A DNA stretch of 64,000 bases from Bacteroidales bacterium (GCA_016930375.1 JAFGGU010000070.1:1-64000), one strand, 5' to 3'; counted from the first letter of the stretch, positions 1 through 64,000 are shown. Notes: a model not told the origin generated them from the letters alone. A program made the numbers and translations.

Positions 1-97
1 ATCCATTTTGTATCCAATTTTATCCGTTTTAAATTTACGGAATAATTATGAATATATCCATTTAGTATCCAATTTTATCCATTAATTGTTACTATCC
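1..97. repeat. Phased TATCC repeats (two copies of TATCCATTTnGTATCCAATTTTATCC)
   Basis: TATCC at 11, 21 and 55, 66, 76, 93; the first copy is cut by the window edge. Confidence 0.6.
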
Positions 98-108
98 ATT
101 TTTTGTTC

Positions 109-222
109 TACTTGTCTGGTGTTTTCAAAGTGTCTATCGATTACCTGGTGAACGGCAACAAGTCCGATAAGGTGGAACAAACCCCCGCGAAGTCTCCCGA
201 CTTCGCTTTTCCAAAACTGTAG
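109..222 (+). pseudogene. C-terminal remnant of an XRE-family (HTH_3) transcriptional regulator
   Basis: In-frame translation YLSGVFKVSIDYLVNGNKSDKVEQTPAKSPDFAFPKL*; 'VFKVSIDYLVNG' is the typical end of an HTH_3 domain; no intact upstream HTH in the window. Confidence 0.55.
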
Positions 223-234
223 TCTCCAGACTAC
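187..234. repeat. Two adjacent perfect palindromes (GCGAAGTC-tccc-GACTTCGC and GTAGTCT-cc-AGACTAC)
   Basis: Stems at 187-194/199-206 and 219-225/228-234, read directly. Confidence 0.7.
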
Positions 235-420
235 CTTCCTCACTGTTCCGAACTCAATAACCGGTTGACATAACACATTTGTTTGGACGAACTATATGAA
301 GTATTTTAAATTTTAACTTCGCAACGGAATCATACGAATGGCTGTCAGAGACTGTGGCTCAAAGAAGGCGAAGATAGGGGACGCTTTTGCTAGGGTGATT
401 TACTTAACACTGAAAAAAAA

Positions 421-1075
421 TCACCACCACTTATAATCTTCAACTTTTTTAGCTTCCATATCTTGTAAAGTATATGCCTTATAATAGTTTAACCAACCAT
501 TATTAAGATGTTTTTCGCTTGGAGAGAACTCCCCGATCCCAATATCCAAATCATTTGAATATGGTATTCGAAAGTCACCCCAATTACATTTTTTTACAAC
601 CATATTTTTGTAACTTTCCCAGTTACCAACAAATTGATTGTTATAAAAATCATCACTTTCGATATCCAAATTATCATAAAGTATCTTTTCACCATTAAGA
701 TAGAATCTTGTTTCTAATATTCCCTTAAATCTACCTGAACCTCCCTGTTTTTGATCTTCAAATAACTCATAGTTAGCTAATAGGATGTATTTTTGATTAG
801 TAAAACGCTTAATCACATCTTCATCCTGATTTTCTTCTGCATCCATTAAATATCCAGACCTATAAGAATCAACAAATTTTCTAATATGGATTATTTCAAT
901 TTCGCCTATGAATTGGCATATATTGTCTTTCACTTTGCTTTTTCCAAAAACATAATATTTATTCGGTGCGTTAATATTCTTGATTACTGTAATAAACTTA
1001 ATAGATAATCTTTGGTAATTCTCCCCAATAAATCCTAATACTATATCTTTGTTATTTAGCCATAAGGTATTTCTT
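421..1075 (-). pseudogene. Hypothetical protein, N-terminally truncated (170-aa ORF from GTG 933 plus about 47 open upstream codons)
   Basis: ORF track gives 421-933. The same frame stays open to about 1066 (RNKRNTLWLNNKDIVLGFIGENYQRLSIKFITVIKNINAPNKYYVFGKSKVKDNIC...) without a better start, then abuts another gene remnant. Confidence 0.5.
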
Positions 1076-1215
1076 TTATTCCTTTATATGGTACCTGAAA
1101 CCTCGTCCTTCGCTGGTTTTCAGCAATAACCCATCTTTGACCAGAAGGGCAGGGTCTGACTTAAATGTGTTTCGTGAGTATCTTGAAAGGGTTGAATATA
1201 AGCATGCTTTACTGG
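1076..1215 (-). pseudogene. C-terminal winged-helix remnant (Fic- or regulator-type tail)
   Basis: Reverse-strand frame: ...LYSTLSRYSRNTFKSDPALLVKDGLLLKTSEGRGFRYHIKE*, stop at 1076-1078; 'LLVKDGLL...GRGFRYHI' resembles wHTH tails. Confidence 0.45.
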
Positions 1216-1220
1216 AACAA

Positions 1221-1290
1221 ATTCAACCCCTTCAGGGTTGTGAAAAGATTCAGTCATACTCTCCGTGGGTTGCACCCACGGTTATTCAAA
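1221..1290. repeat. Dispersed palindromic repeat (CCGTGGGT-tgc-ACCCACGG plus CAACCC-cttca-GGGTTG)
   Basis: Stems at 1263-1270/1274-1281 and 1224-1229/1235-1240; CACCCACGGTTATTCA recurs at 53234. Confidence 0.7.
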
Positions 1291-1349
1291 TTGAAGCTCG
1301 TTGGGGTTTAGGAAGTTAACGCATCAACAGTATGGAAATAATACAAATA

Positions 1350-1375
1350 TATCCATTTTGTATCCAAATATATCC
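1350..1375. repeat. Third copy of the phased TATCC repeat
   Basis: TATCC at 1350, 1361, 1371, the same 11/10-bp spacing as at 55/66/76. Confidence 0.6.
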
Positions 1376-1400
1376 ATTCTATGTTTCATCTATTTCCTGC

Positions 1401-1445
1401 AAAAAAAATAACCCTTCAAGGGTCTGTTGACCGCTTGAAGGGTTA
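1401..1445 (-). terminator. Rho-independent terminator of the AsmA-like gene
   Basis: 12-bp stem TAACCCTTCAAG/CTTGAAGGGTTA (1409-1420/1434-1445), followed on the minus strand by a T tract. Confidence 0.8.
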
Positions 1446-1470
1446 CTGGCCGCTCACCGATTACCTTTTA

Positions 1471-1513
1471 CTGTTCACTGTTCACTGTTCACTATTCACT
1501 GTTCACTTTTCAC
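1471..1513. repeat. 7-bp tandem repeat array A (TTCACTG/A)
   Basis: ctgttcactgttcactgttcactattcactgttcacttttcact; overlaps the AsmA stop codon at 1510-1512. Confidence 0.85.
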
Positions 1514-4299
1514 TGCCCCAACAACTTATCCCCCTGCTCCTGCGCCGCTTTTAACACGGCTTCAGCTTTGGTATCCGCTTCCTTAATGATTTTCTGTGCC
1601 GTATTTTCTCCTTCCTGCCGGAGCTTTTTGGCGCCTTCTTCAGCAAGTCTTTTGGAAATGGGATCTTTGGCTTTGTCAACCAGTTTATCAGCATTCGCAT
1701 CGGCTTCCTTCCGCACTGCATCAGCTGCTTCCTGGGCTTTGGCACGGATCAGGTCTGCTTCCTTCCGGGCCTGCTCCATCAGTTTATCCACTTCAGCCTG
1801 CGCAGCAGCGCGGGCTTCTTCTTTCTTGGTATCAATCTGTTCCTGGACAGCCTGTTTTACTTCTTCTTTTAAAGCTTCCCTGGCATTGCCTGAGTTTTCA
1901 TTCAAATCGAGGCCGATCTTCGGGTCACGGAAAGTTCCCCCGACCTTCACCTTGATGTTCAGATTTTCAAGCGGGTCAATTTTCAAACCTGCTCCGGCTG
2001 CCTTGCTCAGCAGGTTATCGATGGGTGCATTGGCTGCCGCACCCAGTTCGGATCGCGGAATATTAATACCTACGGTATAATTCATGGTCTGGTCGATCCC
2101 CTGATCACCACCTATCAGAAGGGTTGCCTTTCCCACTCTGGTTTCAAACGGATTCACCAGGAGCCTTCCGTTCCGGATATCGAAATTAACTCCTAACTTG
2201 TTCAGCGTCATATTATTGAATGCGTTTGTGTTCAATGCATTTCCAATTTTATCAAAAGTGGCTGAGCTTTTCAACCCGATCAAATCAGAAGTAAAATTAC
2301 CATTACCGACAATGGACTGTAACAGTGGCATCATATGTTCATCAAGATAACTCGAAAATTTCATACCCAGGGAAACCTTACCCATGGCTTTGCCTGCAAT
2401 GGGTGCAAATTTCTGTAACATGGAGAATGAAGCAAATGCGGCTGGTATATCAATTGCACTGGCGGTGAAATCGAAATCCACCGATGGATTTTTCAAGTCT
2501 TTGGTATTGTATTCACCCGAAAGCTGCATGGAACCGTCCAGCATGTTCAGTTTCACTCCGTCAAGGATCACCCGGCTGTCTTTAACCAGTATGGTGCCAA
2601 TCGTGTTTTCAATCTGAAGCTTATCATAATAGAGTTTGTTGATCCTCGAGACCAGTTTGAAGTCCACATTCGCAGGAACTTCAAAAACTGTAAGTGGCAC
2701 TGTATCTGTTTCCTCCACGGTGGTTTCTGTGCTTTCAGTCATAAATTCATTCAGGTCGAGCACGCCTGAGGTAAAGATGAAGTCACCCTTGATGGTTTCA
2801 TCCTTGAATACGTATGGAATGAAATTCTCCAGTCTGCCTGAAAGGTGAAGATCACTTTTGCCGATGACCGCATCGAAGCTTTTCACCTCAACATACTTCG
2901 GTGAAAAGGCCAGTGAAGATTCTGATATATTCATATCACGGGGCAAATCCGGACTGCTGTATGTAAATTCCTTAATCAGCATAGTACCATCGGCTTTGAA
3001 CTTCTCATATTCTTCCTTCTCGATGTAGGACATGAAGCCCATAAAATCAAGCCCTGCCTTGATCTGACCCTTGAGCGTTGTGCTGTCAAGAGGTATGACA
3101 TCATTGATCGTGGCCAAATCGAGGTCCATATTTACATTGCCGTTGAGCTGCATGTCGCTTATGGGAGTTTTAATGTTCAGGGTCATATCCACAGGATTTC
3201 CACCCAGATCAACATGAAATTTATTCACATCCACCACGGAGTTATCGTTTTGTACCCCGTCAAAAAGGAGGTTAACATCAATATTTATATTATCTGCCGA
3301 TTTGGGAAGATCAGGATATTTGAACATGGCATTCTCGACCAGCAGTTTAAGTGCCACATTGGGCATTACCTTTTCGTTATAAGTCCCTTTTACACTTCCG
3401 TCGAGTTGTAGTTTGCCCGTTGCCTGTACATCCTGGAAATCCTTCCTGTAAATGGCGGGTATCAGGGACAGAAGAGACTTAAAATCCGCCTTGTCCAATC
3501 CGTATTTCAGATCAATCACAATATCTTCCTCATTGGGCATACCAACACTGCCATCGAAACGCAGCATGAGATCGTTCAGGGCAACGGAATTTTCTTTTAA
3601 TGTGTACTGTGAATTCTTCAGATCTGCATCCACACCAATCTGCAAAGTCAGTGCGGCATCTTTGAGGTATTTGATGCCATCATAAGCCACATTCAGGAAT
3701 TTGGTATTGGAATTCAGCAACAAAGTGGTAAAATCCCTGGAAAGATCACCTGTCATGACAAAATTGAAATCATCCAGACTTGCATTGATCCTGCTGCTGT
3801 CATCGTCGTAACGTATCAGGCCATGGTTAATCTCGAACCGTTTCAGTTCAACCTGCGGATTGATGTCGCTCGCCGTGGTATCTTCTTCCTCTTCCTCACC
3901 TGTATCTTTGGCGATATCCCAGTTCACTTTACCGTCGGGCATCACCCAGGCATGCACCCGGGGATAGTCGATGGCAATGCGTTTGATTTTGATGTTTTTC
4001 ATTTTAATGGCGCTGATCAGGTCAAGGGCTACATCCACTGATTTTACCTTAAACAGGGTGTCACCTTCGAACTCATCTATTCCGGCTATATAGAAGTTCT
4101 TTATGCCAACCGACACATTGGGAAACGAACGGAAAAGCGAAAGTGAAAGTTTTTCAAAATCGGCTTTGGCATTCAGGTTATTGTTGATCTGTTCCTTGGC
4201 AATCTTCATGATCTTTCCCTGGAAAAGGAAAGGAACGGCAAGGATCAATACCAGTAAAACCAGAATTGCAATCCCGGCAATCTTCAGAAACTTTTTCAT
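1510..4299 (-). CDS. AsmA family protein with C-terminal charged coiled-coil extension
   Basis: 929 aa; N-terminal TM helix, 'ALDLISAIKMKNIKIKRIAIDYPRVHAWVMPDGKVNWDI' and AsmA-like C-terminal part; Ala/Lys/Glu-rich tail of about 130 aa. Confidence 0.85.
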   Translation of the reverse strand: MKKFLKIAGIAILVLLVLILAVPFLFQGKIMKIAKEQINNNLNAKADFEKLSLSLFRSFPNVSVGIKNFYIAGIDEFEGDTLFKVKSVDVALDLISAIKMKNIKIKRIAIDYPRVHAWVMPDGKVNWDIAKDTGEEEEEDTTASDINPQVELKRFEINHGLIRYDDDSSRINASLDDFNFVMTGDLSRDFTTLLLNSNTKFLNVAYDGIKYLKDAALTLQIGVDADLKNSQYTLKENSVALNDLMLRFDGSVGMPNEEDIVIDLKYGLDKADFKSLLSLIPAIYRKDFQDVQATGKLQLDGSVKGTYNEKVMPNVALKLLVENAMFKYPDLPKSADNINIDVNLLFDGVQNDNSVVDVNKFHVDLGGNPVDMTLNIKTPISDMQLNGNVNMDLDLATINDVIPLDSTTLKGQIKAGLDFMGFMSYIEKEEYEKFKADGTMLIKEFTYSSPDLPRDMNISESSLAFSPKYVEVKSFDAVIGKSDLHLSGRLENFIPYVFKDETIKGDFIFTSGVLDLNEFMTESTETTVEETDTVPLTVFEVPANVDFKLVSRINKLYYDKLQIENTIGTILVKDSRVILDGVKLNMLDGSMQLSGEYNTKDLKNPSVDFDFTASAIDIPAAFASFSMLQKFAPIAGKAMGKVSLGMKFSSYLDEHMMPLLQSIVGNGNFTSDLIGLKSSATFDKIGNALNTNAFNNMTLNKLGVNFDIRNGRLLVNPFETRVGKATLLIGGDQGIDQTMNYTVGINIPRSELGAAANAPIDNLLSKAAGAGLKIDPLENLNIKVKVGGTFRDPKIGLDLNENSGNAREALKEEVKQAVQEQIDTKKEEARAAAQAEVDKLMEQARKEADLIRAKAQEAADAVRKEADANADKLVDKAKDPISKRLAEEGAKKLRQEGENTAQKIIKEADTKAEAVLKAAQEQGDKLLGQ

Positions 4300-4480
4300 G
4301 ACGAGTACTTTATATTTTATTATTTCAGTTTATTACTACGGCTAATTTAGCAAAGTATTGCGTGAAAGAATAAAAACTTTTAGGCTTTCGCTTTTTGAGG
4401 ATTTTTATACGTTAATTGCAATTCTGGGATTAGCTTATTAACTTAGCTTTACTTCAGGAACCAATCACTTAAAAATTAGT

Positions 4481-5308
4481 ATGGTAGTTGCTGTTGATTT
4501 AGGAGGCACAAATATCAGGGCCGGACGCCTGGATAAGGACCGGATCCTTATTCAGAAAGATACTCCTTTGCGCGATAAAGACGTTTTGGAGAAAACCCTG
4601 GAGCAGTTGATTGCCTTAATTGAATCGGTGATGGACGGTGATGTTTCGGGAATAGGAATTGGTGTTCCATCGGTTGTGGACATCGATACCGGCACTGTTT
4701 ATGACGTAACCAATATATCATCCTGGAAAAAGGTCGAACTGAAAAGCATCCTCGAGTCTCATTTCAATCTGCCGGTGAGAGTTAACAACGATGTCAACTG
4801 TTTCATACTGGGTGAACACCGTTATGGAATAGCCAAAGGCTTTCAATCGGTCGTCGGTCTCACCATGGGAACCGGTCTGGGTGGAGGCATTATCATCAAT
4901 AACGAATTGTATGCGGGTCACAATTGTGGAGCAGGAGAATTCGGACTTGTAAATTACCTCGATGAAAATATTGAAGCTTATTGCAGTGGCGGATTCTTTC
5001 AGAAGAAGTTCAATACAACCGCCCTGGATGCCTATGAGAAAGCGGCTGCCGGTGATCCGGCCGCGCTGGGCAGCTGGAAGGAATTTGGTTTTCATTTGGG
5101 CAATGCCGTTAAAACTGTTGTATATACTTATGACCCCGAAGCCCTTGTATTAGGTGGTTCATTGGTTAAGGCATACCATTTCTTTGCAGAGTCCATGGAA
5201 GCATCCAGAATGGATTTTGCCTTCCCGGAATCCATGAAGCGACTGAAGATTTTTACATCACAGAATAAAAATATTGCCCTGCTGGGGGCAGCATCACTTA
5301 TACCCTGA
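4481..5308 (+). CDS. ROK family sugar kinase/regulator
   Basis: 'VAVDLGGTNIRAG', 'GLTMGTGLGGGIIINNELYAGHNCGAGEFG'. Confidence 0.9.
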   Translation: MVVAVDLGGTNIRAGRLDKDRILIQKDTPLRDKDVLEKTLEQLIALIESVMDGDVSGIGIGVPSVVDIDTGTVYDVTNISSWKKVELKSILESHFNLPVRVNNDVNCFILGEHRYGIAKGFQSVVGLTMGTGLGGGIIINNELYAGHNCGAGEFGLVNYLDENIEAYCSGGFFQKKFNTTALDAYEKAAAGDPAALGSWKEFGFHLGNAVKTVVYTYDPEALVLGGSLVKAYHFFAESMEASRMDFAFPESMKRLKIFTSQNKNIALLGAASLIP

Positions 5309-5326
5309 TAACATTAAAACCTTACC

Positions 5327-7963
5327 ATGAAAACAAATCGTGCTTTTCAAATGACAACCGGCCTATTGGCTATACTGCTAGCGCTTTCCTGCTCCAGATC
5401 ACCCCAGATGACGCTCGCCGGAAAGATCCTGCTGAGTGATAACTGGCGTGTCCAGTCATCGGAAAATATTAGTGCCGTGCCCGGTTCAGTGGTTTCGGGA
5501 AGTGTAATTGACATCACCGGGTGGTACCCGGCCAGGGTTCCTTCCACCATTATGGGCGTACTGACCGAGAATGGGCTCTATAAAGATCTTTTCCTGGGTG
5601 ACAGCATTAAAAACATTGATCATCGGCAGTTTGAAAAGTCCTGGTGGTACCGGACAGAATTCACTTTGCCTGGGGCCAATGAAGATCAGCGCGTTATGTT
5701 GAATTTTGACGGGATAAGTTATTATGCGAATGTCTGGCTGAACAGTGTTTTGATTGCCTCTCGCGACAGTGTTTACGGTACTTTCAGAAGATTCGAATTC
5801 GATGTCACGAATCTTCTGAAAGACTCAGTTAATATTCTTGCGGTAGAAATATTTAAACAGAAGCCCGGTGATTTCGGGCATGGATTTGTTGACTGGAATC
5901 CGGCACCACCGGATAACAGTATGGGTTTATGGCGCGAGGTTTACCTGCAGATCACCGGTGATGTGGCCATTAAAAACACCTTTATCAGCAGCGATGTGAA
6001 TACCGAAACTCTCGATGAGGCATCACTCACCATTACAGCTGATGTGGTCAATTATTCGAACAGCGCTGTGAACGGAGAGGTGACCGGTAAAAGTGAAGAT
6101 TTTGAATTTGCTGTTCCTGTGCATCTGAAAGCCGGAGAAATCAAACAGGTAAAACTTACCCCGGATGACATTAAAGCTTTGCGCATCAGTCATCCCAGGC
6201 TTTGGTGGTGTAATAACCTGGGAGAGCCTAACCTGTATAATCTGAATATTCAGTATGTCACCAACTCCATGGTCAGCGATTCGCGTGATATTACCTTCGG
6301 GATCAGGGAAATTGAAGCATACAACAATGCCGCCGGCCACAGGGGATTCAAGCTCAACGGGAAGGAAGTGCTGATTAAAGCGGGTGGCTGGACAGATGAC
6401 ATTTTCTTCCGGGACACCGATGAAAGCAATGAAATACAGGTGCAGTATGTTAAGCATATGAACCTGAATACTATTCGGTTTGAGAACATCTGGGGGAAAA
6501 GTCAAAACATCTATGACCTGTGTGATCGGTACGGCCTGCTGGCGATGGTGGGATGGAGCTGTCAGTGGGAATGGGAAAATTACCTGGGTAAGGAATGCGA
6601 TGAATTTGGCGGTATAAAAACTGAGGAAGATATGGACCTCATGGTGAAATCACTGGAAAATCAGATACGTTACCTGCAAAATCATCCTTCGATATTCGTA
6701 TGGCTATTGGGTAGTGACATGCTCCCCAGGCCTGTCCTTGAAAAGAGGTACCGTGAACTGATTGCAGCCATTGATAACCGGACTTACCTGGGCGCAGCCA
6801 GTGATCGAAATAGTGAAATCAGCGGTCCAAGCGGTGTAAAAATGAGGGGACCTTATAATTATGTGGGTCCCTCCTACTGGTACATTGATTCGGTGAATGG
6901 GGGAGCCTTTGGTTTCAACACAGAAACCGGTCCGGGTCCCCAGATCCCGGTTATGGAAACTTTTGTGAAAATGATCCCGGAGAAGAACCGCTGGCCCATC
7001 GACGAGATCTGGAACTTTCACTGCAATCCTTCCGAAAGTTTCGGATCGCTTGACATTTTCAATAATGTACTATACCAGAGGTACGGCAAGCCTTATACGC
7101 TTGAAAGTTACATGCTCAAAGCAAATGTCCAGGCCTATGAAGCCATGAAAGGCATGTTCGAGGCCTTCAGGGCCAACAGACCCAATACAACCGGAATTGT
7201 TCAGTGGATGCTGAATTCTGCCTGGCCGTCGTTTTACTGGCAGTTGTATGATTATTACCTTTTGCCAACCTCTGCGTATTATGCTGCCCGCAAAGCAAAT
7301 GCACCGCTGCAGCTGGTTTATAATTACGGAAACCACAGCATTTATACTGTAAATGAAACATTGAACTCACTGGATAACGCCAAGGCCCGGATCAGGTTGC
7401 TGGATATTCAGGGCCGTGAAATTCTCACGGAAGAAATGGCTGTGAACATTGAAGGCAATAAGTCTGCTGTCGTTTATAAGCTTCCGCCGGTATCGGCAGG
7501 GAATGTTTTTCTGGTATTGTCGCTTTTAGACGGGCAGAATAATGTGGTAGCGGATAATTTCTACTGGCTGTCGGGCAAACCCGATGTGTATGACTGGGAA
7601 AAAACGGAGTGGTTTTATACCCCCATTCAATCTTCCGCTGATTTTAAACCGTTGAATTATCTTTCCTTGGCCGAGGTAGGGCTTACCCAAAAGGTTCTCA
7701 GCAAGGAAAATGAAATGGTGGTTGAGATAACCCTTACAAACAAATCCAAGGGAATGGCATTTTTTATCAACCTTACCCTGAAGAATAGCTTTAACCAAAC
7801 CATTTTCCCGGTATTTTGGGAAGATAATTACCTGAGCCTTCAACCCGGAGAGACCCGAACCATACAATGCACTGTGCCAGGAGGTCCAACCCTCGTAAAT
7901 GATTGCACCCTGACCCTTTCAGGTTGGAATGTCAAAGAACAAATAACAAATATTGCATTATGA
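5327..7963 (+). CDS. Glycoside hydrolase family 2, exo-beta-D-glucosaminidase-like lipoprotein
   Basis: Lipobox-like LLALSCS; GH2 sandwich and TIM-barrel motifs ('NLNTIRFENIWGKSQNIYDLCDRYGLLAMVGWSCQWEW', 'HPSIFVWLLGSDMLP'). Confidence 0.8.
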   Translation: MKTNRAFQMTTGLLAILLALSCSRSPQMTLAGKILLSDNWRVQSSENISAVPGSVVSGSVIDITGWYPARVPSTIMGVLTENGLYKDLFLGDSIKNIDHRQFEKSWWYRTEFTLPGANEDQRVMLNFDGISYYANVWLNSVLIASRDSVYGTFRRFEFDVTNLLKDSVNILAVEIFKQKPGDFGHGFVDWNPAPPDNSMGLWREVYLQITGDVAIKNTFISSDVNTETLDEASLTITADVVNYSNSAVNGEVTGKSEDFEFAVPVHLKAGEIKQVKLTPDDIKALRISHPRLWWCNNLGEPNLYNLNIQYVTNSMVSDSRDITFGIREIEAYNNAAGHRGFKLNGKEVLIKAGGWTDDIFFRDTDESNEIQVQYVKHMNLNTIRFENIWGKSQNIYDLCDRYGLLAMVGWSCQWEWENYLGKECDEFGGIKTEEDMDLMVKSLENQIRYLQNHPSIFVWLLGSDMLPRPVLEKRYRELIAAIDNRTYLGAASDRNSEISGPSGVKMRGPYNYVGPSYWYIDSVNGGAFGFNTETGPGPQIPVMETFVKMIPEKNRWPIDEIWNFHCNPSESFGSLDIFNNVLYQRYGKPYTLESYMLKANVQAYEAMKGMFEAFRANRPNTTGIVQWMLNSAWPSFYWQLYDYYLLPTSAYYAARKANAPLQLVYNYGNHSIYTVNETLNSLDNAKARIRLLDIQGREILTEEMAVNIEGNKSAVVYKLPPVSAGNVFLVLSLLDGQNNVVADNFYWLSGKPDVYDWEKTEWFYTPIQSSADFKPLNYLSLAEVGLTQKVLSKENEMVVEITLTNKSKGMAFFINLTLKNSFNQTIFPVFWEDNYLSLQPGETRTIQCTVPGGPTLVNDCTLTLSGWNVKEQITNIAL

Positions 7964-9231
7964 GAAAAAGAAGCGCCTCCATGGTCATCCTGGTGTTGGT
8001 GACATTTTTCGTGATATCGTTCCTGACCAACGTATTAGGTCCGCTGATCCCGGATATCATTGATAATTTCAGTCTCAGTCTGGGTTTGGCAGGCTTCCTG
8101 CCTTTCTCGTTCTTTGTCGCATACGGTGTGATGTCAATCCCCGCCGGGATCCTTACGGAAAAATATACTGAAAAGCCGGTTCTTATTGCCGCATTTGTCC
8201 TCGCTTTTCTGGGTGCCCTGCTTTTCGCCATGTTCCCGAAATTCAGCGTTGCCCTAATATCCCTGTTTATGATCGGGATCGGCATGGCCATGCTGCAGGT
8301 GATCATTAATCCTTTGCTCAGGGTTTCCGGGGGTGAATCAAATTATGCCTTCTATTCGGCCATGGCGCAGTTGATTTTTGGACTGGCGTCATTTCTGAGC
8401 CCCCTGTTATATTCCTATCTCGTTCATAATGTTCACTCGGGCAATACTTCTTTCGCCATATCCATACTGGATAAACTGGTTCCCGAAAACCTGAAATGGG
8501 TGTCCCTGTACTGGGTATTTACAGTGATCACACTGGTTATGATCATAATTAACGCACTGATTAAATTTCCAAAGGTAGAACTGACAGAGGAAGAAAGAAT
8601 TGAAGTGGGGCATTCCTTCAAAGAGCTTTTTTCGAACAAATATGTCATTCTTTTCTTTTTCAGCATATTTGCCTATGTTGGAACGGAACAGGGAATCGCC
8701 AACTGGGCTTCGAAGTTTTTGCAGACCTATCATGGTGTTGATCCCACCACGCAAGGGGCTACGGCGATCTCCTGGTTTTGGGGGCTGATGACGATCGGGT
8801 GTTTTATAGGTATGGGTTTGTTAAAGATATTCGACAGTAAAAGCGTTCTACTTGTATTTACGGCAGGAGCCATCATCGCGCTCCTTGTTGCTTTGTTCGG
8901 TTCAAGGGAGGTCTCGTTGATCGCTTTTCCGCTTACGGGATTCTTTGCAGCAGTTATGTATCCCGTTACTTTTTCCCTGGCCCTGAACTCGGTGCCCAAG
9001 CATCACGGAACATTCGCGGGAATCCTGTGTACCGGTATCGCTGGTGGCGCCCTGGTGCCATTGCTGATAGGGGGACTGGCTGAGCTTGTAGGTCTGCGGT
9101 ACGCCATGTTCTTTATCTTCGTCACCCTGGGATATATTTTCAGTACTGGTATTTGGGCAAAGCCTATTATTACCAATGCCACAATGAACCGGAAGATTAA
9201 GGATCTTTTCCGGAAAGCACCTAATGCATAA
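7960..9231 (+). CDS. MFS sugar transporter (FucP/NagP-like)
   Basis: Likely start ATG 7960 (ATGA overlap with the GH2 stop) rather than ORF-track 7903; 12-TM-like MFS protein. Confidence 0.8.
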   Translation: MRKRSASMVILVLVTFFVISFLTNVLGPLIPDIIDNFSLSLGLAGFLPFSFFVAYGVMSIPAGILTEKYTEKPVLIAAFVLAFLGALLFAMFPKFSVALISLFMIGIGMAMLQVIINPLLRVSGGESNYAFYSAMAQLIFGLASFLSPLLYSYLVHNVHSGNTSFAISILDKLVPENLKWVSLYWVFTVITLVMIIINALIKFPKVELTEEERIEVGHSFKELFSNKYVILFFFSIFAYVGTEQGIANWASKFLQTYHGVDPTTQGATAISWFWGLMTIGCFIGMGLLKIFDSKSVLLVFTAGAIIALLVALFGSREVSLIAFPLTGFFAAVMYPVTFSLALNSVPKHHGTFAGILCTGIAGGALVPLLIGGLAELVGLRYAMFFIFVTLGYIFSTGIWAKPIITNATMNRKIKDLFRKAPNA

Positions 9232-10390
9232 GATAATTCTGCTGATTGATTTTTCGGAGGAATATACCAAGAATTTACTCCGGGGGATCACACGGTTTTC
9301 CAGGGAGCATGGTCCCTGGGTATTTTGCCGCATGCCTACATTCTACAGGGAAACTATTGGTATTGAAGGCATTATTAAGTGGGCGAAGGAATGGGGAGCT
9401 CATGGCATATTCGGCCAGTTGTACAATATTCCTGAAGTCGGGAAAATTATTGAAGCAGGGATTACCCTCATCGCGGTCGATTTCAAGGAAAGATTTACCG
9501 GAATCCCCAACATTACCGGTGGTTACCTTGAAGCAGGGAGGATGGGCGCAGATTATTTTCTGAAGAAAGGATATAAGAATTTTGCGTTTTATGGATTCAA
9601 AAACATTGTATGGTCACGAGAAAGAGCTTTGGGATTTGAAGACAGAATCAATAAAAGTGGCTTTACAGTGGAGTTTTTTGAGCATAAGAATGCAAGGTCC
9701 CGTGAACTATGGTATTATAAGCCTTCTTCGTTGAGCAACTGGCTGAAATCATTGCCCAAACCGGTTGCCCTGATGGCTTGTGACGATAATCAGGGTCAAC
9801 ACATCACTGAAGCATGCAGGTTTTCTGGAATAAGGATCCCCGAAGAGGTTTCCGTGCTTGGTGTGGATAATGATGAAACCACATGCGCCCTGTCGGATCC
9901 CCCTTTGTCAAGTATTGTCCTTAATACCGAGAAAGCCGGCTTTGAGGCCGCAAGGCTTATGGATCTTATGATCAGGAAGAAAAGCCAACAGGAGAAGGAT
10001 ATCATTGTTGAACCCATGCAGGTGGTAACCCGCCAGTCTACCGATATTTATGCCACCCATGACAAATACATTGCTTCCGCATTGAAATTTATACATCAGA
10101 ATATCCAGGCGAGCATCCGGGTAAATGATGTTTTAAAGCAACTTCCTTTGTCACGCCGATCACTTGAAAAAAGATTCCTGCAGATGACGGGCCTTCCTGT
10201 TTATAAATACATATATAACCTCCGCATTGAGAAGTTTGCTGAAAAGCTGCTGGAAACCGATAAGAACATCACGGAAATAGCCTTTGAAACTGGTTTCAGC
10301 GATGTTAAAAATATTTCCAGGAGGTTCAGGGCACTGATAGGATGTACTCCCAATGAGTACCGTAAAAAACATATGATCGGGAAACCATGA
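9224..10390 (+). CDS. XylR-like transcriptional regulator: LacI-type ligand-binding domain plus AraC-type HTH
   Basis: 'ALMACDDNQGQHITEACRFSGIRIPEEVSVLGVDNDE' and AraC HTH 'ITEIAFETGFSDVKNISRRFRALIGCTPNEYRKKH'. Confidence 0.9.
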   Translation: MHKIILLIDFSEEYTKNLLRGITRFSREHGPWVFCRMPTFYRETIGIEGIIKWAKEWGAHGIFGQLYNIPEVGKIIEAGITLIAVDFKERFTGIPNITGGYLEAGRMGADYFLKKGYKNFAFYGFKNIVWSRERALGFEDRINKSGFTVEFFEHKNARSRELWYYKPSSLSNWLKSLPKPVALMACDDNQGQHITEACRFSGIRIPEEVSVLGVDNDETTCALSDPPLSSIVLNTEKAGFEAARLMDLMIRKKSQQEKDIIVEPMQVVTRQSTDIYATHDKYIASALKFIHQNIQASIRVNDVLKQLPLSRRSLEKRFLQMTGLPVYKYIYNLRIEKFAEKLLETDKNITEIAFETGFSDVKNISRRFRALIGCTPNEYRKKHMIGKP

Positions 10391-10399
10391 TCTCTGTTA

Positions 10400-11413
10400 T
10401 CAGAAATGAGGACATGGAATGGCGCGGATCTTCCGGCGCCGGTTCTGAAGGGTTTTAAATTTATAATTCACCGAAATCTCATGCGATCCACCTGTAGTAT
10501 TGATCAGCCTCGATAAGGTGATGTCGTAGCTGTAGGAAATGGATAATGGCCCCGTATTATAACCGGTCAGCAGGGTTATGGCATCCTTCGATTCCGTATT
10601 GCTGATGGCAGGTATGCCCCTGTACCAGATCCCAAGCATGAATGGAGCATTGATGTGATACAGGCCAAGGTCGAGCTGGTGAAGCCGTTCCTGGGTTTTA
10701 TAATGAAAAGTCAAGGATATATTCTTCCTGGTTTTGGTGATATGAGACTTATTCAGCAGGTCAAAGGTTATTCCTCCGTAAGCCGAAAAAAGAAGCGGGG
10801 AATAATCCTCCTGATCAGGAAGGTTCCGGTTAAACTTCATCAGATGGTTCCCGGTGATCCCGATCCAATATTTATCGCTGAAAACCATACCTGATAGTGC
10901 AAAATCGAAATGGTGGAATCGATCGTCATCATACATCTCGATCGTGGAAGACAGTATCTCTCCGTTCACGATCTGATCTGAAAAAGTGAGCGCCCCGCTG
11001 TTAATCCTCCTGGTAAAATACTGGGCCTGAATTCCGGGGACAAAGTGCCACCTGTCATTGAAACTGATCCGGAAAGAGTACTGCGTCGAAGCGTATGTCG
11101 AATTGATCAGCCCGCCGGCATCATCATACATGATGGATAATCCGACTCCAAGCTTGTATTTTTCAATATAGGTATCGGCAAACAGCGACGATGTCATAAA
11201 TGAATGAGGTAACTGTACCCATTGCGACCGGATGTTCATGCTGATTCTGGGAGCGCCCACTGAACCTGCAAACGAGGGTCCCAGGTACAACGGCGCAGAG
11301 TAAAATTGTGAGAGCTGCGGATCCTGCGCCATCAACACGTAAGTGCTGTTTCGCATGCCGGTGAGCAACAAAATCAGAACCAGATATTTAATTGTGTTTC
11401 TTGTATTCATCAT
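10400..11413 (-). CDS. Type IX secretion system membrane protein, PorP/SprF family
   Basis: 'QDPQLSQFYSAPLYLGPSFAG' N-terminus and beta-barrel pattern typical of PorP/SprF. Confidence 0.9.
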   Translation of the reverse strand: MMNTRNTIKYLVLILLLTGMRNSTYVLMAQDPQLSQFYSAPLYLGPSFAGSVGAPRISMNIRSQWVQLPHSFMTSSLFADTYIEKYKLGVGLSIMYDDAGGLINSTYASTQYSFRISFNDRWHFVPGIQAQYFTRRINSGALTFSDQIVNGEILSSTIEMYDDDRFHHFDFALSGMVFSDKYWIGITGNHLMKFNRNLPDQEDYSPLLFSAYGGITFDLLNKSHITKTRKNISLTFHYKTQERLHQLDLGLYHINAPFMLGIWYRGIPAISNTESKDAITLLTGYNTGPLSISYSYDITLSRLINTTGGSHEISVNYKFKTLQNRRRKIRAIPCPHF

Positions 11414-11429
11414 GAATATCCATTCCTGT

Positions 11430-14400
11430 TTATTTAATCAGCAATACCGTTCCGGTTTTAAAGAATTCAGATCCGCTTACGTACCTTCCGGTTGCTTTCC
11501 ATACATAAACATCCTTGGCAAGCAGTGCTCCTTTATAATATCCATCCCATCCTATATTTACATCCGTACTTTCAAAGAGGAGTACCCCCCACCGGCTGTA
11601 AACTTCCAGTCTGTAATCCGAAATATTCTCATGATAGGGATGAAAGACATCATTGCTGCGGTCATTCTCTGAATAAATGCCACCACGGGATCCGCCCGGA
11701 TCAGGTGTAAATGCATTGGGGAAAATGATCAGACCGTCCTCGGCAACATATATTACTACTGAAGCGGTATCGGTGCAGCCTTCTGCCGATGCAACAGTAA
11801 GAGTAATGGTATATTCCCCGCTGTTTTCATAATAGTGCATGGGATTGACCTCCTGGGAGGTCTGGTTGTCACCGAAATCCCAGGCATATACCGATGCCCC
11901 ATAGGAATAATCGTAGCAACGCATGGGTTTGTTCACAAAGGCCGTATCAGGCGCGAATTGAAAATCGGCAATAGGTGGACGGTGAACGGTGATGACCGTA
12001 TCACGGGTCACTACCCTGCTGTCGGGGCCAAATGCCGTGAGGCGTACCACAAAACTGCCGGGATAGTCATATGTATGTGTCACATTCACCTGATCCGACA
12101 TGACGCCATCACCCAGGTCCCACTGGTAGGTGGTACCGTATTGTGTTGTATTGGCAAACGCCACGATAAGGCCGGGACAACCTTCGATCTGATCCGGTAT
12201 AAAACCAATCTTTGGCATTACCTTGTAATTGACCATGACCTGGTCACGCGCCACACAGCTACCCAACGTTATGGTCCATTCAAATGTGTTACCACCTGCT
12301 CCCAGGTTATTCACAGAAGTCATAAAGTTGCCCGGCTCTCCGATGTTGCCGGCGCCGGCAATGAGCAGCCATTCTCCTTTCCCTCTTCCGGGATTATTAC
12401 CTGTAAGGGCGGCGACAGGTTCATAAACGACCATATCCTCACCGGCATATACACTGGCAAGGTTATTGGTAATCACTATGTCATCATCCGAAACACATTC
12501 ACCATTCCGTGTAGTCCAGCGTAAAGTGTTTTCTCCGAAGATGAGTCCGTTGACGGTAGTATTGAAATTGAGGGAATCTACGAATACCCCTTTTCCACTG
12601 ATCACTTCCCAGTAACCTGTTCCTACGGCAGGCGAATTGGCAAAAAGAATTGCGGATTCATTGCAAACCTCTGCATCAGTGCCAGCATCAGCAATGGTGG
12701 GAGAATTGTTCACCACCAGGATCTCATCTGACGAGGTACAGTTCTGATTGGTGATCGTCCATGATAGAGTATTGTTGCCCAATGCAAGCTCTGTAACAGC
12801 CGTGTAAGGTGAGTGGATATATTCGATGAGTCCTGAACCGCTTGTAACCGACCATGTTCCGGTACCGTAAAGCGGTGTGTTGGCGCTCAGGTATCCTGCG
12901 CTGTTGCACACGGCAAAATCAGAACCTGCTATGGCTGCCGTAGGCAGATTGTTGGTGATGATCACGGTATCGGTCACGGAACATCCCGTGGTTGATACGG
13001 TCCATTTCAGGATATTGGAACCATTGGCGAGATTGCTTATAGCAGTGTTGTAAATTCTATTATCTGCCAGTGAAGCCGATCCCCTGATAAACGACCACGA
13101 ACCGTCGCCATTGACAGGCGGGTTGGCATACAGACTTGTTGATGCCGAGCAAAGAGCCTGGTCCTCACCGGCATATACATCTATCGGCAGATTATTATTA
13201 ATGATCACTTCATCGGTAAGCACGCATCCGGCATGGTCAGTCGTCCATCGCAGCAAATTGGCCCCGGGTCCAAGGTTGGAAATTGCGGCCAGGGGATCAT
13301 GCAGGTCGGAGATATTTCCTGATCCGCTCAGGATCGACCATGTTCCCTGGCCCTGTAATACCATTCCGGCATGAAGCTGTGTATGATCCTGGCACAGATA
13401 AGTATCCTGGCCTGCAAATGCACGGGTCGGAAGGTTATTTACAATGGTAATCTCATCATAAGAACTGCAACTGTTCTTGCTGATGGTCCATCTCAGGATG
13501 TTGGTTCCTTTTGCCAGGTTCTCCACAATGGTATTGGCCGAATGCGGATCAGTAATTGTTGCACCGGTGGCTCCTCCGATAAGTGTCCAGTATCCGTTGC
13601 TGTACCCGGCATCGTTGGCCTGCAGCACCGTGCGATCGGCACACAGTACCTGATCTGTGCCTGCGTTGGCCTGAACAAAGTCGTTGCTGATAATGGTTTC
13701 GTCGTAAGAACTGCACTCAAGGTAGGTGATCGTCCAGCGGAAGATATTCTCTCCTGCCCCCAAATTCCTGGCCATGGTAGTGGCAGCATTCAGGTCCTCT
13801 ATATTGGCGGAACCGCTTTGCAGTGACCACATACCATTTCCGGTCACGGGTACATTGGCCACCATCATAACGGAATCGGTACAAATTGACATGTTGGCAC
13901 CCAGGCGGGCTATGGTCGGCTTATGTGAGGTGATCACAAGGGTGTCAAAAGAATAGCAGCCGGCGTTCCTGACTGAATAAATCAGATAATTATCATCCCT
14001 TCCGAGATCGCGGGCAATATTGCCGGTAAACCGGGCAGCACCTGTAAGCACGCTCCATTCTCCCACACCGAATGTAGGTACATTCGGGTTGAGAACAATG
14101 GTATCCTCGCAGGTAACAACATCAAAACCGGCCTCTGCATCTGTGGGCGTATTATTGGTGATGGTTACCAGTGAAGTTGAAATGCAGGTACCATTTGTGA
14201 TGGTCCATCGGAAATTATTATTCCCCCTGGCCAGGTTTCTGACAAAGGTGGTGTTGGATGATGCATTTTCAAAGGTTCCTGACCCGCTGGCGATGGTCCA
14301 GGTGCCCGACCCGATGTAAGGCAGATTGGCATTCAGCTTTGCCGAATCTGCGCATACCGACAAGTTCACACCTGCATTGGCCGTAGTTGGCAGATTATTG

Positions 14401-17400
14401 ACAATGATGACCGAATCGGAGGTTACCCCGTTCAGGAAAGCTGTCCAGATCAGCACGTTTTCTCCCTGTCCCAGGTTGTAAGCGGTTGTATTGTAGAGAC
14501 TGTTATTGGCGAAGGTGGCAGATCCGCGTTTTACAGACCATTCACCATAGCCGGGGTAAGGATTTCGGGCATTGAGCCTTGCCGAACTGCTGCACACAAT
14601 CTGGTTAGCCCCTGCATCCGTAGTATCGGTAAGGATGTTTTCGATGATCACCGTATCGGAGGATACACAGCCATTGTGTGTGATCAGCCATTCGAATATA
14701 TTTGAGCCTCTTCCCAGGCCTGTAACCAGCGTATTGTATGCTCTCCGGTCGTTCAGGTTCCCTGAACCATTGAGAAGGTACCACTCACCGGTTCCTATCG
14801 ACGGATTATTGGCATTCAGGTTGGTATAATCCGCGTGAATGGCCTGATTGGGACCGGCATTCGATTCGGTTGGAAGATTATTGGTGATGATCACCGTATC
14901 GTAACTGATACAGCCATTGTTATTAACCGACCATTTGAAGATATTCCTGCCCTGTGCCAGTCCGGAGACTATGGTATTCGGGTTATACCGGTTGATGTTG
15001 TAACCTGCCCCGGAGATGATCGACCATTCTCCAACACCGGTTACAGGTGCAGTTGCATGCAGGGCATAAATATGGTTGCAAATAGATGTGTCTTTCCCGG
15101 CATCCACGATCAGCTGATTGTTGTATAGGGTGATCGTATCGGTAACGGCACAGCCATTATTCGTTACGGTCCAGGTGAACTGATTTGCGCCGATGCGAAG
15201 GCTGCTCACCTGTGTAATCGGCTGAAGTTGCTGGTGTATTGAAGCTGGTCCGCTTATTACCTGCCAGAGGCCTGTGGCACCCGCCTCAGGCGGGTAGGCT
15301 GAAAGAACAGCCTGATCAGAACAAACACCGGCATTTTCACCGGCATAGGTGACTGGCAAAGGATTTGCTGTGATTATCAGAACCGGGGATGCCGGTCCCC
15401 GACCACATCCGTTTATTCCTCTTACACTTAACGGTCCGCCCAGTTCATGATTCATAAATGTCACCTCAATCTCCCGGGTATTCTCACCTGAAGTGATAAA
15501 AGCACCCGGTGGTAAAAGCCATTCATAAGAATCGGCTTTCGGAATGGCCGCTACGCTGTAAACAACCTTTTCAGCACCCTGGCAAACTACACCAGGTCCG
15601 GCAATTGCACCGGCCGCAGCTGGATAAACATGAAGTGTGAGAATTCCGGGGTTGCTGTTCAATTGTCCGCAAACACCCGTTACTGCGCAGTGGTAGGAAC
15701 CACTGCCTGATGCCGTGAGTCCGGTAAGAATAAGCAGGGATGAATTAACACCGTCTCTACCGGGGCCGTTGGTCAGTGCAACACCATCCTTTACCCACTG
15801 GTAGTGCAAGGAATCACCTTCGGCATTTATACTGAATATGACCATGTCTCCCTCACACCGGTCGGCGTTTAACGGATGAACTGTAATTTTTGCCGGACGG
15901 TTCACCATAACAGGGAACGAGGGAGTTACAGCAATGCCGCATGAACCGCTGATCTGACAATGATAGTAGCCTGACATGACAGGTGTTACATTATTGAGGA
16001 TCAGGGATGACGCAGCAGTACCCATTACACCCGAACCGTCGGACAAAGGCATCCCATCCCTGTACCAGCGGTATGTAAGGTTACTTCCGGATGCCTTTAC
16101 TGTCAGAGAGCAGGACTGTCCCTCACACAGCGTATCGCCCGAAGGCAACAATGTGATCGACACAGGTTCGTAAACGGTAAGTGCAGCCGCATCCGAGTTC
16201 TGTGTAAACCCACAGTTATCGGTGATCACGCAACGATATAAGCCTTCATCAGCAGGGTTTACATGGTTAATTGTGATTGCGGCAGTATGAGCGCCGGTTA
16301 TCCGACCATCGTCGGCCAGAGCCACACCATTGAATTCCCAATGGAAGGACAGGTTGTTGCCTGATGCGGTTACCGAGAAACTTACTGCATCGTCCAAACA
16401 TTTTGCACTGCTTAAAGGATGCGCAGTGATAAGGCCCTTCTGATTGACAACAACGATGGCAGGATTCGAATTGACGCTGCTGCAGGTGTTGGTAATTTCA
16501 CAGGTATAGGAACCTGCATTCGAAACATTAATATTATCAATATGCAGGGCGGCTGCAGATACTCCGCTGATGTTATTTTCGTTGGTCAGTGGCGTTCCGT
16601 CTTTCTTCCATTGGAAGATGAGGTTATTGCCTGTTGTTCCTGTCTGCAATAACACGTTCTGTCCTTCGCATACGTTGGCACCAACAGGTTGAAGCGTAAC
16701 GGCAGGAGGAACTGTTATGGAAATGACAGCGGGCTGTGACGACTGACTGTTGCAAATGCCGGTAACGACACACTGGTACACACCTGCAGTTGCAGGATCC
16801 GCACTGGCAATATTCAGCACCTGTGTGAGGGAACCGGAGATTCCTGATGCATCGGTTAAGGGTGCAGTGTCCTTTTCCCACTGGTATGTGTTGCCTGTTC
16901 CTTTGGTCGCTACAATCAGTGTCATGCCGTCGCCGGCGCAAATGTCAGCATTCAAAGGTTGCGTTTGAACTGCGGTAATTTCATTTACTGTAAGTGTGGC
17001 AGGAATGCTCACAGTGCTGCCGCAAGTTCCCGTGACAACACAGGTATAAGCTCCTGCATGCTGAAGTGCTGCATTGCTTATCGAAAGCACCCTGGTTAGG
17101 GTTCCCGAAATCCCGTTACCATCGGTCAGTGGCTGTCCGTTCTTTAGCCACCGGAAAGCCATAGACGCCCCTGTGGCATTTACTTCAATCGAATGGATAC
17201 CGCCTTCACACACTGAACCCGAAATCGGTTGGGTGGTAAACTGTGGACCGTTGTTGACTTCTAATTGTGCCGGACTACTCATGAGGTTGCCACAGGGCCC
17301 TGTAATGATGCATTGGTACACGCCATTGTCCGATGTCCCGGCATTACTGATCTGAAGAACATTGGTAAGGGAACCGGAAATTTGACCGCCATCCGTCAGA

Positions 17401-20400
17401 TTAACACCTTCCTTTTGCCATTGATATCCGGCAGACGCGTAATTTGTATTCACGATGAACGTGGCCTGATTGCTGTTACATAGTGTCAGGGAGGTCGGCT
17501 GTATCGTGATTTCTACCAATGGATCAACAGTAACAAAAGCGGCAGTTGTATATGCCGTATTACAATTACCGGAAACCATGCATGTGTAGGCACCCTGATC
17601 GCCGGTAATGATATCCGATACAGCCAGTACGGAGCTGTTTACACCACTTATCCGGCCATCACCGATCAACGGCGATCCATTCCTGAGCCACTGATAAGTT
17701 ACTCCGCTACCTAATACCTGAACAGCCAGGTTAATGGATTGCTTTTCACAGACGGTTGTGTCATCCGGCTGGGAAGTGATGGAAACAGGCGTGGATATAT
17801 TAATGATTTGTGGTTCACTGTTTGCCGTACCGCATGCTCCGGTTACACTGGCATGATAGGATCCGGCATGGATCAAACTTACCGGAAAGATACTCATAAC
17901 CGGTGCAGCAGATCCCGATATACTGACATCGTCGGTAATAAGAGACCCGTTTTTATACCATCTGTATGCAAGGAAGTCACCTGTTGCCTCCACCAAAAGG
18001 GTTATCACCTCATCGGTACAGAGATCAGCGGATCCGGAGGTGAAATTTATTCTGGTATTCCGGTTTACGTACAGCAAAGCCGGGATTGAATTCTCCACGC
18101 CATCCACCAGGCAGTTATAGGATCCGGCATCCTGAGGTACCAGGTTGGTGATATTCAGTGAAGCCTGCTGAGTTCCGGTAATGTTGCCGTTATCCGACAG
18201 GTTGATACCGTTCTTTTTCCATTGATAGGTATGCGGGGAGCCCGCCGCGGTGATCACGAATGATACGCTTTCCCCTTCACATTTGGTAGCTCCGTCGGGC
18301 TGGTCAATGATAATGCTTGATGCGAGCAAGGTAAGCGTGGCAGGATTGCTGGCAACGGTTCCGCAGTAACCGCTGATGAAAACATTGTAGGTGCCGGCAT
18401 GGGCTGCAGAAACTCCTGTAACGGATATTTGATGAGTTTCCGAACCGGAAACTCCTGCTCCATCGGTCAGGGTCATACTATTGAATTGCCAGTTATAAGT
18501 GAGACTGTCACCTGTGGCGGTAACGGCAAAGCCAGCATTGCCACCCACCAGTACCGAGTAATCGGCCGGCTGGAAAAGTATAACGGGAGCGGTCTGAACA
18601 TCAATTCGTGTTACGGGTGTATTAACCGGGTTGCAGATTCCTGTTACCTCACAGGTATAATTGCCTTCATCGCCGGTTGTTAGTGCGGTTATTCGCAGAG
18701 TAGGGGATTGGGCACCCGAGATCCTTGCATCGTTATTCAGGCTGATACCGTTCTTCTTCCACTGGTATGTCAGGGCATCTCCGGTAACTGTAACGCTAAG
18801 TGTAGCCATTGTTCCCTCACATGGTGTCAGCAGGGCTGAAGGATGCATGACGACGCTTAAAGGCTCCGATACTGTTATCCGGACGGCTTCTGAAATTTCT
18901 GTTCCACATACTGAGCCTACGAGGCAGCGGTATGTACCCGAATCAGCTTCTGTTACGCCGGTAATAGTCAACACCGGAGAAATGGCACCGGGAATGTCTG
19001 TCATTCCTTTCTGCCATTGATAGGTAAGTCCCGTTCCTTCAGCAACGATGGTCAGCGAAATATCCTCACCTGAACAGGAGTTGGTATTTCGGGGTTGTGA
19101 GGTGATTGTTGCCGGCTGATTGATCCAGACCTGCGTACCGTTTGTGACGGCATAAGAACAGCTATTGGCAATCTGACAAAAGTAAAGACCTTCGTGCGAT
19201 TCATCGGCATTGTTAATAATAAGCTTTGCCGTTGTTGAACCGGTTATTACACCGTTATCTGACAGAGGATTCCCATTGTAAAGCCATTGATACTGCAGAT
19301 GACTGCCTCCTGCCACAACATTCACCGACACAAGACTTCCCGCACAGCTGGTCACAACCTGTTGCGGTTGTGTTATAATGGCCGGCGGTGTTTCAACAGT
19401 GAGCCGGGCTCCCTCACTGATAACCTGTCCGCAAGGGCTGCTGAGTAAGCAGCGATATAATCCGGTATCAGTTTCTGCAACAGAGGTCATGGCATACGAT
19501 GATGCCGTTGCACCGGGTATATTAGCTCCGTTCTTTTGCCACTGGTAGGTGACGGATGTTCCCGTGGCTTGTATCTCAAATCCTGCACCCTGTCCCACAC
19601 AACTCGTTGTAAGTTTTGGCTGAACCAGGATATTGATGTTTTCCAGCACGGTTACAATAGCCGGATCGGTCATATCGGTTCCGCAGATGCCCGTGACTAT
19701 GCCATGATAAACACCCGAATGGACCGGAGCTGCCGGATTTATTACAAGATTGGAAGTGGTACTGCCACTGATCGAATCATTATCTGTTATGGCGGCACCA
19801 TTGAATTTCCATTGATAGGTCAAACCTGTGCCGGTTGCGGAAAAGTGAAGGGTTGCAGAATTATCTTTGCAAAGCGATACGTTTTCAGGAGACAGTGTCA
19901 CATTGACAGCCGGACTCACAGAAAGCATAGCTGCTTCGGAGAAAATCACTCCGCAGGCACTGGTCATTTTGCAGCGATAGATACCCTGATCGGAAGAAGC
20001 GGCATTGGTGATCACCAATGTTGCTGTATTCTGACCGGGAAGGTTGATGTTGTCTTTCTGCCATTGGTATGTAAGAATTCCCAAAGCTGCTATACTGAAA
20101 CTCGTTGATTGGGTCTCACACACAGTGCTGTTTTGCGGCTGCGCTGTAATAACAGGGTCCGGTATTACGGTCAGGGCAACATCATGGGTTTGTTCTGTGC
20201 CGCAAAACCCTGAGAGTCGTGCTGTGTAGATTCCGTTATTGGTCGTGTTTACTGAGTCTAATCCCAGTACCGCCGACTGTGTACCATGCACTCCGTTTCC
20301 TTCTGTGAGTAATACACCGTCTTTAAGCCAACTCCAAACGAGATCCGAACCTGTTCCGTGGGTAGTAAACTCTGCTGATCCGTTCTCACAAATAGTTGCC

Positions 20401-23400
20401 GATACCGGTTGTACGGTAACCACAGGATAGGTCTTAACCGTTAGCAATGCACCGTCGGTGGCCAGGGTGTCACAACGACTGAAAACCATGCACCGGTAAA
20501 CGCCCGAATCTGAAGCCGTAATGTTATTCAGTAGCAAAACGGAAGTGTTCTCACCGGGAAGGTTAATCTCATCTTTCTGCCATTGGTAATGGATGGCGCC
20601 ACTGGCGGTGATCCTGAACTGTACGGTGTTCCCCTCGCAAACTGTATCTCCGGCCGGTTGCATATCGATTATTAACCGGTCATTGACTACCAGGCTGGCG
20701 GGAAAACTCCTTTCCGCGCCGCAGTACCCGGTTACCATGCAATTATATACGCCCTCATTGGCTTCAGTAATATTTTGAATGATAAGCGTGGCCGACTGTG
20801 TTCCGGATACATTGCCACCATTGTCAAGAACCGCCCCGTTAAGTTCCCATTGGAAAGATATCCCGGCTCCGGCCGACTGTACCGAGAATATCGCGTTATT
20901 GCCAGAACAGGCTTCCATATCGTCAGGTTGCAGGTTTATCTGTACAGGTGGATCGATGGCTAAACGGGCAGGGTCGCTGGTAATACTTCTGCCGCATGTA
21001 TTGCTGATCATACAGGTATAAATTCCCTGATCGCCGGCACCGGCATTGTTAACTGCCAGTGTTGGCCCTGTTTGTCCCGGAAGCAACACGCCATCCTTAA
21101 ACCATTGATAGGAAATATGGTTGCCGGTTGCCGACAGGGTAAAGAATACATTCCCTCCGGCACAGGTGTTCACATCGGCAGGATGTGCTGTTATCAATAA
21201 AGCTGTATCCACTACCAGTGAGGCAGGTGATGCGCTAAGACTGGAGCAGTTATTGGTGATCGTGCAAGAATAGGTTCCGGCATCGCTCCCGGTTACCTGG
21301 TTGATAACAAGTGATGAAGATGTGGCTCCGGAAATCCTGGCATTGTCTGAAATACCCATGCCATTTCTGAACCATTGGTAATTTAATCCTGATCCTGATG
21401 CGGAAACCGAAAAAACGGCATTGTCACCTTCACACCGGATGAGGTTCATCGGATTCGCAGTAATGGTCAGCGCAGTTTCGATGGAGAGACCTGCTGAGTT
21501 GGTGAACACCGAACTACCACAGTCGCTCTGTATCCTGCAACGGTAAAATCCTTCATCGGCAATACCAGTATTGCTGACGGCCAGGGTGGGTGAAGTAGCC
21601 CCGGCAATATCGAAGTTGTTTTTCTGCCATTGGTAAGTTAGGTTATCACCCTCAGCCGTCACCGTAAAGCTTACATTGTTTCCGCTGCAAGCACTCACGC
21701 TTGCAGGTTGCGAGGTAATCGCGATGCTCCTGTCGATTTCGAGGACAGCCGGTACCGAAGCCATTGTGCCGCAACTACCGTTGATCGCGCAATGGTAATT
21801 TCCTGCATTTGCAGCCGTGAGCGCACTAACCGAAAGTGTATTGGTTGTGGTGCCCAGATAATTGCCCGTGTCCTGGAGAGCCAGATTGTTTTTATACCAT
21901 TGATAAGCAAGGTTTGATCCGGTAGCCGTAACGGTGAAGCTGATATTTTCTCCGGCACACTCATGGGCACTAACAGGATTTGAGGTCAGTACTGCTGGTG
22001 ACCAGAAAGAGAGTATGGCATCGTTACTGGTAACTGGAAGTCCGCAGGTTCCGGTAATCGTGCAATTATAAACCCCCAGATCAGCGGGTTGTGCATTGTT
22101 CAAAGCCAGGACTGGACTGTTGGCCCCGGCGATGATTGCACCGTCTTTCTGCCATTGATATTGCAGGTTCACGCCAGAGGCAAGCACACTGAACTGTACA
22201 TTGCTTCCAAGGCATACTGTTTGGGAAACGGGTTGACCGGTAATAACAGTCTCCGGTAAAACATTTACCGTCGCGCTTCCTGTCCCTGCTGTTGTACAGC
22301 CTCTGGAATCTGTAATACCGGCCAGATTGTATGTTGTGGTATCATGGGGATGTACCTGCACAGTATAAGAAGGACCTGTAATGTTGTTAAATGTATAGGT
22401 GCCGGCACCATCGGTGTAATCGATATGGAAAGGACCATTGCCTGTAAGCGAAATGGTGATGGAGGAAGGATTACCCTGACAAACCTGGGCATTTCCTGAA
22501 AGCACTGCCGACGGTATAGAATTGATAATCACTTGATTTGTAGCAGAACCCTGACAACCGCTTATCGGATCAGTGTAAGTGTACGTTATGGAATACGGTC
22601 CCTCCGGTAAAAGGCTGGCAGGTTGGAATACAGCCGTGCCATTGCCATTATCGGCGGTGGCTGCCCCAGAATAGGTTCCGAATGGGGCATAATTTCCTGT
22701 AAGGGTAACCGGAGCGGTGTTGGCACAATAGGATCCGGTCAGGTTCAGGATGGCAGGAACCGGCAGGGCATAAACCCTTACCTGCTGGCTTCGTACATTG
22801 GTGCACCCGTTGGCATCGATATAGGTATAGGTAACGGTATGAAAACCCGTGCCTGCGGCAGAGGGATTAAAATCAGCCGTACCATTTCCGTTATCCGTGA
22901 GACCCGGGACAGGTCCAAAAGTTCCCCCGGCCGGACTACCTGAAATTAAAACATGGCTGCTATTGATGCAATAACTGTCAGCCAGTCCGTTTATCAAAAC
23001 ATTTGTACCTACCTGTACATTTTGCATCGCTGTATCACTGCAACCCTCTGCATTTGTATACACATAGCTGACCTGGTGCAGGCCAAGCCCGGATACTGCA
23101 GGCTCAAATGTGGCCAGGCCATTTCCATTATCTGTTATACCCGGTCCGTTAAACTGCCCGGTAACTCCGGCAGGATTTCCTGTGAGTCCGACACCTGCAT
23201 CATCAGTACAATAATGGTCAGCCAAACCTGCCAGACTCACTGCGGGTTTTGCGGCAACAACGATATCACGGGAGGCAGAGCCTTCACATATGCCATTTGA
23301 ATAGGTATAGGTAATCGGGAAAATACCCAATCCGGTGATTGATTGATCGAAATAGCCGGCCCCGTCCACTCCCGGTCCTGAATAGGTGCCGCCGGCTGGG

Positions 23401-24047
23401 TATCCCTGCGTAAGCAATAGCGATGGTGAACCCTGACAAACAGGAGAGAACGGATTGATACCAACGGCAGGGACAGGCAGTACCGTAAGTGTTCTCTGTA
23501 TTGAGGTTCCGCAGCTTCCGACCAGTACGGTATAGGTGATAGTATGTATGCCAGGTCCCGCAGCCGCAGGATTAAAGATTCCCGATGCATCAACACCGGG
23601 ACCTGAAAAAGTACCGTTTTTGGGATTTACATTGCTTGAATCGGCATTGAACAGTGAGAAGGGGGAAGCATTGGCACATACGCTGGAAAAGGATGTCAGA
23701 CTGATGGGTGGAAGATTCTGAACAGTAACAATGACTGTTACATCGTGCGAACCGATGGTTCCATACACGATGGTATGTGTGCCGACACCTGCCAGGCTGG
23801 GATAAAAGATGGCCACACCGTTGATAACGCGCACAAGTTTACTCGAAACAGTATAGCTGACCCCGTCGATATAGAATGGCTTTCCTGAAGGTGATGCCCC
23901 TGTGAGCGTATCACCGCCTTCTGTGGCGCAGTATACTAAATCGGGATGTCTCCAACCGGTGATGATGGCGGCCTGTGGGAATAGATCGCCTATGGAAAGG
24001 ACGGCAGTTAGAGCTGTAAGAAAGAAAATCCTTAACCCAACTTTCAT
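11430..24047 (-). CDS. Giant multidomain surface protein: N-terminal repeats, about 25 Ig-like modules, 13 'GxGxW' modules, 2 PKD domains, T9SS type-B (CHU_C-like) tail
   Basis: 4205 aa; repeating 'VCxGxxxxFxVxAxGxxLxYQWxKDG...GxYxCxxxGxCG' then 'AGxDxxVCxxxxxLxANxPxxGxGxWSVxSGSG'; PKD 'YQWDLGDG', 'YAWDFGDNQ'; C-terminus 'IFPNAFTPDPGG...WDGYYKGALLAKDVYVWKATGRY'. Confidence 0.9.
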   Translation of the reverse strand: MKVGLRIFFLTALTAVLSIGDLFPQAAIITGWRHPDLVYCATEGGDTLTGASPSGKPFYIDGVSYTVSSKLVRVINGVAIFYPSLAGVGTHTIVYGTIGSHDVTVIVTVQNLPPISLTSFSSVCANASPFSLFNADSSNVNPKNGTFSGPGVDASGIFNPAAAGPGIHTITYTVLVGSCGTSIQRTLTVLPVPAVGINPFSPVCQGSPSLLLTQGYPAGGTYSGPGVDGAGYFDQSITGLGIFPITYTYSNGICEGSASRDIVVAAKPAVSLAGLADHYCTDDAGVGLTGNPAGVTGQFNGPGITDNGNGLATFEPAVSGLGLHQVSYVYTNAEGCSDTAMQNVQVGTNVLINGLADSYCINSSHVLISGSPAGGTFGPVPGLTDNGNGTADFNPSAAGTGFHTVTYTYIDANGCTNVRSQQVRVYALPVPAILNLTGSYCANTAPVTLTGNYAPFGTYSGAATADNGNGTAVFQPASLLPEGPYSITYTYTDPISGCQGSATNQVIINSIPSAVLSGNAQVCQGNPSSITISLTGNGPFHIDYTDGAGTYTFNNITGPSYTVQVHPHDTTTYNLAGITDSRGCTTAGTGSATVNVLPETVITGQPVSQTVCLGSNVQFSVLASGVNLQYQWQKDGAIIAGANSPVLALNNAQPADLGVYNCTITGTCGLPVTSNDAILSFWSPAVLTSNPVSAHECAGENISFTVTATGSNLAYQWYKNNLALQDTGNYLGTTTNTLSVSALTAANAGNYHCAINGSCGTMASVPAVLEIDRSIAITSQPASVSACSGNNVSFTVTAEGDNLTYQWQKNNFDIAGATSPTLAVSNTGIADEGFYRCRIQSDCGSSVFTNSAGLSIETALTITANPMNLIRCEGDNAVFSVSASGSGLNYQWFRNGMGISDNARISGATSSSLVINQVTGSDAGTYSCTITNNCSSLSASPASLVVDTALLITAHPADVNTCAGGNVFFTLSATGNHISYQWFKDGVLLPGQTGPTLAVNNAGAGDQGIYTCMISNTCGRSITSDPARLAIDPPVQINLQPDDMEACSGNNAIFSVQSAGAGISFQWELNGAVLDNGGNVSGTQSATLIIQNITEANEGVYNCMVTGYCGAERSFPASLVVNDRLIIDMQPAGDTVCEGNTVQFRITASGAIHYQWQKDEINLPGENTSVLLLNNITASDSGVYRCMVFSRCDTLATDGALLTVKTYPVVTVQPVSATICENGSAEFTTHGTGSDLVWSWLKDGVLLTEGNGVHGTQSAVLGLDSVNTTNNGIYTARLSGFCGTEQTHDVALTVIPDPVITAQPQNSTVCETQSTSFSIAALGILTYQWQKDNINLPGQNTATLVITNAASSDQGIYRCKMTSACGVIFSEAAMLSVSPAVNVTLSPENVSLCKDNSATLHFSATGTGLTYQWKFNGAAITDNDSISGSTTSNLVINPAAPVHSGVYHGIVTGICGTDMTDPAIVTVLENINILVQPKLTTSCVGQGAGFEIQATGTSVTYQWQKNGANIPGATASSYAMTSVAETDTGLYRCLLSSPCGQVISEGARLTVETPPAIITQPQQVVTSCAGSLVSVNVVAGGSHLQYQWLYNGNPLSDNGVITGSTTAKLIINNADESHEGLYFCQIANSCSYAVTNGTQVWINQPATITSQPRNTNSCSGEDISLTIVAEGTGLTYQWQKGMTDIPGAISPVLTITGVTEADSGTYRCLVGSVCGTEISEAVRITVSEPLSVVMHPSALLTPCEGTMATLSVTVTGDALTYQWKKNGISLNNDARISGAQSPTLRITALTTGDEGNYTCEVTGICNPVNTPVTRIDVQTAPVILFQPADYSVLVGGNAGFAVTATGDSLTYNWQFNSMTLTDGAGVSGSETHQISVTGVSAAHAGTYNVFISGYCGTVASNPATLTLLASSIIIDQPDGATKCEGESVSFVITAAGSPHTYQWKKNGINLSDNGNITGTQQASLNITNLVPQDAGSYNCLVDGVENSIPALLYVNRNTRINFTSGSADLCTDEVITLLVEATGDFLAYRWYKNGSLITDDVSISGSAAPVMSIFPVSLIHAGSYHASVTGACGTANSEPQIINISTPVSITSQPDDTTVCEKQSINLAVQVLGSGVTYQWLRNGSPLIGDGRISGVNSSVLAVSDIITGDQGAYTCMVSGNCNTAYTTAAFVTVDPLVEITIQPTSLTLCNSNQATFIVNTNYASAGYQWQKEGVNLTDGGQISGSLTNVLQISNAGTSDNGVYQCIITGPCGNLMSSPAQLEVNNGPQFTTQPISGSVCEGGIHSIEVNATGASMAFRWLKNGQPLTDGNGISGTLTRVLSISNAALQHAGAYTCVVTGTCGSTVSIPATLTVNEITAVQTQPLNADICAGDGMTLIVATKGTGNTYQWEKDTAPLTDASGISGSLTQVLNIASADPATAGVYQCVVTGICNSQSSQPAVISITVPPAVTLQPVGANVCEGQNVLLQTGTTGNNLIFQWKKDGTPLTNENNISGVSAAALHIDNINVSNAGSYTCEITNTCSSVNSNPAIVVVNQKGLITAHPLSSAKCLDDAVSFSVTASGNNLSFHWEFNGVALADDGRITGAHTAAITINHVNPADEGLYRCVITDNCGFTQNSDAAALTVYEPVSITLLPSGDTLCEGQSCSLTVKASGSNLTYRWYRDGMPLSDGSGVMGTAASSLILNNVTPVMSGYYHCQISGSCGIAVTPSFPVMVNRPAKITVHPLNADRCEGDMVIFSINAEGDSLHYQWVKDGVALTNGPGRDGVNSSLLILTGLTASGSGSYHCAVTGVCGQLNSNPGILTLHVYPAAAGAIAGPGVVCQGAEKVVYSVAAIPKADSYEWLLPPGAFITSGENTREIEVTFMNHELGGPLSVRGINGCGRGPASPVLIITANPLPVTYAGENAGVCSDQAVLSAYPPEAGATGLWQVISGPASIHQQLQPITQVSSLRIGANQFTWTVTNNGCAVTDTITLYNNQLIVDAGKDTSICNHIYALHATAPVTGVGEWSIISGAGYNINRYNPNTIVSGLAQGRNIFKWSVNNNGCISYDTVIITNNLPTESNAGPNQAIHADYTNLNANNPSIGTGEWYLLNGSGNLNDRRAYNTLVTGLGRGSNIFEWLITHNGCVSSDTVIIENILTDTTDAGANQIVCSSSARLNARNPYPGYGEWSVKRGSATFANNSLYNTTAYNLGQGENVLIWTAFLNGVTSDSVIIVNNLPTTANAGVNLSVCADSAKLNANLPYIGSGTWTIASGSGTFENASSNTTFVRNLARGNNNFRWTITNGTCISTSLVTITNNTPTDAEAGFDVVTCEDTIVLNPNVPTFGVGEWSVLTGAARFTGNIARDLGRDDNYLIYSVRNAGCYSFDTLVITSHKPTIARLGANMSICTDSVMMVANVPVTGNGMWSLQSGSANIEDLNAATTMARNLGAGENIFRWTITYLECSSYDETIISNDFVQANAGTDQVLCADRTVLQANDAGYSNGYWTLIGGATGATITDPHSANTIVENLAKGTNILRWTISKNSCSSYDEITIVNNLPTRAFAGQDTYLCQDHTQLHAGMVLQGQGTWSILSGSGNISDLHDPLAAISNLGPGANLLRWTTDHAGCVLTDEVIINNNLPIDVYAGEDQALCSASTSLYANPPVNGDGSWSFIRGSASLADNRIYNTAISNLANGSNILKWTVSTTGCSVTDTVIITNNLPTAAIAGSDFAVCNSAGYLSANTPLYGTGTWSVTSGSGLIEYIHSPYTAVTELALGNNTLSWTITNQNCTSSDEILVVNNSPTIADAGTDAEVCNESAILFANSPAVGTGYWEVISGKGVFVDSLNFNTTVNGLIFGENTLRWTTRNGECVSDDDIVITNNLASVYAGEDMVVYEPVAALTGNNPGRGKGEWLLIAGAGNIGEPGNFMTSVNNLGAGGNTFEWTITLGSCVARDQVMVNYKVMPKIGFIPDQIEGCPGLIVAFANTTQYGTTYQWDLGDGVMSDQVNVTHTYDYPGSFVVRLTAFGPDSRVVTRDTVITVHRPPIADFQFAPDTAFVNKPMRCYDYSYGASVYAWDFGDNQTSQEVNPMHYYENSGEYTITLTVASAEGCTDTASVVIYVAEDGLIIFPNAFTPDPGGSRGGIYSENDRSNDVFHPYHENISDYRLEVYSRWGVLLFESTDVNIGWDGYYKGALLAKDVYVWKATGRYVSGSEFFKTGTVLLIK

Positions 24048-24190
24048 TAAAATGGTATAATAGTTATCAATTACTTGAATTTTCTACGGGAACAGAGAGG
24101 TCAATGTTTGGTGATTTAAATCACCTTTTCTGATGAAATAAAGGCTGGTGTTGAAAAGTAGCTGCTTCCAGTTTTTTATCAACCGTTTGC

Positions 24191-24198
24191 TATCTTTG
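24191..24198 (+). promoter_or_regulatory. Candidate Bacteroidetes -7 box (TATCTTTG) upstream of mnmA
   Basis: Exact TAnnTTTG match about 18 bp before the likely start. Confidence 0.45.
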
Positions 24199-24215
24199 TA
24201 AAAAATTATAGTATC

Positions 24216-25415
24216 CTGAAAAAGCGTGTTGTTATTGGAATATCCGGCGGCGTTGATTCAAGTGTGGCCGCCTTCCTGCTGAAACAGCAGGGGTATGATG
24301 TGCTGGGTATGTTCATGATCAACTGGCACGATACAACAGGTACTCTGGCAGGAGATTGTCCATGGAACGATGACCTCATTTTTGCAGAACTGGTGGCGCG
24401 AAAGCTGGGGATCCCTTTAAAAACAGTTGATTTCAGTGAGGAATATCGCAAACGGGTGGTGGATTATATGTTCACTGAGTATGAAAGAGGACGTACCCCT
24501 AATCCTGACGTGCTTTGCAACCGGGAAGTCAAATTCGACCTGTTTGTGAAAGCTGCCCTTGAAAATCAGGCCGACTATATTGCCACCGGTCATTATTGCC
24601 GGAAAGAAGAAATTCAGGTGAATGGCAATCGGGTTTACCGGTTACTTCAGGGACTTGATCCGAACAAGGACCAGAGTTATTTTCTTTGCCAACTGTCACA
24701 GGAACAGCTCAGGATGGTTCTTTTTCCGGTTGGCAACCTTATGAAGCAGGAGGTGAGGGATATAGCACGTGATCAGGGTCTGGCAACCGCTGAACGAAAG
24801 GACTCCCAGGGAATCTGTTTTGTCGGGAAGGTTGACCTTCCGGAATTTCTAAAACAAAAGCTTCATATCCGGCAGGGTGATATCATTGAAATACCAGAAG
24901 ACTTTCCTGTATATGCTGAATACGCCAGGTTACACCGCGAGTTTCTGAAAACCGGAGTCGGATTGGCAGAGCTTGCTGCTGACTTTCAATATTCTGCACA
25001 TGACGGCAGCATTTCAGGAACTCATAACGGGGCCCATTATTATACCATCGGTCAGCGAAAAGGGCTGAATATCGGCGGGAAGGCAGAACCTATGTTTGTG
25101 ATAGCCACAGATACGATGGAAAATAACCTCTTTGTAGGAATGGGACACGGGCATCCGGGATTGAACCGCTGGGGACTGTTCATCCCAGGTGAAGATATTC
25201 ACTGGGTCAGACAGGACATGGAAATGCGTAATGGTGAAAGCCGCAGGATGCTTGTCAGAATTCGCTACCGGCAACCTTTGCAACAGACCGTCCTTATCAG
25301 AAGACCGGAAGGATTGTATATCATCTTTGATAAAAAGCAACGCGGGATCACACCGGGACAGTTTGCAGCCTGGTATGACGGGGAGGAGTTGCTGGGATCT
25401 GGGGTGATTAAGTGA
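24216..25415 (+). CDS. mnmA: tRNA-specific 2-thiouridylase MnmA (start extended to a non-canonical codon)
   Basis: 'KKRVVIGISGGVDSSVAAFLLKQQGYDVLG' PP-loop; the ORF-track start (GTG 24264) falls inside the PP-loop motif. Confidence 0.9.
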   Translation: MKKRVVIGISGGVDSSVAAFLLKQQGYDVLGMFMINWHDTTGTLAGDCPWNDDLIFAELVARKLGIPLKTVDFSEEYRKRVVDYMFTEYERGRTPNPDVLCNREVKFDLFVKAALENQADYIATGHYCRKEEIQVNGNRVYRLLQGLDPNKDQSYFLCQLSQEQLRMVLFPVGNLMKQEVRDIARDQGLATAERKDSQGICFVGKVDLPEFLKQKLHIRQGDIIEIPEDFPVYAEYARLHREFLKTGVGLAELAADFQYSAHDGSISGTHNGAHYYTIGQRKGLNIGGKAEPMFVIATDTMENNLFVGMGHGHPGLNRWGLFIPGEDIHWVRQDMEMRNGESRRMLVRIRYRQPLQQTVLIRRPEGLYIIFDKKQRGITPGQFAAWYDGEELLGSGVIK

Positions 25416-25470
25416 ATAGTGAATAGTGAATAGTGAATAGTGAATAGTGAATAGTGAATAGTGAATAGTG
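25412..25470. repeat. 7-bp tandem repeat array B (GTGAATA x about 8)
   Basis: Perfect heptamers; the first contains the mnmA stop codon (25413-25415). Confidence 0.95.
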
Positions 25471-25539
25471 TATTTGCACATTGGCACATTGAAATATTTT
25501 CTAATTTAGCATTCCATAAACCTATAACTAAATACTATC

Positions 25540-26127
25540 ATGAAAACTAAGTTATTCATTTTTGTTCTTCTGATTTCATTTTGTTTGGGAACTGCTTCGA
25601 TGGCGCAGGACAAAGCCAGGGCTAAAAGCGAAAAGAGCATTGTATGGTATGGCATTGATTTCACGGTGGGTAAATTCACCCTGGTTGTTGAGGATCCTGC
25701 TATGATTGTAAACCAGTACCTGAAATCGATCAATGCACTGATCCAGATGGAACCGGAAAAGTATGATCTTAAAAAATGGTTCAACAAGTCCGAAACATCC
25801 ATGGATCTCGATCAGGTGAACGAAAGAAATGCCAAGATCGATCCCGCTACTCTTGTGATCAGCGATGAACATAAGATAACCCTGGACGATGTTAAAAGTG
25901 TCATCGCCAATTATAATACAAAGGGGAAAACGGGTTTGGGATTGATTTTTGTTGCTGAGAACCTGAATAAAGTACAACAAACCGCAAGCTATTACGTGTG
26001 CTTTTTTGATCAGGAAACCAAGGAAATAATTGACGCTCAAAGATTTGAAGCTAAGGCTGTCGGCATTGGCTTCCGAAATTACTGGGCAGGCTCGGTGTAT
26101 AATATTATGAAGGTGTGGGCGAAGTAA
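25540..26127 (+). CDS. Secreted hypothetical protein
   Basis: 195 aa, signal peptide MKTKLFIFVLLISFCLGTASMAQ. Confidence 0.75.
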   Translation: MKTKLFIFVLLISFCLGTASMAQDKARAKSEKSIVWYGIDFTVGKFTLVVEDPAMIVNQYLKSINALIQMEPEKYDLKKWFNKSETSMDLDQVNERNAKIDPATLVISDEHKITLDDVKSVIANYNTKGKTGLGLIFVAENLNKVQQTASYYVCFFDQETKEIIDAQRFEAKAVGIGFRNYWAGSVYNIMKVWAK

Positions 26128-26162
26128 ATGTGCAGATAAGTACAAACCATAAATTTTAAAAC

Positions 26163-26531
26163 ATGAAAAAAGCAGCACTTGTTTTACTTGTACTTTTTGG
26201 TCTTGGATTGACCGGGGTATGGGCTAACAAAACTAAGGTGGAGATCAAAGCACCTGCAGAGGTAAAGGCAGGAACGGAAGTAACCATTACCCTTAATGTT
26301 ATTCATAAGGGTAATTCCAGGGCTCACCATACTGATTGGGTATATCTGACCGTAAACGGCAAGGAGGTTAAACGCTGGGAATACGACAAAAGTGCGCTTC
26401 CTTCCGGAGAAAACTTTACAGTGGAATTTAAACTTACTGCCGGTGAGGAACTTGTAATTAAAGCCGAAGGTAACTGCAATTTGCACGGATCAGCAGGTTC
26501 TGCCAATTTCACCGTCAAAGTAACAAAATAA
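26163..26531 (+). CDS. Exported desulfoferrodoxin/superoxide-reductase-like protein
   Basis: Signal peptide, then 'VIHKGNSRAHHTDWVYLTVNG...EELVIKAEGNCNLHGSAG', resembling the SOR iron-site region. Confidence 0.65.
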   Translation: MKKAALVLLVLFGLGLTGVWANKTKVEIKAPAEVKAGTEVTITLNVIHKGNSRAHHTDWVYLTVNGKEVKRWEYDKSALPSGENFTVEFKLTAGEELVIKAEGNCNLHGSAGSANFTVKVTK

Positions 26532-26541
26532 CTGTAGAATT

Positions 26542-26712
26542 ATGTATTCTCTTATTCTTCCCCTGGGTATAATTAATTTTATACTGGTACTGGTTCAGGT
26601 TTTCAGCGGACTCAAGATCCTCAAGATATCCTTTAAGGCCCACAAATACTGTGGTATAGCCCTTGGTGTTTTTGCCCTGCTGCATGGTGCCATCGCCATA
26701 ATTTTTACCTGA
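26542..26712 (+). CDS. Small membrane protein (56 aa), not in the ORF track
   Basis: MYSLILPLGIINFILVLVQVFSGLKILKISFKAHKYCGIALGVFALLHGAIAIIFT*; two TM-like stretches; 10 bp after the preceding CDS. Confidence 0.65.
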   Translation: MYSLILPLGIINFILVLVQVFSGLKILKISFKAHKYCGIALGVFALLHGAIAIIFT

Positions 26713-26747
26713 AATAGATCACTAAAACGCAGTAATGACTATATTAG

Positions 26748-26786
26748 CGCCCCGTAATGGCACAATGCATTACGGGGTGTCTTTTT
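26748..26786 (+). terminator. Rho-independent terminator
   Basis: CCCCGTAATG/CATTACGGGG (26750-26759/26768-26777) then tgtcttttt. Confidence 0.8.
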
Positions 26787-26801
26787 AACTGCGATCACTG
26801 A

Positions 26802-27236
26802 ATGAATAAGAAAGAACTGATTTGCCGGACCGAAACGCAGGTGAGATTCAGCGAGGTCGATTCCATGGGAGTTGTATGGCATGGTAATTATGTCAGGTAC
26901 TTTGAGGACGGCCGTGAAGCTTTTGGCAACCTTTATGGCATCAATTACATGGATTTTTATCGTGTAGGCGTAATGATACCCATTGTGAAAATAACCTGCG
27001 ATTATAAAAAACCGCTGAAGTACGGTGATACTGCCATCATCGAAACCCGTTTCGTAAATTGCGAAGCCGCCAAGCTGCAGTATGATTATACCATCTATCG
27101 AAATAGTCCCGACGATATTGTGGCTACCGGTTCCACCCTCCAGGTTTTTCTGAACCGGGATATGGAACTTCTGCTGGACCTGCCGCCCTTCTTTTATGAC
27201 TGGAAGAAAGCCCATAACCTCATCACCTATCCTTGA
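26802..27236 (+). CDS. Acyl-CoA thioesterase (4HBT/YbgC-like hotdog)
   Basis: 'VRFSEVDSMGVVWHGNYVRYFEDGREAFG'. Confidence 0.85.
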   Translation: MNKKELICRTETQVRFSEVDSMGVVWHGNYVRYFEDGREAFGNLYGINYMDFYRVGVMIPIVKITCDYKKPLKYGDTAIIETRFVNCEAAKLQYDYTIYRNSPDDIVATGSTLQVFLNRDMELLLDLPPFFYDWKKAHNLITYP

Positions 27237-28399
27237 GACAAGCTTTCGTCATATCGGATAACATCATTACATCACTTGGTTTTACAACCGGAGAGAATGC
27301 GGCTGCTTTGAAATCAGGACAAACAGGCATTGAGATGCATGATGACCGACGGCTTGCTCCATCTCCTTTTTGGGCATCCCTTATAGACAACCGGGCATTG
27401 CCGGACCATTTTACTGAATACGAAAATCCGGAGCAATTCACCCGTTTCGAACAAATGGTAATCTGCTCGGTCATGGGAGCTTTGAAAGATACCTCCATCC
27501 CTGTCTCCAGTGAGAGAACATTGTTCATTCTGTCCACAACCAAAGGTAATGTGGAGATCCTTGACAGCAAGTCCGGTTCCCGGTTTAATGAGGACCGGCT
27601 TTACCTGTGGAATTCGGCGTTACTTCTGCAGCAATTCTTTACATTGTTTCATAAACCGGTTGTAGTTTCCAATGCCTGTGTTTCGGGTGTTCTGGCAATA
27701 ATGATCGGAGCACGGTTCATTCGCTCCGGCGCATATGATCATGTGATTGTAACAGGCGCTGACCTGGTTACGGAATTCGTCGTATCGGGGTTTAATTCCT
27801 TCCTGTCCTTGTGTTCGGGTCCATGTAAACCTTTTGATAAAGACAGGCAGGGACTTTCACTGGGAGAGGGCGCGGGAACAGTTATTCTTTCTTCAGATCA
27901 GAAACTGTTTGGAAAAGGGGAAAGGATCATTGCAGGACCGGGAATTTCAAGCAATGATGCCAACCACATTTCCGGACCTTCCAGGACAGGAGAGGGACTT
28001 TACATTGCCATTAAGCGAACGCTGGAGATTGCAGCAGGTGAAAGTTTATCAGGGGAAGCGGCATCCGTGGATTATATCTCTGCCCATGGCACAGCAACTC
28101 CTTACAACGATGAAATGGAATCTATTGCCCTCACCCGGGCCGGCCTTCAGCATATACCGGTGAACAGTTTCAAGGGATACTGGGGACATACCCTTGGCGC
28201 GGCAGGAGTGATAGAATCAATTGCGGGGATTTATTCCATGCGCCACAACCTGTTATTTGGCACCCTGGGTTTTCATACCCCGGGAGTTTCGCATCCGATA
28301 CATGTGATCCGTGAAGCAAGGGAAATCCGGATTGATACCTTTCTGAAGATCGCATCGGGGTTCGGAGGAAGTAATGCTGCCCTGTTATTTTACAAATGA
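27233..28399 (+). CDS. Beta-ketoacyl-ACP synthase (C-H-H triad present)
   Basis: 'VVVSNACVSGVLAIMIGARFI', 'YISAHGTATPYNDEME', 'KGYWGHTLGAAGVIES'. Confidence 0.85.
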   Translation: MRQAFVISDNIITSLGFTTGENAAALKSGQTGIEMHDDRRLAPSPFWASLIDNRALPDHFTEYENPEQFTRFEQMVICSVMGALKDTSIPVSSERTLFILSTTKGNVEILDSKSGSRFNEDRLYLWNSALLLQQFFTLFHKPVVVSNACVSGVLAIMIGARFIRSGAYDHVIVTGADLVTEFVVSGFNSFLSLCSGPCKPFDKDRQGLSLGEGAGTVILSSDQKLFGKGERIIAGPGISSNDANHISGPSRTGEGLYIAIKRTLEIAAGESLSGEAASVDYISAHGTATPYNDEMESIALTRAGLQHIPVNSFKGYWGHTLGAAGVIESIAGIYSMRHNLLFGTLGFHTPGVSHPIHVIREAREIRIDTFLKIASGFGGSNAALLFYK

Positions 28400-29043
28400 T
28401 GGACTATACAAGTATCATACGAGATTATTGCATCATCCGGGATCATCATGTGATCCGGGGTGACCAGGTTGTATTTACAGGCGATAAAAGTATGCCGCCC
28501 GCTTCTTTTTTTACTGAGATTTACAGGCATTTCGATATGAATTACCCCAAGTTTTACAAGATGGACAACCTGTGTAAACTTGGATTCCTGGCCGCAGAAT
28601 TACTGCTCAAAGATAAAAACCTGCAGCATTCCGATACTCCCTATGAGACCGGCATTATCCTGTATAACGCGTCCTCATCACTGGATACTGACAGAAATCA
28701 CCAGAATTCAATCAGTGACCAAGCAGCATACTATCCAAGTCCTTCTGTTTTTGTTTACACCCTGGCTAATATTGTTATCGGCGAAATTTGTATCCGGCAT
28801 AAACTATATGGAGAGAGCACATTCTTTATTGAAAAGGAATTCGATGCCGATAGATTATATAATTATGTAAAGCTGCTGCTGGATGATAATCTGGTAGAAA
28901 GCTGTATCGCTGGCTGGATTGAGCTTGACAGCGACCATTATGACGGAGTGTTGTATTTGGTTGAAAAATCACCGTCTGTTACCAATGGAATTGTTAATTT
29001 TGAACCAGGAAAACTTATTGAAATTTATTCCCGGAGAAGCTGA
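28396..29043 (+). CDS. Short KS-fold-like protein lacking the catalytic Cys
   Basis: 215 aa; 'YPKFYKMDNLCKLGFLAAELLL', 'TGIILYNASSSLDTD', 'PSVFVYTLANIVIGEICIRHKLYGES' resemble an N-terminal KS half. Confidence 0.55.
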   Translation: MMDYTSIIRDYCIIRDHHVIRGDQVVFTGDKSMPPASFFTEIYRHFDMNYPKFYKMDNLCKLGFLAAELLLKDKNLQHSDTPYETGIILYNASSSLDTDRNHQNSISDQAAYYPSPSVFVYTLANIVIGEICIRHKLYGESTFFIEKEFDADRLYNYVKLLLDDNLVESCIAGWIELDSDHYDGVLYLVEKSPSVTNGIVNFEPGKLIEIYSRRS

Positions 29044-29046
29044 ATC

Positions 29047-29304
29047 ATGGAACAACTGATAGCAAAACTAAAAAATGAGATTATTGAGGTTCTGAACCTT
29101 TCAGAGATGTCGCCGACTGATATTGATGAAAATGCCCCTCTTTTTGTTGAAGGATTGGGTCTCGATTCAATTGATGCACTGGAACTGATTGTTCTTCTTG
29201 AAAAAAATTATGGCCTGAAATTGGGAACCGCTGAAGAAGGAAAGAAAGTCTTACGATCAGTCCGATCCATGGCTGAATTCATCACTGAGAATAAGAAGGG
29301 ATAA
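29047..29304 (+). CDS. Acyl carrier protein
   Basis: 'LFVEGLGLDSIDALELIVLLEKNYGL' phosphopantetheine motif. Confidence 0.92.
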   Translation: MEQLIAKLKNEIIEVLNLSEMSPTDIDENAPLFVEGLGLDSIDALELIVLLEKNYGLKLGTAEEGKKVLRSVRSMAEFITENKKG

Positions 29305-29317
29305 AACCTCCTATACT

Positions 29318-30523
29318 GTGCCGCAAAGAGTATTCGTTACAGGTTTGGGTATCATTTCTGCTATCGGCTCCAATGTAAAGGAGGTGATGGATTCCCTGAA
29401 AGAAATGCGGACCGGTGTGGGTCCTCTTACACGTATTGATTCGATTTACAAAGATGATATTCCGGTGGGAGAGATCAGGGCTTCCAACCGGGAGTTATTG
29501 GAGGAAGTTTCACCGTCTGCCGGGGCTTACTATTCCCGCACCGCTCTTTTGGGTTTAATTGCTGCCAGGCAGGCCTTCGCGCAAGCCCGTTTCAGCGATT
29601 CTGGAAATCTCCGCACAGGTCTCATTTCCGGAACAACCACCGGTGGCATGGACAGAAGTGAACATTTCTACCAGGCCTATCTGAAAGACAACCACAAAGG
29701 AAGGATCCGGGATATTATCGGTCATGATTGCGGTGACAGCACCGAAAGGATAGCAGATAACCTTGGCATAAAGGACTTTTTGTCCACCATCAATACTGCC
29801 TGCTCCTCTTCAGCCAATTCCATCATGCTGGCAACACGCATGATCAGACAGGGGAAACTCGACAGGGCAGTGGCGGGCGGATCGGATGCACTTACTCTCT
29901 TCACGCTGAACGGATTCAACAGCCTGATGATACTCGACAAGCAGCCATGTCGTCCTTTCGATGAAAACCGCAACGGATTGAACCTGGGCGAAGGAGCAGG
30001 TTTTCTGGTGCTTGAATCCGAAGCATCCGTCATCCGGGAAAACAAACCTGTATTGTGCGAAATAAAAGGCTATGGAAACTCTTGTGATGCCTATCATCAG
30101 ACGGCATCCTCTCCCGAAGGACACGGCGCTTTCCTGGCCATGAAGAAAGCTCTTGAAACATCTCATCTTGCAGCGGAAGATATCAGCTACATCAATGCCC
30201 ACGGAACCGGAACGAAGAATAATGATCTGTCCGAAGGAAACGCCCTTGAAAAGCTGTTCGCGGGGAAAGTTCCCCCCTGCAGTTCAACAAAATCATATAC
30301 CGGACATACATTGGGTGCTTCCGGCGCCATTGAAGCGGTACTGAGCGTTCTTGCACTTCAATACGGCTGGATTTACCCGAACCTGAACTTTTCCCAAAAA
30401 ATGAATGAGTTGAGCTTTACCCCGGTGACGGGATTTTCAGCAGGATTGCCGCTCAGGCATGTCATGTCCAATTCCTTTGGTTTTGGCGGCAACAATTCTT
30501 CACTGATATTCTCAAAGTGCTGA
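29318..30523 (+). CDS. Beta-ketoacyl-ACP synthase (C-H-H present)
   Basis: 'INTACSSSANSIMLATRMI', 'YINAHGTGTKNNDLSEG', 'KSYTGHTLGASGAIEA'. Confidence 0.92.
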   Translation: MPQRVFVTGLGIISAIGSNVKEVMDSLKEMRTGVGPLTRIDSIYKDDIPVGEIRASNRELLEEVSPSAGAYYSRTALLGLIAARQAFAQARFSDSGNLRTGLISGTTTGGMDRSEHFYQAYLKDNHKGRIRDIIGHDCGDSTERIADNLGIKDFLSTINTACSSSANSIMLATRMIRQGKLDRAVAGGSDALTLFTLNGFNSLMILDKQPCRPFDENRNGLNLGEGAGFLVLESEASVIRENKPVLCEIKGYGNSCDAYHQTASSPEGHGAFLAMKKALETSHLAAEDISYINAHGTGTKNNDLSEGNALEKLFAGKVPPCSSTKSYTGHTLGASGAIEAVLSVLALQYGWIYPNLNFSQKMNELSFTPVTGFSAGLPLRHVMSNSFGFGGNNSSLIFSKC

Positions 30524-30524
30524 T

Positions 30525-31589
30525 ATGAAGGCATATATTAAAGGAGCAGCAATACTGTCACCCCAGAAAACCTTTGGTGAAAAGGGCTTCCCCGGAGAAG
30601 TAACCGACTATCATGGAGTCAGCTACCTGAAATGTATCGAACCTGCCTACCGTGATTTCATCGATCCGATGGTCGCCAGGCGTATGAGCCGTATCGTGAA
30701 GATGGGCGTCTGCAGTGCGCTGAAATGTATGCAGGATTCTGGGATTTCCATGCCCGATGCCATATTGGCTGGTACGGGCCTCGGTTGTCTCGAGGATACG
30801 GAAAAATTCCTGGGATCCGTTTATACCCACGAGGAAAAGCTGCTGAATCCGACACCCTTCATTCAGTCAACGCATAATACCATTGCAGGAGCCGTCGCCC
30901 TTGCCATTAAATGCCATAATTATAATGCTACCTATACACACCGGGGATTTTCTTTTGAAAGCGCCCTGGAGGACGCATTTCTGCACCTGGAAGAAAACCC
31001 TGAACTAAACCTGCTTGCGGGCGCCTTTGATGAACTGACAACGAATTCATACAACATCACCCGGCGGATGGGACTTTGGAAAAACCATCCGGTGAACAGC
31101 GCGGACCTGCTGAACTATCAAACCCGCGGAAGTCTTCCCGGTGAAGGTGTGGCTTTTTTCATGCTGGGCGGCAGGAAAGGTTCCGACATGGCCGTACTGA
31201 GATCGGTAAAGACTTTTTATAAACCGCACGGTTACCCGGAAATTGAATCCATTGTTGATCAATTTCTCAGGAATGAGGGTTTAACACCCGGCGATATCGA
31301 CCTGGTCATTGCCGGAATAAACGGAGATTTTGCCACTGACCGGGTTTACTATCAATTGAAGGAGGGTGTACTGGGAAATAGACCATTTGCCTGGTACAAG
31401 CACCTGTGCGGTGAATATGATACCTCATCATCGTTTGCCCTGTGGCTGGCTTCGGTAATTTTGAAGGACCAACATGTGCCTGACTGCGCATTGCTGGAGG
31501 ATATTGCACCGGTTGGAATTGAAAGAATATTGATATACAACCATTTACGAGAGAATAATCACGTCCTGTATTTAACAGAGAGATGCTGA
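30525..31589 (+). CDS. KS-like / chain-length-factor-like protein (no catalytic Cys)
   Basis: KS fold, but the active-site region reads 'YNATYTHRGFSFESALEDA'; similar in style to APE ApeC-type proteins. Confidence 0.7.
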   Translation: MKAYIKGAAILSPQKTFGEKGFPGEVTDYHGVSYLKCIEPAYRDFIDPMVARRMSRIVKMGVCSALKCMQDSGISMPDAILAGTGLGCLEDTEKFLGSVYTHEEKLLNPTPFIQSTHNTIAGAVALAIKCHNYNATYTHRGFSFESALEDAFLHLEENPELNLLAGAFDELTTNSYNITRRMGLWKNHPVNSADLLNYQTRGSLPGEGVAFFMLGGRKGSDMAVLRSVKTFYKPHGYPEIESIVDQFLRNEGLTPGDIDLVIAGINGDFATDRVYYQLKEGVLGNRPFAWYKHLCGEYDTSSSFALWLASVILKDQHVPDCALLEDIAPVGIERILIYNHLRENNHVLYLTERC

Positions 31590-32359
31590 ATTACAGAAAC
31601 ACCCTTGTTGTATTTTCACTTGCCCTGGCAGGCGTTGCAGTGACTGATATTTTCAAACCGGTCAGCGTATGGCTGTACATTGGCATTGTTCTTGCCGTGA
31701 TATCGCTGTTGACCTGGGGTTCGATCAGGATTCAGGCGGACTTTTATCTTCGGTCCGTTTGTTCCGGCGACCGGAACATCAGGGCAGTAAGTATCACTTT
31801 TGATGACGGACCCGATGGCTTGGTAACACCCATGGTGTTGGATATTTTAAAAGAAAATAAGGTGAAAGCGGCTTTTTTCGTTGTCGGTCAGAATGCTGAA
31901 AAGCATCCTGAGATTCTGGAGCGGATCGACAGGGAAGGCCATATCATTGGTGGACACAGCTATTCTCATCACTTTTTCTTTGATCTGTTTTCATCGCGGA
32001 GGATGAAAAAGGAAATGAACCATACCGCGAAAGTTATTTTTGACATTACCGGGAAAAATATCAGGCTTTTCAGGCCACCCTATGGAGTCACAAATCCTAC
32101 AGTTGCCAGGGTTGTTAAAGAACTGAAGCTTACTTCAGTGGGTTGGAGCCTGCGATCAAAGGATACTGTGATCCAGGATGACAGCGCACTGCTGAAAAGG
32201 ATCCAAACCAGACTGAAACCCGGGGATGTCCTGCTGATGCACGATTGCAAAGCTTGGACTGTCAACCGGCTGAAATCCCTGGTAAAGTATCTGCAGGATA
32301 ATGGGTATATGGTGAAAGAGATTGATCAACTATTAAATATTGAACCTTATGTCAGGTAA
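31583..32359 (+). CDS. Polysaccharide deacetylase family protein (NodB-like)
   Basis: 'VSITFDDGPDGLVTPMVLDIL', 'GHSYSHHFF', 'RPPYG'. Confidence 0.88.
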   Translation: MLNYRNTLVVFSLALAGVAVTDIFKPVSVWLYIGIVLAVISLLTWGSIRIQADFYLRSVCSGDRNIRAVSITFDDGPDGLVTPMVLDILKENKVKAAFFVVGQNAEKHPEILERIDREGHIIGGHSYSHHFFFDLFSSRRMKKEMNHTAKVIFDITGKNIRLFRPPYGVTNPTVARVVKELKLTSVGWSLRSKDTVIQDDSALLKRIQTRLKPGDVLLMHDCKAWTVNRLKSLVKYLQDNGYMVKEIDQLLNIEPYVR

Positions 32360-32993
32360 TCTCAGATTGATTTTCATGATGTTATTTAGTATTCCGGCTT
32401 TCAGTGTTTTATGCCAGGTACCCGGTACACCCATGAAGGATATTTCCGGTTTTAAGGAAAAACTGGTTACCATGTCAGACAAAGTGAATACCATCGAAAG
32501 CGATTTCGTACAGGAAAAGGACCTCAGCATCCTGGCCCATAAAATCGTTTCCCAGGGTCGTTTTTGCTATAAGAAGGAAAACAATATCCGATGGGAATAT
32601 CTCCACCCATACAGGTATCTGATCATCATCAGCAATGGCAAGATATTCATCAAGGAGGATAACAACCAGAAGCAGTATGATATTCAGAGCAACAAGATGT
32701 TCCAGGAGATGAATAAATTCATCAGCGGTTGCATCCAGGGTGATATTCTGAAAAATGAAAAAGACTACAAGGTGGGGTATTTCGAAGATGATAAAAGCTA
32801 CTATGTAAGTTTGGTTCCCATTTCAGAAAAAATGCGTGAAATGCTCAATGAGGTCCGGATCTGGTTTAGCCGGAATGATCTCACGGTTTCAAGAATAGTT
32901 ATGATGGAAGCTGGAGGGGATTATACAAAAATTGATTTTACCGGGAAAAAGCTGAATACCGATATACCGCTTGAAAAATTTAGTTTTAGATAG
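32340..32993 (+). CDS. LolA-like outer membrane lipoprotein carrier protein
   Basis: 'TIESDFVQEKDLSILAHKIVSQGRFCYKKENNIRWEYLHPYRYLIIISNGK'. Confidence 0.85.
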   Translation: MNLMSGNLRLIFMMLFSIPAFSVLCQVPGTPMKDISGFKEKLVTMSDKVNTIESDFVQEKDLSILAHKIVSQGRFCYKKENNIRWEYLHPYRYLIIISNGKIFIKEDNNQKQYDIQSNKMFQEMNKFISGCIQGDILKNEKDYKVGYFEDDKSYYVSLVPISEKMREMLNEVRIWFSRNDLTVSRIVMMEAGGDYTKIDFTGKKLNTDIPLEKFSFR

Positions 32994-33684
32994 GTTTGAT
33001 TTGTTGGGCGTAGTTTCAAACTACGCCCAGCATCGGGCGAGTCTTCTTCTGCTGCTGCTGCCGCTGCTGCTCAATTCTTGCTCCCTTTCTCTCTTCCCGG
33101 GTTATCACCGGCAGGCTGAGACCGATGCAGTTGCCCCGGCATCATGGTTTCAGTCGGATTCATCTCATTTCCTGTTTAACACGAAGATTGACCTCATGAA
33201 AGACCATTTCAGCGGCCTGATGGTCGTGAAGCCATTTCCTGACAGTTCATACCGGGTGGTTTTCCTTACCGAGGTAGGATTGAAGATTTTCGATTTGGAG
33301 TTTATGCCCGACCGCCAGGTGAAAGTTCACTACATGATGGACGCCATGAACAGGAAAGCATTGGTCAATACCCTGTCCAACGACATCAGCCTTGTTTTGA
33401 TGAACGGACTGCAGCGGCTTCAACCGGAAGTACTGGGACTAAAAGATTCACATGACCTGGTTTTCAGGTTTAAAATCGGGAGCAGGAAAAACTGCTATTA
33501 TGTCGCATCACAAAACAACCGGCCATACCTGGTCAGACAAGTGGCAGGAATCAGCCGTAAAGTCACGGCTGACCTGTATGGAAATCCACATGCCGGAATT
33601 GACTCGGTAAAAATCAAACATGATAATCTCCGGTTGGCCATAAGTCTCTACCGGATAATTGAAAATCCCCATGCTGCTGAATAA
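32971..33684 (+). CDS. Lipoprotein, DUF3261/ApeN-like (start uncertain)
   Basis: 'LLLLLLPLLLNSCSLSLFPGYHRQ' lipobox; position after LolA-like as in APE clusters. Confidence 0.6.
   Translation: MKNLVLDRFDLLGVVSNYAQHRASLLLLLLPLLLNSCSLSLFPGYHRQAETDAVAPASWFQSDSSHFLFNTKIDLMKDHFSGLMVVKPFPDSSYRVVFLTEVGLKIFDLEFMPDRQVKVHYMMDAMNRKALVNTLSNDISLVLMNGLQRLQPEVLGLKDSHDLVFRFKIGSRKNCYYVASQNNRPYLVRQVAGISRKVTADLYGNPHAGIDSVKIKHDNLRLAISLYRIIENPHAAE
33006..33028. repeat. 23-bp perfect palindrome GGGCGTAGTTT-C-AAACTACGCCC
   Basis: Read directly; at the LolA-like/lipoprotein gene junction. Confidence 0.85.
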
Positions 33685-34072
33685 ATTGTACACCCTGTCA
33701 TCTCTTGAATTATCGAAGGAGAAGGATAAAATTACCGCTTATATTCTGTTGAACAGGGAGCACCCGGTCTTTGAAGGCCATTTTCCGGGCAATCCAATAC
33801 TTCCGGGTGTCTGCACCGTTCAGATCATCAGGGAATTATTGGAAAAGTCCCTGGAAAAGGAGTTGTTGCTTGCCAGAGCCGGCAATATCAAATACCTGGG
33901 ATTTATTAATCCCTTTACAACCAGCGAAATCCAGTTTGAATTGGTTTTAAAGAATTTGGAAACAGGGGCACTGAGTTGCTCCGCCTCGGTTTCGGCAGGG
34001 GGAACAGCACTTTGTAGTTTCAAAGGGGAATATTTTGCTTCCCCAGTATCCTCATCTCACATTCCGCAATAA
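33659..34072 (+). CDS. 3-hydroxyacyl-ACP dehydratase (FabZ/ApeI-like hotdog)
   Basis: 'HPVFEGHFPGNPILPGVCTVQII'. Confidence 0.82.
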   Translation: MKIPMLLNKLYTLSSLELSKEKDKITAYILLNREHPVFEGHFPGNPILPGVCTVQIIRELLEKSLEKELLLARAGNIKYLGFINPFTTSEIQFELVLKNLETGALSCSASVSAGGTALCSFKGEYFASPVSSSHIPQ

Positions 34073-34481
34073 CACGATTCTTACAGAAAACTTTCCCCGT
34101 CACGATCGTAAAACCCACGATCTCGTTTTCCACCATGATCTCCGATTGAATTTCCGAGTTGACAGGGGGCAGGGAAGAGATCACCAGGTTTTTAATAGCG
34201 CCTATATAACCTTCATTTACGGAACCGCTGTTCATTTTATTCCGGTAACCTGTAAAGGCTGCCGCAGTCTGTGCGATGAACTCGATGAGCCCCGATTCAC
34301 GAAGGAAGCCTTTTTCGGAAAAAAGGTTCGTGGCTTTAATGTAAAGACTACCTTTTGCCGATCGGTCATCGGCGTAAACCAGCCGGTCGATCATCTGCAT
34401 CGGCGGACGCTGTGGAATGAGATCGGTTATGTTTAAATCGGAAGGGTTCATGTTTTCCAAAAATTGTAATAATTGAACCAC
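34020..34481 (-). CDS. Second hotdog dehydratase (ApeP-like)
   Basis: 'ITDLIPQRPPMQMIDRLVYADDRSAKGSLYI...GLIEFIAQTAAAFTGYRNK'. Confidence 0.78.
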   Translation of the reverse strand: MVQLLQFLENMNPSDLNITDLIPQRPPMQMIDRLVYADDRSAKGSLYIKATNLFSEKGFLRESGLIEFIAQTAAAFTGYRNKMNSGSVNEGYIGAIKNLVISSLPPVNSEIQSEIMVENEIVGFTIVTGKVFCKNRVIAECEMRILGKQNIPL

Positions 34482-35338
34482 TGGTAAGGATACTGTTCTA
34501 TCTTCTCCTCCATGGCGGTTATATATCCTGTGATGATGTTCTTCAGCATATCATCTCTTTTGGCAGGGCTTAACTGCAGGTCATAACGCTTTGGAGGCGT
34601 GGCATAAAAATGGTACCTGTATTTGCTGTCTTTCATGGCAAAGACAAAGGAAACCGGCACACCGAACTTCATGGCCAGGTAAAACGGTCCCGTTGGGAAA
34701 CTGGTCTTTTCTCCCAGGAATTCACACCTCATTGTTTTGCTTCCCGGCATGAAGCGGTCTCCGTGCATGCATATGATTTCATGATCTTTCAGAGCTTTGC
34801 TGATTTCATACACGTGATCATTATCCTCCCCAACGGGAATGATGTGAAAACTTTTACGCGTAAAAGCCGACAGGTATTCTTTGATTTTCTGATGCTCGGC
34901 ATCCAGCATAATGATATTGACTTTGGTATCAAGGCGCTCCAGCAAATGACCAGCCATTTCAAAATTACCGATATGCGCACTGATGAGCAGTCCGCCTGAT
35001 TTATCATTCACCAGCTGCTTCAGATGGTCCTCTCCGTCGAAATTGAAACTAAACCTGGGACTAAATCCTCCCATGACTGCAAATTTGTCGAGCAATACCT
35101 GGCCGAAAACGTAGTAATTCCTGTAAATTGCCAGTACTGACCTGTAAGCGCCGAATCCGAGTCTACGGTGGTAGAAATAATAAATATTTCTGAATGAAAC
35201 GGGATTAAAAGCAAAAAAGTAAAACGCCACAAATCGCAGCAGGAAATAGGCAAAAGGAAGACCGAGGTACTTTAATACGGTGATAAAGATCCTGTAACCG
35301 ACTATACCACCCCGGGTTTTGCCTTTCCATTCAGCCAC
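34448..35338 (-). CDS. LpxL/HtrB-family lipid acyltransferase
   Basis: 'GGLLISAHIGNFEMAGHLLERLDTKVNIIML', 'GDRFMPGSKTMRCEFLGEKTSFPTGPFYLA'. Confidence 0.85.
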   Translation of the reverse strand: MAEWKGKTRGGIVGYRIFITVLKYLGLPFAYFLLRFVAFYFFAFNPVSFRNIYYFYHRRLGFGAYRSVLAIYRNYYVFGQVLLDKFAVMGGFSPRFSFNFDGEDHLKQLVNDKSGGLLISAHIGNFEMAGHLLERLDTKVNIIMLDAEHQKIKEYLSAFTRKSFHIIPVGEDNDHVYEISKALKDHEIICMHGDRFMPGSKTMRCEFLGEKTSFPTGPFYLAMKFGVPVSFVFAMKDSKYRYHFYATPPKRYDLQLSPAKRDDMLKNIITGYITAMEEKIEQYPYQWFNYYNFWKT

Positions 35339-35344
35339 AACAGG

Positions 35345-35593
35345 CTATTTCTTGTTTATACAATTGGAAATGTATCCGTACAGATCGTCCAGTGTTCTGA
35401 TGGCAGTCATTTCTTCGCCTTTCAGTGTAAGGCCGAATTCCTTCTGAACGATAACAGCAATGTCAACAAAATCAAGACTCTCGAGTCCTAAATCGTCTTT
35501 AAGATGCGCCGAGGGTATAATTTTCGCTTCATCAATTTCAAATTCCTCGATCAGAAAAGTCTTGATAATCCCCGCAATTTCTTCTTTCGTCAT
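35345..35593 (-). CDS. Acyl carrier protein
   Basis: 'HLKDDLGLESLDFVDIAVIVQKEFGL'. Confidence 0.9.
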   Translation of the reverse strand: MTKEEIAGIIKTFLIEEFEIDEAKIIPSAHLKDDLGLESLDFVDIAVIVQKEFGLTLKGEEMTAIRTLDDLYGYISNCINKK

Positions 35594-35625
35594 ACTAAAT
35601 GAATAGATATAGATTGTATTTTGTT

Positions 35626-36846
35626 TTACTTATATTTTTTGATAATAAGTGTTGAGTTGGTGCCCCCGAACCCAAATGAATTCGAAAGGAAAGTGTTGAA
35701 TTCCCTGTGGGTGGTTTTGGTAACAATATTTAACCTGGCTGAGAATTCATCGGGTTCTTCAAAATTAATATTCGGCGCAATAAAGGAATGTTGCATCATC
35801 AGCATGGAATAAACCACTTCACTGGCTCCTGCCATCCAAAGTTCATGCCCGGTCATCGATTTGGTAGATGATACGAGGGGTTTAAAACTCCCGAAAACCT
35901 GATCCAGTGCTTTTGCTTCGTTTTGGTCCCCGATAGGTGTTGATGTAGCATGTGCGTTGATGTAGTCGATTTGGTCCGGTGTAACCCGGGCATCCCTTAA
36001 GGCCATGTCAATAGCTCTGACGGGTCCATCCACATCGGGTACCGATATATGCTTTCCATCAGAAGAGAAACCGTAACCGACAATTTCTGCCAAAATAGGT
36101 GCTCCTCTTTTAAGGGCGTGGTCCAGGCTTTCTATGATCACGGTTGCTGCACCGCCACTCGGGACAAGGCCGTCCCTGTTTTTGTCGAACGGGCGAGAAG
36201 CCTTTTCCGGGGCAGATTCAAGCTTTGAAAATGCACCCAGTGCGTCAAAACTTCCCACACAGAAAAGGTTGACTTCTTGCGAACCGCCACAGATTATCAT
36301 ATCCTGGTAGCCGTGCCGGACCATATGAAAACCCATGCCGATGGCATGAGAGCCACTGGCACAGGCACCGCTGAGCGTAAAGTTCACGCCCCTTAGCCGG
36401 AAGATAACCGACAGGTTCATGGTGACGGATGAATTCATCGATTGAAAAACAGCTCCTGATCCAACCATGGTCGTATCCCGTTTTTCGCGGATGATGTCGG
36501 CGCTCTGGATGACGGATGGTGTGGAGCTGTCGTTACCGAAAATGATACCGACTTCGTGATTATCAAAATAGGCTTCACCGAGATTTGCATTTTTCAATGC
36601 TTCAGAAGTAGAAACATAAGCATATTCCGCATGATCGGGCATGCAAACCCGTGCCCGCCTGTCGAGAATTCCCTTTAAATTAGGCCTCTCAAGTTTGCCT
36701 GTAAGCCCTGACTGATAACCATAGGATTTCCTGATTTCATCCAGAACAATTCCGGATTTTCCCTGGTAAAGAGCGTTTTTTACCTCCTCCAGATTTTTTC
36801 CGATGGAGGAGTAAATTCCGATGCCGGTGATGACAACCCTGTTCAT
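35626..36846 (-). CDS. Beta-ketoacyl-ACP synthase (C-H-H present)
   Basis: 'FTLSGACASGSHAIGMGFHMV', 'YINAHATSTPIGDQNEA', 'KSMTGHELWMAGASE'. Confidence 0.92.
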   Translation of the reverse strand: MNRVVITGIGIYSSIGKNLEEVKNALYQGKSGIVLDEIRKSYGYQSGLTGKLERPNLKGILDRRARVCMPDHAEYAYVSTSEALKNANLGEAYFDNHEVGIIFGNDSSTPSVIQSADIIREKRDTTMVGSGAVFQSMNSSVTMNLSVIFRLRGVNFTLSGACASGSHAIGMGFHMVRHGYQDMIICGGSQEVNLFCVGSFDALGAFSKLESAPEKASRPFDKNRDGLVPSGGAATVIIESLDHALKRGAPILAEIVGYGFSSDGKHISVPDVDGPVRAIDMALRDARVTPDQIDYINAHATSTPIGDQNEAKALDQVFGSFKPLVSSTKSMTGHELWMAGASEVVYSMLMMQHSFIAPNINFEEPDEFSARLNIVTKTTHREFNTFLSNSFGFGGTNSTLIIKKYK

Positions 36847-36867
36847 AAGAAATTGAGAAAACTAATA

Positions 36868-37596
36868 TTATGTATATAATCCGCCATTTACCGAAATCAC
36901 CTCGCCTGTAATGTAGGATGCCTTTTCAGAAGCCAGGAAACAAACGGCTTCTGCAACCTCTCCGGGCAGGCCAAAACGATTAAGTGGTATAAGATTCTTC
37001 AGTTCATCTTCATTCAGGTCTTTCGTCATATCGGTTTTAATGAAACCGGGTGCAACCGCGTTGACCGTTACGCGTTTCTTGCCAATTTCCTGGGCCAGCG
37101 CCTTGGTGGCTCCTATTATGCCGGCTTTGGCGGCCGAGTAATTCACCTGACCGGGGAGTCCTTTTAATCCGGACAGGGAAACTACGTTGACTATCCTGCC
37201 GTATTTTTTTACCAGCATGTTTTTGAGGAGAAAACGGGTAACATAAAAGAAACCACCCAGGTTGGTATCAAGAACATCTTGCCAGTGGCTGTTTTCCATC
37301 CATATCATCAGGTTATCTTTCCTGATTCCGGCATTATTCACGAGAACTTCAATATATTCATCGGGGTTTTCCACCTGCCATTTGCCAAGTACATTTTCAA
37401 CCTGTGCATGATCAGCCACATCGAACTTCAACAGGGCACCAGAATTGCCGGCCTCATGAACCCGTTCAAGGGTCTTGCCCGCTTCTTCCTCATTGGCCAG
37501 ATAGTTAATGAGTACATGGTAACCCATTTCGGCCAATCGGACACAAACTGCTCTTCCAATTCCTCTTGAACCTCCAGTCACAAGCGCGTACTTCAT
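36868..37596 (-). CDS. 3-oxoacyl-ACP reductase (FabG-like SDR)
   Basis: 'ALVTGGSRGIGRAVCVRLAEMG', 'NNAGI', 'YSAAKAG', 'VNAVAPGFIKTDM'. Confidence 0.93.
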   Translation of the reverse strand: MKYALVTGGSRGIGRAVCVRLAEMGYHVLINYLANEEEAGKTLERVHEAGNSGALLKFDVADHAQVENVLGKWQVENPDEYIEVLVNNAGIRKDNLMIWMENSHWQDVLDTNLGGFFYVTRFLLKNMLVKKYGRIVNVVSLSGLKGLPGQVNYSAAKAGIIGATKALAQEIGKKRVTVNAVAPGFIKTDMTKDLNEDELKNLIPLNRFGLPGEVAEAVCFLASEKASYITGEVISVNGGLYT

Positions 37597-37618
37597 TAAT
37601 TATCAAAAAGTTAAGTTT

Positions 37619-39160
37619 TTAATTAATTTTAATAAATAAACTGCAAAGGTAGTCTTTAATTCTCTTTATTTCAACATATTTTATAGTATCCTCCGTGAAT
37701 CGTGGTACGATATTCCTCAACACCCGGTATTTTTCACGGTTATAACCGGATAACCTGGGTTCATAGGACAGGTAATCAATGGCCTGTATGAGGGTTATCA
37801 GCTCAATTGACAAGACCTGGTAGGTATTGTCGATTACTTTCCGTGCAAACTGCGCCGAATTTGTGCCCATACTTACGATATCCTGATTGTCATTGTTGTT
37901 GGATATGCTGTGTACGTAATTTGGGAATGATAAGGTTTGGTTTTCTGCAACAGTTGAAGTAGCAGTGAACTGAGCACCCTGCATACCGAAATTAACTCCC
38001 AGTTTACCCAGGTTAACAAATGGCGGCAGTTTATTGTTCAGTTTATCGTTCATCAGGTAATTTATCTGTCTCTCAAGCAACATGGATAATTTGGTGATGG
38101 CAATTTTCAGCTTGTCCATTTCAAAAGACACGTAATCGCCATGGAAATTGCCGCCATGAAAGATGTTGCTGTTTTTGGCATCGATTACAGGATTATCGCT
38201 AGACGAATTGGCCTCATCGAGCAGCACCTTTTCAGCTGCTTCAAGGGTATCCAGTATTGGTCCCAGGATCTGGGGAACACACCGAATGGAATAATACTCC
38301 TGGACCTTATCGGCAATCACATATTCCTTACCCTGCTTACCATTAAAAAAATGATCTTCCCTTTTTCGGATCAGCTTACTGTCATGCAGGATCATTCTCT
38401 CCAGTTCGGCAATCCTGTTTTGTCCGTGATGTTTCTTAACCTGGTTCAGCTCCGCGGAAAAGTAATCATCAAATGACCTAACAATTTCATTGATCATCGA
38501 AGCCGCTGTTACTGCCCAGTAAATTAGATTTCTGGCATGCATCAGGTTGAAAATGCCTGTACCTGTCATGAAACAGGTGCCGTTGATCAGTGATAAACCT
38601 TCACGGAGATGAATCGAAATGGGTTTGAGATTATGCTGAGCAAAGGCCTCCGCGGTAGGCACTATTTTCCCTTGGTAAAAAACCTCTCCTTCACCGATCA
38701 GGGCCAGGGCTATATGGGCAAGCTGAACCAGATCACCGCTTGCACCAACGCCGCCATGTTCGGGTACAACAGGAGTAATCTGAAGATTTATCAGACCACA
38801 GATCAATACCGGCACTTCGGGGTGAATTCCGGAAAATCCGTGTGAAAAATTATTCAGCAGGGTAATCATGGCAGATCTCACATAAACAGGATCCACAGGT
38901 TCACCGCATCCTGAGGCATGGCTCCGGATGGCATTATAATGAAGCTTCAGCCGGTCAGCTTCATCAATCCTGTATTGTGCCATGGGTCCAAGCCCGGTAT
39001 TGATGCCGTAAATAATTTTATCCTTATGGAATGTTTCGAGAAAAACATGGCTTTTTTGAATTCTTTCCAGTGCCTGCGGGTGAATCCTGAGCTCTTCATT
39101 ATCCAATAAAACGCGCTGATAATCATCCAATGTTATTCTTCGATCGCCTATCGTCAGCAT
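37619..39160 (-). CDS. Aromatic amino acid ammonia-lyase, tyrosine ammonia-lyase-like
   Basis: MIO motif 'GGVGASGDLVQLAHIAL'; 'YGINTGLGPMAQYRI', 'REDHFFNGK', 'EYYSIRCVPQILGP', 'NIFHGGNFHGDYVSFEMDKLKI' recall the Flavobacterium johnsoniae enzyme of flexirubin loci. Confidence 0.88.
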   Translation of the reverse strand: MLTIGDRRITLDDYQRVLLDNEELRIHPQALERIQKSHVFLETFHKDKIIYGINTGLGPMAQYRIDEADRLKLHYNAIRSHASGCGEPVDPVYVRSAMITLLNNFSHGFSGIHPEVPVLICGLINLQITPVVPEHGGVGASGDLVQLAHIALALIGEGEVFYQGKIVPTAEAFAQHNLKPISIHLREGLSLINGTCFMTGTGIFNLMHARNLIYWAVTAASMINEIVRSFDDYFSAELNQVKKHHGQNRIAELERMILHDSKLIRKREDHFFNGKQGKEYVIADKVQEYYSIRCVPQILGPILDTLEAAEKVLLDEANSSSDNPVIDAKNSNIFHGGNFHGDYVSFEMDKLKIAITKLSMLLERQINYLMNDKLNNKLPPFVNLGKLGVNFGMQGAQFTATSTVAENQTLSFPNYVHSISNNNDNQDIVSMGTNSAQFARKVIDNTYQVLSIELITLIQAIDYLSYEPRLSGYNREKYRVLRNIVPRFTEDTIKYVEIKRIKDYLCSLFIKIN

Positions 39161-39407
39161 TTTTGTTATAAGGTTAAAAGAAGTAAAATATTAAAATGTT
39201 CAATTCAAAGGATTTGGGGTTAGTGTCAAAAAGGCTGCAAAATAATAAAAAAATCAGTGTAATTGTAATTAGGGTCATGTGATTTAGTTTAAACGGTTTT
39301 TTATTGAACATACGTTGTTAATTTTTAAGTGTTTTTGCAGATACTTTTAATATTATCTTTAGTGCTTTACAAGAATCATTCATCATCAATTACCCAAAAC
39401 TTTTGCC

Positions 39408-40091
39408 ATGAAAGACCTGTTTAAACCAACTTCATCCCTCAGGGGAAAACTGCTAAAAGCATTGCTGATCATGCCATTCATTCTTCAGAGTGCCCTGCTT
39501 CAATCCCAGGAATCAACGCCAGACCATGCCGTGTATCCCACTTTCGGCTTTGGTATCGGATTCTTTTACCCGCGAGATGTGAATGATTACATTGAAGCCT
39601 CACTTCCATCCGGGTATGTCACCGAATACGGTTTCACTGAACTGATCATGTATCTCGACCTGCATGCCGGGATAACCTTTAGAATGAAACAGTTTGATAT
39701 TTCTGGTATGGTGGAGTATGACATTGCACCCAAACTGGTCATGATCACCAATGGGGATGATTTAAGTTTCATGTACAACCGCTTTGCACCTGGTATAAGC
39801 GCCAATTATTACATTCCTGTGGCCTCGGGCAGGCATGCTTTTTTTATCGGCGGAGGGGTAAATTACAGTTTCATGAAACTGGACGATTTCAAGGCATCGA
39901 GTCCCGGACTCAGATTGCAGGCGGGTTTCAGCCTGCAATTAAACAAGTTCAATCTTCAACCGTTTGGTGCCTTCAACTATGCGGGCGCCACCGATTCTTC
40001 TGATCCTGCATGGGAAGATTTCAGGATGAATTATACCAGCGGTCAGATTGGGGTAAACCTGTCATTTCACCAGAGGATGAATTACAAATAA
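39408..40091 (+). CDS. Outer membrane beta-barrel-like hypothetical protein
   Basis: Signal peptide, alternating beta strands, 'HAFFIGGGVNYSFMKLDDF'. Confidence 0.6.
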   Translation: MKDLFKPTSSLRGKLLKALLIMPFILQSALLQSQESTPDHAVYPTFGFGIGFFYPRDVNDYIEASLPSGYVTEYGFTELIMYLDLHAGITFRMKQFDISGMVEYDIAPKLVMITNGDDLSFMYNRFAPGISANYYIPVASGRHAFFIGGGVNYSFMKLDDFKASSPGLRLQAGFSLQLNKFNLQPFGAFNYAGATDSSDPAWEDFRMNYTSGQIGVNLSFHQRMNYK

Positions 40092-40093
40092 GT

Positions 40094-40101
40094 TATATTT
40101 G
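40094..40101 (+). promoter_or_regulatory. Candidate -7 box TATATTTG for the GT2/MMPL genes
   Basis: Exact TAnnTTTG; implies the CDS start is ATG 40126 or 40135. Confidence 0.4.
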
Positions 40102-40125
40102 CAGCCTGTTGCAGAAAAACAAAGC

Positions 40126-41286
40126 ATGGTCGGCATGAACTGGTGTGTTGTGATTCCTACTTTCAACAATGCAAATACGCTGGAAAAGGTAATTCAGGAT
40201 GTATTGCAGTATACCGGTCATGTAATCGTTGTGAATGACGGATCCACCGATAATACACCTATGGTTCTTCAACGGTTCCCCAACATCATCACTGTAAGCT
40301 TTTTCCGTAACAAGGGGAAAGGTTTTGCGCTCAGGAAAGGATTTGAAAGGGCACTTCAGGAGGGTTATACGCATGCTGTAACACTGGATTCGGACGGACA
40401 GCATTACGCATCCGACATCGAAAAAATCATCCGGGAAGCTGAAACATCTCCCCAAACTCTCATTGTCGGCAGTCGTACTCTCCCCCGGGAGAAGCTGCGG
40501 AAAGGCAGTGGCTTTGCCAATAAATTCTCCAACTTCTGGTTCAGGTTCATTACTGGTGTTACTTTGCCGGATACGCAATCCGGTTTTCGCCTCTACCCGC
40601 TGGAAATGATCAAAAATATCCGGTTTGTCACCCGGAGATATGAATTTGAACTCGAAGTTCTGATACGGTCAGCGTGGAAGGGTATTCAGCTGATCGGCAT
40701 TCCAATCCAGGTGTATTATCCTGCCAGGGCGGAACGCGTAAGTCATTACCGGCCGTTTACAGACTTTATGCGGATCAGTCTCCTGAATGCTATATGTGTG
40801 ATCATTGCCCTTTTCTATGTCAAACCATTTTCTTTCCTGCAGTACCTGAGAAAGGAAAGTATCAAGGGATTTCTTCGGAAACATGTTCTGCAAACAGGAG
40901 ATTCAGTTGCCAAAATTACTTTTTCAGTAATGCTTGGCGTGTTCATGGGTATTGTCCCCATATGGGGTTACCAGTTAATTACTGCGATAGCGCTTGCGTA
41001 CTTTCTCAGGTTGAACAAACTCATCGTTGCCGTTGCTGCCAATATCAGCATCCCCCCCATGATACCTTTTATCCTTTACCTGAGCTATGTTGCAGGGGGC
41101 ATTGTCCTTTCCGGCGATAATCATCTGTCCTTTAGCAGTGATATTTCCCTGACCTGGGTCCGGGACAACCTGTTTCAATATATTATCGGGAGTCTGATTT
41201 TCGCGGTGGTGGCTGCACTTTTTTTCGGTCTTCTGACGTATATTCTGTTGAAAGTGATTCGCAGAAAGCCTGCCCTAATCAACTAA
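40126..41286 (+). CDS. Glycosyltransferase family 2 fused to DUF2062-like membrane domain
   Basis: 'CVVIPTFNNANTLEKVIQDVL', 'VNDGSTD', 'LDSDGQH'; C-terminus 'FSVMLGVFMGIVPIWGYQLITAIALAYFLRLNKL'. Confidence 0.88.
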   Translation: MVGMNWCVVIPTFNNANTLEKVIQDVLQYTGHVIVVNDGSTDNTPMVLQRFPNIITVSFFRNKGKGFALRKGFERALQEGYTHAVTLDSDGQHYASDIEKIIREAETSPQTLIVGSRTLPREKLRKGSGFANKFSNFWFRFITGVTLPDTQSGFRLYPLEMIKNIRFVTRRYEFELEVLIRSAWKGIQLIGIPIQVYYPARAERVSHYRPFTDFMRISLLNAICVIIALFYVKPFSFLQYLRKESIKGFLRKHVLQTGDSVAKITFSVMLGVFMGIVPIWGYQLITAIALAYFLRLNKLIVAVAANISIPPMIPFILYLSYVAGGIVLSGDNHLSFSSDISLTWVRDNLFQYIIGSLIFAVVAALFFGLLTYILLKVIRRKPALIN

Positions 41287-41289
41287 CCA

Positions 41290-44200
41290 ATGGACAAGCT
41301 TTTTTTATATGTCTATCACTTCTTTCAGAAACGAAGACTTCGTCTTTTCATAATCATAACTCTTCTTACCGCTTTTGCCACTTTTCTCGCTTCACGGATC
41401 CGGCTTGAAGAGGATATTAACCGGATGATCTCGGGAGATGGCACACAGGGTCTTATGAGCCGGGTAGTAGAACAATCCAAAATGCTCGATAAGATCATCG
41501 TTACGGTCTCTGCTGCGGATACGACCAGGCCGCTCATTCCCGAGGAACTGATCCGTATTGGTGATCAGTTTGCCGACAGCCTGAACGCACAGGCCTTCGC
41601 TCCATTTGTTAAAGGTTTGACATACAGGATGTCTGACACACTTACGGAAGCACTTTTTGATATCGTGTACGAGAATCTTCCTCTTTTTCTGGAAGAAGAA
41701 GATTATTCGCGTCTTGATACCCTGCTCCGGCCTGAGAATATACAGGCAGCGCTGAACAATAACCTCAGGAGCCTGCTTTCACCGGCGAGTTTTACCATGA
41801 AACGGATAATTGTGCGCGATCCGGTCGGAATAGGCACCATGGCCCTGGGCCGTTTAGGTTCCTATCAGAATGATGAGAACTATACCCTGCTCGACGGATG
41901 CGTGTTTTCACGCGACAAGAAGCACCTGATGATGTTCATCAGCCCGGCATTGCCTTCGAATGAAACATCAGGGAATTCAGGGTTCGTTAAAAAACTCGGG
42001 CAGTTGGCGTCACAGGTCGCCGGTTCTTATGAAAACCAAGCCAGGATCGAATATTTTGGCTCCGCCATTGTGGCGGTCGGCAATGCTGATCGACTGAAGA
42101 GAGATATCCGGTTTACCCTTACCATTACAATAATTCTTTTATCCCTGATCATTACTTTTTCTGTAAAAAAGAAAAAGCTGTTCCCGTTCATCTTTCTTCC
42201 GGCTGTATTTGGCGGACTGGTTGCCCTGGCTTTCCTGTACCTGTTTCAGGGTAAAATATCTGTCATCTCGCTCAGCATTGGTTCGGTAATCATGGCCATA
42301 ACAGTTGATTACGCCCTCCATATCACAACCCATTATAAGCACAAGCACTCCATTATCGATACCATCAAAGACGTCTCCTTTCCCATCATTGTCTGCGGAT
42401 TTGCCACGGCATTTGAGTTCCTTACCCTGGTTTTCGTTTCCTCAGAATCGTTGCATGAACTGGGCATACTGGCGGCCATAAGCGTGTTGACCGCCGCCTT
42501 TTTTACCATGGTGGTGTTGCCTCATATCCTCGACGCCACACGTAGTGAAAAAGATGAGACAGAAGAGAAAAATTACCTTGAAAGGGTTTTGGATAAAATC
42601 ACCCTTTACAGCTTTCATAAAAACAAGCTTCTATTGCTTTTTATGGCGCTTGTCACAATACTCTCCCTGTACTATTTGAAACGGGTGGGTTTTGAAACCG
42701 ACATGATGAAAATGAATTACATGTCAGACGAGCTTAAAAAGACAGAGGAAAATCTGAACAGGATCAACAATGCCAAGCTGAACTCAGTTTACCTGGTGGC
42801 ACATGGAAGCAACATGCAAAAGGCGCTGATCAGCAATGAAAACGTGCTGAGAAAAGCTGATGCGCTCATTCAGCAGGGTGTCATCAAAAGTTATTCTTCA
42901 CCCAGTTCGCTTTTGATGTCCGATTCCCTCCAGCTTCAAAAGATTGATCGATGGAACAGCTTCTGGCAAAAAAAAGGGAAAGACCAGTTTTTGGAGTCAC
43001 TGGATGAGAAGGCCATTGCGGCAGGCTTTAAACCCAGTTCATTTGGTGAATTTTCCGGTCTCTTAAAAAAAGAGTTTTCAGTAGCGGATTCCGCCACCTT
43101 TAAAGCGCTGGAAAAAATCTTTTTTGTGGATAATATTTCGGTCACACCTTCGCTGGCCACCATTGTGACAATACTTAAGGTTGACAACAGAGGAAAGGAA
43201 CAGGTGACCGAAAGTTACGGCAGCATGGATGGCGTGGTAGTGATCGACCGCAAGTCCATCCTTTCCGGCATAGTGAATACCCTGGGTGAAGACTTCAGTT
43301 TCATTGCCAATGTGAGCCTCTTGTTAATTCTTGGAGTCCTGATCTTTGCCTTTGGTCGCATTGAACTGGGTGTGATCACTTTTATTCCGATTTTTTTCAG
43401 CTGGATATGGACGATGGGTTTCATGGGTTTTTTCGGCATCAGGTTCAACATCTTCAATATTATCATCTCTTCATTTATCACCGGTCTGGGTATCGATTAC
43501 AGCATTTACATCATGCAAGGCCTGGTACAGGGATATAAAACAGAAAACGCCAACCTTTTGTCCTACAAGACGTGCATCCTGATTTCAGTAATGATATCAA
43601 TTTCCGGAACAGGGGTTCTAATCCTCGCTCAACATCCCGCTTTGCATTCGATAGCCCTGATTTCCATAGTCGGATTACTTTCGGTGGTGCTGATTTCCTA
43701 TACTTTCGAGCCGGTATTCTTTTACTGGCTGGTTTCAAAAAAGAACCGGAAGCGTTTATTGCCGGTTACCTTATCAGATATTCTGCTCACCATCATCGTA
43801 TTTTCTATTTTTGTGACCGGATGCCTGATCATGAATCTCCTGCTCGGAATTGTGGTTTTACTTCCGCTTCCGTCCCGGAATAAGAAACTGATCATGCACC
43901 GGTGTATGGTTTTCTGGTGCAAGGTTCCGGTTTATGCCATGTTGCATATCCGCAAGAAGATCATTAACCTGGGCGGTGAAGACTTCAGTAAACCTGCGAT
44001 TATCATCAGCAATCACCAATCACACATCGACCTTCTTTTATTGCTGATGCTTCATCCGAAAATGATCGTTCTCACCACGAAATGGGTATGGAATAATCCC
44101 ATTTACGCACTGGTAATCAGATACCTTGATTACTACCCGGTATTGGGCGGCTATGAGGAACTTACCGATAAACTAAAAGCCAAAGTAAACGAGGGCTATT

Positions 44201-45153
44201 CCATCCTGGTTTTTCCTGAAGGAAGTCGTTCAGCCGATTCTTCCATCCGGCGCTTTCATAAGGGAGCCTTCCTGATGGCTGAAAAACTCGGGTTGGATAT
44301 GATACCCATTATTCTCCATGGTGCTGGTGATTGCATGAACAAGGGTGAGAACCATCTGCGGGGAGGATCCATCACCATAAAGATTTATCCGCGTGTTCAG
44401 GTTGGTGACAAAGCATACGGCGCAAATTACCACGAACGGACAAAATTGATGCTTGCATTCTACCGCAGGGAATATGCCATATTAAAGGAAGAATTTGAAA
44501 CACCCGATTATTTCAGGAAAAAGCTGATCCGCAATTATATTTACAAGGGACCGGTGCTGGAATGGTATACACGCATTAAGCTGTCACTCGAGAATAACTA
44601 TAACCTTATAAACAGCTTTGTGCCACGCGAGGCAAAAATAGTTGACATAGGCTGCGGATACGGTTATTTGTCCTACCTGCTCAGCTTTGTCTCCCCAAAA
44701 CGAAAGATAACAGGCATTGACTATGATGCGGATAAGATTGATATGGCCAACCATTGCATTTCCAAAAATGAACATGTGAACTTTTTCGCAGCGGATGCAA
44801 TTGAATTCTCCTATGATTTTGCCGATGTTTTCATTCTGAGTGACGTGCTGCATTATATGTCCCACGAAAAACAGGAGGTGCTGCTCGAGAAGTGCATCCG
44901 GAATCTGAACCCGAAGGGTGTTATCATTGTGCGGGATGCTGACCGTGATATGGAAAAAAGGCACAGGGGTACAAGATACACTGAGTTTTTCTCCACCCGT
45001 TCGGGTTTTAACAAATCCGATCAAAACAGGTTGTTCTTCCTTTCAGGAAAAACCATCCGGGAATTCGCTGCAAAGCACAACTTGCAGACCCGGGTGATTG
45101 ACAATTCGAGGCTCACTTCAAATGTTTTGTTTGTACTGAACAATATCCGCTGA
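41290..45153 (+). CDS. Three-domain fusion: MMPL/RND exporter + PlsC-type acyltransferase + SAM methyltransferase
   Basis: 1287 aa; 'GSVIMAITVDYALHITTHYKHK' and 'ITGLGIDYSIYIMQG' (MMPL), 'ISNHQSHIDLL...FPEGSRSADSSIRRFHKGAF' (PlsC), 'KIVDIGCGYGYLSYLLSFVSPKRKITGIDYD' (methyltransferase). Confidence 0.92.
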   Translation: MDKLFLYVYHFFQKRRLRLFIIITLLTAFATFLASRIRLEEDINRMISGDGTQGLMSRVVEQSKMLDKIIVTVSAADTTRPLIPEELIRIGDQFADSLNAQAFAPFVKGLTYRMSDTLTEALFDIVYENLPLFLEEEDYSRLDTLLRPENIQAALNNNLRSLLSPASFTMKRIIVRDPVGIGTMALGRLGSYQNDENYTLLDGCVFSRDKKHLMMFISPALPSNETSGNSGFVKKLGQLASQVAGSYENQARIEYFGSAIVAVGNADRLKRDIRFTLTITIILLSLIITFSVKKKKLFPFIFLPAVFGGLVALAFLYLFQGKISVISLSIGSVIMAITVDYALHITTHYKHKHSIIDTIKDVSFPIIVCGFATAFEFLTLVFVSSESLHELGILAAISVLTAAFFTMVVLPHILDATRSEKDETEEKNYLERVLDKITLYSFHKNKLLLLFMALVTILSLYYLKRVGFETDMMKMNYMSDELKKTEENLNRINNAKLNSVYLVAHGSNMQKALISNENVLRKADALIQQGVIKSYSSPSSLLMSDSLQLQKIDRWNSFWQKKGKDQFLESLDEKAIAAGFKPSSFGEFSGLLKKEFSVADSATFKALEKIFFVDNISVTPSLATIVTILKVDNRGKEQVTESYGSMDGVVVIDRKSILSGIVNTLGEDFSFIANVSLLLILGVLIFAFGRIELGVITFIPIFFSWIWTMGFMGFFGIRFNIFNIIISSFITGLGIDYSIYIMQGLVQGYKTENANLLSYKTCILISVMISISGTGVLILAQHPALHSIALISIVGLLSVVLISYTFEPVFFYWLVSKKNRKRLLPVTLSDILLTIIVFSIFVTGCLIMNLLLGIVVLLPLPSRNKKLIMHRCMVFWCKVPVYAMLHIRKKIINLGGEDFSKPAIIISNHQSHIDLLLLLMLHPKMIVLTTKWVWNNPIYALVIRYLDYYPVLGGYEELTDKLKAKVNEGYSILVFPEGSRSADSSIRRFHKGAFLMAEKLGLDMIPIILHGAGDCMNKGENHLRGGSITIKIYPRVQVGDKAYGANYHERTKLMLAFYRREYAILKEEFETPDYFRKKLIRNYIYKGPVLEWYTRIKLSLENNYNLINSFVPREAKIVDIGCGYGYLSYLLSFVSPKRKITGIDYDADKIDMANHCISKNEHVNFFAADAIEFSYDFADVFILSDVLHYMSHEKQEVLLEKCIRNLNPKGVIIVRDADRDMEKRHRGTRYTEFFSTRSGFNKSDQNRLFFLSGKTIREFAAKHNLQTRVIDNSRLTSNVLFVLNNIR

Positions 45154-45259
45154 AAGGAGTTTAATGAATAACAACAGGTATACCTGTAACTCCGCATGTA
45201 TTTACTCGTAATACAGGATATCAATTTTCTTAATATTTTATACTTAAATTCAAATCATT

Positions 45260-45838
45260 ATGAAAAAAACAGTTCTTCTTGTCCTGGCTGCCATGCTGTT
45301 ATCTGGGCTAAGCATGAATGCGCAGAAAATTACAGTGAAAAGCGGATCCGTCAGTGCTCTAAAGGGGCAGAAAACACTATTGGTGCAGTACGATTACAGC
45401 AGTATGTCGGTTGGTAAATATGATAAGGAATCTGATTACATTGATCAGAAAGTTGCTGAAGGCAATGATGCTGAGGCAGGAAAGGGTGATAAGTGGAAGA
45501 AGGAATGGTTCGACAAGCGGTCATCCGCCTATGAACCTAGCTTTGAAGAACTTTTCAATAAATATTCGGAAAAAAGCGGGTTAAGTTGCAGTAAGACTGC
45601 CAATGATGCAGCCTATACCATGAATGTACATACTGTATTTACGGATGTAGGCTATTACATCGGAGTATCATCCAAGCCATCTTATATTAGTGCTGAGATC
45701 ACCTTTACAAAAGCATCCTCAGGTGAGAAAGTAGCCGTTGTCTTTTTGGAAAAAGTTCCAGGTGTCGGAGGTATCAATCAGGCATATGCAAAATTGGGTA
45801 AATCACTCGCAGCTTATCTAGAAAAGAACATAAAATAA
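45260..45838 (+). CDS. Secreted hypothetical protein
   Basis: 192 aa with signal peptide MKKTVLLVLAAMLLSGLSMNAQ. Confidence 0.75.
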   Translation: MKKTVLLVLAAMLLSGLSMNAQKITVKSGSVSALKGQKTLLVQYDYSSMSVGKYDKESDYIDQKVAEGNDAEAGKGDKWKKEWFDKRSSAYEPSFEELFNKYSEKSGLSCSKTANDAAYTMNVHTVFTDVGYYIGVSSKPSYISAEITFTKASSGEKVAVVFLEKVPGVGGINQAYAKLGKSLAAYLEKNIK

Positions 45839-45860
45839 GCCGGCATTCATCAGAAGAGCG

Positions 45861-45890
45861 TTGCCGTTGGCTTTAGCCGACGGCAATTGA
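45861..45890. terminator. Hairpin between convergent genes, probable terminator/repeat
   Basis: TTGCCGTTGGCT-tt-AGCCGACGGCAA (12-bp stem with one G-U), then TTGATTTTTATTT. Confidence 0.65.
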
Positions 45891-45906
45891 TTTTTATTTA
45901 CTGCCC

Positions 45907-47118
45907 CTAATATTCCAGGTCCTCTGGTGACAACTTCACCAGATTGATCCTGGGAAAACGTCCTATAACATAGGTCTGGACAAGCATGGCAAGACCTCCT
46001 TCCCGGGTAAGATCAAATGCAGCAAGAGAAACCGGGTATTTTTCGTTATAAAATTTTACGGATTGCAGTGTGCTTTCGGAAGCGCTGTAAAAGTACAATG
46101 CCAACTGGTTGGTTCGGGTTTGACTGGCATAAACCACCACGTCTTTTTCATTCAGCGTCGCGTGAAGGCATCTGACCTGTGCATTATGTTCCAGTTCCGG
46201 CAGCGAGAAATCCGTAAAGTCAGTTACACTTTGTATTGAGCCTGGATCAAGCGCAACAGATGGATTAACATAATTATCTTCCAGGTAATATCTCGACAAA
46301 GCAAAACGGTCCCCGTCAATACTGACGGTGGAGCTTATGGCGGCATCATCCTGGTAAGTGTATAGTGTGCCCGTATGATTCCCTTCTGTTGCATCTGCAA
46401 ACAGCAAGGTCATGGTATTGTTATAGAAGCAATTCACATAGTAGTGGGAGATATCCGTAGTACCTACTTCACCTATAAAAAAAGGGAACTGCCTGCCGGT
46501 TCTTGCCAGATGATTTACGATCTGGTCCCCCACGTCATCGATTATGCCGAATTCCAGTGACCACTTTTCCAAAAATGCTTCACTGTATTGCGAAAGGATG
46601 GAAATACGCCTCTCACGATCGAAATTTAAAACCAGGATCTCACCTCCTGAATCTTTAATGGTGTATAACGGATATAGCAATTCCACTGCACTGAACTCAG
46701 ATACTTCCCCTGAACCGGTATTAACCTGTAATACCCTGGTTTCCTGGTTTACAGAATCCATGCATACAAAGAAATAATTGCTGCCCGAAGGCAAAAGTGA
46801 AGGCACTGCGCTGCTATAGGTCCTGTCAACCCATGTTTCCCAAATTTTTTCACCGGCTCTTCCGGTTTTCAGAAGATAGATCAGCGGAAAAGTTGATAAA
46901 GCAGTGTCGGTGTATACAGCCAGAATTAAAAAGCCACCATCGGGAGTTTGTTCAAAATCAACGGGGTAAAACGCAATATTCATATCAGGATGATCATAGA
47001 TCCGGGAAAACTCCTCCGATGGGTCTATGTCACTCTTCTTTACATCGCAGGATATCCAAATACCTGTAAAAAAAATCACAAGATAGTACTTGAAGAAATG
47101 TTTTACAGTGAAATTCAT
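45907..47118 (-). CDS. Hypothetical lipoprotein
   Basis: 403 aa; 'LVIFFTGIWISCD' lipobox; beta-rich. Confidence 0.7.
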   Translation of the reverse strand: MNFTVKHFFKYYLVIFFTGIWISCDVKKSDIDPSEEFSRIYDHPDMNIAFYPVDFEQTPDGGFLILAVYTDTALSTFPLIYLLKTGRAGEKIWETWVDRTYSSAVPSLLPSGSNYFFVCMDSVNQETRVLQVNTGSGEVSEFSAVELLYPLYTIKDSGGEILVLNFDRERRISILSQYSEAFLEKWSLEFGIIDDVGDQIVNHLARTGRQFPFFIGEVGTTDISHYYVNCFYNNTMTLLFADATEGNHTGTLYTYQDDAAISSTVSIDGDRFALSRYYLEDNYVNPSVALDPGSIQSVTDFTDFSLPELEHNAQVRCLHATLNEKDVVVYASQTRTNQLALYFYSASESTLQSVKFYNEKYPVSLAAFDLTREGGLAMLVQTYVIGRFPRINLVKLSPEDLEY

Positions 47119-47120
47119 AA

Positions 47121-48047
47121 CTACTTCCTTTTGCGTTTAAAATCGGGACATTCCAGTGCTTTGCCTCCCCGTTTTTTCCATGTTGAACCAACCTGGGTGC
47201 TACCTTTGCTGAAGATAAAGCCGAGTGTAAGGTTCAAGGCGCCCAGCCTGATATCATCCTGAACATTATACATTCCGGTAGTAGCAGTTGAATTGGCATA
47301 TCGCTGCGATTCATCCACAATATTGTTCAGCGGGAAGCTAAAATCAGCGCTCAGGAATAGTTTCACTGGTCCCAGCGGATAAAAGAAACCGATTCCAGGA
47401 GCAATCCCGAACCGGCTGTGAATATAAGATTTTGCTGAGTTGCTTCTCAACGTGTAGTTTTCATAAGGAATGGACAAGACACCGGTATGTCGGGTGACAG
47501 AATATTCCATCTTTGCTGATGCAGATATCCTGTAACCGTAAGTGAGTCCCAACGATACAAAAGGCCTGATTTTATTGCCGCCGAATTCATAACGCAATAC
47601 AACGGGAAGTTCTATGTAAGAAATGCTGCTCCTGTGTTTTGTTTCATATTCGATGAAGTCTTCAGGGTCGGTTCCGTTTGTCCAGGATGTCGATAGTCGA
47701 TATTTATAGTTGTATGTGGTCATGGCAGGTTCAACCGACAAACTGAGCGATTCATTCAGATACGTCTGGAATACAAAAGCATAATGATAACCGGCGTTGG
47801 CAAAAAACGGTAAATAGTCCTTTTCAAAAACATCCGCAGGATCTTCAACCTGCAATACATCATTGCGACCCATAACAAAAGGTAGTGAGAAATTGATGCC
47901 GCCCCGGAAACCAACTTTCAGATTCACATTACCCATGGCACCGGATCTTAACAAAAGTATATTATCAGGTAGTCCGTTTGGCATAGATTCCAAATTATTC
48001 CAAGTAACGGCCAGAATTATGAATAAAAACAGGCTTTTAATCCGCAT
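47121..48047 (-). CDS. Outer membrane beta-barrel protein (PorT-like fold)
   Basis: 'LKVGFRGGINFSLPF', 'FGIAPGIGFFYPLGPVKLFLSADFSFPL'. Confidence 0.65.
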   Translation of the reverse strand: MRIKSLFLFIILAVTWNNLESMPNGLPDNILLLRSGAMGNVNLKVGFRGGINFSLPFVMGRNDVLQVEDPADVFEKDYLPFFANAGYHYAFVFQTYLNESLSLSVEPAMTTYNYKYRLSTSWTNGTDPEDFIEYETKHRSSISYIELPVVLRYEFGGNKIRPFVSLGLTYGYRISASAKMEYSVTRHTGVLSIPYENYTLRSNSAKSYIHSRFGIAPGIGFFYPLGPVKLFLSADFSFPLNNIVDESQRYANSTATTGMYNVQDDIRLGALNLTLGFIFSKGSTQVGSTWKKRGGKALECPDFKRKRK

Positions 48048-48125
48048 ATAAAAATAACGGGTTTATGGGTTGAATTAATCTTTAAAGATAACAAAAGAGA
48101 AATTCAGTTTTCCCGCCTAACTTTA

Positions 48126-48133
48126 TAAATTTG
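48126..48133 (+). promoter_or_regulatory. Candidate -7 box TAAATTTG
   Basis: Exact TAnnTTTG immediately before ATG 48135; suggests the true start is ATG 48147 or 48159. Confidence 0.4.
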
Positions 48134-48134
48134 C

Positions 48135-48734
48135 ATGAAATTAGTAATGCCTGAACCCATGGAAATACTCAACTCTCCTTATTTCGATTACCTCATTCTT
48201 CCTCTTTTTATTTTTTGCCTGAGGATATGTGACGTAACCCTCGATACCCTGCGAATCATTTTCATGACAAAGGGATTCAAATACCTGGCCCCGATCATTG
48301 GTTTTTTTGAAATTCTGATCTGGATTGTGGCAATAACCCGGATTATGCAAAACCTGAATAGCTGGGTTGCTTACGTCGCATATGCTGCAGGTTTTGCCAC
48401 AGGTAATTATGTCGGCATGCTTGTGGATGAAAAGCTGGCCATTGGCCACGAACTGATCAGGGTGATAACCAGGGTGGATGCCAGCGAAATGGTAAATGCC
48501 CTAAGAACTTCAGGATATGGGGTGACAACGGTAAAAGCAATGGGTATGCAGGGTGAAGTCGGGATAGTCTTTATCATAGCTAACCGTAAGAACCAGAAAC
48601 ATGCCATTGAGATCATTCAAAAGCATAATCCCAATGCCTTTTTTACAATTGAAAACGTACATTTTGTCAACCGGCCGCTGGATAGAAATATTATCACGGA
48701 TGCTACCGGTACGGGAGTTTTTCCGAGAGTGTGA
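48135..48734 (+). CDS. DUF2179/DUF5698 (UPF0316) membrane protein
   Basis: 'LRICDVTLDTLRIIFMTKGFKYLAPIIGFFEILIWI...AYAAGFATGNYVGMLVDEKLAIG'. Confidence 0.85.
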   Translation: MKLVMPEPMEILNSPYFDYLILPLFIFCLRICDVTLDTLRIIFMTKGFKYLAPIIGFFEILIWIVAITRIMQNLNSWVAYVAYAAGFATGNYVGMLVDEKLAIGHELIRVITRVDASEMVNALRTSGYGVTTVKAMGMQGEVGIVFIIANRKNQKHAIEIIQKHNPNAFFTIENVHFVNRPLDRNIITDATGTGVFPRV

Positions 48735-48737
48735 AGG

Positions 48738-49334
48738 TCAGTTGAAAATGATATACACGCCCAAACCAATCATAAGCAGCCCTGATATGATGTAAACGCG
48801 TTTTAACAACCTGCTGTTCAGCAGGCCGCTCAGTTTATAGGCAAAATAGGCCTTAAGAATATCGGTTATTGCAACAACGCCCAGTGCTGATCCATAATAC
48901 AGGATAGTTTCGCGACCGGTAAGCCTGAATTTTGACAGGGTAATGGCCATGGCGCTAAGCCAGAAAATCACCACGGAAGGGTTCATCAGGTTGATAAAGA
49001 AACCATTCATAAAAAGCCTGATGTTGCGGCTCTTTGCAACCATGAGGGAATCATTTCGATGTCTCGAAAGAATATAATTCACGCCAAATCCCATGAAAAC
49101 AAGTCCTCCGGCAATATTAAAAAACGAGTTTTGAATGATCGTGCTGTTGATCCAGGAGGTAAAGAAATATACCACTGTAATGATGGCAGCATCCGAGATC
49201 ACCACTCCCAGGTCGAACCATAGGGCTGCCCTGAAACCACGCGTTATGCTTGTTTCAATAAGCATAAAAAAAGTGGCTCCTATGAAGAAACTGAGAAAGA
49301 GTCCGGTAATCAAACCTTTGAGAATGATTTCCAT
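48738..49334 (-). CDS. LysE family transporter
   Basis: 'GLITGLFLSFFIGATFFMLIETSITRGFRAALWFDLGVVISDA', 'NLMNPSVVIFWLSA'. Confidence 0.85.
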   Translation of the reverse strand: MEIILKGLITGLFLSFFIGATFFMLIETSITRGFRAALWFDLGVVISDAAIITVVYFFTSWINSTIIQNSFFNIAGGLVFMGFGVNYILSRHRNDSLMVAKSRNIRLFMNGFFINLMNPSVVIFWLSAMAITLSKFRLTGRETILYYGSALGVVAITDILKAYFAYKLSGLLNSRLLKRVYIISGLLMIGLGVYIIFN

Positions 49335-49335
49335 A

Positions 49336-50859
49336 TTAATTCAAGTACTGTTTTGTAAATTCATTCCATTCGTTGTACAGGTTGCCGATAACGCGGGGAA
49401 ATTTATGCTGTCCGCCTTCTTTGCCTTTAAACTTCATCCAGTCATAGAAAGCCTTTACCGGTATTATTTCTACAATTACATCCCGCAAAGCCGCCTTGCG
49501 TTCCACCGCATAGTCATCATTCAAGGTACACAGTGTCTGATCTAGCAATTGTCTCAGGCCATCGCGGTCACTGAACGGCTGGTCGGTTCCAATAAACCAC
49601 TTATGCGCAAATAACTTGTTATGAGGAATTCCGGCTACTGTAAACTCTTTGATAACGATATTCAGCTTTTCTGAAATGATGCTGATCGCTTTTGTCATGT
49701 TATCCACGCTGAGATGTTCTCCGCAAAGACTAAGAAAATGTTTGGTTCTTCCCGCTATCACAATTTCAAAATCCTTAACCGAAGTAAAACGGATTGTATC
49801 GCCGATCAGGTATCGCCAGGCACCTGCATTGGTGCTGATCAGCAGTGCATAATCCTCATTTTCTTTCACCCTGTCAATTAAAAGTATTTCCGGATTGTCC
49901 ACCAGTATGCCATCGGGTTTGAAATTGCTTGTATTAAAAGGAATAAATTCAAAAAATATTCCGTTGTCCAGAACCAGTTGCATGGCATGGTCCCTATAGC
50001 GCTGATAGGCTATGAATCCTTCGGAGGCCAGGTAGGTTTCGAGGTAATAGACCTCCTTACCCATCAGCTTTTCAAAACTCTTTTTATACGGAGAAAAATT
50101 AACACCGCCATAGGAATAAACCCTGAAATCAGGCCAGATGTCATGAATGGTTTTCAAGCCGTGATAATCAATGATTCTTTCCAGGAGGATCTGCACCCAG
50201 GCCGGCACACCTGAAATTCCTCCGATATCCCAATCCTTCGCCTTTTTAGCGATTTTATCGATCTTTGTATTCCAGTCCCTTTCCTTGGCAATAATTCCGG
50301 GTTTATAAAATGAGCCAAACCAGAAAGGCAGTCGGCTGGCCAATATGCCGCTCAGATCGCCCTCAAAATATTTTTCCATTTTTACCAGTGATGTACTGCC
50401 ACCCAGCATCAGCACACTTTTTTCATAAAAATAGGGGGGAAGATCAAATTCAGCCAGGGACAAGAGTTGTCTGATCCCTACGCGTCTGATCCCCTTGATC
50501 ATATCGTGGGTCAGAGGCACCCGTTTGCTCGAATCGTTGGATGTCCCGGATGTCAAACCAAAGAACTTCACTTTCCCTGGCCAGGTAACATCTGGTTTTC
50601 CTTCCAGAAGTTTATACCAATATTGTGCAAATATTTTCTCATAGTCAAAAACCGGAACTGCTTTCTGAAAACCAGGCAGTATATCACCGGATTTCAAAAT
50701 TTCATGGAATCCGTAAGCATGTCCAAATTCAGTGTTCTTTGCCTTTTGAATCAGCTTACGAAGGGTTTCCTCCTGAATCCTCATACTAAGCTGCTTTTTC
50801 TCGAGGTTACTCTTTTTCTTTTTAATAACCTCCTGAAGGATAGAACCTACAATCGCCAT
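49336..50859 (-). CDS. GH3 auxin-responsive promoter family protein (acyl-adenylating fold)
   Basis: 'GLTSGTSNDSSKRVPLTHDMIKG', 'AGAWRYLIGDTIRF', 'IAGRTKHFLSLCGEHLS'. Confidence 0.88.
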   Translation of the reverse strand: MAIVGSILQEVIKKKKSNLEKKQLSMRIQEETLRKLIQKAKNTEFGHAYGFHEILKSGDILPGFQKAVPVFDYEKIFAQYWYKLLEGKPDVTWPGKVKFFGLTSGTSNDSSKRVPLTHDMIKGIRRVGIRQLLSLAEFDLPPYFYEKSVLMLGGSTSLVKMEKYFEGDLSGILASRLPFWFGSFYKPGIIAKERDWNTKIDKIAKKAKDWDIGGISGVPAWVQILLERIIDYHGLKTIHDIWPDFRVYSYGGVNFSPYKKSFEKLMGKEVYYLETYLASEGFIAYQRYRDHAMQLVLDNGIFFEFIPFNTSNFKPDGILVDNPEILLIDRVKENEDYALLISTNAGAWRYLIGDTIRFTSVKDFEIVIAGRTKHFLSLCGEHLSVDNMTKAISIISEKLNIVIKEFTVAGIPHNKLFAHKWFIGTDQPFSDRDGLRQLLDQTLCTLNDDYAVERKAALRDVIVEIIPVKAFYDWMKFKGKEGGQHKFPRVIGNLYNEWNEFTKQYLN

Positions 50860-50962
50860 AAAGGAATTTGTTAGCTTTCAGTTTCCAAAAATATAAAAAA
50901 AGAACCTCGTTCTACGAAACGGGTATTTTAAATATTGTTAACAGACCGTTCCGTTTTACATG

Positions 50963-51211
50963 TTATCCTTGATAAGTGCAGAATATGAAAGGTGCACAGC
51001 TTTTTCTCCAGCTTCGATCCGGACAGGTAAAATATTTCTGCGGAGTGGGAGCGGGCAGGTGGCATAGGGATTTCAGTCGTTCAAGTCTGCCGGCTCGCCA
51101 CGTTTCTATTTCAGTGAAATAGGCCTTTTTATCGGGAGTCGGGACTGAATTGCGGTAACAGCTTCCGCAAATCAGTAATAGCAACAGAATAAAGTAACTA
51201 TTGATCTTCAT
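50963..51211 (-). pseudogene. Short lipoprotein, possible truncated DUF1684-like gene
   Basis: [48 protein letters not shown]...; the start resembles DUF1684 N-termini, then the similarity ends. Confidence 0.35.
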
Positions 51212-51212
51212 T

Positions 51213-51359
51213 TTCACCATTCACCATGTCACTATTCACCATTCACCATTCACCATTCACCATTCACTATTCACTATTCACTATTCACTATTCACTATTC
51301 ACCATTCACTATTCACTATTCACTATTCACCATTCACTATTCACTATTCACCATTCACT
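51213..51359. repeat. 7-bp tandem repeat array C ((T/C)ATTCAC, about 18-20 copies)
   Basis: Direct reading; contains the amidohydrolase stop codon (51344-51346). Confidence 0.95.
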
Positions 51360-52984
51360 GAATAAACCTTCTCCCCGCCTACATAAGTTTCCAGAACCTG
51401 TACATCCGGAATTTCGCTTTCACCGATCTTCATGATGTCTCTGTTCAGGATGACAAAAACAGCTGATTTTCCTTTTTCGAGACTGCCCATACTGGATTCT
51501 TCGTAACAGGCTTTGGCAGCCCACAGTGTCATGGCTTTCAGGGCTTCTTCACGGGTTAGCGCTTCCTGCGGCTGGAAACCCTCAGCAGGATATCCTTTTT
51601 GGTCCTTGCGGGCGATTGCTGCATAAAAGCCATACAGGGGATTAATGGATTCAACCGGAAAATCGCTGCCGTTGGCCAGCCATCCATTCTGGCCCAGCAG
51701 AGTTCTGTATGCATAGGCTGTTTTAATCCTTTCCGGTCCGAGTCGTTCACCGGCCCAGTACATATCCGATGTGGCATGGGTGGTTTGCACACTTGGTACT
51801 ATACTATATATGGCAAACAGCGGAAAATCCTCGGGATGTACCACCTGGGCGTGTTCTATTCGCCAGCGCAAATCGTTATTCTCAGGAAGAATGCTGCTGT
51901 AGATTTCCAGCATTAACCTGACAGCCGAGTCACCTATGCAATGCGTGTTTACCTGGTATCCCTTCTCATAGGCAAGATTACAGATTTTTGAGAGGAAACC
52001 GGAAGTGCTTACCTGTATTCCTCTGTTTCCCGGGCTGTCACTGTATGGCGACGTCAGCAATGCACCTCTTGAACCCAGGGCGCCGTCAGCGAAAAGCTTT
52101 ATGGATCTTACACTCATGCTGGCTGAGCGGTAAATGCCTTTGTTGATAAAATGTTCGATATTCTCCTGTGTGGGATTCAGCATCGCATACACGTGCATTT
52201 TCAATTGACCCGCCTGCTGAAGGGAATCGATCAGCAATACGGTTTGCTTGTCGAGCCCGGCATCCCCGACCAGGGTAAGACCAACGGCAAAACAATTCTT
52301 TTCTGCTGCCTGCAAAGCGTGAAGCTTACCAGTGTGATCAATATCCGGAAGATGTCTTTCTACAAGCGCCATGGCATTGTCGAGCAGAATGCCTGTTGTT
52401 CCCCTGGCATCTGCAAGCACCTCGCCTCCCTTAACCGTTGTACTTTGCCCGATACCGGCCAGGGCAAGAGCCCTGGAATTTACCCATGCAGCGTGTCCGT
52501 CAACCCTTGTCAAATAAACCGGTACATCCGGAAATTCCCTGTCCAGAATGTTTTTATCAGGGAATCTTTTATTCTCCCAGTCATTCTGATCCCATCCCCG
52601 CCCTATGATCCATGATGACGGAAACTGCTGGTGATGTTTTCTGAGCCGGGCAACTACCTCATCAGCGGAGACTGATCCTGTAAGATCAGCCTGTCTGAGT
52701 CCAAGACCATACCCGTAAAAGTGGCAATGCGGATCTATAAACCCGGGGTACACCGGTTTGCCCTGAAGATCAATCTCCTGTGTAGCCTGGTACTTTTCAA
52801 GCAAACCGGCAGTTGTTCCTTTGTCAACGATTTGCCCGCCGCGGATCGCAAGGGCATCAACCACTTCGAATGTATTGTTAACCGTGTAGATCACACCGTT
52901 ATACAGCAGAAGATCTGCTTTGTCCTTTTGGCATGCCGTAAACATGACCCAACTAATTATTAATAGTGTTTTAAACCAAATCAT
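51344..52984 (-). CDS. Amidohydrolase family protein (YtcJ-like) lipoprotein
   Basis: 'LLLYNGVIYTVNNTFEVVDALAIRGGQIVDKG', 'VYPGFIDPHCHFYGYG', 'VNTHCIGDSAVRLMLEIY', 'NGSDFPVE'. Confidence 0.9.
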   Translation of the reverse strand: MIWFKTLLIISWVMFTACQKDKADLLLYNGVIYTVNNTFEVVDALAIRGGQIVDKGTTAGLLEKYQATQEIDLQGKPVYPGFIDPHCHFYGYGLGLRQADLTGSVSADEVVARLRKHHQQFPSSWIIGRGWDQNDWENKRFPDKNILDREFPDVPVYLTRVDGHAAWVNSRALALAGIGQSTTVKGGEVLADARGTTGILLDNAMALVERHLPDIDHTGKLHALQAAEKNCFAVGLTLVGDAGLDKQTVLLIDSLQQAGQLKMHVYAMLNPTQENIEHFINKGIYRSASMSVRSIKLFADGALGSRGALLTSPYSDSPGNRGIQVSTSGFLSKICNLAYEKGYQVNTHCIGDSAVRLMLEIYSSILPENNDLRWRIEHAQVVHPEDFPLFAIYSIVPSVQTTHATSDMYWAGERLGPERIKTAYAYRTLLGQNGWLANGSDFPVESINPLYGFYAAIARKDQKGYPAEGFQPQEALTREEALKAMTLWAAKACYEESSMGSLEKGKSAVFVILNRDIMKIGESEIPDVQVLETYVGGEKVYSVNGE

Positions 52985-53088
52985 TCCAATTGTTATCTAT
53001 AATCTTTATTCTGTAATAACTACTGATGCAAAAATTTTGTAAGTTGATGTATCCTTGGTTTTTCGGTTTTGGGCCACGAAGTGGCATA

Positions 53089-53270
53089 ATCTGAATAACC
53101 GTGGGTGTAACCCGCGGAAATGAGCTGTGTATGCTAACGCAGCCCTGAAGGGGCTGAATAACAGACCGGTATTCAGATTGATTCAACCCCTTCGGGGCTG
53201 AAAATGTTTTCTATCCACTTATCCGTGGGTTTTCACCCACGGTTATTCAGATACAACCCCTCCGGGGTCC
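53089..53270. repeat. Composite palindromic repeat element with 19-bp perfect inverted arms
   Basis: atctgaataaccgtgggtg (53089-53107) and cacccacggttattcagat (53234-53252), with internal AGCCCTGAAGGGGCT / AACCCCTTCGGGGCT hairpins. Confidence 0.85.
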
Positions 53271-53370
53271 AAAACAATTCAAAAAATCAAGGAACACTTA
53301 TATTATATTTGATATTAATAATATACAAACAATTTTAAAAAGTTTATGCATCACTAGTAATCTTTAATCT

Positions 53371-54627
53371 TTAATCAATAAGATCCGCCACTTCTCTTTC
53401 TACTGTAATCCTGGAAGTTCTCATCATATCAATGGCCTGTTCTATTTCCTCCTCCTGGTGTCTGGCCATCAACTGAAACCGGAAAATGGCCTTACCCTTA
53501 GGGACTGCGGGAAACTCAATTAGGTTTACCATCAACCCCTTTTCAAGCAGGTTTTTAAAGATCATCTTTGCGATTCTTTCGTGGCCGATGTGAACTGGTA
53601 CAATTTGTGTTGGTTTTCCGTTCAGCACAAAGTCGTTTTCACGGAATTTGGCAACAGTAAAATCAACCAGTTCTTTCAGTCGTTTACGCAGTCGTTTGCC
53701 TTCTTCCGAAAAAACCAGATCGATGCTCTTGCTTGCCACGAAACACTGAAGAGGGGAAGCTCCGGTGGAGAATACATAGGTCGGGCACATGGTGGTCATT
53801 TGTTTCCTTATTTCCAACGGTCCCGCAATAAAACCGCCATTGGTTCCGAAAGCCTTGCTGAAAGCGCCACAAATGATTATATTTTTTTCATAAAGCAAAT
53901 CAATGGTTTCAAGCAATCCAAGTCCTTTTTCACCGAGCACACCCAGATCGTGAGCGATATCAATGATCAGTATGGCTTCATATTTATGCATAAGTTCCAT
54001 AATCCGCCTGAGATCAGGGGAATCTGAATTCATGGAAAACAAGCTTTCTGTAATTACAATAAGTCCGTTCCGGTCATCCATCTGTCTGCATTTCTCCAGC
54101 ACCTCATCCAGATGGGCCATGTCGTTATGATTGAATTTAAAAATATTCTGCGTAGTATACCTGGCGGCCAACTGCAGGCAATTGTGCGCAAATGCGTCCA
54201 TCACGATGGTGTCTTTCGAGTTGGTCAGTCCGGTTACAGCACCATAACAGGCCATCCAACCTGACGGATAGATCAAACAGGTCTTTTGTTTCAGGATGGC
54301 TGCCAGCTTTACTTCAAGCTGTTCAGTCCATATGGTTCTTCCTGTAAGGGTGGGAGAGCCGGCACTGTGGATCGTGTGATGCTTATCGATAAACTCCTTG
54401 ACAGATTCAATGATTGTATCATTGTGGGACAAACCGAGATAGTCCTGTGTCCCGAAATTCATAGGTTGCCTGTTATCATGCGTCATAGCAAACGGCCAGA
54501 TATGCTGTTCTTCTCTCAGCAAGCCCCAGTTATTTAATGGAGCAAATCTTTCGGCGATGGTTTTTCCGGAGAAGTTCATGAAATTCAAACCACTTCCTTC
54601 ATAAGGACCTAATATCTGTAAACTCAT
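53371..54627 (-). CDS. Alpha-oxoamine synthase family PLP-dependent acyltransferase
   Basis: 'NFGTQDYLGLSHND', 'HSAGSPTLTGRTIWTEQLEVKLA', 'DIAHDLGVLGEKG', 'GAFSKAFGTNGGFIAG'. Confidence 0.88.
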   Translation of the reverse strand: MSLQILGPYEGSGLNFMNFSGKTIAERFAPLNNWGLLREEQHIWPFAMTHDNRQPMNFGTQDYLGLSHNDTIIESVKEFIDKHHTIHSAGSPTLTGRTIWTEQLEVKLAAILKQKTCLIYPSGWMACYGAVTGLTNSKDTIVMDAFAHNCLQLAARYTTQNIFKFNHNDMAHLDEVLEKCRQMDDRNGLIVITESLFSMNSDSPDLRRIMELMHKYEAILIIDIAHDLGVLGEKGLGLLETIDLLYEKNIIICGAFSKAFGTNGGFIAGPLEIRKQMTTMCPTYVFSTGASPLQCFVASKSIDLVFSEEGKRLRKRLKELVDFTVAKFRENDFVLNGKPTQIVPVHIGHERIAKMIFKNLLEKGLMVNLIEFPAVPKGKAIFRFQLMARHQEEEIEQAIDMMRTSRITVEREVADLID

Positions 54628-54693
54628 AATTTATAATAACTTGAAGGTGAATTAAGAAAGATAACAACGTATTGAATGAAAGGGTTTGGATAG

Positions 54694-56535
54694 TTAATCA
54701 GCCAGTTCACCTCTTTGAACCGAGAAAATTTCATCAATGGTAGTTGCATACCGATCGGTGAGAAATTTACGTTTCAGTTTAAGAGTGGGTGAAAGTTCAC
54801 CGGTATTGGGTGACCATTCTTCCTGAACAAGCCGGAACCGTTTTATCTGTTCCGTTTGTCCAAGTTGAAGATTCATTTCATTTACCACCCTTTGATAACG
54901 TGCCACTAGCTGGGGATGTTGGATGAGTTCGAGATTATCCCGGAAATTGATGCCATGCCGCATAGCCCAGTTGTGAAGAAAATTGAAGTCAGGAGAGATG
55001 ATGGCACTGGCGAACTTCTGATTTTCGCCAATCACCATAACCTGTTCAATGAAAGGGGATTCTTTCAGCTTGTTCTCGATAACCTGGGGTGCAACGTATT
55101 TTCCACTGGATAATTTGAATATTTCTTTTTTTCGGTCAGTGATCTTCAGGTACCTTCCTTCGATCATAATGCCAATATCACCGGTATGCAACCAGCCATC
55201 GCTGTCAATTATCTCACGGGTGAACTCAGGCTCTTTGTAATAACCTTTCATGACATTGGGGCCTTTGCAAAGAATCTCCCCGTCATCGGCAATTCTGATC
55301 TCCACACCCGGCATAGCAGGTCCTACTGTTCCGATCCTGAGATCACCGGTCCGGGGTTCCCGGTTGGCGGAAATTACCGGTGATGCTTCGGTCATACCAT
55401 ATCCTTCGACAACCGGAACGCCGGCAGCATTAAAAATCACGGCCAGCCTGGGTTGCAGGGCAGCGCCACCGGTAACAATCAATTGCACCTTGCCACCAAG
55501 GGCTTCGCGCCATTTACTGAAGATCAGTTTATCGGCCACTTTTAAGAGGAGTTGGTAAAAAAGTCCGTTTCCATTTGGAATTTTGTACCGCATGCCCAGG
55601 TTAACCGCCCAGAAAAAAATCTGTTTTTTGATTCCGCTGAGGTCCCTGCCCTTCTGGATAATCTTGTCATAAGTGCGTTCCAGCAACCTGGGCACTGAAA
55701 TGAAGACATCCGGCTGAACTTCTTTCAGGTTTTCAGCAATGGTGCCCATGTTTTCGGCGTAGTAAACACCCACGCCCACTGATTGAAAGTAATAGTTGAT
55801 GGTTCTTTCGAAAACATGACTGATGGGTAAAAAGCTAAGTGTCCGGTGGGTGTAATCGAAATGATATACTTTTGAGATCGCTTCCACATTGCTCATGATG
55901 TTGCCATGTGACAGCATGACACCTTTGGGATTGCCGGTGGTTCCTGAAGTATAGATGAGAGTTACAATATCATCCGCTGTAATTTCTTCCCTTACCTTTT
56001 TCAATACAGGCGCATACTGATCAGCATGCTTACGTCCCAGGTCTGATATTTCTTTCCAGTTCCTCACCCCGTCTATTTCATTGTAACTGTAAATTGACTG
56101 TATTGAGGGTATCTTGTCAACAATAGGCTTTATTTTATCCTGCAGTTGCTTGTCAGAAACAATAAGGATCTTCGGTTCACAATTATTTAAAATGTAGGTG
56201 TAATCATCTTCACTAATTGTGGGATAGACCGGAACATGTATGATGCCGGACTGACTGAGGGCCATGTCCATATAATTCCACTCGGGGCGGTTATTGGAGA
56301 TCGTTACTACAAGGTCACCCTTCTTCAGTCCGAGGGCCATCAGGCCATATGCTGTATTCTCAGCTGTTTCAACATATTCTTTAACGGAATGCTTTATCCA
56401 TCTGCCTTTATCCTTATTAACAAGCATATCTTCCTTGTCAGGACAAATGTTTACAAGGTTGTTCAGAATATCAAATGTTCTTGTTAATTCCATACCGTGA
56501 AAATTAATTGCCCCAAAGATAAATATAATGATCAT
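54694..56535 (-). CDS. Long-chain acyl-CoA synthetase (AMP-forming)
   Basis: 'TLIYTSGTTGNPKGVMLSHGN', 'GYGMTEASPVISAN', 'GWLHTGDIG', 'ITDRKKEIFKLSSGKYVAPQ'. Confidence 0.92.
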   Translation of the reverse strand: MIIIFIFGAINFHGMELTRTFDILNNLVNICPDKEDMLVNKDKGRWIKHSVKEYVETAENTAYGLMALGLKKGDLVVTISNNRPEWNYMDMALSQSGIIHVPVYPTISEDDYTYILNNCEPKILIVSDKQLQDKIKPIVDKIPSIQSIYSYNEIDGVRNWKEISDLGRKHADQYAPVLKKVREEITADDIVTLIYTSGTTGNPKGVMLSHGNIMSNVEAISKVYHFDYTHRTLSFLPISHVFERTINYYFQSVGVGVYYAENMGTIAENLKEVQPDVFISVPRLLERTYDKIIQKGRDLSGIKKQIFFWAVNLGMRYKIPNGNGLFYQLLLKVADKLIFSKWREALGGKVQLIVTGGAALQPRLAVIFNAAGVPVVEGYGMTEASPVISANREPRTGDLRIGTVGPAMPGVEIRIADDGEILCKGPNVMKGYYKEPEFTREIIDSDGWLHTGDIGIMIEGRYLKITDRKKEIFKLSSGKYVAPQVIENKLKESPFIEQVMVIGENQKFASAIISPDFNFLHNWAMRHGINFRDNLELIQHPQLVARYQRVVNEMNLQLGQTEQIKRFRLVQEEWSPNTGELSPTLKLKRKFLTDRYATTIDEIFSVQRGELAD

Positions 56536-56624
56536 ACCTTTCGGATGTAATTCAGTGAACTATGTCATTTTTTAACCAGTCACTTTGTCCTACCTTTTGA
56601 GTTTTATTATTCACAATCAGCACT

Positions 56625-57581
56625 ATGAATAAACTGGCCGTGATAGCCTTAGGCGGTAATGCCCTGCAACGTGATAATCAGCGGGGAACAATTGAGGAGC
56701 AGGAGAAAAATACCTTTAGAACACTAGAGAATCTTGTTTTTCTGCTGAAAGACGGGTATGATCTTGTGATTACCCACGGGAATGGTCCCCAGGTGGGCGA
56801 CTTATTACAACGCAATGATGCCGGAGAGCAAGTTTACGGGATACCACAAATGCCGCTCGACATTTGTGTGGCGGGTACCCAGGGTGAAATCGGCTATATG
56901 ATTGAGCGCATATTGCGCAATGCGCTTACCAAACATGGAATTAATAAAAATGTGGTGAGTTTGATCAGCCAGGTTGTTGTTGACCGAAAAGGTAAATCGT
57001 TCCGTGAACTCGTCAAGCGGGTGGGACGCACATATTCTGAAGATGTGGCCAGGAAGCTCGAAAAGGAAAAAAAATGGGTTTTCAAAGAGGAAATTAAGTC
57101 CGGAGGAGGATTCCGAAGGGTAGTTCCTTCGCCCCAGCCCATTGACATCCTGAATAGCCGGATCATCAAAGACCTGGTATCTGCCGGAAACATTGTTTTG
57201 GCCGCCGGAGGAGGCGGGATTCCGGTTTATATTGATGCAAAAGGCAATTACAGGCCGGTTGAAGCGGTGATCGACAAGGATATGGCCTCTGCATTACTGG
57301 CAGTTACCATTCAGGCAGATGAATTCTATATCCTTACGGATGTCCCTTATGTATACCTGAATTATAAAAAACCCGATCAACAGATAGCTGAATTTATCAG
57401 TCGCGATGAAGCATTGAGATATTTGAAAATGGGGATGTTCAGTGAAGGCAGCATGGCCCCCAAAATGAAGGCTGCGATATACTTTGTTGAACACGGGGGC
57501 AGCAGCAGTGTAATAACCGAGGCTACAAAACTCGAAAACAAAAAGTACGGTTCCAGAATTACCATGGATAAAAAAAGATAG
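56625..57581 (+). CDS. arcC: Carbamate kinase
   Basis: 'VIALGGNALQ', 'VITHGNGPQVG', 'VLAAGGGGIPVY', 'AVIDKDMASALLA'. Confidence 0.92.
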   Translation: MNKLAVIALGGNALQRDNQRGTIEEQEKNTFRTLENLVFLLKDGYDLVITHGNGPQVGDLLQRNDAGEQVYGIPQMPLDICVAGTQGEIGYMIERILRNALTKHGINKNVVSLISQVVVDRKGKSFRELVKRVGRTYSEDVARKLEKEKKWVFKEEIKSGGGFRRVVPSPQPIDILNSRIIKDLVSAGNIVLAAGGGGIPVYIDAKGNYRPVEAVIDKDMASALLAVTIQADEFYILTDVPYVYLNYKKPDQQIAEFISRDEALRYLKMGMFSEGSMAPKMKAAIYFVEHGGSSSVITEATKLENKKYGSRITMDKKR

Positions 57582-57610
57582 GACACCGCGCCGCAGTGTC
57601 CTATTAATTT
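57578..57610. terminator. Terminator-like hairpin after carbamate kinase
   Basis: ATAGGACAC/GTGTCCTAT (57578-57586/57596-57604), flanked by A6 and taattt. Confidence 0.65.
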
Positions 57611-57637
57611 CAACCAACCTAACCCTTTTATGATTAA

Positions 57638-57682
57638 CCTGTCTTGTGTAAATAAGACCTGAAGACAGGATGATACCCTGTC
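57638..57682 (+). promoter_or_regulatory. Possible alternative-pairing leader of the glucosaminidase gene
   Basis: CCTGTCTT (57638-57645), AAGACAGG (57662-57669), CCTGTC (57677-57682): the middle element can pair with either flank. Confidence 0.3.
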
Positions 57683-57780
57683 GGACTTCATAAAAAAATG
57701 CTTTCTGTTGAAAACCTCTCCGCTAATGAACAACAGGAAGACCGTTTTGAGCGTTATTTTTGCAATATACAATTTGAACT

Positions 57781-58785
57781 ATGAGAATCATTTGGTTATT
57801 GGCGGTTGTTTTATGTACCGGTGGACAGGTTTTATCCCAGTCTCATGGAAGGATGTCCCGTACAGAGTATTTTGAGACTTATAGGGAGATGGCTGTCCAT
57901 GAAATGCACCGCAGCGGTGTTCCGGCAAGCATTACACTCGCACAGGGGGCACTGGAAAGCGGCGATGGAAACAGTACGCTGGCACGAATCGCTAATAATC
58001 ATTTCGGTATTAAATGTCACAATGACTGGAATGGAAAAAAAATTTACTACGATGATGATGCGAAAAACGAGTGCTTCAGGAAGTACCCGTCGGTTGAAGA
58101 TTCATACCGCGACCATTCAGATTATCTGAGGGAAAAGCAGCGGTATGCGTTTTTATTTGAACTGGATCTGCTGGATTATAAAGGGTGGGCAAGGGGATTA
58201 AAAAAGGCCGGTTATGCCACCAATCCTTCTTATGCCAGCAAGCTGATTGAGATTATTGATGAATATGGTCTTCACAGGTATGACCGGATGGGTGAAAATA
58301 CACAGGTGCATCATCGCAGGCCTTCCAGACCTGCAAGTTATATCGCAACCCGTGCGATCCTTGAGAAAAACCGTGTCAAATATGTTCTGGCAGAACCGGG
58401 GGATACGTATGAATCACTCACCCGGGAATTCGGAAAACTCGACTGGGAAATTCCGGGATACAATGATGTTCACGCCGGTGATTCCCTGTTTCCAGGGCAG
58501 GTAGTTTTTATTCAACCCAAAAGAAATAAGGCTGAAGTTGGCAATAACGTGCATATCCTGAAATCGGGCGAAACCATTTACACAGTCTCGCAGCGCTATG
58601 CCATTAAACTTGCCAGGCTTTACAGTATGAATCTTTTAAACCCGGGAACCCGTGTCAGTCCTGGTGTTACATTGCAATTGAGAAAGCCACTGAAAAGACC
58701 GTTGCCTGCACCACCGTTAAAGGAAGAAATTCCGGCAGGAGGTGAGGAACAGGAAGAGATAAAAGTGGAGTTAAACCTGGAGTAA
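57781..58785 (+). CDS. Glucosaminidase-domain peptidoglycan hydrolase with LysM
   Basis: 'SITLAQGALESGDGNSTLARIANNHFGIKCHNDWNGK'; 'HILKSGETIYTVSQRYAIKLARLYSMNLL'. Confidence 0.9.
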   Translation: MRIIWLLAVVLCTGGQVLSQSHGRMSRTEYFETYREMAVHEMHRSGVPASITLAQGALESGDGNSTLARIANNHFGIKCHNDWNGKKIYYDDDAKNECFRKYPSVEDSYRDHSDYLREKQRYAFLFELDLLDYKGWARGLKKAGYATNPSYASKLIEIIDEYGLHRYDRMGENTQVHHRRPSRPASYIATRAILEKNRVKYVLAEPGDTYESLTREFGKLDWEIPGYNDVHAGDSLFPGQVVFIQPKRNKAEVGNNVHILKSGETIYTVSQRYAIKLARLYSMNLLNPGTRVSPGVTLQLRKPLKRPLPAPPLKEEIPAGGEEQEEIKVELNLE

Positions 58786-58786
58786 G

Positions 58787-59758
58787 TTACTGGAAAATAC
58801 AATCATTGGGTTGCGGAAAGCCCCTCAGAAATTCGGCTATTCCCATCCGTTTTTTGCCCTGCAACTGGATACTTTCAATATTAATAAATCCATCCCTTAC
58901 GGCAACGCAGAGATAGGTCTTGCCATCAGACTCAATTGCCCCGCAATCACGGCAATGCGCCCGGTTTATTAGGGTTCCGAAATAAATCTTGACCGTAAGG
59001 ATTTCTCCCCTGGCATTAATGATTTCAGACCAGGCAGTCGGGTAAGGACTCAATCCCCGAACGAAATTATATACCTTTTCCGCATCCATTTCCCATTTTA
59101 TTCTGCAATCATTCTTTAAAATCCTGGGTGCACTCTTCAAAGGTTCCGGTATTTCCAGAAGATGCTGCTCCAGGCCGACTGCATTGCCTTTTGCAATAGC
59201 AGCAATGGTTTTTACTACCAGTTTTGCACCTACTGCCATCAGCCGGTCATGCACATCGCCGGCGGTCTCACTTCGTCCGACGGAGACCTCTTCAGAAAAC
59301 AGTATGGATCCTTTATCGATTTCATGGTTTAAAAAGAAAGTAGTAACGCCGGTTTTGGTCTCACCGTTAATCAATGCCCAATTGATGGGAGCTGCACCCC
59401 GATATTGGGGCAAAAGTGAGGCATGCAGGTTAAAGGTTCCCAACTTTGGAAGACTCCACACCTCCTCGGGTAACATACGGAAAGCCACCACAACCTGCAG
59501 ATCAGCCTGCAGACTTTTTAAAATTGCAAGAAATTCAGGATCTTTCAGCTTTACAGGTTGCAGGACCGGCAGACGATGCTTTAATGCAAATTCCTTGACA
59601 GGTGATGCATGCAGCTTTAAGCCCCTTCCTGCCGGTTTGTCGGGAGATGTAATAACTGCTTTGACCGGGAAGTCGGCCTCTATTATGGCCTTTAGGGATT
59701 CCACAGCAAATTCGGGCGTACCCATGAAAACTATTCCCGGGGATGAGCTTTTCATCAA
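58787..59758 (-). CDS. fmt: Methionyl-tRNA formyltransferase
   Basis: 'IVFMGTPEFAVESL', 'NLHASLLPQYRGAAPINWALINGETKTGVTTF'. Confidence 0.96.
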   Translation of the reverse strand: MMKSSSPGIVFMGTPEFAVESLKAIIEADFPVKAVITSPDKPAGRGLKLHASPVKEFALKHRLPVLQPVKLKDPEFLAILKSLQADLQVVVAFRMLPEEVWSLPKLGTFNLHASLLPQYRGAAPINWALINGETKTGVTTFFLNHEIDKGSILFSEEVSVGRSETAGDVHDRLMAVGAKLVVKTIAAIAKGNAVGLEQHLLEIPEPLKSAPRILKNDCRIKWEMDAEKVYNFVRGLSPYPTAWSEIINARGEILTVKIYFGTLINRAHCRDCGAIESDGKTYLCVAVRDGFINIESIQLQGKKRMGIAEFLRGFPQPNDCIFQ

Positions 59759-59759
59759 C

Positions 59760-61028
59760 CTAATCTCCGTTTACAATTTTAAAGTCTTTGTCTTCGAGAA
59801 GGTCCAGAAGATGACCCATTTTATTCTTCTTGGTTTTCAGGTAAGAAAGGTTATGTTCATTGGGGGGAATATTGAGCTGGATATTTTTGACTACTGTGAT
59901 ACCATATCCCTCCAGTCCGGCCCTTTTGACCGGATTATTGGTAATCAGTTGTACCTTACCCAGTCCCAGCTCATGTAATATACTGGCGCCCACGCCATAA
60001 TCACGTTCGTCTTCTTCAAATCCGAGATCAAGGTTGGCTTCAACAGTATCTCTGCCCTTCTCCTGCAGGTTATATGCTTTGATCTTGTTAAACAACCCAA
60101 TGCCCCTTCCTTCCTGGTTCAGGTATACAATTACTCCCTGTCCGGCCTTTTCAATCATCCTCATGGCTTCATGCAGTTGCGATCCGCAATCACAGCGGTA
60201 GGAACCGAATATGTCTCCTGTCATGCACGAGGAATGTACCCTCACCATAACCTCATCCTCCCGTGTCCAGGAACCTTTAATCAGCGCAAGATGCTCCAGG
60301 CGGTTTGACTTCTGAATAAAGGGAATAACCTTAAAAGTTCCGTATTTGGTAGGGAGGAATGCTTTTTCGCCTTTGATAACCAGACTTTCCTGTTCCAAAA
60401 GATAGGCAATCAATCCCTTAATCGTAATTAGCTTGAGTTTGTATTTTTTTGAAATTGCTACCAGTTCAGGTAAACGAGCCATGCTGCCGTCGTCATTCAT
60501 GATCTCAACAAGCGCTCCGCCGGGCTTTAATCCGGCAAGCCGGGTAAGATCAATAGTGGCTTCGGTATGTCCGGCCCGGCGTAAAACGCCCTTGGTCTTT
60601 GCTTTCAGCGGGAAGATATGTCCGGGTCTTCCCAGATCTTCAGGCTTGGTGGCAGGATCGACCAATGAACGGATGGTTTTGGCTCTGTCGGCAGCAGAAA
60701 TACCGGTAGTACATCCATGTCCGAGCAGGTCCACTGAAACGGTAAAAGGGGTTGAATGAAGCGAAGTATTGCTTCTCACCATCAGCTCCAGTTCAAGCTG
60801 TTCACATCTTTTTTCGGGGATCGGAGCGCAAATAAGTCCTCTGCCACAGGTGGCCATAAAATTCACGATCTCCGGTGTTATAAGTTCAGCTGCACAAATA
60901 AAATCACCTTCGTTTTCGCGGTCTTCGTCATCCACAACAATGATGACTTTCCCGGCCCTGATATCTTCAATGGCTTCCGCAATTGTATTAAGTTCAACCA
61001 ATATGTTATTTTTGATCCGTTCCAACAT
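59760..61028 (-). CDS. ribBA: Bifunctional DHBP synthase / GTP cyclohydrolase II
   Basis: '[33 protein letters not shown]'; '[31 protein letters not shown]'. Confidence 0.96.
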
Positions 61029-61096
61029 ACCTCCAGTTTTCAGTAAATCAAGGAATGCAAAATTATAACTTTCCCTTTACCAATCCATGAAATTCA

Positions 61097-62275
61097 TCAG
61101 CTGCGTTTAACTTTCTGCCATGTAACCGTGTGCCGGCCGGTGATAAAAAGTAGGAATCCCTTGATTATGGCAAAGTTCATGATGAAAAGATAATAAGGCG
61201 CAAACAGAATTCTTAATCCCAGACTTACATTCTGTAATATTCTTCCGGCCAGGACAAAGAGGTAAAAGATGCATTGCAGAATAAATAGGAAAGTGAAAAC
61301 CTTGTTATTGGTAACAGGGTCACAAACAATCAGGAGGTTCAGCAGGAATAACAGCAGAAAACCAATTGGCACCAGGGTCCAGCGCAACACCTTATGCGAG
61401 ATGTACATGAGTGACCGCATACCGTAGTGTAAAGGATTCAGCAGTTCGGGCATTCTTACCAATGCCTGCATACCACCGGCAGCTATCCTGGTCTTTCTTT
61501 TAAGTTCTTCCTGGATATTTAAGGAGGCGGTTTCCATTCCCCATGCTTTTGGAGCGTATTTGATGCTATATCCTTTCTGCATGATTTGCATGGACACCGT
61601 AAAATCATCCAGCAGAGTATCCTCCTTCACTTCGTCATATAATGCAGTTCTCACTGCAAAGATCTCACCAACAGCGCCCATTACCGAACTTGTATCTGAT
61701 TCAAGTCTTTTTATCCACGATTCGTATTGCCAGTATAACCCTTCCCCTGCGCCCACAGCTACCTGTAAACCTGCTCCGCTAATTCTCTTTTCCCCGGTAA
61801 CACAACCTGTATTATCATCTGCAAAAAATTGTACGATTTCGCGTATGGCTTCAGAATTCAGCATGGTATTGGCGTCTGTGAAAACAACCAGCGGTGTTTG
61901 AACCTGTTTTATACCCCGGTTCATGGCATGGATTTTTCCCCTGCGTTCCTTTTCATGGATTACCTTGAATTCAGGGTAAAGCAACAGCAATTCCGCAGTA
62001 TTGTCAGTTGTGCCATCAGTTACCCAAAGTATGTGAAGCTTTTCGGCAGGATAATTGATATCCTTGCAATTCCTGGCCTTTTCGATAACATAATCACCTT
62101 CATTATAGGCTGGAATTAATAAGGTCACCGAAGGTTCAGCAGGGATGGAAGAAGGTCTTACGTCGTGTTTAAAAAGTTGCCTGAACCTTGAAAGAATCAG
62201 TAAAAGGAGTGTGTATCCGAAATAGGCATACAGAATGATGAAAAGAAAAAGGATGAATAGCACTTTCAGGATCAT
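61097..62275 (-). CDS. Glycosyltransferase family 2, membrane-associated
   Basis: 'VTLLIPAYNEGDYVIEKARNC', 'VVFTDANTMLN', 'LDDFTVSMQIMQKGY'. Confidence 0.9.
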   Translation of the reverse strand: MILKVLFILFLFIILYAYFGYTLLLLILSRFRQLFKHDVRPSSIPAEPSVTLLIPAYNEGDYVIEKARNCKDINYPAEKLHILWVTDGTTDNTAELLLLYPEFKVIHEKERRGKIHAMNRGIKQVQTPLVVFTDANTMLNSEAIREIVQFFADDNTGCVTGEKRISGAGLQVAVGAGEGLYWQYESWIKRLESDTSSVMGAVGEIFAVRTALYDEVKEDTLLDDFTVSMQIMQKGYSIKYAPKAWGMETASLNIQEELKRKTRIAAGGMQALVRMPELLNPLHYGMRSLMYISHKVLRWTLVPIGFLLLFLLNLLIVCDPVTNNKVFTFLFILQCIFYLFVLAGRILQNVSLGLRILFAPYYLFIMNFAIIKGFLLFITGRHTVTWQKVKRS

Positions 62276-63480
62276 CGCATATGAGCTTTATAAAATTCTG
62301 CAACTCCTGCTGCCAGAATTTTATTGTTGAATGCTGCCAATACAAAACTCTGCGCGTTTTGTCCTATTCTCAAATAAAATTCAGGGTGATTCAATAATCT
62401 TTCAACCTGATCAATGAACTCGTCTGCCTGGGAAGCAATTATAATATTTTCTTCGTTTTTCACAGCCAGGCCTTCGGCGCCAATGGGTGTGGTAATCACC
62501 GGCTTGCCAATGGCCATGGCTTCAATGATCTTCACTCGCATGCCGCTTCCTGAGAAACAGGGTGCAACCATAATACCGTAAGCCTGCATGAACTCTTTTG
62601 CATTGGCTATCTGTCCGTGAAATAGGATGCCGGGTTGTTGCAGACTTTCCTTCAGCCATGCCGGTGCATTCCGGCCGGCTATATGAAGCTTAAGTTCGGG
62701 ATTCCGGCGCAGGAGTTCCGGAAAAACTTCAGATACGAACCATAGCAAACCTTCCCGGTTGGGTATCCAATCCAGCGATCCCAGAAAAAACAAAGTCAGA
62801 TGCATGGTATGGGTTTTCTTCGGTGTTGTTCCGGCAGTTTCTATATCAATGCCAGCAGGACAAACATAGGCAGGTCGGGTATTACCCATTTTAACATAAT
62901 TTTCAAGGTCGTAAGCAGTAATGGGCAGCAGTACATCATAACTGTCAATGGCTTCCGATTCAAATCGTTTTATTCGTCGGGCAAGTATTCCAAAATACCA
63001 CTTTTTCAAAGGATTTCCCATGGTGGCTGCCAGGCGCTGCCAGATTGCATGTTCCACATTATGTGCACGCAATGCGATCAATGCGTTGGAGTTTTTCCGT
63101 ATAACGGGTATATAGGGCGTAAGATACAGTCCTTCGAGCTGCACAATATCAAAGGTCTCAGCAGAAAGCAGTTCAACCAGCATGTTTTCAAATTCAGCCG
63201 AAATAAAACGAATGGCAATATAGGGTTCCCGGGAGAAAAGCAAATTCCTGACCATTGCCGGGAAACGCAATTTCGTATTCACATAAACCGAATGCACCGT
63301 CATCATTTTTGAGAATTCCTGCTTGTCTTCGATGGTAAGCTGATGTTTGGGAGTGCTCATGGTAAGCACGGTGATTTCATGGCCAAGTCTGCTCAGTGAC
63401 CGCGCCAGGTTTAACATGGCAATTGATCCACCGTCAAGCGCAGGATAAGGCGGTTTATGACAAACCTGTAATATTCTCAT
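62272..63480 (-). CDS. Glycosyltransferase family 4-type (GT-B)
   Basis: 'MRILQVCHKPPYPALDGGSIAMLNLARSLSRLGHEITVLT', 'GSGMRVKIIEAMAIGKPVITTPIGAEGL'. Confidence 0.92.
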   Translation of the reverse strand: MRILQVCHKPPYPALDGGSIAMLNLARSLSRLGHEITVLTMSTPKHQLTIEDKQEFSKMMTVHSVYVNTKLRFPAMVRNLLFSREPYIAIRFISAEFENMLVELLSAETFDIVQLEGLYLTPYIPVIRKNSNALIALRAHNVEHAIWQRLAATMGNPLKKWYFGILARRIKRFESEAIDSYDVLLPITAYDLENYVKMGNTRPAYVCPAGIDIETAGTTPKKTHTMHLTLFFLGSLDWIPNREGLLWFVSEVFPELLRRNPELKLHIAGRNAPAWLKESLQQPGILFHGQIANAKEFMQAYGIMVAPCFSGSGMRVKIIEAMAIGKPVITTPIGAEGLAVKNEENIIIASQADEFIDQVERLLNHPEFYLRIGQNAQSFVLAAFNNKILAAGVAEFYKAHMR

Positions 63481-64000
63481 GACAGATACTCAATTTCCAG
63501 TTTGAGGGCTGAACTGTTCAACAGATTAATCATGCCTGCAGATAATTCCACCGCTTTCCTGAGGCTCCTGCGGATATATATCATTTTGAATTTGATGTAG
63601 ATCAACCGGAGGATTAGTAGCGGAAAGACCACAAGATGGATAATCATCAGCCATTTTTTTCTTAACAAGGGTTCTGCAATCCGTCCGGTTATCAGAGGAA
63701 ATTCGGTCAAACGTTTCTTAAAATAGGGCATCCTGAACCATTTGCTTAATATCATCTGATCGATATAACTATTGTAATGGATCGCGAACTCAATCAGATA
63801 AAAGAATTCAGTATTGGTGACTGCTTTTTGGAACAGTACCTTCCAGCGCATATCTTTCTTCAGGGATTCAATGCAATGACCTGCCATTTCACTGATATTG
63901 GCAAACCCTTCCTGTAATTGTTCTTTGGAAATTTCAATCAGGTCAAATCTTCCCGTAACGTGTGCCTTTTTTTCAAGCAATGCACCCTTTTTGAGACCGG
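63477..64000 (-). CDS. Hypothetical protein, partial (5' end beyond the window)
   Basis: Frame stays open to the window edge (...GLKKGALLEKKAHVTGRF); overlaps the next gene by 4 bp. Confidence 0.55.
   Translation of the reverse strand, partial: GLKKGALLEKKAHVTGRFDLIEISKEQLQEGFANISEMAGHCIESLKKDMRWKVLFQKAVTNTEFFYLIEFAIHYNSYIDQMILSKWFRMPYFKKRLTEFPLITGRIAEPLLRKKWLMIIHLVVFPLLILRLIYIKFKMIYIRRSLRKAVELSAGMINLLNSSALKLEIEYLS

Follow-up and report, generated by a model that had tools for sequence, protein, structure and literature searches.

Aryl-polyene and flexirubin clusters are among the most widespread natural-product clusters in bacteria. The gene fusion described here bears on the route by which these pigments travel to the outer membrane. 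In the aryl-polyene (APE) cluster of E. coli CFT073, the RND transporter ApeM, the lysophospholipid acyltransferase ApeD and the FlxJ-like ApeB are separate genes, and a proposal for that system combines acylation or attachment of the ApeD type with export by ApeM and Lol-like transfer (PMC8253772). Flexirubin has been located in the outer membrane, according to the main text of PMC3992019, and a LolA2/LolB2 pair of carriers is confined to flexirubin loci (PMC11885536).

Our analysis of a 64,000-nucleotide stretch from a Bacteroidales bacterium (GCA_016930375.1 JAFGGU010000070.1:1-64000; "the window" below means this whole stretch) found one-to-one counterparts for most of the E. coli cluster genes, with the difference that exporter, acyltransferase and a methyltransferase are joined in one open reading frame (41290-45153, + strand; ATG start, 1287 amino acids, 0 internal stops). 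The domain order claimed in the original prediction is borne out by the reading frame and by Pfam matches that all lie above curated cut-offs: MMPL (PF03176) in two stretches (E=4e-13), Acyltransferase (PF01553) at residues 900-1008 (E=3e-17) and Methyltransf_31/25/11 at residues 1115-1218 (E about 1e-12). The three motifs it had named are where it placed them, NHQSHID at residues 908-914 (44011-44031), FPEGSRS at residues 975-981 (44212-44232) and DIGCGYG at residues 1119-1125 (44644-44664).

The exporter part (residues 1-825; 41290-43764, +) is ApeM-like and HpnN-like according to PF03176, hhalign, phmmer and hydropathy, and has 12 strong hydrophobic helices in the 1+5 and 1+5 pattern of RND proteins, the weaker hydrophobic segments at 610-628 and 915-933 being discounted from this count. 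The PlsC/ApeD-type acyltransferase part (residues 826-1045; 43765-44424, +), identified by PF01553 and hhalign, carries a PlsC-type N-terminal membrane helix at residues 840-858; the domain had been correctly recognised, but alignment with ApeD and TmPlsC moves its start from about 43866 to about 43765, some 100 bases earlier. It combines an intact HX4D motif (909-914), an intact FPEG motif (975-978) and the PlsC fold, as PlsC-type (AGPAT) enzymes do, and matches TmPlsC (5kym) both in sequence (E=2.2e-20) and in the fold of an AlphaFold model compared by Foldseek (TMt 0.83). The methyltransferase part (residues 1061-1287; 44470-45150, +) has the GxGxG motif I, the acidic post-I residue and the Rossmann-like fold of class I SAM-dependent methyltransferases, together with a DVLHY motif. 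The AlphaFold model of residues 826-1287, for which an alignment with 44 relatives was used, has high confidence (pLDDT 91, pTM 0.86), and its methyltransferase portion matches class I methyltransferases in Foldseek. Since 12 helices in the RND pattern leave both ends of the exporter on the same side of the membrane, the acyltransferase and methyltransferase domains most likely face the cytoplasm.

The surrounding genes support the assignment to an APE-type cluster, part by part. A GT2 glycosyltransferase-DUF2062 gene (40099-41286, +) ends 3 nt before the fusion and matches the glycosyltransferase half of E. coli ApeJ, a glycosyltransferase-acyltransferase that is represented in the window by two separate genes, the other being an LpxL-type acyltransferase (34448-35338, -) that matches its acyltransferase half. 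A GT2 gene lies immediately upstream of the fusion in 54 of the 72 assessable named loci among the matches listed. On the minus strand are the tyrosine ammonia-lyase FlxA (37619-39160; NF053541, 795.6 bits, cut-off 700), the ketoreductase FlxB (36868-37596; NF053542, 410 bits, cut-off 340), an ApeR-like ketosynthase (35626-36846), an ApeF-like acyl carrier protein (35345-35593) and a dehydratase-like ORF that recurs in related flx clusters (34020-34481). The plus strand carries an ApeI-like, FabA-like dehydratase (33659-34072), an ORF in the LolB-like position conserved after LolA in related clusters, with no Pfam match (32971-33684), an ApeL-like LolA carrier (32340-32993; PF03548), a polysaccharide deacetylase (31583-32359), an ORF resembling ketosynthase/chain-length factors (30525-31589) directly after an ApeO-like ketosynthase (29318-30523), an ApeE-like acyl carrier protein (29047-29304), a further ketosynthase (27233-28399) and an ApeK-like thioesterase (26802-27236). 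FlxY (691.8 bits, cut-off 520) and DarB (551.5 bits, cut-off 550) lie on another contig of the same genome (G000, C78:6703-20754). With FlxA, FlxB, FlxY and DarB of the flexirubin (aryl-polyene plus dialkylresorcinol) pathway all present, this organism would by its gene content be a producer of a flexirubin-type pigment, and in this genus the pathway seems to occupy two separate loci. Elsewhere in the window we noted a small secreted-looking protein upstream of the cluster, with a desulfoferrodoxin-like match (26163-26531, +), a 4205-residue ORF composed largely of immunoglobulin-like and PKD domains that is probably a giant surface protein (11430-24047, -), and a GH3-family protein whose best NCBIfam match is the lyso-ornithine lipid synthetase OlsH (49336-50859, -; 328 bits, cut-off 620), similar genes being found near the fusion at three other loci (L091, L105 and L106).

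The fusion is genuine and widespread. A full-length, stop-free frame was found in eight of the nine other genus members searched, the ninth (G003) being split by a contig end, and the same frame length and domain order recur at 47-76% identity in genus mates and at 30-40% in other families. The ORF is thus not split, and frameshift, mis-assembly and chance read-through can be ruled out by the single open frames in so many genomes. Within a sample of 396 genomes from the phylum, 34 have a match at E<=1e-60 and 31 have the long fusion, defined as a match that spans 1160 or more model positions within a single reading frame; in G434, which is among the 31, the matched stretch contains two stops, and the methyltransferase part is degenerate in most of them. 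A scan of named genomes returned at least 80 loci, with Chitinophaga filiformis DSM 527, other Chitinophaga, Mucilaginibacter, Fulvivirga, Flavihumibacter and Terrimonas among the matches listed. That the three activities are usually separate proteins, as was first supposed, therefore holds for E. coli-type APE clusters but not for the flexirubin clusters of Bacteroidota, where the fusion is the common form. The architecture also has a name in public NCBI annotation ("trifunctional MMPL family transporter/lysophospholipid acyltransferase/class I SAM-dependent methyltransferase"), so that what is new here is one more example of it. The original prediction would have been refuted by an architecture both common and already characterised; this is largely the case, the architecture being common, although the main texts of the literature searched contained no biochemical or genetic characterisation of the fusion or of any close homologue, and none of them names it. 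Distances between the domains are correlated (Mantel r 0.66-0.79), and the exporter tree conflicts with the C-terminal-part tree at some well-supported branches, so that domain replacement may have occurred in some lineages.

The architecture is ordinary, and the mildly interesting, less expected part of the protein is a second methyltransferase that appears dispensable. In the window protein DIGCGYG is intact and the domain looks active, whereas elsewhere the fusion persists although its methyltransferase end has degenerated or disappeared. Two families (f23 and f24) that belong to a related class-level group, probably relatives of Flavobacterium and Chryseobacterium, still have the domain, but DIGCGYG is replaced, for example by HLANDYGQ, DVLHY is gone and the proteins are about 60 residues shorter. 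This degenerate domain is homologous to the intact one (profile comparison, E=9e-15), and on the exporter tree its bearers group together in a single clade. Another such change lies within Bacteroidales (L015, L040), with partial decay also in L115, L119 and L128. Within the f23/f24 clade the methyltransferase evolves faster than its neighbours (mean identity in f24 of 47% versus 66%), and its dN/dS, 0.08-0.22 against 0.03-0.09 for the other domains, indicates a sequence that is relaxed yet still constrained. Truncated forms have also arisen: in G281 (L144, 8515-11502) the exporter is fused directly to the pseudo-methyltransferase and the acyltransferase is lost, and in G157 and G387 the exporter stands alone, in the former beside a separate FlxJ-type methyltransferase. 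In-frame stops inside the methyltransferase region at L013/L142 (G025) and L040 (G434) look like recent decay.

What the fused methyltransferase does is the point at which explanations diverge. It could supply the C-methyl group of the pigment ring, so that one protein would methylate, acylate and export flexirubin. Flexirubin does have a methionine-derived ring methyl (PMC3992019, main text), the fused domain is the sole methyltransferase recognised in the window cluster, the 85%-complete genome to which the window belongs gave no FlxJ match (nor did two other genus members), and in a plasmid cluster of Aureispira anguillae the fused methyltransferase is intact while the stretches examined contain nothing FlxJ-like. 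Yet the fused domain is not recognisably FlxJ- or ApeB-like: the FlxJ model (NF053543) is absent from the best 25 NCBIfam matches of the window protein, BLAST against FlxJ-like proteins gave nothing better than 6e-4, and hhalign against ApeB gave a probability of only 37%. The FlxJ family consists of separate proteins with a dimerisation-like domain of their own, and shares with the fused domain its class of reaction and its occurrence in flexirubin clusters. C. filiformis, whose pigment is the classical methylated flexirubin, has within one cluster a FlxJ-family methyltransferase (546 bits, cut-off 560) and an intact fused one, and both also occur in seven of the nine other genus members and in all five intact-methyltransferase genomes of the phylum sample that lie outside the genus. 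Among the degenerate-methyltransferase genomes of that sample FlxJ was found in 3 of 25 (Fisher p=0.0004 against the 5/5, a test that is suggestive only, since it is uncontrolled for relatedness and G051 is scored as degenerate by family and length alone). Because many genomes carry both proteins, and each is present somewhere without the other, the two are different and vary separately. Feeding of d3-methionine to Chitinophaga pinensis, as described in the main text of PMC3992019, labelled the polyene ring with one +3 Da methyl group only, which would leave a second ring methylase without a visible product. We thus consider ring methylation by the fused domain unlikely. The variant in which a ring-A methylase decays where the ring is unmethylated is weakened by the FlxJ-family methyltransferases found beside intact fused ones, and a halogenase replacing the methyltransferase in flavobacteria-like clusters found no support, the ORF between FlxA and FlxB (L149:8124-9338) having no NCBIfam match.

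The nearest solved sequences to the fused methyltransferase are phosphoethanolamine methyltransferases, which hints weakly at a lipid head group as its possible substrate. Taken further, and together with the HpnN-like exporter, an acyltransferase whose nearest solved structure is a lysophosphatidate acyltransferase, and about 13 named loci among the matches listed that show no recognised flx or dar gene in the stretch examined, this likeness would make the protein a general exporter of phospholipids or hopanoid-type lipids that happens to lie beside pigment genes and does not act on the pigment. Against such a role stand the close association of the fusion, in many lineages and on plasmids, with genes for GT2, an oxidoreductase, a C45 acyltransferase and FlxY and with flx core genes, its homology to ApeM and ApeD, and its co-occurrence with DarB; we regard that role as improbable. 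Of the 31 long-fusion genomes in the phylum sample 30 have DarB, and all three genomes with truncated forms lack it, a hint that the fused form and resorcinol-esterified pigment belong together. Two Bacteroidales genomes, G023 and G025, are exceptions, having the fusion with a missing or degenerate methyltransferase but no DarB.

We favour, with reasonable confidence, a reading of the ORF as the inner-membrane export component of the flexirubin (aryl-polyene) pathway, bearing a lipid acyltransferase and a methyltransferase on its cytoplasmic C-terminus. The PlsC/ApeD-type domain would acylate a pathway lipid at the inner leaflet, using a polyene or fatty acyl group donated by an ACP or CoA; the attached MMPL domain would extract the completed pigment lipid from the inner membrane, and the cluster's own LolA/LolB-like carriers would receive it for the outer membrane. 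The fused methyltransferase would be an accessory step distinct from FlxJ. More tentatively, it could be a second methyltransferase of the flexirubin pathway that has become, in f23 and f24, a conserved pseudo-methyltransferase with a structural or regulatory part in the exporter, kept in G281 despite the loss of the acyltransferase. In Flavobacterium johnsoniae, a plasmid with Fjoh_1078-1089 restored pigment in a mutant (PMC3992019, main text); lolB2 is Fjoh_1084 and lolA2 is Fjoh_1085 (PMC11885536), and from their positions and the gene order in G060 the fusion would, by synteny, be Fjoh_1078.

The original prediction had also suggested that acylation, methylation and export are physically coupled. 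Coupling of acylation to export is plausible in view of the conserved fusion, although the MMPL-only versions in clusters without DarB (G157, G387) indicate that export does not need it. An obligatory coupling of methylation is not supported, as the fused methyltransferase is distinct from FlxJ, no longer has its SAM motifs throughout one clade and is missing from some genomes. An ApeD-like/ApeM-like fusion found across the phylum makes a direct link between acylation and export testable in genetically tractable Bacteroidota, and the separately evolving methyltransferase end offers a natural experiment, FlxJ and the fused methyltransferase each being present or absent in different genomes.

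Set against described systems, the protein is closest in its parts to the E. coli pair, with hhalign matches to ApeM (E=2.9e-18) and ApeD (E=1.7e-14), but the E. coli cluster has no counterpart of the fused methyltransferase. With the hopanoid transporter HpnN it shares the MMPL/RND fold, and the nearest solved structures are 6wu0 (phmmer E=1.5e-14) and 5khn; its score of 115.5 against the 751.85-bit cut-off of the HpnN model nevertheless sets it apart, and HpnN is not known to carry an acyltransferase or methyltransferase domain. The gene neighbourhood matches the flxP-flxU exporter region of C. pinensis and F. johnsoniae, where main-text passages of PMC3992019 speak only of a "predicted exporter" and do not discuss a fusion; C. 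filiformis carries the same fusion (L072), and flavobacteria-like members differ from the window protein in their degenerate methyltransferase. Flexirubin-type clusters also occur on plasmids, in Aureispira anguillae (L169/L171, NZ_AP026868.1) and Persicobacter psychrovividus (L170, NZ_AP025298.1). The Aureispira protein (WP_264793640.1, plasmid pAUEa), to which NCBI gives the trifunctional name, has the three domains in identical order, aligns over its full length at 38.6% identity and likewise sits in a flexirubin-type cluster. Unlike the gene in the window, however, its gene is plasmid-borne, and about 10 kb, counted across the start of the record, separate it from the GT2/DUF2062 gene, which in the window immediately precedes the fusion.
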